Positions 1 through 64,000 of a stretch of 64,000 bases of DNA are shown here, in pieces. The notes under the pieces were generated by a model. That model was not told the DNA's origin. It worked only from the letters and a program-made list of their open reading frames with translations, and searched no databases. Source of the stretch: Zingiber officinale (lineage: Eukaryota > Streptophyta > Magnoliopsida > Zingiberales > Zingiberaceae); the NCBI RefSeq assembly GCF_018446385.1, contig NC_055989.1, forward strand, positions 131,901,004 through 131,965,003, read 5' to 3'. Each line of letters begins with the position of its first letter. Position 1 is the first letter of the stretch. The position numbers and the translations under genes are program-made.

Positions 1-1
1 G

Positions 2-945
2 TGGCAGGCGTGGCACCACGCCGGGCACTGCCCGCGCGGGACCGTCCCGATACGCCGGAGCCGCGTCGACGATGCTCTGAGAGCCAAATCGCTGTTTCAC
101 TTCGGGAAGAAGCCGGCGGCGCCGCCTCTCGCGCGGAGGGCCGATGCGCCTGATGTGGTCAGCGGCAACGGCCACGAGGTGAGCCTTCTGCTGCCTGATT
201 CCTTCAATCAATCTCGTTTCTTTTGAGAAGATGAAGAAGAAGTAACAACTCAATGATTTCTTTATATATTTATTTATTTATTTGGTTAATTTTCCAACGA
301 ATGAAGAGAACTCAAAGCAATACTTCAAAAGCACGCATGCACTGAATGAACGATAGAACACATTCATTAGGGTTAGTGAAGCAAGGGAGGAAGAAGCTAT
401 CATGACTCACATGCATTTATTCACCCTTTTTCACATATATTCATCCATCCATCCGTCCAAATAAACAAGCAGGAAAGCTTCTTTTTTGTAGCACGCAATA
501 GCTTACACGGACACAGTGGACGGAAATGGAGAGTTCTACGGGGCCAAGGCGACCATCAACGTTTGGGATCCGTCCGTCCAAGGAAACAACGAGTTCAGCC
601 TCTCCCAGATCTGGATTCTCTCGGGGTCATTCGACGGCTCAGATCTCAACAGCATTGAAGCCGGTTGGCAGGTAATTAATTTGATTTAGCTATTTATTTA
701 TTCATTTGTTTTATCAAAATTGGACGAGCATTAATGGAGACCTTCACTAATTTCCACGACACATATTTCCATGCCCAGATAATAAATGCCAGAAAAATAA
801 AATGTTTAATAATTAAATAATTAATTTCCTAGAAATTCGAAAATTGTGGTTTTTCTGAACCTTTATGTTTGGTTTAGTCAGGTCAGCCCCGAGCTCTATG
901 GAGACAGCCGGCCGAGGCTCTTCACCTACTGGACAGTGAGACCTA

Positions 946-990
<45 letters not shown>

Positions 991-1806
991 ATTATTATTA
1001 TTATTATTATATTTTAAAATAATAATAATTATTATTTTTAATTTATTGTGTAAACAGAATGATGCTTATCAAGCCACTGGGTGCTACAATCTCCTCTGTT
1101 CAGGGTTTGTGCAGACTAATAATAAGATTGCTATTGGAGCTTCGATTTCCCCTGTTTCTTCCTTCAATGGCAGTCAATACGATATCACAATCCTCATTTG
1201 GAAGGTAAATCCTAAAGAATAATATGTTTGATCGCCATCAAATCATGTTTGCAGTCGATTATATCATGAACGGAGTCAGAAATTTCATATTCAAGACGGA
1301 AGACGGGTCGTGTCTAATCGATAAATGTTAGGGGTGTTTTGATAAAATAGTTTGTTTGATTTTGTCATTTTAACCCAATAGTTTGTATGTATTTGGATTA
1401 GGACCCGAAGTTGGGGAACTGGTGGATGGGGTTGGGTGACGGGGCGCTGGTGGGGTACTGGCCGGCGGAGCTGTTCAGCCACCTGTCGGAGCACGCGACG
1501 ATGGTGGAGTGGGGCGGCGAGGTGGTGAACTTGAGGCCGGACGGTGCGCACACCGCCACCCAGATGGGCTCCGGCGGCTTCGCTGCCGCGGGGTTCGCCC
1601 GGGCCAGCTACTTCCGAAACCTCGAGGTGGTCGACGCCGACAACACCCTTGCCTCCGCCGGCGCCGTCGCCACGCTCGCCGAGAACTCCAACTGCTACGA
1701 CATCAGGAGTTTCGCGGGAGCCGGAGACGACGACGACGACGCGCACGATGGATGGGGGACCCACTTCTACTTCGGTGGTCCCGGTAACGGGCCCCGCTGC
1801 CCGTGA
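2..1806 (+). CDS. Neprosin-domain (DUF239) protein, 5'-partial
   Basis: Five exons can be read: 2-178, 492-671, 882-935, 1058-1204 and 1402-1806, all with GT..AG introns and consistent phase. They give 320 residues to the TGA at 1804-1806; the start codon lies left of the window. The first exon carries the end of the propeptide-type region (CPRGTVPIRR, then a basic FHFGKKP stretch). Exons 2-5 carry the neprosin C-terminal peptidase-like domain, with the family blocks EFSLSQIWIL, LYGDSRPRLFTYWT, AYQATGCYNLLCSGFVQ, GNWWMG and VEWGGEV. Nepenthes neprosin is a secreted glutamic prolyl endopeptidase. The conserved Glu blocks EFSLSQ and VEWGGE are present, but I did not align them to the catalytic pair. 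Most plant members have no known substrate, so peptidase activity here is inferred. The last exon is very GC-rich and ends in an Asp-rich run before HFYFGGPGNGPRCP. Family assignment is firm. Confidence 0.9.
948..1030. repeat. (TA)n followed by (ATT)n microsatellite
   Basis: A compound simple repeat lies in intron 3 of the neprosin-like gene. About 18 TA units run into ATT/AAT units. It is likely length-polymorphic and has no visible coding effect. Confidence 0.9.
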
Positions 1807-2330
1807 TTGGTTAACCATCATTTTAGTGTTTTTAATTTTGGATATATGTATAAAAAAAATTATCTCTCTAGATATTTCGTGCATGTTTTGTGAGTTCTAA
1901 ATTGAAATAATATATAACTTAATATTTTTAATTGCTTTTCAACTTATTGTTAGATAAGAGAGCTTTCATTTATTTATTCTTGAATGATCATAAATAATGT
2001 CGTTCTAGGAAAAGGGAGGAACAAAAAAATGGAAAAGATGAGGAACTCATGGCAATTTAGCCATGATAGTGAGCTCGGGCCTGATTACGACTGATTGTGA
2101 CCGTAATCTCATGGCTCGTTGCCGACTCACGGTGGGCTTGGTCCATACCACAAGCTTGTGGCTAGACCTCAATCGCAATGTGCAATCCATCTGAGGTTGT
2201 CTCCCACTTTTGACTCGCAACTAGTTCACAGCCATGAGCTAAACTAGTTTTAGTTGTTGCACGCTTGCAAGCTCATTGTTGGCTCGTGATATAAAAAAAA
2301 TCATCAAAATTGATTTATGGATAATGATCA
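1807..2330. other. 3' flank / spacer
   Basis: AT-rich 3' flank of the neprosin-like gene, then about 250 bp of mixed composition (2060-2300) containing repeated CTCATGGC/CTCGC-like words. This looks repetitive but I cannot place it in a family. No coding signal was seen. Confidence 0.4.
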
Positions 2331-3171
2331 TGTCCGAGAGTGAGTCGACGAATGTTGGGAGGGTGGCGTTCACACTAATTGGATGTCGAATGAAGACGTG
2401 GACCTCTAACAAGCTGAGTCTGCAACCACAAGTCGTTAGTGCCGAGCCAAGGAGGGGTTCCCCGGCAATGACCCTCTGACGTTCAAGTCAATCGCCGACA
2501 AACGAATGAAGAATGAAATAGAGAAGGAGCAGCGTACTGTAGCTACAGTAGTGAACATACCTCCGTCGAAGCCTAGGATTCCTTATATAGGGCTTTCGGG
2601 AGGCGCGTGCATGCTTCTTGAAACATACCTGGAAAGGACGTATCAGAAAAGCATGTCTGATGTCATACCTTAACAACCTGAAGCATATCCCCGACGTGAC
2701 AGTGGAAGCTTCTACCGTACGATTCTCTATCTGACCATGCCGCCGACCGTGTCGTCTGTCGATAACACTGGTCCCCAGGAAGATATCGTCAACTACTCTT
2801 TTTGTCTGTTACTAGGCCGAGCGGGAGAGCCGCTCGACTAGTTTAAGGTTTGGGTGATATAATAGTTGGGTCGAGCGTCCGCTCGGCCGATGACTTGCTA
2901 CTTTGCTCCGCTCTACCGAGCGGGGGAGCCCTGTCTGTCGGGTCAAGGCGGCGTCCACTGCTTAGCCGAGCGAGGAGACCGCTTGACCTTCGTCCCTCCC
3001 TGCTTTGAGCTTTGTGAGCGTCGGAAGCTTGATGTCTGATCGAGCTGTCGAAGTATCGGATCGGCTACTCTTCCTGCTGATTGGGATGGTAGTTCGCCCG
3101 CTCAAACGTCTGTCTAGGACGTTGACCACTTTGACCTTCTACCGGGAGAATCTCACCTTACCACCGGATCA
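2331..3171 (-). mobile_element. Ty3/gypsy solo LTR (fossil)
   Basis: An 841-bp block rich in CCGAGCGG / CGCTCGGCC words, like the LTRs of the large gypsy element further right. Read on the minus strand it begins TGATCCGGTGGTAAGG, close to the LTR starts TGATGAGGTGATAAGG and TGATGCGATGATAAGG at 17941 and 33081. It ends with TG..CA-type termini and is flanked by GATCA (2326-2330) and GATAA (3172-3176), a plausible worn 5-bp target duplication. No internal domain lies beside it, so it is called a solo LTR. Boundaries rest on these termini only. Confidence 0.55.
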
Positions 3172-3476
3172 GATAAATTTCAAATTGATTCTATATTAAA
3201 TAAATAGAAAAAACTTTGATCCATCTTTAGGATAAATAAACCATTAATGACATCCATATTCCTCATTGAAACCAACACACCACAATAACCAAGTTGCCAC
3301 AAGCACATCCAAATTGACCTAATTCCATTAAGGTCCATCACTCACAACTAATCCTCTCTTGTAATCTCCAAAACTATACTCATAAACAAGTAGCTAATTA
3401 TTCAACCTTATTACTAATTACTCGAGCTAACCAAATCGAAACTCATGATCATGACCTATCGATCGAGATGATCAAA

Positions 3477-5230
3477 TCAAGTGCGAGCGTCCATAGCAAG
3501 GATGGAACTCAAGTTCATAGGGCTCATGTACTCCTCACTTCCGGTCATGAATTGGCTCACAATGATGCGATTTGCTCGTTCGCTCGGGTGGAATGCATCC
3601 CAAAAGGCATAGATGTCTCGGTTCGGACATAGGTTTGACAAGAGAGTGCAAAGTCCGATTCCATTGTAGGGTCCTTGGCCGCAACAAGCTATCTTCGATG
3701 TGACGAAACCTAAAAGAAAAAAACAAATATATTAGAGCCCTTTGAGTTATTTTTTAACAAAACATATTTGATATTTTTATAAAATTAAGAAACAAAATTG
3801 CCATAGAAGGTTGAAAACGGTAAAAAAATATGCTTCTTCATATATCATATTAAGAGGACCTACACACGCATATATGTACATAGAAAATTCATTTTACGCC
3901 GCTCAGATTTTACTAAAACTCTCTCTTATCATCAGTATTATCATCATATATATACTAAAGACCTTAAGTAAGGAGAATATTTCAATATTAATAAAGTCTT
4001 GAAGTATTTTGAAAAAATCTGCTAAATTTTAGGGGCCAGTTTAAAAATTGTCCGGGTGAATTAGGGTAGGGTTGTAAATACCAAAAGCCTGAGGGTTGGT
4101 TATGAAGTCCATGTTCATCTTGTAGGCGTTGACGGCGACGAAGACGTCGGCGCCGACCTGCGCGTTGAGGTCCCCCAACATTGCGATCAACTGCGGGTTG
4201 TACATGTCCGCAACTCGATCCAGCTCCGGGTCGCACTGGCCATTCCTGCTCCTCAGCGCCAGCTCCGCCGGCACGCACCCCAGCGGCCCCACCCCCGTCA
4301 CCATCACCCGCCTCGACCCCAGCTCATACAGCCTCTGCTCGATCACAAGCATTAATCAGCGACGGAGAATCTCCGATCATCGTCCAATGGAACGAGGAGC
4401 CTACCATGAGGACCTTCTTGTACTCGGAGATGAGGTAGCGGACGTAGTCGGGGAGGGAGAACTGGCGGGAGCGGAGGGAGAAGGGCACGAGGTAGTAGTT
4501 GTTGACGAAGTCGTTGCCGCCGAGGGTGATCAGCACCAGCGCCTCGTTCACCAGCTGCCCCGCCGCATCCGGCCCCACCACCGAGCTCAGCCGCTGCTGG
4601 TACTGCTCGAAGTAATGCAGCTGCTTCGTGATCCTGATGATGTTCGCCTGCGCGCACGCAAACGAAAAAACAGAGGACGACGACGACTCTGTCGGTTAAT
4701 TCGATTTTCCATGTAGAAGAAGAAGACGAAGAAGAAGTTGAGACGGAGGCTGACAAATTGGATTCCGGTGTCGTTGAGGATCCCAACGCCGGCAGACGCA
4801 AAGTTTGCACCGATCAAGAGCCGCTCACCTTGGAGCTCAGGGCTCAAGTACGGCAGCGTGGACTCTGATCCAATGTACTCGCCTGAGGAATTGACCGATA
4901 CAAACATTAATTTGCAACGACAATTTCAGAAGAAAGCGGGTAGCGGTCGGCAATCTACACGTAACTGACTATGTCAGGGACGTTCTTGCCGTTGGAGAAG
5001 CGGCCAGTGGCGCGGTGGCTCGGCGTGTCGATGCCGTATGGGGGCTGGTCGGCGCGCGCGGTGGTGGCGAGGTAGTTGTTGTTGCCGTTGTCGACTAGGG
5101 AGTCGCCGAAGACGAAGAAGGCGCGGGCAGCCACCGAAGGAGTCGGAAGCGAGGTCAGGGTGAGGAGGAGGAGGAATACGCCGGCGATCGCCGGAGCCAG
5201 GAAGGAGGTGGTCAAACCGGCGGCTGCCAT
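3477..5230 (-). CDS. GDSL esterase/lipase, secreted
   Basis: Five exons on the minus strand: 5230-4966, 4882-4755, 4647-4405, 4334-4082 and 3709-3477, all GT..AG and in phase, giving 373 residues, normal for plant GDSL (SGNH) hydrolases. Residues 1-35 form a hydrophobic signal peptide ending near SVAA. Block I is [14 protein letters not shown] with nucleophile Ser44. The oxyanion-hole block is LGGNDFVNN with Asn176. The final block is [11 protein letters not shown] with Asp334 and His337. All catalytic positions are present. These enzymes hydrolyse acyl esters in the wall or apoplast, in cutin, suberin or defence contexts. Sequence style is closest to the At5g33370/LTL1-like group (from memory); the substrate cannot be read. 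The first ATG after a TATA-like box is used as start. Exons are GC-rich. A GAA-repeat stretch (about 4714-4737) lies in intron 2. Confidence 0.95.
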
Positions 5231-5284
5231 GGCGTGTGGGGAGATGATGATGATGGATGAGAAGGGAATGTGATGAAAGGTCTG

Positions 5285-5293
5285 TATATATAA
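5285..5293 (-). promoter_or_regulatory. TATA box of the GDSL gene
   Basis: Read on the minus strand this is TTATATATA, about 55 bp upstream of the GDSL start codon. The spacing allows a short 5' untranslated region. It is the only such box close to the start. Confidence 0.55.
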
Positions 5294-6041
5294 TTCGGAG
5301 ACCATCAGATTTTGAACACTGCATTTTAAATATTCCTCCACCAAATTTGATGGTGGAGAAATTAATACACTGATGGAATACATTTTCATCAATTTTTTTT
5401 AACAAAATATATATGGTAAAATGTTTTTTTTTAAATTGATATCATATATTTAACTTATGTCATTTTATCAATTTTATAAAAGAATTTTTATAAGGATAAC
5501 TTAAAAAAATACTCCTAACAAGATTTTTAAAATTTATTTTTTAATTATAATTTTAAAAAAAATTTTGATTTGATTTAGGACAATTAATTTGAAGGTGATT
5601 CTATAATAATTTTCATTAACTATTATGATAAATTAAAAAACACTCGTAACATATAAATCTAACATTCTTAAGTTGATTATCCATTAAAAAATTCATATGA
5701 CAATTTATCAAAATTAAGACTCAATAAAAAAAATAAAAAATTATATTAATCGAAATATTTTGATTTATATGAATCGAAATATTTATATTTTTTAATTGTA
5801 TTATTAAATAAGTACAATTGAGTATCTGAGCTATATGTCAGCCGTCAATCATGAATTTGATTTACAATGATTTTAGATTCGATCATAAATTTTTCATATA
5901 TTATACAACCATAAAGTGGAGATAAGGAGGTTAAGAATTAATTGGGAGAAGTGTAGATACCTGTATTATTAAATAAAATAAAAAAATTAATTATTAGAAA
6001 ACTCGTATACTGAAATAATTGACTAGTGAAAAAACACTAGA

Positions 6042-6198
6042 AATCCTCTGATCCATAAATTACGGATCAAAAGATGATCCATTGTATGAGGACCTTTGAT
6101 ATAGATGAACCTCACTTTTAAATAGATAGGGTTCATCCAAATCAATGATCTAAAAAGATAGACCATCCTCTGATCCACAATTTGCGGATCAAAGGATT
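6042..6198. mobile_element. Foldback MITE-like element with 28-bp terminal inverted repeats
   Basis: The left end begins AATCCTCTGATCCATAAA and the right end, read in reverse complement, begins AATCCTTTGATCCGCAAA. The two ~28-bp ends differ at 5 or 6 positions. Each end is itself near-palindromic (TGATCC..GGATCA), so each could fold alone as well as pair with the other. It is 157 bp long with no coding capacity. A target duplication was not clear, so the superfamily is not assigned. Confidence 0.5.
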
Positions 6199-8136
6199 CG
6201 TGATCGTGAAAAAGACTCTTCAAGGATGATTACATTTTTGCAATTTTGCACTTGTGTTTCTAGTAATTAGACCTTGCTAGTTCGACTTGTTAGCTGGGGT
6301 GGCCTTATTAGCCGTAAGGTAACAACGACTTGGTCGACCTAACCTAACCCTACTCACACAGAAACTATTTACTGAAGTTCACCTACAAATTCAAACCACA
6401 TTTAATGATCAACATCAAATCTACTGATCCACAACTCATTTTTGCAGCTATTTATTTCCATTGTCCCTTATTTTTTTTTTCTGAACACTGACATTGTCCT
6501 TCCATGAGAAACTTGTCTCTGTATGATTTCTGCTTCAGTTTCCTCGGTACTTCTTTTAGATCATAAGTGGTGAAAGATAAGTGATATCGAGTGAATCACA
6601 AAGTCTAAGAACAATGCTATTTGATATCGAGTCTTGCAGTTAACTGCCGTGAGGTGGATGGGCATGAATTGAATGTGTTGAGCCATAAGTTGATCAGATG
6701 AACTCACCGACAGGAGTAACTTAATTGCCTATTTGGAGTGGCAATCAGGCGTGTCTGGGACCGGCCGGACCGAGAAGCATAAATTGACAGTGTGACGCGG
6801 GAGCCTATCGAACCGAGAGTTGTCGATCGGATCCTCGAAAACACAGACAGTAAGTAGTAACTGATAAACAGCCTGTTCGGTGCTAGTGACCACCATGCAT
6901 GCGCTGTGCCCAGTAATGCCACCGACCAGCCCAACTGCAACTTCATGCTTTAAAAGCTTTGCTGCAGGACACAGAAACACAGAAACAAAACACAGAAGAC
7001 AGAAAACAGAAACACAAAGAACCGAAAACAAAAACAGGTCTGAATTTCATATGAGATTTTAGATTTCTACTTGTGATCAGGGACAGCATTTAATGCCACA
7101 CCCCGAGAGATTTAGGTGCTATATATGTGTGTAAATCTAGGTATCAAACAGTAGATTCTCTTATTAAATTTGAAATATTATGAAAAAATTTAAAAGGGGG
7201 TGTGAAAGTCCAAATTTTGGAATTGCAGGGGTATTTTTATATGCATATTGTCGGGCTCGATAACCTTTGTTAGTTCCATAGACGCGAGTATGGCAAACAA
7301 ATTAAACCTCAATTTATAGAGAAAATATTAGTTGAGCTCAATCAATTGACTCACACGGCGGCTCAATCAAATGTTTCAACTCACTCAACCGGCTGGTCAA
7401 TTCACTCGCTTTGATTGGTTCGACTGTCTTTAATGTTGAACCCATTTAGCTCGCTTAGATATGTAGCTCACTCGGTCTGCCCGAATCACTTAGCCCGCTT
7501 GGTCCACCCAATAGTGTGCTTTGTGGTTCGAATCCCTATTACGTCTTAATTGTTGCACCATGCCGTGAGAGCAGATCTAAATTCACTTTTAATTGCCATG
7601 ATTGTACAACCATAATGGAAATAAAAATCATTATAACCCCCATTAATAATAATACTTATCCAGTTACCCTAGATAAATTTTAAGATTCAATATTATTAAA
7701 ATATTGTAATTATAACATATATATATATAGAAGTAATAATATTATTTGACTTAAATTCTTTTTGTGCCATATGTTATTTATATATTGGTATTTGACTTTG
7801 ACCTTTAAGATGTGCTCATGCTCCACTATTTTTTCTAGATTTTTTTGTTTTGATTAGCTTCTGCTTTTAAATTTTATTTATTTATTTTTAAATTAAGGGA
7901 GTGTTTAGTTTATTTGTATTTTCATTCTCATTTTCTAAAAAATTACATTTTCCAAATTTTTAGAAAATGACTTTTTCATATTGTTCATTATCTTAAAAAA
8001 TACTTACTCTTTTTCTAAAAATGAAAATGTTTTTTTTATTTTCTCAAAAAATAAAAATAGAAAACAAAAAGTAAAAACTAAAGGCTCTCTAAATCTTAAA
8101 AAAACTTTTCCAACTAAATAAAGACTTAATATTAAA

Positions 8137-8460
8137 TGAAAAATTGATTTAAATCCCAAAGTATCCTTATAAATTTTAAATCATTAACATATTTTTAAAA
8201 TGTTTAAACTCTTAACCATGTTATCCTTCCAATCAACTTTTTTTAATTGACACCGAATATTATGTTTAAACCGATTAATTTTGATATTGGGAATGATAGA
8301 TGCGACTGAAAAATTGATCCTAATCCCAAAGTATCCTTACAAGTTTTAAATAATTAAAATATTCTTTAAAATGTTTAAACTCTTACCATGTTATCCTTCT
8401 AATCATTTTTTTTAATTAGCACTAAATATTCAATTTATACCGACTAATTCTGAGGATTGC
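8137..8460. repeat. Diverged tandem duplication, period 170 bp
   Basis: The block starting TGAAAAATTGATTTAAATCC at 8137 recurs as TGAAAAATTGATCCTAATCC at 8307. The similarity continues through AAAGTATCCTTA, AAAATGTTTAAACTCTTA, CCATGTTATCCTTC and ACCGA(C/T)TAATT. Two copies only, with clear point differences and small indels. Confidence 0.8.
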
Positions 8461-9523
8461 TCTATCAATTAGAAAGCGCTAGTATTTTCCTTGAGAAACT
8501 GCCCTGCCCTGCCCTGCCACTAAACCCTACCAATCCTTCCAATCATTAATTCTTAGTCCATGACAATCCAGGAAATCTTAGAGCAACAATTTTCTCAAAT
8601 GTAGAAAGTAATACAAGAAAAATCATATAATAATTTAAATAATTAAAAATATAAAAATTGAATGAGAAAAAATTAATAACTAAATAATATCTCTACTAAA
8701 GATAAAATTTTGCTTTTCAATTATTTTTTGAATATAGTTAAAAATTTTATCTCATTCTTCAAATACCACGAGCGACATGGATGCGATGTAAAATACTTAA
8801 GAGAGGATTTCAAATAGAACAAAAATCCTAAAAATCAACTTCTGAATATGCATAAATTGAACTTAGAATTTACTTGGTAGGCGAACAAAAATCTTTTATC
8901 TGCATGATTAAATCGGGTGAAGTTTGAATACCTGAATTATAAAAAAAAACAATATAGAAATTTGTCATCTCACACAAGCTGAGTTGATCAACTCGGAAAA
9001 GGATCTCACGTGTCATAAAATTAAGATACGCAAAGATAATCATTTTGGATAGATTAGTATTAAATATCACTTATCCATTAAAATTAATTCAAATATATTT
9101 CTAAAATAAGTGTCAGTTTGAATGGAAGAAAATGCAGTTATAAAACTCCAACTTTCTATTGCAAAATTAAAGAATATAAGACGAAGCAACATAAATGCAA
9201 ATAATGTCACATATAAATCAAGTCAAGAAATAATAACACCAGCAATGTTTGGATCAATTTCATTATTTTTTGTTATGTTGCTTGAGGACATGCATTTTAA
9301 GGCTTCAAAACTAAACATATCCAATCCAACAACCATATGATTATCGACAGTGAAAACATGCATTGACTATTGTTCATAAAAGCAAACATTTGAACTTCAA
9401 ATTTACAAACTGATGTTTTCTGTAATATAAAAATGGAACAAAATGATATAAAATGCGTCCGACTGAAAAAGGATAGGGTGCTTGTACCTGCATAAAAGAA
9501 TTGGTGTGGCACAGAAGAATAGT

Positions 9524-12500
9524 TTAGTTTTTTTTATGCTTCTCTGGGATTGAAAGCTCATCTGCAAGCATGAACGAAAGATCATGCATCTGTGACACCA
9601 ACTTCTCCGCATTGGATTTAGCATGCTCTGAATTTGAATTAGCATCTAAACTTCCAATGTTTTCATTTCCATTCCATAAAATAGAATGAGGATCCAAGGC
9701 AGTCTTCTTGTCCACTTCATTGGTTCTAGAAATAAAGTAGATAAATTGAAAAAAATGCGGCAGGCTTCAAGTATGACTTACAGGCAATGTACACATGCAT
9801 TGAAGACTCAGCAATATGTTGTCCAATCTCAGCAAAGACAAGTATACAAACTAACTTTGAATTATGTTTAGCAAATAAATCTGGAAAGATAAAGAGGAAA
9901 AATCAAATGCAAAGGGTAGAGGATCGACGGTACAAACTGGGGACCAGCAATATCTACTAATTAATCACCACAATGCTCAGTTGCCAGACTGCTGATAGCA
10001 TGAGAAAGGAAAGTGAAATTTAGAGAGTGGAATAGGAAATGTATGAAGACTCAAGAAAGGTGGAAAAGGTATGAGTTAGAAAAATCAAACAGGTAACCAT
10101 GCAAAAGAGCAAGTGCACAATTATTTTTTACCATTTTCCCCACAAGTGTAACTCTTTTTTCCTAAACTAAAAAACTTGTAATTAATAATAGACTAGAAGA
10201 GTTATGAGATCTAACGTTTTTTTTTCTCTTTCACTTGTACTCCCTTTTAACTTCCAATTTGTTTTGCAAGCATACCCTCCATCTCACTGTTTTCAGGTTA
10301 ATTGTACTGATCCTGATCTCATAACCTTAGTAAATACAGTAACAATTCTGATCCTCCAATCTTCATCTTGAACTAAAAAAAAATAAATCCGCTATCTTAG
10401 CGGTCCTCCTACTGCCGGCCCCACGGATATGAAGGGAGTTCATCTTGAACTAAAGCTACTATTAATGCTGGCTACTGGTATATAAGGATAGAAATCATGT
10501 GAAAATCTTCAAGCCAGTTAATAAATTATTATTATCTGTCAAACTCATATACTACTTGTGGATTACCATCATTTCTCTTTCTTCATCCCACCATCATTAG
10601 CTGTCAAAGACCACATCTAGAATGTCAAAAGCTAAATGATTGCCCGACACTTTTGTTGGCAGATTCAGCATTTATCATTATGCTGATTCTTTACTCGAAT
10701 TTTGTTTCGTTAAGATTCTGCAAAAATCTTTCTTAACAAAAATTTTCAGCTGCAAAGATATAGTGTACAACTGAAAACTCTGAAAAAGAAGAAGTGAAAA
10801 GTCGAGATAAATGATTAAATATATCAAAGTGCTGACTACAAACCATTCTACCCTCCTCTTTCCTTAGGCGCAACATTTACTGCACTTTTCTTCTGTTTTC
10901 ACTTTTTCCTTTCTGCATATTCATTTTAATCCGGTTCTGATACTCCAGGTAACCATCAAAGTTTACACAGTAACTTAACAGGTAAAATCAAACACTGTAT
11001 AGCTTGTGTGGAAAAGGATGGAACAGAAACAAGGACAGGAGTCTGGAAGCAATAATAAGATGATAATCTGAAAGATGTTTGAACTTGATATGACTACTGC
11101 AGTTTATATTGTCAGCATGAAAGTCTTCTTAATATGAATAAAATCATAAGACTGCATTTTCCAAACCAATAATGAATCATTTGCTATTTTCAATTATCCT
11201 CATTGTGATTTTTTTATAATTTAGTTTTTTCCTTTAAAATAAACTACTAGCAGGTAAAGGTATACCTATCAAATGTCAAAACATCCAGTTGCCTGTTACT
11301 CGCATCAGAGTGGTGCTTTTGTATTTCCACCGCATCATCTGTCTTCATACCTTGATGGTGAATTGAATTTGTTTCTGAGGGATGCACAAATACAGGAACA
11401 ATAGATTGTTCTCCATGATCAGATGAACTTTCTCGTACCTCCACAGAGCTGGTAAAATCTTGCCAATCATCAAACTCATCATCATGCCCATTTGTGGATT
11501 CTTTTTCTTGCAAAGGCCAAGTATCTATTGACTTTGTTTCTGAAGTTAGATCAAGAAATGTAGAATTAGACTGAGATTCCACAATCAATGATTTAGCTGG
11601 GACTTCAGCAAAGCTAGCAAAATCTTGCCAATCAATGGAATCATCATCTCCATGAAAGGGCTTACTCTTGTCCAAATCCTTTGTGCTGCTGGTAGGCCAG
11701 GAACTAACTGCATCTGTTTTTAAAGGATCCTTAAATTGGAGGATTCTATTTTGTGCTTCTTGATAGATTGCATCTTCAACTGCAGCACCAGAACTGCTAA
11801 AATCTTGCCAAACATCAGAAGAATCATCATGACCAACATCCATGTTTATCAAACTATCAGATCTTGTATTGGAGCTCATATGCATTGGAGTGACAGACTT
11901 ATTTAATGCAATGTCTGATTGTGTCCTATGAGCTATAGAACTTTCCTGCTGTCCTAAGCTAGCAAAATCTTGCCAATCATCAACAGAATCACTTTTACCA
12001 ACTACTGTTTTATTACTTTGCAATGCATTTTCACTGCTTTCAGGGAAGAGGTAATCTGACTTTGTTGTAGGAGAATCTCCAAACAGGTTCATTACAGTTC
12101 TATTTTGCATACTTGATGAAGTTCTCCTTGCTGAGCCGGTAAAATCTTGCCAATCCTCAATGGAATCATCCGTCAGATTATTTTGAGTAGATGTGTCAGA
12201 TTTTGTGATGCTGCTTGGAGGCCATAGATCATCTTGAACAGAAAATCCAGAGATACTCTTTATGGCACTATTCCCTTTATCAATGTGAGTTTCATCTTTG
12301 AGTGAATTTGAAGGCTCTATTTTTGCACTCACGATGGGCCAAAAATCATTTTGAAGTTCTTTGTTGACTGATGTCGGTGGACCTGACTGACTTTGAATTC
12401 CTCCAAGTGCTTCTATTTTCTCATGTTGGTCTTTAGTAGCTTCAGTTATTGCAGCATTAGGAAGACTGCTAACTGAAGAATCCTGAAAAAGTTCAAGTGA

Positions 12501-14321
12501 TTTGGGACTAACAGCAGAAGTGCCACTAGCAGGATGAAACTCAGCATTCCAGGCACCGAATGAACCATCAACATTACTGCTATAAGTGCTTGTTTTCATC
12601 TCTGAAGTTTGAAGTTTCCCAAACACATTAAAGGCTTCAAAAGCAGAAGACACATGAGTTTTTGCCTCTCTATTCTGCCTTGGAATAAACTCATCATTGA
12701 GATCCGGAGCAATAGAAGATGCCTCTCCCTTTCTTTCAGGAAAAAGATTATCAAGATCAACTCCAGTCAAGGTTAAAGCAATTGTATTGGGGGCAGGTGA
12801 TCCGCTCGTGTCATCAATATCCTCCTTATCTGAAGGCCATTTTAATACAAGGTCCAAGAGATCAGACAAAACTAACTCACTCTTGGGTGTGTCCTGACCC
12901 TTTTTTGAACCACTTGTCTCCATGTCCGGTAAAACAGCTTCCTGCAGAATGGCTCAAGTAAATATGCTTAGGTGTTACCTGGAAAGTTCAAAGCTAGCAG
13001 TATAGATATCACTGTCATTAGTTGATCAGTTATCAACAATGTTCAATCCCTGTTCCTTCACTATTGTTGCCAATTACCAATTCAATAATGAATGAGCCAG
13101 AGGTCCATTCATCCAGAAGTATATCTGAATATAGTAAAGAGTAACTTTTGATCTACCATAATATTAGATAAAATAATTATTGATATTAGTACAATTTCGA
13201 GTTTGGAATATGATATATGAGCTAATGAGTCCTTAACAAGGAGCATAGTTTTGTTACACTATCATAAGGCCAAAAAATACTAAGGTAACATAGAGCATCA
13301 AAAGAGACTACTAGATACACTTAATTCATTGTCAAAAATCATCATGTTAATCAATGCTTCTCACCACAAAAGGACAGATATCCGAGAACTTGGATCACAC
13401 AGTTCAACCCTACATCATTTCAACGTGAAAGTTAACCATTTGAATAATATTCATCTAGGATGCCAAACAAAAGTAAGTACGAACCCAATGACTTAATGCA
13501 TACGCAAACTTTGAGATATTCAATTTGTCGTCTCTTCCATTATGCATGGTTAGAGTAAGCGTGAAACACATGATAAAGATCACAAATTTACAGAAGATAT
13601 GAGAGCTACAATGCAGGTCAGAAAATTTTTAATTAAGAAAGATATTTCTGTGTTAACACTGTATTTTTCTACTTGTTGCAAATATGAAAGAAAATACATC
13701 TATTTTCTTAATTGACCAATCAATAAGAAACAAAGTCATTTATTAAAAAAATAAATAAAAACAATTGTTGATGCTCTCAATCTTAAATAAGAATTGGGTG
13801 TAGAACTTTTCCTTTCTTTTCATGATTTTTTTCTCTTTCCTGCGAGTCTATAGCTCATCCTTTCGAGTTGAACGAGTAAGCAGAACAAGAATTTCTTCAG
13901 AAAAAGCAAATTTCATCAAATATTCATCGATAGGCTCGCAGAAAGTAGCTCATTAGTAAAACAAGAAAGGATTGAGCCCAAAGAAGAGAAATTTACTCAC
14001 AGATCCATCCAGCCCGAGGAAGTCGAGAAGCTTTCGGCACCCAACGGTGGAATTGAAGGAGATCGAATGAGATGAGCCTTCCTTCCCCCGATCGTGGCCG
14101 CAATAGATACAGATCGTGGACTGCAGGCCACGGAGGAGGCCGCCGCGGCACCGTTCGCAACGGAGGGAGGGAGAGAGTTCCGGATCGAGTGCAGCAACCG
14201 CGTCGCGTATGGAAGGAAGTTGCGGCGATGAGTCGGCCGGTTCATTGAACGACAAGCCGGCCTCCCGCCGGAGACCCTCTTGGAGTTGCTGGATGCGAGC
14301 CGACGGGATCTCGAACACCAT
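9524..14321 (-). CDS. Conserved plant protein with N-terminal Cys4 zinc ribbon and WQDF repeats; function unknown
   Basis: Three exons on the minus strand: 14321-14001, 12941-11266 and 9725-9524; phases fit and give 732 residues. The N-terminal ~107 residues begin MVFEIPSARIQQLQ and hold a CERC..CIYC zinc ribbon (Cys55, 58, 71, 74), then GCRKLLDFLGLDGS. The 558-residue middle exon is Ser/Asp/Thr-rich and looks disordered. It carries five WQDF motifs (EDWQDF, DDWQDF, DVWQDF, IDWQDF, DDWQDF), interleaved with WP motifs (FWP, LWP, SWP, TWP). The short last exon ends in EKLVSQMHDLSFMLADELSIP, predicted helical. The architecture resembles plant proteins labelled dentin sialophosphoprotein-like or DUF7815 (from memory). 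The function is not known to me. The repeated WxxF in acidic surroundings recalls adaptor-ear binding motifs, which is speculation. Intron 2 (9726-11265) holds a tiny SINE remnant. Confidence 0.88.
10362..10454 (-). mobile_element. Truncated SINE remnant with 16-bp target duplication
   Basis: A 61-bp insert (10378-10438) is bounded by perfect direct repeats TTCATCTTGAACTAAA at 10362-10377 and 10439-10454. The insert has GC-rich words (CTACTGCCGGCCCCACGGATA) and an A-run at its left end. Read on the minus strand it ends in a T-rich tail. It looks like the 3' end of a tRNA-derived SINE integrated by target-primed reverse transcription. Lies in intron 2 of the WQDF-repeat gene. Confidence 0.65.
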
Positions 14322-14690
14322 GAATTGGAAGTTGGTGAGAAAAGGGGTCGAATTCGGATTCGGTGCCGATATATGTTTTATTTATTTATTAATATTCATG
14401 AACAAAAATATGTATATATTCATCAATAAACTATTTTATCAAATTTATAAATAAATAAATAAAATTTTAAAATAAATAAATTTATAATATCAAACCCATT
14501 AACCAATCAAATAAATTAAAAATATAAAAAATTTAAATAATAAAATAAATTTAAATTAGAGTTAATCATTTTAATTGTTTAATTCATTTTTGCTCGTAAA
14601 ATTTGATGCTTTCCTCATTTAATATAGATTTTCAAAAATACCCTTAGAAGTATGAGAAATTGAGCAAGCGTCCTTCTTACTTCTTCACTC

Positions 14691-14930
14691 TATAAATAGC
14701 CTCCCATATGCCCAAATAAATTTAGGGTTTACAGTTCGTTGTCTTCCCCAGCCGCGACGCTTCTCCTCACGTCCTCTCTATGTTTCCAAGTGCTCCTGGT
14801 GATGCTTGGATCAGAGAATGCGACGGAGGAGGATGAAGAAAATGGTTCGCTCGTCGTAAAGGCGTCTACGCCTTTCCGACACACCTATACATCATGGCGA
14901 GCCCTTCTATTCTTCCTCTCCCTTTTTTAA
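14691..14930 (+). promoter_or_regulatory. Core promoter-like block divergent from the WQDF gene; possible first exon
   Basis: TATAAATA at 14691-14698 is followed 23 bp later by TTTAGGGTTT (14721-14730), a telo-box-like element common in plant translation-machinery promoters. Then comes CT-rich leader-like sequence and an ATG at 14803 opening a 42-codon frame (MLGSENATEEDEENGSLVV...). The following sequence is T-rich and intron-like. I found no convincing downstream exon, so this may be a decayed gene, a non-coding transcript or chance. It lies about 370 bp from the start codon of the WQDF gene on the other strand, suggesting a bidirectional promoter. Confidence 0.3.
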
Positions 14931-17390
14931 TTGCTCAATTTTTTTTATAGTGTTTTTCGATTTCGGGATGATTAAGTTGCGGTGATGAATCTAATTTTTC
15001 TATCGACGGCATTTTCGGAATGCTTAATGGGATGGGAAATTAGTTCCTGTGCGGTTAGCTGAGCAACGAGCACAATCAGTCAATTTTATGGTGTACTTTG
15101 TTGATTTCTTTTCGTCGAGATTTTACCTAACCGTTTGAGATCCAGTTCTTTTGAGCGCAGTTTTCAGTTTAAAAATTCTTCATTTCCCACAAAATTGGTC
15201 GATAGTGCAGATTTGTATGTATAAAAATTGTCGCCTTTTTCAAATATGACCGGATTTTTGTGGAGGAGTTTTGCACCGCTAGATACCTTTAGTTAATTCT
15301 ACCACTTAAATTTGAAACTTTTAAAAGAAGCTTTACACTAATTTTGCTTCCAATATCGTTAATTTTCGTTGCAGATTATCTGATCTGAAAGTTATCTAAG
15401 CGATATGTTAAAAGAAGGATTGTTTAAACCAAGGGAGCACTTTCATGAGAAAAAATTTAGAGTAGAAGAAGAGTTATGATTCTGTGGCTTATCGATTGAA
15501 ACAGTGGATAGTTTCAATCGATTGGAACCTCCGCGGATCATCATGGATTCAATTCTTCCATGTCTGTTCTTAATCCTGAAAGTTTCCTAAAAAGAGGCGA
15601 CCTTGCATTGTAATAGATCTTAAGAGTTTAATTTGATAAAACAAATGTCGATGGCATTTGGGAATTTAAATTATTTATAAAATATAAAATTAACGATTTT
15701 CCATATGTTATTTACAAGATTAATAGAACAGATAAGTGAAAAATAAGCAGTGTCCATAATATTTCTTCCAGCTAAATTCTATTTTATTTCGTTTGATAAA
15801 AAGAGGTAAAAATATAAATTTATTATGGTTTGATTTTGTTCCAGCCCAGATTATATTTTGAATTTGAGTTATCTAGATTAAATCGGGTGGGTAATTCTTA
15901 TTGAAATTTATTTTTAATCCTCGTTAAACTCTAAATTGGTTTATACTAATTAAATTATTAAATTTGTTAACTTAATGGTCCCTAGTGTGATCACATGGAT
16001 ATATTAACCATAGGAATTCTTTGCGGGGAGCATTATGGGCTAATGTAGTATGGGGATCGTATTGGAGCCTCAAGTAAACTATATTTATTATTTCGATTAT
16101 ATTTGCAAGTATTTTTAGGGTACAAATTATTTTTATGGGATTCCTTATAATTTGGATATGTTATTTTGGAATCGATCTATTAGGGATACGACGGTAAATA
16201 TAGATACTCAGGCGTTAAGTTCAGGTCGTCAGTCAAATTTAAGGTCAAGTAAAATACGTTTTTATTTCCTATTAACAACTTTTGTTTGTTTTAACTTTTT
16301 AATGAATAAGAATTTACTTCATCGCTCTCCGTTTTAATTAAACTCCTAATATCTTTGTCCTTTTGATTTTTAAAATTGGTTTCTATCCTAAATTATCTAT
16401 AACCATGCTCATCAAATGGAGTTTAATATAGTAATCAATTATGACAAATAATCTCTTAGCAGCATCATATTTAAATGAAATCTTATTCTGTTTCTACATA
16501 AACAATTGGGAGAAACAACATAAAGAACATGTATATCCAAATGAATGAATTCTTTCATATGTCTGAATACATAAAGAGATTAATATAATAATATGAAACA
16601 TATCAAAAATGTATTTTAAAAATTTAAAATTCACCATTAAGCCAATAATACAACTATTTATATACATTTTACTGCCAACTTTTTTTTTTTTTTTTTGCCA
16701 TTACTGCTATGTAAAAAAATATAATTTGGTGGCATAAAAATCTATATGCTGCATCTTCCCACTAGTAATCAAAGAACTTTGTTAGGTTACAATATAGGAA
16801 TAATAAATCGATGAGTGGAATAATTACTAATAGAAAAAATAATACAGTTAAATAGAAGACAAATAAATAACCTAAAAAATCATTTACTTCAAAATCCTTC
16901 TTTGATCTAGCTAATAAACACTTATTATCATGAATTATGGTCCTATTTAGGTTGCCAACTTTTCCTCCAAATAGTTGAGTAATAAATTTGGACTCTATGC
17001 TCGTATCCAGATCAACTGATTGTCTTACATGGGTCAGTCGTTGTGAACGGAATTATAATATTGTCACCAAATAAGAAAAAATGAAGGCAATTGTTAGAAT
17101 CTCTTTAAAACTAAATCTATTCTGGTACTACTAATAGGTATTTTAGGCATCTCAAGTTATGGAGCAAGTGAAGTATTTTTAATCTTCTCTTTTTATCTAA
17201 TAGCCAAGTTTTGTAACACTTCATCCAATATTGCTCTTAAATATGTCGGCAAACAACGAGAATCAGATTACTTGCTTCTCTTGCTCTTGCTCCCTATAAC
17301 CTTCTTTATTTTAGAGGTTTTTTTTCATTTCTGGAAAAAAAAAAAAATTAACAATATAGTAAAAATAAATTAATTTATAAGTCATACCAT
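14931..17390. other. Intergenic region, no gene recognised
   Basis: Mostly AT-rich. A slightly more complex stretch at about 15840-16360 reads like old transposon sequence but shows no domain. A run of 18 T lies near 16679-16696. Nothing else could be supported. Confidence 0.5.
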
Positions 17391-17399
17391 CAAATTTAA

Positions 17400-17760
17400 A
17401 ATATACAAAATTTGGTATCAGATTACTTAAATTGAATATATTATTCAATTTATTGATAATCACTATCTTTCAATCATTCAATTAAAAAAGATAAAATACA
17501 AACACATTTATAAAATTGTAAATAGAAATCCAGAACTCAATTTTATTCCAATTAACAATATTAACAATACTAAAAAATAGGATCAATTTAGCCAAAATTA
17601 TTTTATTTGTAATTCATACAATATAAGTACAACCCATGGAAAATTGGGCATCAAAACACTTAAATTGAATTTGTTATTAAAATATTCTTAATGTTTCAAT
17701 TATGTCTCAATTATATCCCTAAACAAACAATGAAGATCCAGAGAATGCTTGAAGATTATT
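17400..17760. repeat. Left part of a diverged ~230-bp tandem repeat
   Basis: The words ACTTAAATTGAAT, TTATTGATAATCACTAT, TCAATTAAAAAAGATAAAA, ACAAACACATTTATAAAATT and CAATTTTATTCCAA recur in order at about 34640-35010, on the far side of the gypsy element. Within this segment the TTAAATTGAAT block reappears about 235 bp later. The gypsy element inserted into this array. Confidence 0.6.
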
Positions 17761-17940
17761 CATAACATAAGTAGCATAAGCTTAGAATACATAACATAAG
17801 CATATATGTTTATCTCGATACATCCATCAACTTTCATTACAAAAGAAAAAAAAACTACTTAGTATCATTTCTAACATCAAGAACTTTCAATTATTGTTGT
17901 ATCTTATCTAACATCCTTGCAACCTTTAAACAATGGGTAC

Positions 17941-18892
17941 TGATGAGGTGATAAGGAGGGGCTCACCCCCACGGAGGAGAGCTGTCACGGTGGAGGTCAA
18001 AGTCAAGGCGGTCAACGCTCAGATATGATCGACCGGTCGAACGATCAAGTCAACACTCAGATATCATCAGTCGGTCGGGGCTACTACGCTCCAACCGGGG
18101 GGAGAGTGTTCTGATTTGACCTCACCTTTGATATAGGGAGGTGTCAAAGGACCGATGCTTAATGGAGTATTGAACGCTGGACGGAGGAAGAAACGATGTG
18201 CAGAAGTCGGGCCGAGCAGCTACCCCGCTCAGCCAAACAACAAGACTCGACAGGCAGAGTGGAACGTCGGCCGAGCAGACGTGACACAGGCACAGTGGAA
18301 TTCCAACCGAGCGGACGTGACACAAGCACAGTGGAGTTCCGGCCGAGCGGACGGGACACAGGAACAACGAAGTTCTGGCCAAGCGGCCAACCCCGCTCAG
18401 CCTAGCAGCATACTCTCTCTCTCTAGTATCCATCGACATCCTTTTGGGAATTAGTGCCGCCGACACTGGGCATGGACAACTAGAAGATCGTACGGCGGAC
18501 GTTTCCACTATCACTTCAGATATATGTTCGACCCGTTGAGGTTCTATGTCAGAGACACTTTATTAACAAATCTTTTTAGGGGAAACTTTGGGAAGCGTGA
18601 TTACCTCGGGGAGCGTGCATGCACACTACAGGAGTTCTATATAAAGGGGGGTCCAAGCATCGACAGAGGTATGCAATACACGATAGACACTGTTCTCGCT
18701 ACTGTTCATTTTGCTCCGCTTTCTACTTCATCGTTGGTGATTGACTTGAGTGTCGGAGGGGCAACGCCGAGGCCCACTTCCCTGGCTCAGCACTGATGTA
18801 ATCTGTGTTGCAGATCCAAGCGGAGTCCACAGGAGGTCAGCGGGAGCGCCACATCCCTGGCTTTCCATCTCATCGACTTTCAGACAGGATCA
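17941..18892 (+). repeat. 5' LTR of the gypsy element
   Basis: A 952-bp LTR starting TGATGAGGTGATAAGG and ending GGATCA. It contains CCGAGCGG-type words and a TATA-like CTATATAAAGG near 18650, the probable start region of the element's transcript. It matches 33081-34024 end to end with scattered differences. Confidence 0.9.
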
Positions 18893-19145
18893 TATTTGGC
18901 GCTGTCTGTGGGAACTTAACCTGCATCCGAGTTGAGAAGATGGAGGACGTTGGACGACTCACCATCGTGACGCTCACCAAAGAGGAACTCGACATGCTCG
19001 TGCAAGACTGAGTAACAGCAACAACATGCACTACCCAATCGGCTAGTGCAACAGCCGGTGACATTGGCAGCAAGAGGGTCAGCGGGACTGGAAGACCGAT
19101 TGTAACCCATTTCCATATGCAAAATAGAGGTCCGACCGGCATGCA

Positions 19146-19829
19146 ATGGGAAGCGCCGCCCGCGGCCATTCCGTTTCATCGCGCCTTGCTCTAAACCCCC
19201 TCAGAAATAGCTCAAGCGAACCAGGAGAGGGGTCATCTTTGGACGGCGCTCCCGTTCGGGATGCGCGAAAAAGAAAGGCGCATAGAAATCACGCATCGCC
19301 CAAGCGGATCAATATGCAGTTCTCTCAAACGATCTTGAGTGACCCTCTACCCCTACACTATACCCCACTGGCGATCAGGGAATACAACAGAATGATCAAT
19401 CCATATGATCATCTGGATAAGTTTGATAATGCAGTCATGCTGCAACAGTACACGAATGGGGTGAAGTGCCGAGTATTTCTCACTATGCTCTCCGATTCGG
19501 CACAGAGTTGGTTCCGAAGACTATCAGACGGCTCAATACGAAGCTTCAAAAACTTCCGAGCTGTATTCCAACACCATTTTACCAGCAGTCGACGATATCA
19601 GAAGACGAGCGTCAGCCTACTTGCCATAAAGCAGGGGCCCAAGGAAGCATTCCGAGTGTACATTAGACGCATTAACCAAGTAACCATGGATATTCTCTCA
19701 GTCGCATCCGAGACAATGATGAACGCCTTCACTCAAGGGCTCGTCAAAGGAGAATTCTTCCGATCATTCATCAGAAAGCCGCCCAGGGACTTCGACCACC
19801 CGCTCAGGAAAGCCAATGAATATACATAA
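19146..19829 (+). pseudogene. Gypsy gag region (fossil)
   Basis: A 227-codon frame contains the retrotransposon gag domain, with NPYDHLDKF, QSWFRRL, FKNFRAVFQHHF and KQGPKEAFRVYIRR. Part of a broken element; not an active gene. Confidence 0.85.
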
Positions 19830-20329
19830 ATGTGGAAGAAGACCAAGCGGCAAGGAAGAAGGAAACGCCGGCCGAGCCCACGTCGACTCCCGAACGATGA
19901 TTGTCGAGCAGCCATCAGCCGCCAAAAGGGCCAAGGGAGGAGGGAGCACGACCACACTAGGAGGTTAGGACACATGTCGTGCAACATGTGGCCTCTAGTC
20001 GGCAGAAGGCAACAAGTGGCAAGGTATGGACGCCAATGTTCTAATCCTTCCACCAGTCGGCAACGCACAATACGTGCGACTGTTATGATTTGACACCGAT
20101 TGATAGCCGACTGGCGCCGAGAGGATACCGTCGCCGATCTCCAACTCCCAATCGGCGACTTAGACAACGATCGACCGAGTGACGAGAGGACGAAAGAAGA
20201 GCACCTGAATGACCCAATCGGCACCAGGGGAGGGATAACGCTAAGCCCGCCCGAGTCCCGGCCGAGCGAAATAGACTCTCCGCTCGAGAGGAAGAAAATA
20301 GAAGCAACGCCGCCCGAGGAGAAATAGAC

Positions 20330-23300
20330 ATGACCGCCGGTGGGCCGACCGATGACGACTCCAACAGAGCCAGGAAGTCGTACGCTCGGCGACTGGAGAT
20401 CCATGCCGTGACATACAGCAAGGAGAAAGCCGAAGGGCCCGAGATCAGCTTTGACCCCAACGATCTAGAGGGAGTGGAGATCTCTCACGACGACGCGTTG
20501 ATTATTCGAGCAGTAATTGCTAATTACACTATTCATCAAACTTTCGTTTATACAGGGAGTTCAGTGAACATTATTTTCAAAAAGACATTCGATTAATTAC
20601 AAATCGAGCGAAATGAGTTGTTGCCCATGACGACCCTACTCTATGGCTTTATGGGCAACGAGGTACTGCCGCTCAAACAAGCCTGATTGGTCATCTTGCT
20701 CGGGGAATAACCACTGAGGAGAACCAGGACTATGAACTTCATCATAGTGGGCGCACAATCGGCCTACAATGTTATCTTGGGTCGACCAGCCCTCAACGAA
20801 TTCTGAGTGGTAGTGTCTACCTATTGCCAAAAGATCAAGTTCCTGGTGGATGACCGGGTGGGCGAAATCAAAGGCGATCAGCTGGCCGCTTGATGATACT
20901 ACGTCGAGATGGTCAAGTCCGAAGTGAGAAGCGCTTAGAAGAATCCGCACTTAGAGGTGAATGCAATCACTGAAAAGTCTCCCACATTAGTGTACGAAGA
21001 AAAGGAAGAGGTTTAGATCCACTCTAGCCGACCGGAAGCAACCACTTTTATCGTCATTGACCTGGAGGTGGAGGAGGCAGAGTTGATCGTCTGCCTTAGA
21101 CAACATCATGATGTATTCGCCTTGTCGACACACGAGCTTCCCGGTATCTCCCTGAGTGTGGCTCAGCATGAACTTCATGTTCGACCGGGCGCCGACCGAT
21201 GAAGCAAAGAAAGAGGGACTTCAGCGCGGAGCAAAATTTGATCATCCGGGCGGAGATAGAGAAGTTGCTGGAGCCCTACCATATTAGGGAAGTGCAGTTC
21301 CCGAGTTGTCTAGCTAATGTCGTGTTGGTCTCCAAGCCAAGCAATAAATGACGGGTCTGCATCGACTTCCACGATTTGAACAAGGCGTACCCAAAAGACT
21401 TCTATCCGTTACCCAGGATAGACTAGATGGTGGACGCAACGGCGGGCTACGAGCTGATCTGCATGCTCGACGCATACCAAGGGTAGTATCACCAAGTGTC
21501 GATGGGCCACAAAGACCAGAAGAAGGTCAGCTTCATTACAGCCGACGAAACGTACTGCTACAACGTCATGTCGTTCGGACTCAAGAATGTCGGAGCCACT
21601 TACTAAAGACTGATGAACAAGGTGTTCCAACGGCAGATCGGTTGTAATATGGAGGTATATGTCGACGACATATTAATAAAATCCCTTTGAGCTACTGACA
21701 TGTACGCAGATATCAAGAAAACCTGCCAAACACTGAGGGCTTATAGAATAAAGCTAAACCCGAGCAAGTGTTTGTTCGACATGAAGAGTGGCCGCTTCCT
21801 GAAATACATCTTCACCGAACAGAGCATAGAAGCAAATCCAAGCAAAGTCAGAGTGTTGCAAGACATGTCGCCACCTCGGAACTTAAAGGAAGCTCAACAG
21901 TTGACCGATTGGATCATGCGCGTTGTCCAGATTCATATCCCAGTCGTCCGATCGGAGCTTGCCATTCTTCAAAGTGCTTCGTCGAGATACAAAATTCTAG
22001 GGGGGCGCCGAGTGCGATCGGACATTGGAAGAGCTTAAGGAATATCTTAACTCCTTGCCTGTATTAGCTAAGCTAATTATTGGTGAGCCGCTCTAGATCT
22101 ACTTATCATCCAACGAGTATGCGGTTGGGTCGACTCTAGTTAGGCAGAACTGCCAAGAGTAATAGCCTATATACTTTTTAAGCCATATATTGAAGGATGC
22201 AGAGTCTCGCTACATCCGTCTGGAAAAATTAGCTCATGCCTTGATTCTCACTGTTCGGAGGCTTCGCCCATATTTCCTCACACACTCAATCATTGATCAA
22301 ATGGACAACCGAGCTGAGCGAATTCAACATACAATATCAAACTCGAGCGGTAATCAAGACTTAGGTGTTGGCATATTTCGCCATAGAAGTCCAGAATGAC
22401 TAACCAAAGGCAACATTGAAGATATATGTTGATGGCTCGTCCACTCAGCAAGGTAGTGGAATTGACATATTGCTCATCTCACCACGGGAAGACCGGATGC
22501 AGCTTTTCATTTGGTTGGACTACAGAACCACCGATAATGAAGCTGAATATGAAGCATTGATAGCCGACCTACAAGCATCTCGGCATGTGGGAGCCGCTAA
22601 AGTCCTCATCCACTCGGGCTCTTAGTTGGTCGCTCAGTAGCTATCCGGGATGTTCGAGATAAGCAATGCCCGACTCAAGCTCTATGTGAAGGCCTTCGAG
22701 AAGCTGAAGACCAACTTTCAAGAGGTTGTTATACAAAAAATCCCCCGATCGGAGAATCAGGCGGTAGATGAGTTGGCAAAATTAGTCAGTTCATTATCAC
22801 CAATTGTTATAGGGTAGTTGATCGAACAGGTCTCGCTAGTGACACATATTGACTGAATGGAAGGAATGACCTCCCCAAACGACTGGATGATAGCTCTGAC
22901 AGAGTTTCTGTGATTGAGAGTAATACCTGCCGATCAAGAAGAAGCTCGCTTGCTGAAGAAGAGGGTTGAATGGTTCATTTTGGTCGGGGACATACTTTAT
23001 AAGAGGGCTTTCTCCAGACCCCGATTCAAATGCGTTGGATTAGAAGATGTTGAATACATTCTGCGGGAGGTGCACCAAGGTTCCTGTGGAGGTCATTCGA
23101 GCGGCCGTACGTTAGCCCGTAAGATACTACTCGTCGGGTATTTTTGGCCGACCCTCCAAGAAGATGTCGTTCGGATGGTGACCACCTATTTGTCCTGCCA
23201 AAAGTATCACAACCTTTCGCACCGACTGACCGAGGAAATAAAGGCGTCCACGGTATCTTGCCCTTTCGACCAATGTGGCATGAATATCATTGGGTCATTC

Positions 23301-24090
23301 CCTATGGCGACTGGTCAATGGAAATTTTTGCTTGTCACGATCGATTACTTTTCGAAGTGGGTGGAAGTCGAGCCGCTGGCAAGAATAACCAAACATATGG
23401 TCATTAAGTTTGTTTGTCAGAACATCATATGCCAGTTTGGCATCCCACGTCGGCTTGTGTCAAACAATGGAAGATAGTTCGCCAGTCAAGGGCTTAGAGA
23501 GTTGTGCGAGGGTTATGACATCTAACAGGTTTTCACCTCTGCGACCTACCCTCAGGGCAATGAACAAGCTGAAGTCGCCAATCGGGAGATCCTCAGGGTT
23601 CTACGCGCGCGACTCGACTACGTCAGAGGTAGCTGGGTCAACGAGCTCCCTAGTGTGTTGTTGGCCCTTCGTACACCCCAAAGGAGGCGACCGGCGTAAC
23701 CCCCTTCCACTTGGTGTACGGCGGCGAAGCAGTCTTCCCTGTGGAGGTCGGAGTAGAAGTCGATCGGGTGCAGTACTATGATAAAGGAAACGCCGAACGG
23801 AGGCTCATGGAGCTCAACTTGGTGGACAAAACACGGACGAAAGCAACTATTCGGCTAACGATGTACCGATAATCGATGAAGCAGAACTACAATCGGAGGG
23901 TAATCTCGAGGTCCTTCCAAGTCGGTGACCTCGTATAGAAGAAAGTGAAGTCGGTTGGCGACGTCACCAAGCTCGAAGCTCTATGGGTGGGCCCTTTCAA
24001 GATCGTGCAAAAGCTCTGTTCGGGCGCCTACTACTTGGAGGATGAGGGGGGAAGGCAACTCGAGAGGTCGTGGAGCGCGAATCATCTCTA
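20330..24090 (+). pseudogene. Gypsy pol region: protease, RT, RNase H, archaeal-type RNase H, integrase (fossil)
   Basis: Domain traces in order: protease (TGSSVNIIF near 20550), reverse transcriptase (about 21150-21900, MYVDDI-like region near 21660), a further RT/RNase H stretch (about 22050-22330), an archaeal-type RNase H (about 22416-22840, KIYVDGSSTQQGSG and NEAEYEALIADL) and integrase (about 22914-24090, HxxxHC zinc part, then FDQCGMNIIG and WVEVEPLA). The second RNase H is typical of the Tat lineage. The reading frame is interrupted many times. Confidence 0.85.
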
Positions 24091-26449
24091 ACCCTACAAG
24101 GTCGGATGAGAGGTGCGTGTGTGAATACATGTATCTTTGTATGTTATCTGAATGCAGGGCAAAATAAGAATAAAAGTGAAGAATGCCACTCTTGAGATGT
24201 GCCGACATCAACGGTCAAGCGATGACCTTAAACCCTAGTCTACATTAACGGTCGAGTGGCGACCTTAAACCCTCGTCTTCCCCAAAGGTTGAGCAACGAC
24301 CTTAAACCCTTGACCCGATGAGCGAGCAGGTGACGATCTTATAACTCATTTCCATCACACTTCTTGTATACACAAAACTCATTCGGTTATAAAATAAATC
24401 CATAGGTCTGGATTACTTTATTAAACTGGATGTACCAAGACCTTGAAGCTTTACTTCAGTCCATAGACTGATTGAGCTTACACACAAGATGCTCTTTGCT
24501 CTTTGCAATGAACCCTTCTGGTTGCTATATATGGATGTTTTCTTCAAGACTTCCATTAAGAAAAGCTGTCTTGACATCCACTTGCTAAATCTCATAGCTA
24601 AAAGAATCCGAATAGACTTAAGCATGACTACCGGTGAAAAGTTTCCTTTTTCAACAAGTCTTGCTTTGAAAGCTTCTACCTTGCTGTCTATCCCTCTTTT
24701 CCTATTGTAGACTTATTTTCACCCAATGACTTTTACACCATTTGGTGATTTTATAAGCTCCCAGACTCGATTAGAATACATATATTCTAATTCTTTATAC
24801 TTTGCAAAGATGTTGCATCTTTATCTTGGAGTGCTTCATCATATGTCCAGGGATCGGGTTCATGTCTACCAAGGATCAAGTCTAAAGATTCTTCCAAAAC
24901 ATGAATCTTTTAGGTTGTCTAACAACCCTCCCACTACGACGAGGCACTGTTTGTGTATCAATTGTGATACATGTTGCAGTTTATTGTGATATTTCATCTT
25001 GTACAGTTGGTACTAGATTAGACGTGTCATTTCTTTAAGAACAATTTTACTTATGGGCTTGTGGTTCATTGTATAGTCCTTTTCTAAAATCGGGCATTGG
25101 TGCTAACAATGACCTTCCGATTTTGAGGACTATAAATCTCCTTTCGTTTCTCTAGGATAACTCACAAACAAGTGAACTCCTGCCCAACTTATCAGTATCT
25201 CTCATGTGCTAGACCACCCAAATCCGAATATGCTTTAGTTTAGGCTTACGCCTATTCTGTAATTCTATAGGAATAGAGAATTCTGACTTAGAAGGTACTA
25301 TGTTCACTTCCGTTTCCAGTGTATATCCTTAAAATGAATTTGGTAATTTTCTGAATAACTCATCATCGATCTAATTATTCCATAAGAGCCTTATACCTTC
25401 TTTCTACTGCACCATTTGGGGTGTACCAGGTGCAGTTAGTTTAGATTGAATCCCTATTTCTGATAAGTGACTCCTAAATTCTCCCAAGAGGTATTTGCTA
25501 CTACGATCTCACCGTAGTGTCTCGATATTTTTACTTTGACATTTCTCCGCATCAGCCTCGTATTCTTTGAACTAATCAAAGCACTTAGACTTGCGGTGTA
25601 TCAAGTAAATTTATCTGTGTCTCGAATATTCGAAACTACCTCTTGTCTGGATAGTCATAGGACCACACAAATCAGAATGAACCAATTCCATTATATCTTT
25701 GGCTCCATATCCCTTAGACTTAAAAGCTTTTCGGTTATTTTTCTTTCCAAGTAAGACTCTTAGGTTGGAAAGATTTCCACTACCAATGAACCCAAAAGTT
25801 CATCAGCTACCAATGAATCCTATTTAAGTTAAAATAACCTAGCCTTTGATGCCAAAGATATAATTGGTTTATTTCTGAAGGTTGCTTTTTCTTAATAGTT
25901 AGAAGATGTGTTATTAATTTCCATTTATTGAACGTACCAGAACAGATATCTTTCCTATTTTCTTGATAACAAGCTTGTTATCAAAATAGATAGAATATCT
26001 ATTCTTTGATTAGTTTAGAAACCGAAATCAAATTCTTTCTAAACTTGGTACGTAAAGATAATTTCTTAAAATTCATATTTTATTCCTATCAGAGGATAAA
26101 CATCTCCCACTGCAACAGCTACCACTTTTGCAGAGTGCCCATGTAGACGGTGACTTCCCCTTCATATAGTTATCGGGTTTCCTGGAACCTCTGCAATGAA
26201 TTGCAGACATGATCAGTGGCTCCCGTATCTACACATCAGGTACCGGTAGATAACACCACTAATCATGTATTAACTAATGAATGAAATACGCCTATTTTGT
26301 TCTTAGTTCTAAGAGGACAGTCTACCTAAATGTCCAAGTCCTATTTTCAATCATTACAATTAGGACTACTAAGTCTATTCTATAGTATAACAACTAGGGG
26401 ATTAACAAACATTTTAAAACCTAAGAATCACAAAAATATTTGGTCAAGA

Positions 26450-27030
26450 CCAACACCTTAAAATCCCCATGAATTTTGTATGCCACGATAGTGTGGACGT
26501 ATACAAAAACAAAGAGGAGATTTTATTCATTAATTTTATTATCTCGTCATCCTAACTTTATGACCAATAAAATTAATAGTTGGTCTATCAAATATTTTGG
26601 TCACTAACTTTGAATTTAAAATAATATTGATTCCTTAAAACAATATCATTTAAATTCACCAACACCTCAAACACCGTGAATTTTGTATGCCACGATAGTG
26701 TGGACGTATACAAATTCAAACATTTGTAAGAGGAGGGTTTTACCCATTAATTATCTTGTCAATAAGTCTTTATGACAAATAAAATTACCTCAAACACCGT
26801 GAATTTTGTATGCCACGATAGTGTGGACGTTTACAAAACCAAACATTTGTAAGAGGAGTTTTCCCATTAATTTTATTTCCTTGTCAAATTGACAAATAAA
26901 ATTACCTCATACATCATGAATTTTTGTATGCCACGATAGTGTGGGCGTATACAAAATCTCAACATTTGTAAGAGGGGGTTTTAATTTTATTATCTTGTCA
27001 GCCTATCTTTATGACAAATTAATAGTTGGT
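26450..27030 (-). repeat. Four-copy tandem repeat inside the copia piece
   Basis: The block TTTTGTATGCCACGATAGTG with GTGGACGTATACAAA-like continuation occurs at 26473, 26680, 26803 and 26920, each followed by AACATTTGTAAGAGGAG- and TTAATTTTATTATCTTGTCA-like sequence. Spacings are about 207, 123 and 117 bp. Lies in the leader/gag side of the element. Confidence 0.85.
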
Positions 27031-27923
27031 TTTCTTCGGTCACACAAATAATAGCAGTGACTCCGATGGAGAGGATACTATTAGACGTGCCTAAGTGTAT
27101 ACCATTACTTGACACTAAGTCCATTAATAAGATTATGCCCCTTCCGATGGGGAAGATCATACGCTCTTAATTAATTTCCTATAGTCATCCTAAATGGAAG
27201 TTTGATCTAGTGATCCGCAAACAAACTCATCCGATATGGAGGAAGGCACTCAGAGCCAACGCGCAAGTTTGTTTGCATCACTTACAAACCAGTAATGAAG
27301 ACCGTGAAATTTATTAAAATAAATCCCTCTCCCACTTAGTTATTTAAAGTGAGGAATTTTAAGTAATCGTAGCATACATCACATGCATACACACATATCA
27401 CAGTAAATAAAGCAATAAATATGGAAATTATTTTCCAACTATTATGCCCTTTTCCTGTTACTGTTCTCCATGTGCTCCAACCCTAGCTGCTGTCATCTTT
27501 AGCCACCGCCATTGGGTCGAGTTGTCGCATCCATCTTGCTTCTTATTCCGCTGCGCCTCTGGTGCTCCAAAAGTACCACTCCTCAAGAATCCGATCCGCA
27601 ACAAAATTAGAATTTTACATATATCGATCCTATATTCCACGAGAGAATGTACATGTAATCTAGATCGAAAATAAAATTCTAAAATCCTAGGGCTAATACA
27701 GCTCCTGCTGTATTAGTTACATACAATCATGCACACACAAAATAATGCCCTTGACATGTCCAAGGGTCCAATCACACACAACATCTATAAGCCATAATAG
27801 TTGGATCCTGCAACCACAAAGTTGGCACATCCTACTATTATCCTGCCTAAATTATGTATGACATGTGCATAACCTAATTTGAAAACCAAACACACAGAGG
27901 CAAACCCTAGCTCTGATACCAAT

Positions 27924-30532
27924 TGTTGGTTAGTCCTAAGAAAATCGTACCGGTTCCACTGTACAAAATTTTTTTTGTACAAGTGTCGAACCTTTCCTTA
28001 AATAACCTATTGTGTTCTTTAGAAGTTAAATTAGGAATCACAGACGAAACTTAACATCATTGATTCCAAATTTAACTTATCTGTTCTTAATGGTTTAGAT
28101 TTGAATCGCAAGCGGAACTTAACACTATTGATTCAAATCTACCTAAGTTATTAATTTCATATATATTAATTTCCAAAATCGGCTTCCAAGATTGCATGGC
28201 GAGGCACATGACCTTCTTGGATATGGGAGCAACCACCACCGCCTAGGCAAAGCCTTTTAAGGAAAGATAATATTTATTTCCTTAAATAACTCTAGGTTAA
28301 CCAAAAAGAATAATCGAATCACAAATTCGAAAAAAATAAAAGAAAAGAAACACAACTTCAAAACAAATCCGAAAACTCTAGAATCATATGCCTCTTGTGT
28401 TTGGTATTTCCAAAAATAACTTATACAAAGAAAACTAGTATGATGCGGAAAATAATTACTAGTTATACCTTTCTTTGTAAGCAAAAATAACCTCTTGATC
28501 TTCTACCGTATTCCTCTTCTAACCTCGGACGTTGTGTGGGCAACGATCCTTCGAGACGAGAACCACCAAGCACCTTCTTCTTCCTTCTAGGTTTCGGCCA
28601 CCACAATTCTCCAAGAGAAGTAGAGGTCCGGCCACCACCATCAAACTCCAAGGGATGCAAGAAACAAAACCTCCTTTCTCTCCTTCTTCTCCTAGCTAGA
28701 ACCGGCCACCATCAAGAACTCCAAGAGGGGTTGTCGCTGGCCACAAGAAGAAGAGAAGAGGGAGAAGCTAAGGCCGGCCACCAAGGAGGAAAAGGGAGGA
28801 GAAGAATAATAGAGTTGTCCTTCATGAAGGCACCTCTACCCCTTCTTTTATAATTCTTGGTCTTGGCAAATAAGAAAATTTAAATAAAAAACTTCCTTAA
28901 TTCTTTTGCCATGAAAAGGAAAATTTATTTAATTAAAAATAATTTTCTCTTCTCAATATACATGGCCGACCACTTATTTCCTCAAAATAAGGAGAGTTTT
29001 AACTAATTAAAACTTCCTAATTTGTCTCCAGAAATTTATAAAAATTTCTCCAATAATTTTAATCCCTTCATGATTGGTTAGTAAAAAGGGAATTTTATAA
29101 ATTAAAATCTTTCTTTTAAACATGTGGATAAAAAAAAAGTTATCTCTAAAAATTAAAATATCTTTTAATCTTCAAATAAGGAAAGATATCAAATCTTTTC
29201 TTAATCTTTTGTAGAAACTTATAAAAGAGAATATTTAATTTTTAAACTCTCTTTTAAATCATGAACATGGTTTAAAAAAGAAAGTTTTCTCAAAATTAAA
29301 ATTTCCTTTCAATCTACAAATAAGGAAAGATTTTAAATCTTTTCTTAATCTTTTGTAGAAAGCTATAAAAGGAAAGATTTAAATTTTAAACTCTCTTTTA
29401 AAACTATGATATCCACATAAGAAATAATTTTAATTAAAAATAAATTTCCTTTTAATATGGTCGTCCAATCAAGCTTGGGCTCCAAGCTATGGCCGACCAA
29501 TTAACTTGGCTCAACCTTTGGGTCTTGGCCGGCCCTAGCTTGGGTTCCAAGCTAGCTTGGCCGGCCACCAAAGAGTGGGTAAGAAGGTGGGTATGTGGTG
29601 GGTATAAATCTCTATATACAAGAGGCTACGATAGGGACCGAGAGGAGGAATTGGTTTTGGTCTCCCGATGAAATTAAGCTTCCCGTGTTCGCCCCGAACA
29701 CACAACTTAATTCCATCAATAATAATTCATTCCACTAAAGAACTATTATTGAACTACCGCACCAATCCCAAATTACATTTTGGGCTCCTTCTTATTATGA
29801 GTGTGTTAGTCTCCCTGTGTTTAAGATGTCAAATGTCCACTAATTAAATGAGTTACTGATAACTCACTTAATTAATATCTTAGTCCAAGAGTAGTACCAC
29901 TCAACCTTATCGTCATGTCGGACTAAGTCCACCTGCAGGGTTTAACATGACAATCCTTATGAGCTCCTCTTGGGGACATTATCAACCTAGATCACTAGGA
30001 CACAATTTCCTTCTATAATCAACAACGCATATTATAAGTGATATCATTTCCCAACTTATCAGGCTTATTGATTTATCGAACTAAATCTCACCCATTGATA
30101 AATTAAATAAATAAATATCAAATATATGTGCTTGTTATTATATTAAGATTAAAAGCACATACTTCCATAATAACTGAGGTCTTTGTTCTTTTATAAAGTC
30201 AGTATAAAAAGAAACGACCTCTAATGGTCCTACTCAATACACTCTAAGTGTACTAGTGTAATTATATAGTTAAGATAAACTAATACCTAATTACACTATA
30301 AAACCTTCCAATGGTTTGTTCCTTTCTATTTTTGGTCGTGAGCTACTGTTTATAATTTATAAGGTGCTGATAACATGATCCTCTGTGTGTGACACCACAC
30401 ACCATGTTATCTACAATATAAATTAATTGAACAATCTACATTTATCATAAATGTAGACATTTGACCAATGTGATTCTTATTTCTAGATAAATGTTTATTC
30501 CAAGAGCTAGGCTTTTAGTATACATCCTAACA
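27924..30532 (-). repeat. Copia LTR, 2609 bp
   Basis: On the minus strand it starts TGTTAGGATGTATACTAAAA and ends CTAACCAACA. It matches the plus-oriented solo LTR at 35185-37775; by hand about 20 differences in the first ~250 bp. Includes many GGCCGGCC words and GAAGAAG-rich stretches that create long but meaningless open frames (28460-28850). Confidence 0.9.
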
Positions 30533-30557
30533 CGAAGGTGGTGACCTGCTTATTGAG

Positions 30558-32450
30558 TCAAGCCAGTAGAGTGACCTGCTCTGCACTCTTTCCCCGTTCG
30601 GTCTCGAGCAGCTTGGTGCTCTTCTCCAGATTGGCCCACAGTTTAGCCACCTCAGCGTTCGTCTGCTCCTGAGAGATGGAGGATTGGCCGATCGACGCCT
30701 TTATTTTCTTAACTTCCTCCTCCAAAAAGGCGAGTCTTTGGTACATGGCCAGACTCTCTATCCAATACTACGAATAATCAAGAAGTCGACTGGGGAATAG
30801 ATTGAGAAAATACAAGAAAATACAACACTTATCCCAGTAGATCGGGTGTGGTTGTTTGCAAGCGCCTCAGGAGGCATCACCACCACACGGGCTCGGGCGT
30901 CTGCCCATATCTGTGCGAGCGGCCCCTAGATAATTATTTGGTGCTCGAGGTTTCGGGATGCTGTGCTCGCTGACTCACGCCATTCTTCAATCGACAGGTG
31001 AAGAACTGCCGTTATACGACGCTGGTCGCTTGGGGCTGACTGGGCAGAGGTAGCTCGTCCGGACGGGCGGGACGAGGATGCCAGACATATATTGGACTTT
31101 TTGACTTTGGAAGGTGATGGCATGAAGGTCACCGGTGGCACGCAGATGGTACCTTGCGGCAGGCCGGACAGTGATGGTGTCCGATCCGACGATGTGGAGC
31201 AGTGATCTCTTGAGCAGGAGTGGGGGTTGAAGTTTCAACCCGCTTAGCAGACCGCACCACCGAAGATGCGGAGCATGATGAAGGCTTCGCCCAATGCCTC
31301 TTATGCCTGATAAGTGGCTCTCCTGAGGAGGTCGAGCCTGACACCCCCTCGATCTGGACGACCGGTTGCCGTTCGGAGGGAGGATGGGATCCACTAGTCT
31401 CTCCACCACTCGCCAAGACTGGAGTCACCTCGCTCTCATCTTGGGGGTCTTCTTGGGAGACGACCGGCTGCAGGCTACGACTCTCCAACTCCTCCGCAGC
31501 TGGCGCATTGATCGCGACATCAGCAAGCTTAACCTTGTCGGCTAGACACGCACGTAGCATGACTTCGGCTAGAAAAGAGGAAGAAAAATCAGTTAGAATC
31601 AAAAGAAAGAGTGAAGAAGTTGCATACCTAGGATGGGCGGAATCCGGGTATGGATCGGACTCAAGCCGAAGATATAGAGGGCACCCTCTAGCAGCACCTT
31701 ATGGATGTCGTATTTCTGACCGACCAACATTGAGGTTGCGTCGAGGTAGTCCGATCGGCTCTTGTACTATTTTAGGGGAGGCTGATTTTCCACTTCGAGC
31801 TGCCAGTGGGTCGAGAAGTAAGGCTGCTCGGGAAAGCATACAAAAAAGAAGTATTCCCTCCAGTGTTTGTTGGAGGTCGACATCTTGTCAAAGAAAACCA
31901 AGCTCACTCGGACATAGAAAAGGAAAGCCCCCAGCTCAGACAATTTTGGATAATAAAAATATTGGAAGATTCGGAAAGTGAGAGAAATGTCGTACAGGTG
32001 GAAAAGAATAACTACTTCGCACAGCAGCCGAAAGGAGTTCGACACTAGTTGATGAAGGGAGATGCGAAAATATTTACAAACAGTGGGGAAAAAGGGATGA
32101 ATGGGAAACCGCAGACTGGTGGTAAACTGATCTCTAAAGAAGGTAAGACAGTGGGGCGGTGGAGAATTTGGTCGATCAGAGGGAGAAGGAAGAACAACTT
32201 TGTAGCCGCGAGAAAACTCAAAGGTGACCGTCAATCTCTCAGCATCGCCGGCGTCAAACCTGGACTCAGTAGATGTGTACCAAAGCCCAGGGTCACCGAC
32301 AGGCGGCTGTGAGGAACTCACCATCGTAAAAAACACAAAGGATGTGTGAGAGGAAGGAAGGTCACCGGAATATCGCCGAAACACAAAGAAACGACGAAAA
32401 ACCAGAAGGAAGATGACGATGGAAGGAAGCTTACAGAGAAAGGTCACCGG
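30558..32450 (-). pseudogene. Antisense ORF region of the Tat-type gypsy element (fossil)
   Basis: Between integrase and the 3' LTR, the minus strand has open frames of coherent composition. The upstream one (32447-31767) includes SLRFPIHPFFPTVCKYF, SNSFRLLCEVVILF and similar blocks, like the plant 'putative gypsy-type transposon' domain (PF04195, from memory). The downstream end (30746-30558) is a predicted coiled coil (LEEEVKKIKASI). Tat/Retand elements are known for an extra ORF in this place and sense. The region is broken in several places. Confidence 0.65.
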
Positions 32451-33080
32451 AGAAACTGGAAGGGAGAAGTGTCATCGGAGCACAAAGTAGTTGGCACCGA
32501 AGAGCTCGAAGATGAAGATGCGAAGGAGGTAGCGATGACGCGCACGGGATTATAAGCCCCAGGGTTAGTCGACCGGAGCCGACCGATCTAGGTCAGGCAG
32601 AGATCGGGTCGTTGAATTTGAAGGGTCAAACGTCACATTACCAGCGGATATCTGCCTGTCACGTCAAGCATGCAGCGGTAGCAAGCGAGACACTTGGCGC
32701 CTCACCACAGGCTGACATTTAAGGAGGGCAATTAAGAGGCATGGGAGAGTGCTCAGCCATCATGAGTCGGAAGTTGCACGGTCTCCCAGAAATATGACTG
32801 ACGTAAGCCTGGATTACGCTCGTCCAAGACAACCCAAGAAAAGATTTCATAAGTACAGATGTTCGTTGTGTCGCGGCTTAAGGGAGCAGACCTACGACAG
32901 AACGACAAGTTTCAACAGGTCGATCGGCAGAGAGCGGTCACATAGCCAACTGTTATGCTACGTTATCCCGATCAAAAACCAAGGAGTGTCGAAGTCGATC
33001 GGGTGGCATACTTCATAGACAATTTTGTTTAGTCAGTCGGACTTGCAGCCTCCTTTGACTAGATTTGAGGGGGAGGCATG

Positions 33081-34024
33081 TGATGCGATGATAAGGGGGG
33101 CCCACCCCATGGAGGATAGCTACCACGGTGGAGGTCAAGTCATGGTGGTCAACGCTCAGATATCATCGGGCGGTCGAACGATCAGGTCAACGCTCAGATA
33201 TCATCGATCAGTAGGGGCTACCATGCTCCGATTAGGGGAGAGTGTTCCGGTTCGACCTCACCTTTGACACGGGGAGGTGTCAAAGGACCGACACTTAATG
33301 GAGTATTAAACGCCGGACGGAAGAAGAAACGATGTGTAGAAGCCGGGCTGAGCGGCTACCCCTCTTAGCCAGATAGTAGGACTCGACTGCAGAGTGGAAC
33401 GTCTGCCGAGCGGATGTGACACAGGCATAGTGGAATTCCGGCCGAGCAGACATGACACAAGCACAGTGGAGTTCCGGCCGAGTGGACAGGACACTGGAAC
33501 AACGAAGTTATGATCGAGCGGCCAACCCGCTCGGCCTACCAGCATACTCTCTCTCTAGTATCCATCGACATCCTTTTGGGAATTAGTGCTGCCGACACTG
33601 AGCATGGACAACCAGAAGATCGTACGGTGGAAACTTCCACTATCACTTCAGAGATATGCTCGGCCTGTTGAGGTACTGTGTCAGAGACACTTTACTGACA
33701 AGTCTTTTCAAGGAAAACTTTAGGAAGCATGCTCACCACGAGGAGCGTGCACACGCACCACAGGAGCTCTATATAAAGGGTGGTCCAAGCATCGACGGAG
33801 GTATGTAATACGCGATAGACATTGTTCTCGCTATTGTTCATTTTGTTCTGCATTCTACTTCATCGTTGGTAATTGATTTGAGCGTCAGAGGGCTAACGCC
33901 AGGGACCCCTTCCCTGGCTCGACACTGACGTAATCTGTGTTGTAGGTCCGAGCGGAGTCCACAAGAGGTCAGTGGGAGCGTCACATTCCCGGCTTTCCAT
34001 CTCATCGACTTTCGGATAGGATTA
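33081..34024 (+). repeat. 3' LTR of the gypsy element
   Basis: A 944-bp LTR starting TGATGCGATGATAAGG directly after the purine-rich GAGGGGGAGGCATG and ending GGATTA, followed by the target duplication GGTAC. Counterpart of 17941-18892. Confidence 0.9.
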
Positions 34025-34029
34025 GGTAC

Positions 34030-35184
34030 GATACTCATTTATGATTGGCCAGATTTATTAGAACTTAAAGCGATGATGAGCTTGATACAAATGTTGAGCT
34101 CGAAGGTTTCTTTAAGCACGAGTAAAGGTGGTTGTTTGTTTCTCTTTGTATGCAATAAATGTTATTACTGTTTCCTCACCAGTTTTATAGAACTTGTGTA
34201 CAGCTCTGCAAAATTTGTTAATTTGCATTTGTGTTTCTTCCCAAGTGTTATAAATGTCAGGCTTTCGTCTAACAAACACAACATATGTTTTGCCTTATAA
34301 TAGCAATAAATTTTTTCTAACTTATTTCCAAAATATAATAAATAATCAAAAACTGAAATTGAAATAAAATGACTCACCATATCCAAACTTATTTACTCCT
34401 CTTTCTTTTTCTCATACTTGGTTTTGATGATCACGATGTATTTTCCAGTCCGCTTGTATAGGGGAAAAAATCACGTTAGAAACACATGTTCATTCCGTTA
34501 ATTATAAACAACAAAGTTAACGAGAAGGATATATTTAGACACATTTAAAAATATAAGAGACGCATTCAACATCTGGAATTGTTTAGGGATAAAATTAAGA
34601 CATGATTGAAACAATATGGATTTAATGAATGATCTTGTGTATTTATAATCATATATCTTTCAATTCTTCAATTAAAGAAGATAAAACACAAACACAGTTA
34701 TAAAATTATAATTTAATCACTAAAACTAATTTTATTCGAGCTGGCAGAATTGACACCGTAAAAAATTAGAATAATTTATGTATTCATACCATAAAGTACA
34801 AATTCTAAAAATTTTGGGGCATTAAAGTGTTTAGATAGAGTACATTATTCAATTTATTGATAATCACTATAAAACAACTCACATATTTCATTCATTCCTT
34901 AAATTGAAAAAGATGCAATACAAACTCATTCATAAAATTATAATTCTAAAAAACCTAATTTTATTCAACCTAACAAAATTGACAATATTCATGAATTAAA
35001 GCTTCAATTTTTCACATCATTTAACAGAGATGTACACAAACAATAATCTTAATTTTATTCTACTAATAGGAATAATAAATCAGTCAAAATTTAATGCACA
35101 AAAACATAACTTATCTTCTACTCAAATACGTTTGTTTCTACCTTCACAATACAACGCAAACCTCCGTCGTGATGACCTTGGGTC
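34030..35184. repeat. Target-site flank with right part of the ~230-bp tandem repeat
   Basis: The first ~500 bp are AT-rich with no recognised feature. From about 34640 to 35010 two diverged copies of the repeat seen at 17400-17760 are present: TTATTGATAATCACTAT at 34856 and TTCATAAAATTATAATTCTAAAAA-like blocks about 225 bp apart. No gene is supported. Confidence 0.55.
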
Positions 35185-37775
35185 TGTTAGGATGTATACT
35201 AAAAGCCTAGCTTTTGGTATAAACATTTATCTAGAAATAAGAATCACATTGGTCAAATGTCTACATTTATGATAAATGTAGTTGCTCAATTAATTTATAT
35301 TGAAGATAACATGGTGTGTGATGTCATACACAGAAGATCATGCTATCGGTTCCTTATAAATTATAAATAGTAGCTCACGACCAAGATGGAAAGGAACAAA
35401 CCATTGGAACGTCGTAGTGTAATTAGGTATTAGTTTATCTTAACTATATAATTACACTAGTACACTTAGAGTGTATTGAGTAGGACCATTTGAGTTCATT
35501 CCTTTTATACTGACTTTATAAAGGAACAAAGACCTCAATTATTATGGAAGTGTGTGCTCTTAATCCTAATATAATAACAAGCACATATATTTGATATTTA
35601 TTTCTTTAATTTATCAATGGGTGAGATTTAGTTCGATGAATCAATAAGCTCGATAAGTTGGGAAATGATATCACTTATAGTGTGTGTTGTTGATTATAGA
35701 AGGAAACTGTGTCCTAGAGATACTAGGTTGAGAATGTCCCCAAGAGGAGCTCAAAAGGATTGTCATGTTAAACCCTGCAGGTGGACTTAGTCCGACATGA
35801 CGATGAAGTTGAGTGGTACTACTCTTGGAGCTAGATATTAATTAAGTGAGTTGTCAGTAACTTACTTAATTAGTGGGCATTTGTTATCTTAAACACAGGG
35901 AGACTAACACACTCATAATAAGAAGGAGCCCAAAAATGTAATTTGGGATTGGTGCGGTAGTTCAATAATAATTCTCTAGTGGAATGAATTATTATTGATA
36001 AAATTAAGTTGTGTGTTCGGGGCGAACACGGGATGCTTAATTTTATCGGGAGACCAAAACCAATTCCTCCTCTCGGTCCCTATCGTAGCTTCTTAATTAT
36101 AGAGTACTATACCCACCTATACCCACCTTCTTACCCATCCTATAGGGGGCCGGCCAAGCTAGCTTGGATACCAAGCTAGGGTCGGCCATGTTTTGGTTCA
36201 TGGGTGAATTCATATGGCCGGCCCTAGCTTGAACTCAAGCTTTGGTGGCCGACACTATTAAAATAAAAAGGAATTTTATTTTTAAAATTTTTCTTATGTG
36301 GATAACATGATTTAAAAGAGAGTTTAAAATTTTAAATCTTTCCTTTTATAAGATTCTACAAAAGATTAAGAGAAGAGTTAAATCTCTTTCCTTATTTGTA
36401 GATTAAAAGGTTGATTTTAATTTTGGTAAAAAATTTCCTTTTAATCATGTTCATGATTTAAAAGAGAGTTTAAAAATTAAATATCTCTTTTATAAAGCTT
36501 CTACAAAGATTAAGAAAAGATTAGATATCTTTCCTTATTTGTAGATTGGAAGATATTTTAATTTTTAAAGATAAATTTCTTTTTATCCACATGTTTAAAA
36601 GAAATATTTTAATTTATAAAATTTCCTTTTTATTGACCATCATGAAGGGAAAAATTATTAGAGAAATTTTTTATAAAATTTCCGGAAACAAATTAGGAAA
36701 GTTTTAATTCTTGATTGAATTAAATTTCCTTTGCTTGGTTTAAAGTGGTCGGCCACATTGTTGATGAGAAAAAATTATTTTTAATTAAATAAATTTTCCT
36801 TATCAATGGCAAAAGAATTAAGGAAATTTTTATTTAAATTTCCTTATTTGCCAAGGCCAAGGATTATAAAAGAGAGGGTAGAGGTGCCTTCATGGCTAAC
36901 AACTCTATTATTTTTCCTCTCTCTTTTTCTTCCTTGGTGTGGCCGGCCATCCTCTCCTCCTTTCTTCTCTTTGATGGCCGAACCTCATCCTTCTTGTGGA
37001 GACTCATATGGTGGCCGGATCAAGTTTAGAGAAGAAGAAGAAGGAGGAGAGAAAGAAAGCTTTGTTTCTAGCATCCCTTGGAGCATGGTGGTGGTGGCCG
37101 AACCTCTTCATCCTAGAAGAAGTTTTGATGGCCGAAACTTGCAAGGAAGAAGAAGGTGCTTGGTGGTTCTCATCTCGGAAGATCGTTGCCCACACAACGT
37201 CCGAGGTTAGAAGAGGAATACGATAGAAGATCAAGAGGGCTTTCTAAAAGGTATAACTAGTATTTTTCCTTTCCGCATCATACTAGTTATTTTTGGAAAT
37301 AATACCAAATACAAGAGGCATACGATTTTAGTGTTTCGAATTTGTTTTCGATATAGTGTTCTTTTGTTTTTATTTTCCTTGTGATTTGATTGTTCTTTTT
37401 GGTTGACATAAAGTTATTTTAGGAAATTAAATATTAGCTTTCCATAAAAGGTTTTGTCTAGTCGGTGGTGGTTGCTCCCATATCCAAGAAGGCCATGTGC
37501 CTCGCCACGTCAGTACTGGGAACCAATTATGGAAATTAATATTTAATGAAATTAATAACTTAAGGTGATTTGGATCGAACGTGTTAAGTTCCGCAGGAGA
37601 TCCAAGTCAAAACCTAAAAGAACAAATAGATTAAGTTTTGGATCAAACGTGTTAAGTTCCGCAGGCGATCCAAAATTTAATTTAAAAGAACACATGGTAG
37701 CTAGGAAAAGGTTCAGACCTTTGTACAAAATTTTTGTACAGTGAAACCTCTAGGCTTTCCGAGTAGCAACCAACA
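35185..37775 (+). mobile_element. Solo LTR of the same copia family (fossil)
   Basis: A 2591-bp LTR starting TGTTAGGATGTATACTAAAA and ending AGTAGCAACCAACA, plus orientation, collinear with the inverted copy at 27924-30532. No internal copia sequence adjoins either side. Flanks are GGGTC (35180-35184) and AGATC (37776-37780): an imperfect match, so either the target duplication has decayed or the LTR was formed by recombination between two copies. Open frames inside (36806-37226) are LTR composition artefacts. Confidence 0.88.
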
Positions 37776-38510
37776 AGATCGGGTACGACGAAGGCGCTGG
37801 GGGCGAGCGTTTCGTCTTTTTGGCACAATAATATAACGCAAACTACTTCTTCATATTAGTAGTACTTTAGTTGTTTTGATTACTACCTTCTTACTTCTTC
37901 AGACATGACATTTGTCAATGATCCTTAAGTTTAAGGTGAAAGACGGATTTTGCCGCCTCTCCAATTTTTGTGTTCACCATCAAAGAAATTATTTTGGATA
38001 GTCATCTACAATTTAGGGTGGAAGTCCAGGAGGGAGTTAATTGGAAGTCGAAGAAATATAAAATAAGTCAGAGGAGAATAAAATGAGGATGAAATTTTGA
38101 TAAATTGAAACAGATTAGGGAGTAGAAAAAGTAAAAAGAGATTTTATCAGGGAGTGCAGACATATTTTGTCTGAGTCAGGATTGAAGAGGAAGTTAGAGC
38201 TATGATTCGGAATTTAAAGATATTTACTATTGTTCCAATTGTTAGGTGCAATACTTTATATGATAAAATATAATAAATGGCGCCTTTTTAATTTTCTTCT
38301 AAATTGTAGTGACCAACTGCAATGGCCAAGCTTTTCGATTTAAATCATAAGGTTTTTTTTTTAAAAAAAAAAAATACAGCGGTGGACAGCGTTTTAAGAT
38401 CTTTTATATATATATATATATATTACTTATAGTATTTTCCATATTTGGTATATAATATTAAAGTATTTTTTCAATAAAGAGACAATTAGGTTGTTAATTA
38501 ATAAAATAAA
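37776..38510. other. Spacer between copia solo LTR and hAT element
   Basis: Mixed then AT-rich sequence with a short (TA)n run near 38403-38422. No coding or structural feature recognised. Confidence 0.5.
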
Positions 38511-38759
38511 GTTGGAACCAATGTTAAGAAAATCGGACCGGACCGGCCGATCCGACCGATCGAACCACGAACCGGCCCTCGATTCGGTCAGGTCAACCAT
38601 TAAAGTCGAAAAAGTAAATTGACCGGTCAAAATCGGTCAACAACCGGGAACCGGCGGTTTAACAGGGATATGGTGAACCGGTGATTCTTTTCCCTTGCTT
38701 TTTGGTTTTTTCGTCTGGAAACCTAGCGGCGGCTTTATTGTGTTTTTTTTCTCGACAAC

Positions 38760-38950
38760 TCTCATAGCTACAGCCTCCTCTCCCGCGAGCTTCTTGTAGC
38801 CTCCACTCCACTCCAGCGAGCTTCTTGCAGCCTCCACTCTCCAGCGAGCTTCTTGCAGCCTCCACTCCAGCGAGTTTCTTGCAGCCTCCACTCTCCAACG
38901 AGCTTCTTGCAGCCTCCACTCCACTCCAACGAGTTTCTTGCAACCTCAAC
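38760..38950. repeat. GC-rich minisatellite in the hAT left arm
   Basis: Six imperfect units of about 24-32 bp built on AGCGAGCTTCTTGCAGCCTC followed by CACTCCA or CACTCTCC. Lies between the left terminal repeat and the transposase. May be a subterminal binding array or simple slippage; the sequence cannot tell. Confidence 0.85.
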
Positions 38951-39800
38951 TTTCAAAGGCTTTAGATTTCAACTTCTTCAAAGCTTGTTCAAATCCCTAA
39001 GATTAGTTTTTTTTTTTTTTCTAATTTTCATTAACTTTTAAATTTTTTTAAGCTTCCATTCATTTATTTTTTTTCCAAGCTTAATCTATTTTATATGGCT
39101 GATTCGAAGCTTAAAATGTAAGTATTATACATCTCATTGTAAGCCTAAAAGGAAAAAGAAGTCAACATTAGGAAGTAATTTACAAAAGGCATTTAGTTAT
39201 TTGAGCTTGATTTCTTCTTTCTTAAGTTTCTTAAGTAGATGATTGATCTAATAATTTTTTATTGCATTGTCAGTTTGGCCTGACAATCTTCCCGCTATGA
39301 GTGACCAACAAATTATGTGTTTTTGTTTCCTTATCTTTGTAAACATATGAACTGTAAAGGTTCATATTTTCATTAACATACCCTTTGTTAAATTCTTCGA
39401 ATGTAATACTTAAAACTAAAGGAAAATGAGATTATTAGGAAATCCAACCACATTACTTTCAGATCATCTGATTACTAAATGCTAGAAGATAATCCTTTCA
39501 AAGGGGCAAAGAAATAAAGGAAAAGAAAGGAGAGTAAAAATCTTCTCTAGTAAAACAAAAAATATTCACAAAAAACAAAATTAGTATACACTTGAAAATA
39601 TAAACTAGTGGAAAGTTTTCATTTTTTATTATAGCTCTTTATGATATTCTAAGGGAAAGTTTTCATTTTTTATTTGCCTTTTGTTGTAACAGTTTGGCTT
39701 ATGCATTAGCTTAGCCTAATCATGTGCACACTTGTCTTTTAGTTTGTGTATAAGAATGTTATTATTTTTTTGTATTCCTACGTTTTCATATTTCAAGATA

Positions 39801-41930
39801 ATGGATGGTAGTAGTGGTACTGGTAGCAATGCAAATTCATCTGCGGGACCATTTACTAGTGAAGAATCTGCAAGCCAAAGTCATAGACAGAAAGCGGATA
39901 TAGCATGGGCTCATGTTTCTGAAGGTGTAAATGCACAAGGAAGAAAAACTATGACATGCATTTATTGTCACAAGACATTTGCGGGTGGGGGTATATTTAG
40001 GATGAAGCAACACTTAGCGGGAGCAAGGGGTAGCATTATTTCTTGTGGAAAGGTTCCACCACAAGTTAGGCATGCTATTTGAGTAACCTTGAAAGATATT
40101 TTTGAGAAGAAAAAAGGAAAAAGAAAAAAAAAGAGGAGAATTTGGGGTAAAAAATCCATTTGGTTGATATGTAGATGAATTTGATGGCGATGAAGTCCAA
40201 GAAATTCCCATTATTCACACTAAAGGAATTACAATCAATGAGGCAAGTGCACCATCTGATAAAGGAAAGCGAAAAGCCACTACACTAGGCCCAGGTATAC
40301 ATAATTTCTTTAAAGGTGGAAATGATAATTCACAACCCACTATCAAGGCTATTTTGCAAAGTAAAGAAAAATGACACAACTGTGATATGGCTATTGGCTG
40401 TTGGTTTTATGATGCTTGCATTCCTATAAATGCTGTTAACTCTCCATTTTTTCAAAAAGCTATTGATCAAATAACATTAATGGGTCATGGGTATAAAGCT
40501 CCATCTTATTATGATCTGCAAGTGCCTTTGTTGAGAGAAGCTAAGAAAGATTTGGCTTTACTTATTGATTCATTTCGAAGTATTTGGACTGAAACTGGTT
40601 GCACTATAATGGGTGATGGGTGAAAGGCAGTAGACAAAGACCATTGATTAATTTTTTGGTTTACTGTCCTAAAGGTATATCTTTCATCAAATTTGTTGAT
40701 ACATCTGATGTTGAGACAAATGCACATAATTTGTGTAATTTATTTGTTGAAATTGTTGAAATCGTTGGTCTAAGAAATGTGATGCATATGGTTACTAATA
40801 ATGCTAGCAATTATAAGGTTGCTGGAACTCTACTAAGTGAAAAATACCCAACCATTTGTTGGTCTCCATGTGCTGCACATTGCAACAATTTAATTTTAAA
40901 GGATATTGGTCAAATGAATGATGTGAAAGCCATAATATCACTTGCTTCAACTGTGACTGTATTTATGTATAGCCATAAGTACACTTTAAATTGGTTGAGA
41001 AAGACAAAAGGGTAGAAGGAGATTATTTGTCCAGGAGAAACTAGATTTGCAACTACTTTTATTGCATTAAAAAGTTTGCATGATCACAAAGATAGTTTGC
41101 AAGTTCTAATCACCAGTGGAGATTACAAAAAGTTCTTGAAAATAGACAAAGGAAAAGAGGTTAAGCAAATTGTTTTGGATGAAAAGTTTTGGAATAATTA
41201 TTTGATTACAATGAGGATTATGGGCCAACTTATTCGTCTTTTGCATGTTTATGACACTGATGAAAGACCTTCTTTGGGTTATGTCTATGAGGGCATGTAT
41301 AGAGCAATTAATGACATCAAGAAGCTCTTTAAAAACAAAGAGAGATCCTACAAGCCTTATACTGACATAATCAATGAAAGATGGGATAGAATGTTGAGAA
41401 AGAATCTTCAAGCTACTGCTTATTATTTGAATCCTGCTTTTCAATATGATCCCACATTTTCTATCCATCCAGAGATCACAAATGGTTTGTTTGATTACAT
41501 AGAATCAAAGGTAGATTGGTGTAGTTTGGATGTATTAACATATGAGATTGGTATGTTTCGAGATCGTCAAGGGAGTTTTGGGCGAAAATCTGCTATTCTT
41601 AGCAGCCAAAAAAATCGTCCAGGTAATAATTTTTTATTATATTAAGTCTTTTGAAAAAAAAGTATTTATTATTTAGTTTTCTTTATCTAATATTCTAATA
41701 TTCACTGTGATTGTGGTAGAGAGTTAGTGGAAGCTCTTTGGTTGTGATGCTTAAAATTTACAAAAGCTTGCAATTAGGATTTTGGGTCAAACAACTTCTT
41801 CTTCTAGATGTGAACGAAATTGGAGTGTTTTTGAACGTATTCATACAAAAAAAGGAATAGATTAGAGCATCAGAGACTTAATGATTTTGTATATGTGCAT
41901 TATAATTTGCGATTGCAAAATAGGTACATC
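39801..41930 (+). pseudogene. hAT transposase remnant (BED finger, DUF659, dimerisation region)
   Basis: The BED zinc finger lies at about 39890-40080 (WAHVSEGVNAQGRKTMTC, CIYCHKTF, then a His-containing RMKQHLAG). DUF659 spans about 40387-41000 (ACIPINAVNSPFF, VTNNASNYKVAG, WSPCAAHCNNLILKDI). A further block at 41076-41645 (RIMGQLIRLLHVYDTDERP, ERWDRMLRKNLQATAYYLNP) precedes an intron and the hAT C-terminal dimerisation block near 41760-41930 (CERNWSVFERIHTKKR). It is dead: a TGA follows HAI at 40080-40082, one base is missing in a Trp codon at about 40621, and a TAG replaces Trp at 41013-41015. Confidence 0.88.
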
Positions 41931-42663
41931 TGAAATTATTCTTTTTTTTTATTAATTTCATTATTTTGTATCAAAAAAATTATTAATATATTAATAACTC
42001 ATGAAATGTGTTGTAGGAGTGAACAACCAAAGAGAAGTTAGGATCCGTTGATTAAGAGTTCATTGATAAGACAGATTTTTGGATGGTGAAGAAACGCCAA
42101 TAGGAGAGCTTGATTATGATGAGTTGGAAGAGGAGCTTGAAGAACTTCCAATACCTCTGGAAAGTTCGAATTTTCAACAATTTGAAGGTTGTTTTGATAT
42201 GATATTATATTATTAAGTATAAAGATATAACTATTTTTCTTGAAGTAAATGTGATTGCTTTTTTCATTTTCAGATGATGGAGATGAAGCTGAGCCCGAGG
42301 ATGTTAATTTGGACTTATTTCAAAGTAGAAGTGTTCTTGTTGATAAAGATGATTGGATATGAATGTGATAATAGAGTTGTAAATTCATGATGAATTGATT
42401 ATTTTTAATTATATGTTGCTGTTAAGAATTATTGTATTTGTAATGAATTATTGTCTTTTTTTTTTAATTGGATGAAACTATTTAGTAGTTATGTTATTGT
42501 TTAGTATCCTCTTTTTATTTGGAAGCGTGAATTTTTTTAATTATTGATGCATGTTATATATATATATATAACGGTTGAATCATCAGTTCAACCGATCAAA
42601 TTTAAAAAATTTCGATCCGATCACCTCACCGGTTCAGTGATGAATCCGATTTTCAAAACATTG

Positions 42664-43114
42664 GTTGGAACTGGAAATCTTCTTAGGCAATTGCCCTTAA
42701 AAATTTGATTTGGCCGATTGACTTTAGCAAGAACCCACGTACACGCTGAAAAAAATAATATGCGGTATTGATCAGAACCGCTCGTTTCTGGGTGGGGTCT
42801 CCATCGCACGGTTGTACGACTGCGGAAGCTTGAGATCACCGTCCACGTATCGGCCGCGTCGGCTGCCTACAACATGGAGGCTACGGTGGCGCCTTTTTTA
42901 ATTTATTTTATTTCGATTCTTTTTCTTTGTCGAGCGGAAAAGGCCAAAGGGTAATCTGAGAGAGTCTCTTCGTCCCCGACGCTGAGAGCAGAGGCGAGGA
43001 GAGGGAAGTGAGGTGCACGGCGAGCAAGAGAAGAAGACGCCGGAGATACGAGGCTCAGGTTGCCTTCTTCGGGCTTCCGGCTGGTGATCCCTTAGAGATC
43101 GGATCGCCCTCATC
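42664..43114. promoter_or_regulatory. 5' flank and leader of the TT9-like gene
   Basis: A 451-bp interval between the hAT right end and the start codon. The last ~180 bp are GA/GC-rich leader-type sequence (GAGAGCAGAGGCGAGGAGAG). No TATA box was obvious, as is common for housekeeping genes. Upstream control sequence was presumably displaced beyond the hAT element. Confidence 0.4.
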
Positions 43115-46100
43115 ATGTTCTCGTGGTTTGGCCTATGGAGATCCAGGAACCGCTTCTCGCTAGACGAGCTCCAGTGTGTCAATCCATCCTTTTTTTATGA
43201 GTTCATTTTTTTTTTTTTTGGGTTGCTTGCATTTTTCCTTGGGGCCGTTGAGCTTATTGAAAATTTGGGTTGCGTAAGTTGCCTTGTTATTATTTCTCTG
43301 CTGTTCAAGTTTATCCATTTTTAAAGATTACGAACTGAAATTGAGAAACCTCTTTGTTTAATTCTCCTGGTTATCAAAGAACGGATACTTACTAGTTGAC
43401 ATGAGCTTGAAGGTACTCACGTTCCTGAATAGAAATTTTTCGTTTGCAGTGTCAGCATTTTGAACCTAATGGTTCCACTTTCTAATCGAAAACAGCAGGC
43501 TTAGTAATAACAAGCAAGAGGCGACGAGCATTTAACTGAGAACAGTCTTTATAGTTTAACTATCTTCTAACCAAGTGCATATGCCTTGATTATTTGTTCT
43601 TCAGCATCAAACATCTAGAATTTTGATTTCTCAACATTCGGTCTGGAAGCCAACTTGGATGTGATGTTGGCTATTAAATGCTAAGAATGATCTTGATGAT
43701 TGTTAAGAATGATCTCGATGCAATGTTTGATGGGCGGAGTTGAAAAGGACTTAATGATGATGGCTGTTAATATTTGTTATTCCATATTATGAAGTGTTGC
43801 GAGCTGATCCATGAGGCAAATGATTGCTAGGGGTAAAAACCCTGAACCATACGTAATGGAAATCTTCTTTAAACTCATTTTCAAGCAAAAAGGATTCCTT
43901 GTTCAATATGCAAGAAGTAACTTTGTAGAAATTCGGGATAATTCATTAAAATGTCCCTAATGTTTCAATCTAGTCCTGATTATGTCCCTATAGTTTGTTC
44001 TGAGCCATTTATATCCCTCATGTTTTACAAGTTATCCCAAATATATCCCCACCGTCAACTCCTCTGTTAACGAATACTGAATCAGTCACGTGATAGCCAC
44101 GTGACTAACCTGTGACGGGATTCTTAAAGAAAAAACGGAGAAACTCGGCTTCGCTTCGTCTTATTTCCCAATCCCCCTACCCTAAACCCTTATTTCCCAA
44201 TCCCCCTACCCTAAACCCTAATTCTCACAGGATCACTGACGGTGAAGTCGCCGGGCGGTGAAGACGTCTAACTCTGGCTGTGAAGACGTCTAACTCACGA
44301 ATGACGATGGTACCATGAACACATCGGTAAGTTGTCTATGAATGTGCTTTAACATTTGATTCATTCAAATGGCGGGCAAAATGTGACTTTGCATCTTGAT
44401 TTAGAGGAGTTGAGGGGATCTTGGAGTTGAGGAGACCAGATCTGATGGGCTAACAAGCGGACTGGAAAACAAATCGTGATCATCAAAACCGAGCAAGAGA
44501 AGGAAGAAGAGTAAATAAGTTTGGAAATGGTGAGCCATTTTATTGTACTTTGGAAAATTTTGTTGCAATTATAGAGAAAGACAAAGACATATGTTGTGTT
44601 TGTTGGACGGAGTCCTGGTGTTTATAGCACTTGGGAGGAAACACATATGCAAGTTAACAAATTTAGCGGAGTTGTACACAAGTCCTATAAAACTAGTGAG
44701 GAAGCAATAGCAGCATTTACTGCAAACAAAGAGAAACAATCTACTACCTTTACTCGTGCTGAAAAGAAACCTTCGACCTCAACTTCCAGATCAAGCTCAA
44801 CAGCTGCTTCAAGTTCTAGTAAACCTGACCAATCTGAGATGCTAGCTAAACTTATGGATGCACAGTTAGAGTTAGCAAATGAGCATCGTAACCATTGTTT
44901 AAAGGTTGTAGGGATGTTTGAGGAAATAGAACAATAATTGAAATCTCTCTGTGTTAGAGATGATGCCAAGTAGTTTTTTTTTATGGTGTAATGAAGGTTT
45001 GAAATCTCTCTGTGTTAGAGATGATGCCAAATAGTTTTTTTTTATGGTGTAATGAAGGTTGATTGATGTATTGAGATAAACATCAAGTTTCTTTTTCACT
45101 TCATTGAAATGTTATGGTTATCATTTAAGAGATCATCTAGGAAATAGAATGGAAATCATTGGCTAAATTGTAAAAGGCTTGTCATTGAGCAATGATCTAG
45201 CCAAGATCATTTGGATCAAATCTAATTCTTGGTACATGCATCTATAACTTCAAGAACTATTATCTTGATAAAAAAAGATGATTGTCTCATTGGTTGCTCA
45301 TTAAAACCTCCTATTTTTCTGATAGATTTGTGCAGAAAAATGATTTGCATATAGACGTGGCAAATAATACTCAGAGACAAGTTCGTTGTGATCAAACACA
45401 GTACTCAGACAAGTTTTGTGACCAAATAAGGGAACTGCCAAGTTCACAAAAAAATAGACTAAGATAGTTTCTACAATGCATCTACTACATTACATTTATT
45501 GAAATGCATTACATCTGAAATGCATCTATAAAAAATTATCCCAATACACCACTGCATTACATCTATTGAAATGCATCTACAAAAAATTATTCCAAAACAC
45601 CACTGCATTACATCTACTGATTCTGAAGATTCACAATCGAAGATTCTAAAGCACATGTAGTTGATTTAGTCTTCGAAACAAGCCTAGCATTTTCATGGCT
45701 CTTCTTTCTTTGATTAGCTAACGATGACCTGAGTCCAGAAAGAGTCACAAAGTTTTTCCCCCCTTCACGATGCTCTGATCAGCTAACGATGCTCCGGCTC
45801 CAATTGATCTCGATCTCCCTCTTGCTCCATTTTTCCCACCACAAACTGACCTTCTCACCTGTGTAAAGCATAATAAGGAATCTTATTAATTAACAACTTA
45901 ACAGCAGATTGTACAACAAAACTAGAAATTCGGATATTAACAACAAGCAACTTAATAGCAGAATATTAACAACAACTTAAATAGCAGCAGGTCTGCCCAC
46001 TTTCAAAGTAGAATATTAAAAGCAAGCAACATAAAGCATAATAGCATCAAAGCATAACAACAACTTAAATAATATGGATTAAAAATTGAAACCAAGAATA

Positions 46101-49100
46101 AAATTCGAATATCCAAACTTGTAATTTTTTCCTTTTAATTTGGCTTGAATCAACAATAGGCGTTGTTTGGCTTTGTTGTGTCGAATGTTCTTGCATAGTT
46201 TCTTGGTTCCCTGGGTTCTTTGCATGTCCTTTGTTATGGCCAAATTCTCCACATGTTTTGTATTTATTATTTCTTCTTGCTCCATGTAGTGTGTTTTACT
46301 AGAACTAGGAGGTTCATCTCTTTCCCTCCTTTGCAATTTAGCAAGTCTACCCACTTTCTCTTTAAATATCAGAGGTAGTGGAGATGACAATGAACATTCC
46401 TATTCAGGCCATAAATCAGAACTAGTAATTGGCAAAATAGATTTCTCGTAGCATTTCTGATATGTCTCAACCCCATAATAGGAATGCACGTAATCAAGTG
46501 GATCTTGATACTTGTACCAAATTGCACACACCACATTTTGGCATGGGATGCCAGTCAAGTCCCATATGCAATTGCACGAATTTGCACCAAAGTTGACTAT
46601 GTGCTGACTAGATGGTCCATTGATTTGGAAATGCATATGATCAGCTTGTATCAAACTATGTTGTGTCGCGTCATTGCAATTTTGTGCCAAAACCTTTATA
46701 ATTTTTGGACAAATCTTGTTGTCCCATATCTCAGCCTTTTCTCTGTTAAGTTGAAATCGAACCATGAGCAAATTTCTTATACCTTCAAACATCAGAATAA
46801 TTGGCTTCTCTCTGGCCTCCAAGATAAAACTGTTGAAGCACTCGCACATATTATTCAAAAGTGCATCACATTTGGGGGTTTTTGGTAAAATGTGACTTGG
46901 ACCAATGTTCCTCGAGTTTCTTAGCCAACCACTCGTACGCTTTCACATCAATTTATTTCATCTCTTCCATCCTATGACGAAATTCTACAATTGTTGTTGC
47001 TTTGGCTGCCCAAAGTGAATTTCTAATAGACATACCTGGAAACCCTTCCCTTTTCATGTTAGTATGCAAATGCCTAGCACAAAAACAATTCTCAGTAGCA
47101 GGAAACAAACTTTCGAATGTCGAAATCAGCCCCTTTTGTTTGTCTGACATGAATGTCCATCCATGTCCATCTCCAATGGCTATTTCAGTGTCCAACAACT
47201 GCAGAAACCACATCCACCTGTCTTTTGTTTCTCTTTCAACCAAGGCATAGCAAATAGAGAAGATATAATTGTTGGGATCTAGCCCAACTGTTGCCAACAA
47301 TTGTCCACCATTCTTACTTTTAAGAAAGCATCCATCAACACCAACAAGAGGTCTACATGCTTTCTTAAATCCTTCTTTGCATGCAGAAAAACAAACGTAC
47401 ATACGTTGAAACCTTGGACCATCTTCATCCTCAGTTAATTTTAAAATGACTCTGGCACTTGGATCTACCCTCATCAACTCTGCACAATAATTTCGGATCC
47501 TACTAAATTGTTGGCTAACAGACTCCTAAAGCATTTCAAGAGCTTTCCTCTTAGCCAAGTAAGCTCTTTTCCTCGAAACACTCAATCTTAAGCTATCGAA
47601 AATCTCATCTTTGAAAGCTATAGTCCCCAAATTTGAGTTCGATTTAAACTTGTTGACAAAAGTCTTTCCTAGCCAAGTTGAGCTTGCAGTTCTATTAGCA
47701 TTATCCCAAAAACAATTGTTGTGTTTGGATTGAAAACTCTTAATCTGCCAACAACTATCATGGCCCATTGGCAACACATGAATCACCCAATCACAACTTT
47801 CATTTCTGCACTTTCCCTGCAACCTCTTCTTATCAACTTTAACGAACCTAACAAACCGTCCCCATCTGATGCAATGACTTTCAATGACAAACTTAGCTTC
47901 ATCTCTTGAGCTAAAAATCATACCAACCTGCAAGTCAGGGTTCTCTGCATCCTTAATGGGGTTGAACAAAGGAATTGTTTGGGCTTCATAATCATCATCA
48001 TAATAACCCACATTACTAACCAATTCATTAATATCAACACAATTAACATCGCCTTATACATTGTGCTAAAATATTGATATACTTAGTAATCATTAAGAAT
48101 AAAAAACTTATAAATATTGATAATATGTGCAAACAATCCTTAAACAAGATGCGCAAAAAACCAACTTGCATGTTAAATAAAACCTCATTCCGAATTACTC
48201 CATTATCAATAGCCGCTCTATTGTCCAATATTTCGGCATCATGATCAACGTGACTATAAAAAATCCTATCATCTTCATCAAACTCATACCCACTGTCATG
48301 AAAATCTTCATCGTCCTCATCATCTGATCCACTTCCATCAACATTTGATTCAATTCCAATCTCATTTGGTTCTCCAACATTATCTGTAAATAAAAAATAA
48401 ATACACAAAAACAAGTTTTATAAGTGTCATCTAACAAGTAATTAAACAACAAATATATAATTAAAATTATGAAAAAAGAATAGAAAATACCATAGTCCGG
48501 GGTGAATTGCAACAAGCGTTTACTTCGTCTAGCCATCAAAACCCAATAAATGTATCTTCACTGTTCAATAGAATCAAATTATTAGTTGTAGATCCTAAAG
48601 TTTTCTAACTTGTAAGATTGATCACAAAACATAGTTTTCTTGTAGGACTTACCAATTTGTGCTCCCAACGTTGTTAAACGTTGCCTGTAAAGTCGGCAAC
48701 CAAAGTGTGATGTATTAAACGAAGGTGTTAAACGTCTTCACCACCGTGGATCCCATGGCGAATTAGTAGGCTATCATGGGGGGAATAACATGGCGCCGAA
48801 GGGTTGATACAAGAGGGATTAGGGGGATCCTGGAGATAGACGTCTTCACCGCTGGAGTTAGACGTCTTCACTGCCCGATGACTTCACCGCCAACGATCCC
48901 ACGAGAATTAGGGTTTAGGGTAGGGGGGATCAAGAAATAAGATGAAGCGAAGCCAATCTTCTCTGTTTTTTCTTTAAGAATCCTGTCACAGGTTAGTCAT
49001 GTGGCTACCACATGAATGATTCTGTATCAGTTAACAAAGGAGTTGACGGTGGGGATATATTTGGGATAATTGGTAAAACATGAGGGATATAAATGGCTCA

Positions 49101-52100
49101 GAACAAACTATAGGGACATAATCAGGACTAGATTGAAACATTAGGGACATTTTAATGAATTATCCCTAGAAATTCACATTGACAAGTATAATACAAAGGG
49201 CAGTTAGAGCTGGACGTAACATACTGACATTATATAACTAAATGTAACCCAGTCCAAGTGGTGGCCCGTGTAGGCCCACTCTGCAGATCACACACATGAA
49301 CTACTCCATTTACAGACGTCAAGCGTCCTTTGACAATGTTGACTCACCTAAGTTAGAATGCACATCATTTTTTTTTCAAGTGCTTTGGTCAATATCAAAA
49401 GGGAGTTGCAGCTATCGCACAATATACTTCAACACATCATTGAAGATTTCACATCTTGAGAATAAGATCTCAAATCCTCGATCACATTATTGATAATTAG
49501 CCCAGAAATCATTAACGTGGTTATACCTTATGAAGGCCTATGTACTATAGCAGATTTTTCCCTCTTTAAATAAATAAGATAGATGAATATAACAGATTAG
49601 AATTAAATGATTGGCACTCCTTGTTTGGCTTCAATCTGGATCAACCAATTAAATGTACATTACATATTTTTGGGATTAAACCCAAGCCCTTCTCATCTTC
49701 TCACAAGAAGTCTCTTGAGAATCACCATCATCATTATCATACTGTGTTTATCCTAACTATTTTTGGTTGGCTACATGAATCTTTTCCCTCGAATAATATG
49801 AAAGGGTGTATGACTAGTAAATATTCAAATCAATCAAATCATTTTTTATTTAATTAATGATTTTCTCAATCTTGTTTTACAATAAACTCAATTATTCTAT
49901 CTATAATATCTCACCTTCAGTGTCAATATACCATCACAATCTATTTTTTTTTCCTACACCTCATTGCTCTTGGATACTATTATTTGTTCATTTGATTCTT
50001 TTTTCTTAAGTCCACATGTCATTCTTATTTATTGAATATTAACTTTTTGTATCAGTTACTTCTCAACATCCAAAAATTCTTAAAACCATAAAGCGCTGTG
50101 TAGTTTATCATAATCTTATAAAAATTTTATTCTAGCCTAAGCGGCACTGGACAATAATATATCATCCTATTAAATGCCCCTTATATTGTTCCAAGATATC
50201 TAAATATATTACATATAGTCACCATATCCATCTATCTATTTATTCCATCAATTTTTTTTATGTCTGAAACTACATCTCATATATTCAGATTTCATTCTAA
50301 TTTTCATTAAACCACTAGTTTCCAAAGTTTTTCTTCAAAACTCAAGCTTCAAATTCAATCTGTTAACATTATAAACAATTAATACAATATGCAAATGAAT
50401 AACTTGCTCAAAAGGGGTTTCCCTTGGATATAATTGGTTACTTCATCAAGAGAAATAGGGATTTAGTGATCCTTGATGCAAACCTATAACTATAGGAAAA
50501 TCATTTGTCAACTCTCAGTGGCTAGAAAAATCTGCCGAGAGACTTCAAGTGTGAATCCCTACAAACTCAATGCTTAGCTCTTTAAATAGTCAAGAATTCA
50601 TAAATTTTACCCATTTACACACATCATGCAATATATTATACTGAGATGATCAAATCATCAACAAGGTTATGTGGTTATTCAATCAATGAAGATCAAGCAG
50701 TAAATATTGCATTGACTTCTCCATTTAACACATAACACATGACTTCTTTTGATCATGGACCAAAAATTCTTAGGATTAGAATTAATCTACCACATCGTCG
50801 GGCATGTACAGGTGCTGGACATGTGGCTTAAGGGCCATTACCCTATAATTACCTCCTCTCATGGGTGTTTCTCTGTCCAACAGGACTTAGTTACAATATC
50901 AGATGGGATCAAATCCAGCATAGGTTGGCCCAATTTTAGTAGTCTTGACTCTTGATCTTTGACATCCATCCTGTTTCAGATATTATCTTCCCTGACGATG
51001 AAGACTGAGCTCCACTATTCACCTTCTTTGGTCTCTCACAACTTTGAGGAAGCCAACTTGTGGCTCAAATATCTTGTCCACTGATCTGCTGTACTTTCCT
51101 AGTTGAGTAAATTGGCTTCCTCATGAGCTTGATCTACCAGTCTCCTCAATAATGATACTGATGGTAGTATTATGTATATCGAGCTTTTAAATATTTTGCT
51201 GATGTTTCTGAACTAGTGAAGATTAGCTGTTCGAAGTTCTGAGTTTATCCTCTCAAATTGTTTTGGATTTAAACCATAGTAACTCTGCATAAGAGATGGT
51301 TTGATTGTACAGACTCTCAGTTACATGTACTTTTATGAATGTCAAATAGTCCTTGAAGGCATTATATTCACAAAGCCAGAGATACATAAAGGGGACTAGG
51401 ATGTTCAGTGTATGATTAAGTAATTAACTTTGATTTTGGTCCTTGTTAAGAAAATAACTAATTGTCTACGATACTTTCATTGTCTTTTTTTTAGTTGGCA
51501 CCAGAATCCAACTTACGCCGACTAATCCTAGGTGACCGGCCCGGCTCCACAGAAGTTTTCCACTGGACACTAAGTCATCAGGGTTAGGCGGCCCATTAGC
51601 CCAACGTTCTTAGGTCAACCACCAATTAAGAAAAATTCATCGTAGATGCCTGAGAAGGCGTCCTGCCGCTGCACCATTGCCCTGGGGCACTTTCATTATC
51701 TTTAAACTTTACAAACTGGTGTTTTTCTGATTAATTTAGATTCAGTTATTAATTTGATGTTCTTGATCCAAATTGTTTTGAAGTTACCAAAAGCCTCCTT
51801 GAAAATTGATATTTTTCTCTCATTATGAACATGCTTGGCCATGTCTCTGACACAATTGTATTTCTTCAAATTATTCTTGTTTCTGAGTCAATGCACAGTA
51901 TAATTTCTGCTATTTAATATATATAATTCTGCACCATTTGGTACAGATATCTAACAGATCAGTTGCAAAGGGTTCAATATGTGAATGATGCTAACAAGGT
52001 AATTATTTGCTTGATTTGTTTTATACATCCAAGCTTCTCTTGTTAATGTTCATATGTAATGTTCTTCATGAAGGATTCTGTTATCGAAGTGTTGAGATCT

Positions 52101-55100
52101 ATTGCTGAACTGGTAACTTATGGTGATCAACATGATCCATCAATATTTGAGTGAGTTCTTACTTCTTAGGTTGCTTCAGTCCCTTTTATCTATTGGTATT
52201 AAAGCTATATCCTTGTTTGTCTATTAGGTTCTTCATGGAGAAGCAGATTTTGGGTGAATTTGCACGAATATTGCGGATTAGCAAGATGGCAAAGGTTGCA
52301 ATTCAGTTGTTACAGACTATCAGCATTATGATACAGAATTTAGAAAGTGAACCTTCAATCTGTAAGTTCATTTATAACATGTCGTCAACACGTCAGAGCA
52401 TTACTAATTATCACCTTTTGGTCTTTATCATGATTTTCACTTCCCTTGCAGATTACATTTTCAGTAACGAACTCATTAGTTACCTCATCACATATTCCTT
52501 TGACTTTCAAAATGATGAACTATTGTCTTACTACATATCCTTCATAAGGTTTGTTTCTTTATTTTGTCTGTGTGAATGCATATTTTATCTTAATACTTGT
52601 CTACCTCCTATTCTATTTTGTCTGGTACATTGCTCAATTACATGGATTTTAACTTTGAAGGGCAATCAGTGGGAAGTTGAACAGGAGTGCAATCTCATTG
52701 CTTGTGAAGATTAAAAATGTAACAGTTTCTTTCTTAATCCTATATTGGTTTTTGGTCAAGTAGTATAATAGATTTGAGATCGGTACAAGTAATAACCTTG
52801 GAATAATGCTCTAGGTACGTATGACAAGAAGAAAGGTTGAGTGATATGTTATAGCAAGGTTCTGCATTTGTTTTGGGATAATTTTTTTTTTCAATTTTAT
52901 TTTTCAAAGAAAAGAATTTTTAAACTTTACATGAAAATAAATGCAATCAAAATAAAAGATAAGCAATCATATCTCATTTATCAGGAAGACCAATCCTTCT
53001 TTCTGTAATTTTTTTTTATCATATAGGAAGTTAAAAGGATACTCACAAACATGTCTCATTTACTTTTATTTTCATAATTTTCCTTGGAAAAACACAGGCT
53101 TAAAGGTTGTAAACTTAATTCAACTTTTATATTTATACATATCTCATTATGCTATAACTTATTTTGCTTCCTTCAACATCTTTACATGGGAACAATTCAA
53201 GTAAATTTAATAGTATGGGGTTGTATTGTACTTACAAGTACTCAATTTAGCACATATGTTTTCTTTAATTTGCCTGTCATTTCCTTTTCAATAGGAAGAA
53301 ATTGTTTCGTTTCCACTTTATGTCGAGGCCATACGGTTCGCCTTCCATGATGAAAATATGATTCGAATTGCTGTTCATGCTTTAACACTGAATGTCTATC
53401 ATGGTAAGTTGGTAAGGCCTCATATCCTGTTACCGTTTTTTCCCCTCTTTTGCTGTTGCTGCTTTAAAATGTTGTTCTCATTGTTCCTCTTCTATCTTCT
53501 CAGTTGGAGATGAATATGTGAATAAATTCGTAGTACGCAGCCCACAATCTGATTATTTTTCCAGTATTGTGAGACACTTTTTAAAGCGATGTATTAACTT
53601 GGATGAGATTATAGTTCAAGCTTCTAGGTGAGACTACTACTTTATTCCTTTTGTAGTATGTCTACCCCTTCTATTTCAATTTTTAACATAGTTGTGCCCA
53701 TTTAAGTTATGGCATCCTAGATTGTTTTGGTTGCTCTTTAATAGTATAGGTTCTTTCTACCCAAATATTCATGGTGAATGAAAGAAACTTGTTTATATAT
53801 TTTGTTATTTTCTTCACGGCTTTCATTATGTTAACATCATGTTCCTCTAACTTGTGGGCAGGAAGTTAGATGCATCTGATTCAAGTTCTTCAATTCTCAA
53901 TGCTGTAGATGATATTGAAGACGATCTTTATTATTTTAGTGATGTTATATCTTCAGGAGTTCCTGATCTTGGAAGATTGCTTACTGATAATATATTGCAG
54001 CTTTTAGTTTTTCCTTTTCTTCTGCCCTCTTTAAGAAAGCAAAATTCTGTAAGTATCTTCATTAGTAACCATCAACAAGTGTTTGTAAATTTTTGTAGTT
54101 TTTGTTTTGCTAATTCATCATTTGCTGGTCTAGGGCACAAGAATTCGCATTGCAACCTCCTTACATCTACTTTGCAGTATATTACACATTTTTAAGACCA
54201 AGGATCTGGCCAGTACTATTGCTGCAGCTTTTTTCTGTCCTATAGAGGCTTTTGTCACAATATCTGAAGCCACAATAAATGGCAGTGATACTGATCAATA
54301 TGTTCGTCAGGATTCACAAGAGCTTGGTGCTTGTCATTGGGCTGCTCAAGTGGATATAGAAAATTCAGAATCTCCTTCTCCTAATTCAAGTCAATCTTCT
54401 TCAGCAATCGAAAATTCTGGTTCATATTTTACATTGAGGTAATTCATACTTAAGTTTTTTTCTTTTGCAAACAAAAATAATTGTTTAAATATTCTTTGTT
54501 GATCAAACCATGGTTCAATATGTTAGTGAGGTATTGACTGGTTTATCTGTCAGATATTAAATGTGCATCAAGTTGAACATAGATTAATTTTAAGTGTTTT
54601 ATATTAAGTTAATATAACTAAATTTCAATATTAAAATGATGCAATTGAATATGTTTTAGAATAATTGAGTTTTTTTAAAGTAAATTTTGTATAATATGAA
54701 TATTTTAGTTTTTTTCAATATTAATAAGTGATTGTAAAATATTAAAAATATAATCACGAAAAATAATTGTTATATAGATATTAGGTATTAATTTATAAAA
54801 ATACCTTGGCATTGCATGGGTTAAAAACTAGTATTGAATAACACATTCTTTATGAATTAACTTTAATTTGTGGCTTGGGAATCCAAAATTTGAATACCAA
54901 TATTACCTTGGTTTATGTTAAGTTTATCCTCCTAATAATTTTAATCTTGTGCATAAGTGTATATATGTACTGCTGCAGTGATTTTTAAATAAAGAATGAC
55001 TTTCAGTTAAATATAGTGGCTGCTTGATGATGACTGTTTTTAGGGCCGTAAATGAACCAAGCTAAGCCAAGCTTTACCGTATTTGTTTGATAAGGTAACT

Positions 55101-58100
55101 AAACTGAGTCGAGTCAAGCCTAAAATTAACCCAGCTTTTGAAATGTTTGTTCAAGTTTGGCTTGGTTATTTTATTTTTTTATTTTTTGAGATCGAGCTTG
55201 GTTCGAGCTTGAATCGAGCTTGGCTCGTTTAATTGATATCAAGCTTGGTTCGAACTCGAATCAAGCTTGGCTTGTTTAGACATTATCAAGCTTGACTTGT
55301 TTAGACATTACCAAGCTCTTAAGTCGAGCTTGTTTGTATGTTTGAAACTTTAATATTTTAAATTTTATTTAATTGATTAAATTAGCTTGTTTAAACTTGT
55401 TTGTTTATTTTAAAAATTATTTATAAGTACTTGTTTGATAAGAGCTTGTTTGTTTATTTAAAGCTTAATAAGTCTTGTCATAGCTTGATTACTCAAAACC
55501 TTTAGGATAAATATATTTTAATGATCATAATAATCATATTTTGTATTTTGAATCATGATAAAGAAATATTATTTATAAAAACTTTAAAAACTACATCAAA
55601 TAGTAGAGTAATTCATAACTAAAATAAATAAATCACACAAGAATATAACTTTGTACCAAAATGACAAAACAATTATATTAATATAGAGTATCCAATTTCT
55701 AATTTAACTTTAAAATAATAATTCATACTTCATTGCAAAAATATTACTAAATTGTAATGTTTATGAAACTCATAAGTATTTAATAGAATGTAACTTCCTC
55801 ATCTCCAAGACTCACCTTACCCTTTCTCATCCTAAAAAGAAAAAGAAAAAAACAGATTGCAATATATTACAAGTGTCAATTTATACTGTAGTGAGAGGAA
55901 AAGAACAATTTAGCCAATAAAAAAGAATCATTTTTTTAAAATTTTTTTTACTATATGCACCATCAAAAGGAGTTAAATAGAATTTTGTTCATAACTTATA
56001 TTAGCATACTAAAAAAAAAATCATCATTTACAGGAAGTCAAGTCAACCACAACAAAAAATATTAAAGGATCAATAATTTAATAAAAACATACCATCTAGA
56101 ACCGTTGCTTTATTATATGAAAATGGCTAAGATAAATTGTACTCCTTCACATCTTCCTTGCAATCCTATTCAAAATAAAAATATCATAAGTTAAATACTA
56201 AATTATGAACAAAAATCATAAAAACAAATAATGGATTACCTTTTTCTTTTTCTTTTTGATACTATAAATGATAATTATCGATCACCCTACCACCAACACT
56301 AAAAGCTGATTCTGAGTAGTAATGGGAATAGATAATATGTCGCAAGCCATCTTTGATAAAATTCGAAATTTGAGGTTGTTTATTTTCCACCACTAATGCA
56401 TCAGAGTTTCATCATTTTGACATATATAAACACCATCATCCAAATAGATGCCTAATTCAGATGTGGCATGTTGAACAGTTCAATATTTCTAATAAAATTA
56501 TCAAACTTAGACTGTCCCGTCACAATAGCTTTTCCTTTCTCATTATTTGCATTTGAAGTGGTGACAAAACCATCACCATTTGAATCACCATTGAGATTTT
56601 TGTGGGTTTTTTCTTCTGCATGTGCAGTGACATTCATTGTATAACTCATGCAAACTATTCTTCACTAAAACAATTTGATGGACACTAACTTCATACTCGA
56701 GGTAAATTATAGGAAAAGCAAACTCAATAAGCTTTATTTTGTTCCTAGGATCTAAAACAACAACTATAGAGATTACCAAATTGCATTGACCCCAGTACTT
56801 ATTAAATTTAGTTTTCATCTTTATAGACATTGCTTTCATGAATGAACTCCCAATTTAAATTTGTTGATCTAGTATCTCTTTCACTTGCCAAAGTTTAGGA
56901 AGAAATAGATTTGCGGTAGGATATTCACGGCCTGTAATATGAAATTGGAAAAAGGTTTCGTATCAAATAAATAAGTGGAATGATTTAGGGATGCAAATAA
57001 GCTGAGAGAATAACTAAATAAAAAACTCACATGAATTCATTAAAAAGTTCCCAAAATGAACAAACTTCTTGAACACAAATCAATTACATTATTTTTTTAA
57101 AAAATCCAGTTTATGTCAATAGCTAGTCAACAAAATCTGCTACTTCAAGAGCGCATTCAAAATTCATGCATAGAGTCTCTCCAACAAACAAACAAATATT
57201 TACTTCCTATCAAAAAATTATCAAGACAAAGTTGTCTAAAACAATAATAGTACTCTAAATTCATATGACAAAGAGATGATAAGTTGAGACATACAACTAG
57301 ATAAAAACACTTGCACTATTGAACTATTCAGCGTGTTCATTTAAATATTTATCACTGAATTAACTAAAGATAATGTAAAATAAATATTAAACTAATCGAA
57401 ATTGATAATTGAGATGATTTTTGTGAGTTCATTAAAAGTTCCAAAAATGAGCAAACTTCTTGAACACGAATTCAATCCTCTTCGCTTGGTAAATATTGAT
57501 AATCAGGATCTCTTTGTTGATAACAAGGAAATACATCTTTGAACTCCAAAGCTAAGGCAAGCATGGCATAAGTAGCATCAAGGTTTAAAATCTTGACCCA
57601 TGTCGAAGTTTCGATCCCAAACCGAAACAATACGGTTTTGATATCGTATCGTGTTGTGTCGATATGATTTCAGTATTTTTATAAAGTAAATTTAAAGCAA
57701 TCTCCTAAGAATATTAATTTAACTTTCTCAATTTAGAATGATCATAATTGCACAAGATTATAAATATTTTATTAGGAATTATAAACTTGATAGCTTACCT
57801 TTATCAAAACTTCTAAAATAAAGGACAAGTAATATTTCTTAGACAGATCAAATAGAGACATTCTAAGATAAAAATATATATATCTCATATGTTCAAGAAG
57901 TAAGAATCTTAACAGTAAAACAGCTAAATATGTTAATATTTATGGATCCAAATTTTAAATTAATTCTAAGATAAAAAAATATTATCTATAATAAATATAT
58001 AAATTCAAATAGATGTTACTTTATATATAATAATTATATAAATTAATTATTTATTCATTTAATTAATTTAAATAATATAAATTTTAAATAGTAAAAAATA

Positions 58101-61100
58101 TCAATTAAATATAATATAAATTTAATTTATTAGATTTTTTTTGAATTTATTAGATTTTTTTGAATTTATTAGATTTTTTTTGAATTTTTTAAGATTGTTT
58201 TAGAATATTAGAATATAAACCTGAATTATTATAAGTTTTTTAGAATTTTTAAATGAAATTTAAAATAATAAAAAATATTAAAATATAAACCAAAGTTATT
58301 ATAATTTTTTTAGAATTTTAAATGAAATTTAAAATAATAAAAAAAATATAAGAATATAAATTAGAATTACTATAATTTTTTTGATTTTTTAAATGAATTT
58401 TAAAATAATAAAAAATATTATAATATAAAACAGAGTTATTATATTTTTTAGAATTTTATTATAATTTTTTTAAAAAATAATTTTTTAGAATATTAATTAA
58501 TAAAATTTATTTAAAAAATTTAATTTTAAATATATTTTTATATATTTTATTGGGATAATTTAATTAGAGTTTATAAAAGTTTGTTCGAAATATCGTACGT
58601 ACTTGGGAATTGTTTAAATTAATTAAATAAAAATTTAATTTTAAAAGCAATATTGCTGAGGGGCTCGGCGGATCACGTGGGGGGAGGGGATCGGAGGGGG
58701 GGGGGGGTGACACAGGAGGCGTCCCACCACTTCTCCAGCACCGCCTGCGATGCATCCGAGATGGGGACGCTGGGTTGTTTGTGAATAGGGGAAAATCATT
58801 CCTCGCCGCTCTTCTATCACGCGTGTTGTTGCAGATGCGCGTGATGCACGTCGAAATCATCCCATGCGGCGTGCCGATTTCGCCCGTGCAGCGGAATGGT
58901 AAAAACCTTCCTTGCCGGGCTGCACGACACGACATTTCATTCCTAGAGTAGCATTCCATTGAGTGCAACACTCCAAAATCAACCTTTTTGACGATAATCT
59001 CAATTGTTTAGTTATGTTAGAAAAATTGTGAAGGCGTGCCTCAGAAACTAAAATGTACTTAATACTTTCTCGAACATTTTCAATTATACTCTGACATGAA
59101 ATAGTTGTCTATTTAAAGGAAGCTTCTTTTGGAACAAAAGATTTTCTCGTAAGATTCTTACAATAGAATCATTGTTAGAGGCATTATCAACTATGATTGT
59201 CCACACTTTACTTTTTATACCCCTATTCTTGCAAACATTTATATAAAGCATCATGTAAGACAGTTGTAAATGGCGATAGGCGATAGGCCGTGGTGGGGCA
59301 GTCAATGACCGCACATCTCCTAGGCTATTGATTTTTTTTTACTATTTTATATATATATATATTATAAATAATCATTATTCTTTATAATATTTACTTTTAA
59401 TAAAATATATTAATTAAAAATTTAATGTAAATATTTAAAAATAAAATTATATATATATATATATATATAATAGATATTTTTATTAGGCTTTAATTAAGTC
59501 TATATAAATTTTTTCAATCATAACTAGGAATTGATTAAAATTATTAACCTAAAGATATTTAATTAATCCTAACTTACAACTTACATGCGTACTTGTTTCG
59601 GCAAGGTGATGAGCAAGACTCGTCGTAGGGATCGCGCGACGATTCTGGACGCGTCGCCTGAACAACGTGCTGGGATGATGCGTCCAGACTCGTCGTCGGG
59701 CCCGGGCCTAGGCGACACTTCCGGACGCATCGCGGTGGTGAAACAGCGACGGCGACGGTGGCGGAAGGAGGTGAGTTATAGTCTAAAGTACTGCCTTAGG
59801 CAAAGGCGTTGCGGTTGATGCCCGCCTCTCGCCTAGGCGGCTACCTCGGTTGCCATATAGAACACTGAACTCCAGTATGAGGAGGTGGAACTTTACAAAA
59901 ATTTAAGGACCTCTTTTGCAATTTCCAATCAGAATCTATGAAATGACATATTAAAACCATGTATTTGAGTTTCTGCCCTGATCTCCATAAATCTATTATG
60001 ATGCTAACTCTATTTGTATCTTTCAACAACTTATTCCTTTTTTTCTCCATCTTATAGCTAGTTATACAATCACCTTTAGCTATTGCACTTGAAATATTTT
60101 GATAATTTGGAGTAGCCATTCTCATTAAGACATTGAACAAATCGTACTCAACAAAATTAAATGGTAATTCATGCACCATAATCATGTGAGACATAACTTC
60201 TCTAATTCTCCCTTGATCATATCCAAAGTTAGTTAATTCACTCGTACTCATTGAAGTTGCGATTTGAGCAATGTGAAGTTTTTCAATAAAATTTGTCACT
60301 TTGCACAACTTTTTAAGATATCTAAACCATTGTGTTGTGGCGCCATCTTTATTCTTTGAAAATAATTGGCAACAATGGTTGCATTTGGGCTTTCTTGTGC
60401 CATTAGCAAGACTAACTTCACTAAAGTCTTCCCAAACATTTGAAGTCTTTTTTCTTTTTATCAAATGGACTGTTTTTTACTTTCATCAACTTTATCAATA
60501 TTTTCCTCAATAATAGAAACATTTGTCTCCTCCATTGATGACTGAAGATAACAAAATCCTTGAGTAAAACAAAAAAAAAAACAAAAAAGGATAGCTCGGT
60601 GCACGAAGCTCTCGCCATGCGGGATCCTAGGGAAGGATCCATTGTACGTAGCCTTATCCTGCTTTTTGTAAGGGACTATTTCCAAGATGACCTTTAGGTC
60701 ACAAAATAACAACTTTATCGTTTTCGCCAGGGCTCCCCTTCACCTTAAGCAAAACCAAACAAATGATATTAAAAATTTGTCACTAATTATAACAAAAGTG
60801 AACTGATAACATATCATATAGAGTTAACAAAACATATCAAACTTAATTAAACAAAACAATGGACTAACCACTGAAAAAAGGAGAAAAAAATAAAAATTAC
60901 TAGCCTTTTGTGGAACAAGACAAAGCACATATGGAAGGAGCATGGTGAAGCGCTAATGGAAGGTTAGGGTGAAGAGCATGCGGCATTGAGTGTGGCCAGG
61001 AAAATGAGTTTGGAAGTGCAAGATCTTGGTTGGTGACGATGATTTGGCAGACTAGGAAGACAGAGAAGAACAGTATGAAAGCGAGTTGTGAGGAGAAGAG

Positions 61101-63713
61101 GAAGAAAGAAGTAGAAACAAGAAGAAAAATAAATAAAAAAATGAAGAAGTGGAAAGTAACCTAAGAATAGGATTAGGTTTTTTTTGCTAGAAGTTGAAGA
61201 GACGGAAGTCGGGAATAGAACGTTGTAAAACTGCACATTGACATTGAGATTGCCACCTTGGGAAGGAGATTTCTCTGCCATTTAAAAACAATCGAGAAAA
61301 ATATATTTAATACTATAAATTAAATATCTCTCCACCATTTAATATTAAATTAATAATCTTATTTAAAATTAATATGATATATTTTAAAATTTAAATTGAG
61401 TATTTGTGTTCAAAATAAATAAATTAATAATTATTAGGATAATAATTATTATAATTTATTAAAAAATAATAATGTGTTTGTTGATAGTTAAATTTTATTA
61501 CTATTATTTGGTTAATCCAACTATATATATATTTAATTAATTATTCATGTATTATTTTAAATTAATTAAATTAACATGAAATTTAACTTATATACTCTTT
61601 TATAAATAAAATCAAAGTCACTTTTATCTTGCTTTTGCTATAAATTAAACAAAAAAACAAACGTGTTATCAAGGTGAATTATTAAATTTATAATTTTTTT
61701 TATAATCCAAGTATCTGAGCCTTCAGTCCAATTAATCCTGAAGGTGAACGCTCTTCCTTTGATTCGCAAGCTGCAGTCACACAACAGCCTGATAGTCTAA
61801 TAGTTAGAACGTGGGAGGTGAATTCCTTGCAATCCCTGAGATTTAAACCCTCGGTGCTCGGTATGACCCACTGTGTGTTTTAGGGATTGCAAGGAATCAA
61901 TAGAGGATTCGATACTTGACTAGAATGGAAGAGGGGTATATGGAGGGATTTTTTTTTTGATCCGATTAAATAATTTGGTAATCGAGTATGGAGATTTTTG
62001 GATTTGGGTATAGAGGCTGGTTTGGTAAAATCCTATCCATATCCGACCCGAATACCCTATTAAATTATAATACATATAATATTTTTTCTTAAAAATTTGA
62101 TAAATATCCATAGCTTCATCGAAATTGACAATTTGTAGTCGGTAATAGGATATTTGGGTAGGGTATGGATATTCAATACTCTAACAACTATGGGGATGAG
62201 AATGAAAGTTGAATACTCGATGGAGTGAATATAATAAACGGGGACGAGGATGGAGAATATGGAATCTGAATATTCGACCCATTGTCATTCCTAGTGTGCT
62301 CGACGTTGCACCGTGCCCAGGGATTGTAGAATTGAGATATTGCATTTTATGATACTCATTTCATTTTTTTTTTATGATCTCAATCATGTGTGACTATTAT
62401 ATTTTATAATAAATTTTTTATATAAATCAAATAAATAAAAAATAATATAATTATTTTTTTTAGTAAACTCTGAGTTTAAATTATTATTAAATTTAGAATG
62501 AAATTAGTTTAATATATTAATATATTAAAAATAAGATAATTAAGTTGGACACTTAAATATTTTAAAAACTCAGAATGATGAGAATTAATAATTTTTAAGC
62601 TATATTGATTAATAAATCGATTTATACATAAAAATTCATGTAAAAATTTGAATAATTATATTGAAATTGACCATTATTAATACTTATATACCTTAAACAG
62701 AATTAATCAATCAAATCTAGAAAAATCATTTGGATCACAAATCAAATTTTAAGATGATTTTTAATCAATTATTCCTTCAAGACCATTATAAGTTGTGAAA
62801 CATTCTAAATAGAAATTTTATCCTTGTATTTAAAGAGTTAATTTTAATAAAAAAATTGGTCAAAATTATTTAATAAATTAGAATGTAATCATTGTGTCAA
62901 TTTTAAAATATAAACTAATTTACAAATTATCTACTGCATTCAAAAAAAAAAATTGAGAATTTGAGCTACAAAATATCCTAACTTGAATATCAAAATATTT
63001 GAGTCCAAAAAGTGTTTTAAAATATGAGCCTATAAACAAGCGAGTATAAACAAACTCATAAACGATCCCATAAACAAGCTCATATATGATTCTAACCATG
63101 AACATTGTTCACAAACATTGTTCATGAACATTAACAAGCCGAACGCATATGTGTTCCAACTTGTTCATTTATCTTATCGAGCTGTTCAAGCTTGTTTATT
63201 TAAGTGACTTTATGCATATTGAACGAACATAAATGAGCGCTTATTAAGTCGAACACTAAGCTTGTTCACGAATGCTTGGTTCATTTACAACCCTAACTGT
63301 TTTGACATTTTGAATCATTGAATTTGTGTCCTAGCATGCATGTGTCAAAGAGATCTTCTAATAATGATTTTTTTTATAAAAATAAATCTTATACTACCTC
63401 CTCATTACCTATCCTATGTTTTTTGATTGGTAGTAATTCTTTACTTTTATAATCACATTTTGGCATTGCAGGGAGCTATTGCTATCATATATAATTCATG
63501 GGGATGAGTTGCAAGTTTTGGGCTCATTATGTCTTCTGGCTACCTTGCTGCAGACAAAAGGTTATATTGGTACCAAATTGTTTTTTTCTTTCATTTGGTA
63601 TCATCATGGGTTTTAATCAAGTTAATATTGCCATTATGATAGAATTAGATGAATCAGTGCTGGATGGGCTTGGAATTCTTCCTCAAAGAAAGCAACACAA
63701 GAAGCTGCTGCTT
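43115..63713 (+). CDS. TT9: CLEC16A/FPL-family protein, TRANSPARENT TESTA 9 / GFS9 type (3'-partial)
   Basis: Twelve exons read so far: 43115-43173, 51947-51998, 52074-52150, 52228-52361, 52452-52548, 52661-52718, 53295-53403, 53504-53627, 53862-54048, 54134-54438, 63472-63560 and 63643-63713. All splice sites are GT..AG, phases agree, and the exons sum to 454 codons. The protein begins MFSWFGLWRSRNRFSLDEL and includes the FPL domain (DQHDPSIFEFFMEKQIL, LLQTISIMIQNL, NELISYLITYSFDF, ELLSYYISFIR) and later DDLYYFSDVISSGVPDLGRL, HIFKTKDLASTIAAAFFCP and LDGLGILPQRKQHKKLLL. Arabidopsis TT9/GFS9 is a Golgi-associated peripheral membrane protein needed for vacuolar trafficking and flavonoid accumulation; animal CLEC16A acts in endosome/autophagy control. 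Introns 1 (8.8 kb) and 10 (9.0 kb) are transposon-filled. The gene continues beyond the window; a CAG at 63971-63973 could open another exon, but its codons do not match the family. Confidence 0.93.
43935..44300 (+). repeat. Left terminal inverted repeat of the MULE
   Basis: Runs from GGGATAATTCATTAAAATGT through CACGTGACTAACCTGTGACG, a duplicated TTATTTCCCAATCCCCCTAC block and two GTGAAGACGTCTAACTC units. Each part except the extra duplication is present in the right repeat in inverted order. Confidence 0.9.
44527..44937 (+). CDS. RNase H1 N-terminal (hybrid-binding/Cauli_VI) domain protein carried by the MULE
   Basis: Two exons: 44527-44529 (just the ATG, donor GTGAGC) and 44575-44937 (after TTATAG), giving 121 residues and a clean stop. 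Residues 2-50 match the RNase H1 N-terminal hybrid-binding domain, also called Cauli_VI: KTYVVFVGRSPGVYSTWEE, HMQVNKFSG, then SYKTSEEAIAAF. This fold binds RNA/DNA hybrids or double-stranded RNA in RNase H1, and occurs in caulimovirus P6. No RNase H catalytic domain follows. Instead there is a Ser/Thr-rich linker and a C-terminal helix (MLAKLMDAQLELANEHRNH) that could pair as a coiled coil. The frame is undamaged although the transposase on the other strand is not. It may be a captured host fragment or a standing accessory gene of this MULE lineage. Function is unknown. Confidence 0.75.
44939..45060. repeat. 61-bp tandem duplication
   Basis: AAATCTCTCTGTGTTAGAGA with following GATGATGCCAA, a T-run and TTATGGTGTAATGAAGGTT occurs at 44941 and again at 45002. 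The two copies are nearly identical. It directly follows the stop codon of the hybrid-binding-domain gene, so it is probably in its 3' untranslated region. Confidence 0.9.
45477..45625. repeat. ~52-bp imperfect tandem repeat in the MULE interior
   Basis: Units of CATTACATCTATTGAAATGC, ATCTACAAAAAATTAT and CCAAAACACCACTG recur about two and a half times between the two MULE genes. Confidence 0.75.
46080..48536 (-). pseudogene. mudrA-type MULE transposase, inactivated
   Basis: The minus-strand gene begins MARRSKRLLQFTPDYG at 48536, with introns near 48490-48395 and about 48190-48050. Next comes an acidic segment, then the MuDR DNA-binding domain (about 47980-47550: GMIFSSRDEAKFVIESHCIR, WVIHVLPMGHDSCWQIKSF). 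The MULE transposase domain follows (47470-46960: LVGVDGCFLKSKNGGQLLAT, FMSDKQKGLISTFESLFP, CARHLHTNMK), holding the first two catalytic Asp residues (VDG, SDKQ). A SWIM zinc finger comes next (CNCIWDLTGIPCQNVVCAIW), then a worn CGEFGHNKGH zinc knuckle. Damage: TAG at about 47526, TAA at about 46953, and an extra C in a C-run near 46873 that shifts frame. The coding sequence is otherwise well preserved. Confidence 0.9.
48830..49166 (-). repeat. Right terminal inverted repeat of the MULE
   Basis: Inverted counterpart of the left end, finishing at TATCCC and followed by the 9-bp duplication. It carries TTAGGGTTTAGGGTAGGGG, the inverse of the telomere-like words on the left. Confidence 0.9.
51473..51703 (-). 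mobile_element. tRNA-derived SINE with 15-bp target duplication
   Basis: A ~201-bp body (51488-51688) is flanked by ACTTTCATTGTCTTT (51473-51487) and ACTTTCATTATCTTT (51689-51703), one mismatch. On the minus strand it starts GCCCCAGGGCAATGGTGCAG, containing an A-box-like TGGTGCAGCGG, and ends in an A-run (the T-run at 51485-51492 on the plus strand). Lies 243 bp before exon 2 of the TT9-like gene. The family name is not known to me. Confidence 0.85.
57590..58975. other. Insertion-like block inside the hAT element
   Basis: Separates transposase parts that should be adjacent. Begins with CGAAGTTTCGATCCCAAACC-like sequence, becomes extremely AT-rich, includes a ~70-bp tandem repeat (58207-58480) and ends in a GC-rich stretch with a G-run (about 58696-58708). 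Probably one or more non-autonomous insertions, but no terminal repeats could be matched. Confidence 0.4.
58207..58480. repeat. AT-rich minisatellite, period ~70 bp, four copies
   Basis: AATATAAAC-type anchors at 58212, 58282, 58353 and 58422 are each followed by GAATTATTATAA-like, TTTTTTAGAATTTTTAAATG and AAATTTAAAATAATAAAAAA blocks. Copies differ by a few bases each. Confidence 0.8.
59262..59867. mobile_element. Non-autonomous element interrupting the hAT transposase
   Basis: The left end CAGTTGTAAATGGCGATAGG and the right end read inversely, CAGTGTTCTATATGGCAACC, are similar, with GGCGATAGGC / GCCTAGGCG words just inside both. It splits the transposase reading after PPPHTGV. The interior has (TA)n stretches and a GC-rich, CGACG-rich part (59600-59800). 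No matching target duplication was found, so the class is uncertain (hAT-like ends). Confidence 0.5.
60576..60735 (-). mobile_element. Au-like SINE, degenerate
   Basis: On the plus strand it reads GGATAGCTCGGTGCACGAAG, ATTGTACGTAGCCTTATCCT, GACCTTTAGGTCAC and CGCCAGGGCTCCCCTT, in the order of the inverted Au SINE (remembered consensus). On the minus strand the 5' end is AAGGGGAGCCCTGGCG. The B-box part (GGTTCGAACCC) is missing. An A-rich run adjoins it at 60570. Confidence 0.6.
61822..61897. repeat. Perfect 16-bp inverted repeat, 44-nt loop
   Basis: ATTCCTTGCAATCCCT at 61822-61837 is exactly complementary to AGGGATTGCAAGGAAT at 61882-61897. The flanking left arm (TAATAGTTAGAACGTGGG, GAGATTTAAACCC) has a tRNA/SINE-like look, so this may be part of a short transposon. 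Confidence 0.7.
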
Positions 63714-64000
63714 GTAAGTATTGACACTTCGATTGCAGTTTTATCATCTTGATTCTCATTTGTTTTATTTTCCTATCGTGGCTAAATATTATATAGCAGC
63801 TTAGCTGTTTTAAGCCACTGATTACTTAGCTATTCAAGCTCCGAAAGAGCAAAAATGTTTGAGATTCCTGAAGGAAAAATGTTAACTATTTAGCCACTAG
63901 TTGGAATCTACCAAATACCATCTCTTTTACTAAAGGAAACTGTAAACTTGATGTGAAATGTTATTATCTACAGCGACAACATATGATAAAAAAATCTCAA

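Follow-up and report, generated by a model that had tools for sequence, protein, structure and literature searches.

A gene for an RNase H1-type hybrid-binding domain in the second-gene position of a MuDR-type Mutator-like element

In a Mutator-like element (MULE) of Zingiber officinale, an undamaged reading frame for the hybrid-binding domain (HBD) of RNase H1 lies beside a broken transposase gene. Does this HBD gene belong to the transposon lineage as an accessory gene, or was it captured once and then carried along? We address this question in a stretch of 64,000 nucleotides (contig NC_055989.1, positions 131,901,004 to 131,965,003 of the forward strand), hereafter the window, whose numbering is used throughout.

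The element and its HBD gene

MULE-1 is a Mutator-type element at 43935-49166 with terminal inverted repeats (TIRs) of approximately 360 bp. Its left TIR (43935-44296, + strand) and right TIR (48833-49166, - strand) were delimited by self-alignment and by an exact match of the ends: GGGATAATTCATTAAAATGTCCCTAATGTTTC is present at 43935-43966 (+) and at 49135-49166 (-), with a mean of 0.00 in shuffles (n = 100). The inverted arms comprise one stretch of 262 nt with 90% identity and another of 95 nt with 86%, and align with gaps over 362 columns at 83.4%. A perfect 9-bp target-site duplication, TAGAAATTC, borders the element on the left (43926-43934) and on the right (49167-49175), within the 9-11 bp used as a MULE criterion. 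The broken transposase gene (46079-48550, - strand) is convergent with the HBD gene and encodes DBD_Tnp_Mut (E = 1.3e-6) and MULE (E = 7e-16) domains in Pfam. Three-frame translation, read by eye, places in-frame stops near 47528, 46955, and 46402, one frameshift between 46955 and 46880, and a second, probable one near 46290. A SWIM-like CxC...PCxN stretch was also recognized by eye, at which Pfam gave no match. Long TIRs, a 9-bp target-site duplication, and a Mutator-type transposase, albeit broken, are thus all present, and the first-pass annotation was right to describe a MULE with proven ends and target duplication and a dead transposase.

The element sits within a host gene that encodes an FPL domain, in an intron between exon-like frames at 43115-43175 and 52151-52711 (+); the latter frame matches Pfam FPL with an E value of 5.1e-19. 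The exon-1-like frame at 43115 (MFSWFGLWRSRNRFSLDEL) presumably belongs to a GFS9/TT9/CLEC16A-like gene. The left TIR includes tandem duplications at 44160-44217 (29 bp) and 44254-44296 (22 bp).

The HBD gene is located on the + strand at the left end of MULE-1 and runs towards the transposase gene. Its presumed leader (44452-44529), which is 88.5% identical to that of the second copy described below over 78 columns, ends with an ATG at 44527-44529 that abuts the splice donor GTGAGC. A 45-nt intron (44530-44574, GTGAGC...TATAG, acceptor AG at 44574) is proposed from the splice signals, and the donor is kept in the second copy. Splicing at 44529/44575, as predicted from these signals, is plausible and would give a product beginning M-RKTKTYVVF. 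An alternative strong donor, TCG/GTAAGT, occurs at 44327 upstream of the ATG, and a different first exon is possible. Exon 2 (44575-44937) comprises an undamaged frame of 120 codons (44575-44934; 363 nt with the stop, which extends to 44937). A 3' flank at 44938-45060, which has a homolog in the second copy, consists of a tandemly doubled 61-bp unit.

Residues 4-46 of the HBD protein match Pfam Cauli_VI (PF01693) with an E value of 1.5e-15 and 57.6 bits against a gathering threshold of 21 bits, covering profile positions 1-43 of 44. Among PDB sequences, the RNase H1 domains 1qhk (5.9e-5), 3bsu (6.4e-4), and 6vrd (0.0078) rank on top, and RNase H1 chains are the only matches below an E value of 0.01; the three gp41 chains that follow (E = 0.09-0.11) are non-significant. 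The domain is followed by a Ser-rich linker and a predicted C-terminal helix (residues 86-119) with a mid-helix pLDDT of about 86-90 in a single-sequence AlphaFold model that is poor overall (mean pLDDT 54.5, domain mostly below 50) and usable for this helix alone. Pfam found no nuclease domain in the frame and no other match above the cut-off, including the C-terminal part. The NCBIfam RNase H model matches over the first 76 of its 211 positions only, and the C-terminal catalytic RNase H domain is absent by both Pfam and NCBIfam; the protein is not an RNase H1 enzyme. A plant mobile domain gave no Pfam match at E values up to 1, and a PHROGs profile search gave no significant match. The hybrid-binding module without a nuclease, the linker and helix behind it, and the intact frame opposite the transposase, all of which had been noticed from the sequence at the outset, are borne out, the helix by a low-confidence model.

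The length of the open frame was dropped as evidence for the gene, since 69 out of 300 random elements with the size and composition of MULE-1 contain an uninterrupted frame of 120 codons or more, and such a length is unremarkable. Unlike this length, the Cauli_VI match is, by profile comparison, beyond chance.

The domain was compared with an outgroup set of 12 domains, namely those of yeast and human and ten encoded by RNase H genes of plasmids and phages. In the alignment, the MULE-1 domain retains the human RNase H1 residues Y29, R35, W43, F53, and K59; we take K59 to be among the residues used by the human domain. F58 is changed to His, R57 to Val, and K60 to Ser, the last of which is also found in nine of the 12 outgroups. 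The roles of the aligned human residues other than K59 are given in the cited passages of PMC9603397. According to excerpts of PMC7657459, the HBDs of human and Drosophila have a high affinity for RNA/DNA hybrids and a lower one for dsRNA, whereas the yeast domain favors dsRNA. As far as the alignment can tell, the HBD protein of MULE-1 likely binds RNA-containing duplexes.

A second copy and the age of the gene

A BLAST search of MULE-1 against the window identified a second copy of the HBD gene on the - strand in two pieces, 34457-34043 (76.6% identity) and 17945-17829 (82%), and no third copy in the window. Each piece adjoins a TIR match in the correct orientation (34634-34471, 63.5%, E = 8.5e-9; 17676-17721, 78%, E = 2.4e-5). 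Alignment to MULE-1 shows that part one of copy 2 (34025-34635, -) contains the terminal repeat (34634-34471, aligned with the left TIR), the leader, the ATG at 34380-34378, the donor, and the gene's 5' part, and that part two (17660-17940, -) contains the 3' end of the gene, the 3' flank, and, at 17676-17721, the terminal repeat of the opposite end. Between them lies a Gypsy-type LTR retrotransposon (17941-34024, +) inserted in the gene and recognized by its LTRs, target duplication, and gag and integrase matches. Its LTRs (17941-18892, 952 bp; 33081-34024, 944 bp) are 86.2% identical with a Kimura two-parameter (K2P) distance of 0.157, and its target duplication GGTAC is found at 17936-17940 and 34025-34029.

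After excision of the retrotransposon in silico, copy 2 is collinear with MULE-1 from the leader through the 3' flank. It is a short TIR-HBD gene-TIR unit without a transposase, with the gene at the same end and in the same orientation as in MULE-1. The distance from the gene start to the element end is about 590 bp in MULE-1 and about 255 bp in copy 2. Leader, ATG, and donor are kept; lesions comprise two 1-nt deletions, a gap of approximately 40 nt, an altered acceptor region, and the retrotransposon itself. No target duplication of copy 2 was recognizable by eye. Its flanks (17380-17660 and 34637-35190) are related repeat units with 68-73% identity, and copy 2 therefore appears to be located in a repeated array. 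Both MULE-1 and copy 2 look like decaying relics.

Other repeats were observed in this part of the window. The retrotransposon includes a - strand frame matching Transposase_28 (31770-32471), and an inverted 2.6-kb pair with 84.5% identity has one member inside it (27923-30532) and the other outside (35185-37776). Degraded element frames at 40617-41642 (+) match DUF659 (E = 1.1e-33) and presumably derive from a hAT-like element.

The TIRs of MULE-1 and copy 2 are 64-78% alike, and their HBD genes about 80-84%. Both copies carry His in place of human F58, in a column that is Tyr or Phe in all 12 outgroup domains, and Tyr in place of human F61, where the outgroups have Phe. The same end, orientation, leader, and donor, together with the diverged TIRs and the shared His, indicate that the HBD gene is older than the split between MULE-1 and copy 2. 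The first-pass annotation had proposed that the gene would be no one-off capture if several MULE copies were to have it at the same position; copy 2, a TIR-bounded second MULE with the gene at the corresponding place, supports this within the window, the evidence on its spread being two copies in one window.

Domain decay and selection on the frame

The Pfam Cauli_VI score was 59.8 bits for MULE-1 and 38.0 bits for the copy 2 piece. With a leave-one-out profile of the 12 outgroups, the outgroups themselves score 98.5-124.8, MULE-1 96.1, and copy 2 68.8. The copies differ at eight conserved columns (≥75%), of which six show the conserved residue in MULE-1 and two in copy 2 (p = 0.29), and the fit to the outgroups is better in MULE-1 at 13 of the 19 differing sites (sign test p = 0.17; Wilcoxon p = 0.02). 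Neutral drift simulated from MULE-1 at approximately 0.10-0.125 substitutions per site lowers the score by a median of 26-33, and copy 2 shows a drop of 31. From the profile scores, the site comparison, and the drift simulation, the MULE-1 domain is nearly intact and that of copy 2 looks decayed. This asymmetry is weak evidence, compatible with a lineage protein that may have been kept until recently.

Between the two copies, differences in 100 aligned codons amount to 19, 15, and 13 at the three codon positions. NG86 over these codons gave a dN of 0.180 and a dS of 0.159 (ratio 1.13, bootstrap 0.58-2.95), YN00 over all codons gave 0.196/0.134, and NG86 restricted to the domain part (59 codons) gave 0.168/0.182 (bootstrap 0.35-3.45). 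The K2P distances are 0.204 and 0.180 for the two parts of the frame, 0.126 for the leader, and 0.204-0.227 for the 3' flank, so that by this measure the frame of the two copies shows no more conservation than the sequence on either side. The LTR distance of 0.157 implies about 0.08 of neutral change on the copy 2 branch since the retrotransposon insertion. The absence of detectable purifying selection between the two copies therefore comes from a test of low power: copy 2 is a pseudogene, disrupted at least since that insertion, and earlier constraint would be hidden. The chance that a 363-nt frame is free of lesions is 0.47 or 0.39, given four or five lesions in the approximately 1950 nt of the transposase. 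A dN/dS of about 1, a frame no more conserved than its surroundings, and this chance intactness together give no sign of selection. The first-pass annotation had taken the survival of the frame next to a dead transposase as a hint of selection; this is thus not sustained, with flanks at least as conserved as the frame, and the comparison of dN/dS among copies that it had proposed gives about 1 for the two copies (bootstrap 0.58-2.95).

Accessory gene or passenger

The layout of MULE-1 is of the known MuDR kind. As with mudrB of MuDR and other antisense ORFs, the second gene lies opposite the transposase end and is convergent with it, in an element with long TIRs and a 9-bp target duplication. 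In plant MUDR groups, elements usually have a second ORF in antisense, in most cases one with a plant mobile domain (Dupeyron et al. 2019, PMC6446971); the cited passages of that paper call the role of MURB unknown. The MULE-1 protein differs in its domain, an RNase H1 HBD, and section 6, Table 1, and a term search of the main text of PMC6446971 yielded no mention of an RNase H1-type domain. Other MULE lineages also have accessory genes: VANC and VANB in the Arabidopsis VANDAL elements, VANC being anti-silencing (PMC5735166, in part), and the ULP1 genes of Kaonashi (PMC13317346, in part). Their domains are other than an HBD, and VANC binds specific DNA motifs, according to the same extracts. 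A DNA-transposon gene with the pfam01693 (Cauli_VI) domain is capE of the fungal Helitron helpo1.3, and genes of this type are described in the passages seen of PMC4289320 as confined to helitron boundaries; it differs in belonging to a Helitron, in a fungus, in a single long copy with different gene neighbors. By sequence, the MULE domain shares its fold family with the RNase H1 HBD and the dsR domain of the caulimovirus transactivator TAV, a family that binds RNA/DNA hybrids and, weakly, dsRNA (excerpts of PMC7657459, PMC9603397, and PMC5902531), but the gene lacks both the catalytic RNase H domain and the TAV regions. Copy 2, as TIR-gene-TIR without a transposase, resembles a Pack-MULE, whereas MULE-1 has the gene together with a (broken) transposase.

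Searches for relatives returned eight pattern matches to the HBD protein in the collection viral_contigs and 102 in genome_contigs, none of them a true relative. Exact DNA patterns of the gene had no match in viral_contigs; an 18-base TIR pattern matched one viral contig there. A 16-base leader pattern gave chance bacterial matches among the matches listed in genome_contigs and is too short. By blastn, nothing in 130 other loci matched the element, and the HBD protein matched only the ten RNase H pieces among them. In the open-access literature searched, we found no MULE with a Cauli_VI or RNase H1 HBD, the nearest case being the fungal Helitron gene. As far as these searches go, the HBD protein is new for the second-gene slot.

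We propose that the HBD gene resides in a MuDR-type MULE lineage as its second gene, occupying the slot of mudrB and plant-mobile-domain genes. It would be, or would have been, transcribed from the TIR, with a leader ending in the ATG at the intron. The protein would bind RNA/DNA hybrids and, with lower affinity, dsRNA; the C-terminal helix may allow it to do so as a dimer. As an accessory factor devoid of catalytic activity, it may act on hybrids or on RNA derived from the TIRs, for example by shielding them from RNase H or the silencing machinery, by analogy with VANC. That the gene is lineage-resident and more than passive cargo has, in our estimate, about an even chance. The specific molecular role as a hybrid or dsRNA shield is doubtful, and a shade more so is the full scenario in which a monocot MULE lineage recruited a free-standing HBD as a TIR-driven gene that guards R-loops or TIR hairpin RNA in a VANC-like manner and is mobilized even in TIR-gene-TIR units. 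The counterpart domain of the caulimovirus TAV is dispensable for RNAi suppression (PMC5902531, cited in part), which argues against inferring silencing suppression from the domain alone.

The main rival to a resident second gene is a one-time capture, before the split of the two copies, of exon 1 from a host gene encoding an RNase H1 N-terminal domain, followed by passive Pack-MULE-style amplification that never served the transposon. The dN/dS of about 1, a frame no better conserved than its flanks, and the transposase-free, Pack-MULE-like copy 2 speak for it, and MULEs commonly capture genes (PMC6446971 and PMC13317346, passages cited). Yet, unlike a truncated RNase H1, the frame comes with a leader, a start, and a stop of its own and with a non-nuclease C-terminal part, most conserved domain columns are kept in MULE-1, and the dN/dS estimate has low power with a copy 2 that became a pseudogene no later than the retrotransposon insertion. 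We consider passive amplification a serious possibility, somewhat short of even. Were the MULE-1 frame instead a working gene selected after the death of the transposase, through host use or trans-mobilization, its undamaged 120 codons and nearly intact domain would be expected, but intactness by chance (0.39-0.47 at the lesion density of the transposase) and a dN/dS of about 1 make this very unlikely. A derivation from the TAV (ORF VI) of a plant-integrated caulimovirus rather than from host RNase H1 appears just as improbable, or slightly more so: the same Pfam domain occurs in TAV (PMC7102451, in part), but the best NCBIfam match, in a prokaryotic library, is an RNase H model.

Few accessory proteins are known for how MULEs and other DNA transposons cope with host silencing. 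If the HBD gene proves to be only passive cargo, it still illustrates clearly how a MULE lineage amplifies a single gene. The presence of a Cauli_VI domain in two unlike transposon types, a plant MULE and the fungal Helitron of PMC4289320 (as described in part of that paper), widens the question. A nuclease-free transposon HBD, if a true accessory, would implicate RNA/DNA hybrids or TIR-derived dsRNA as its target.
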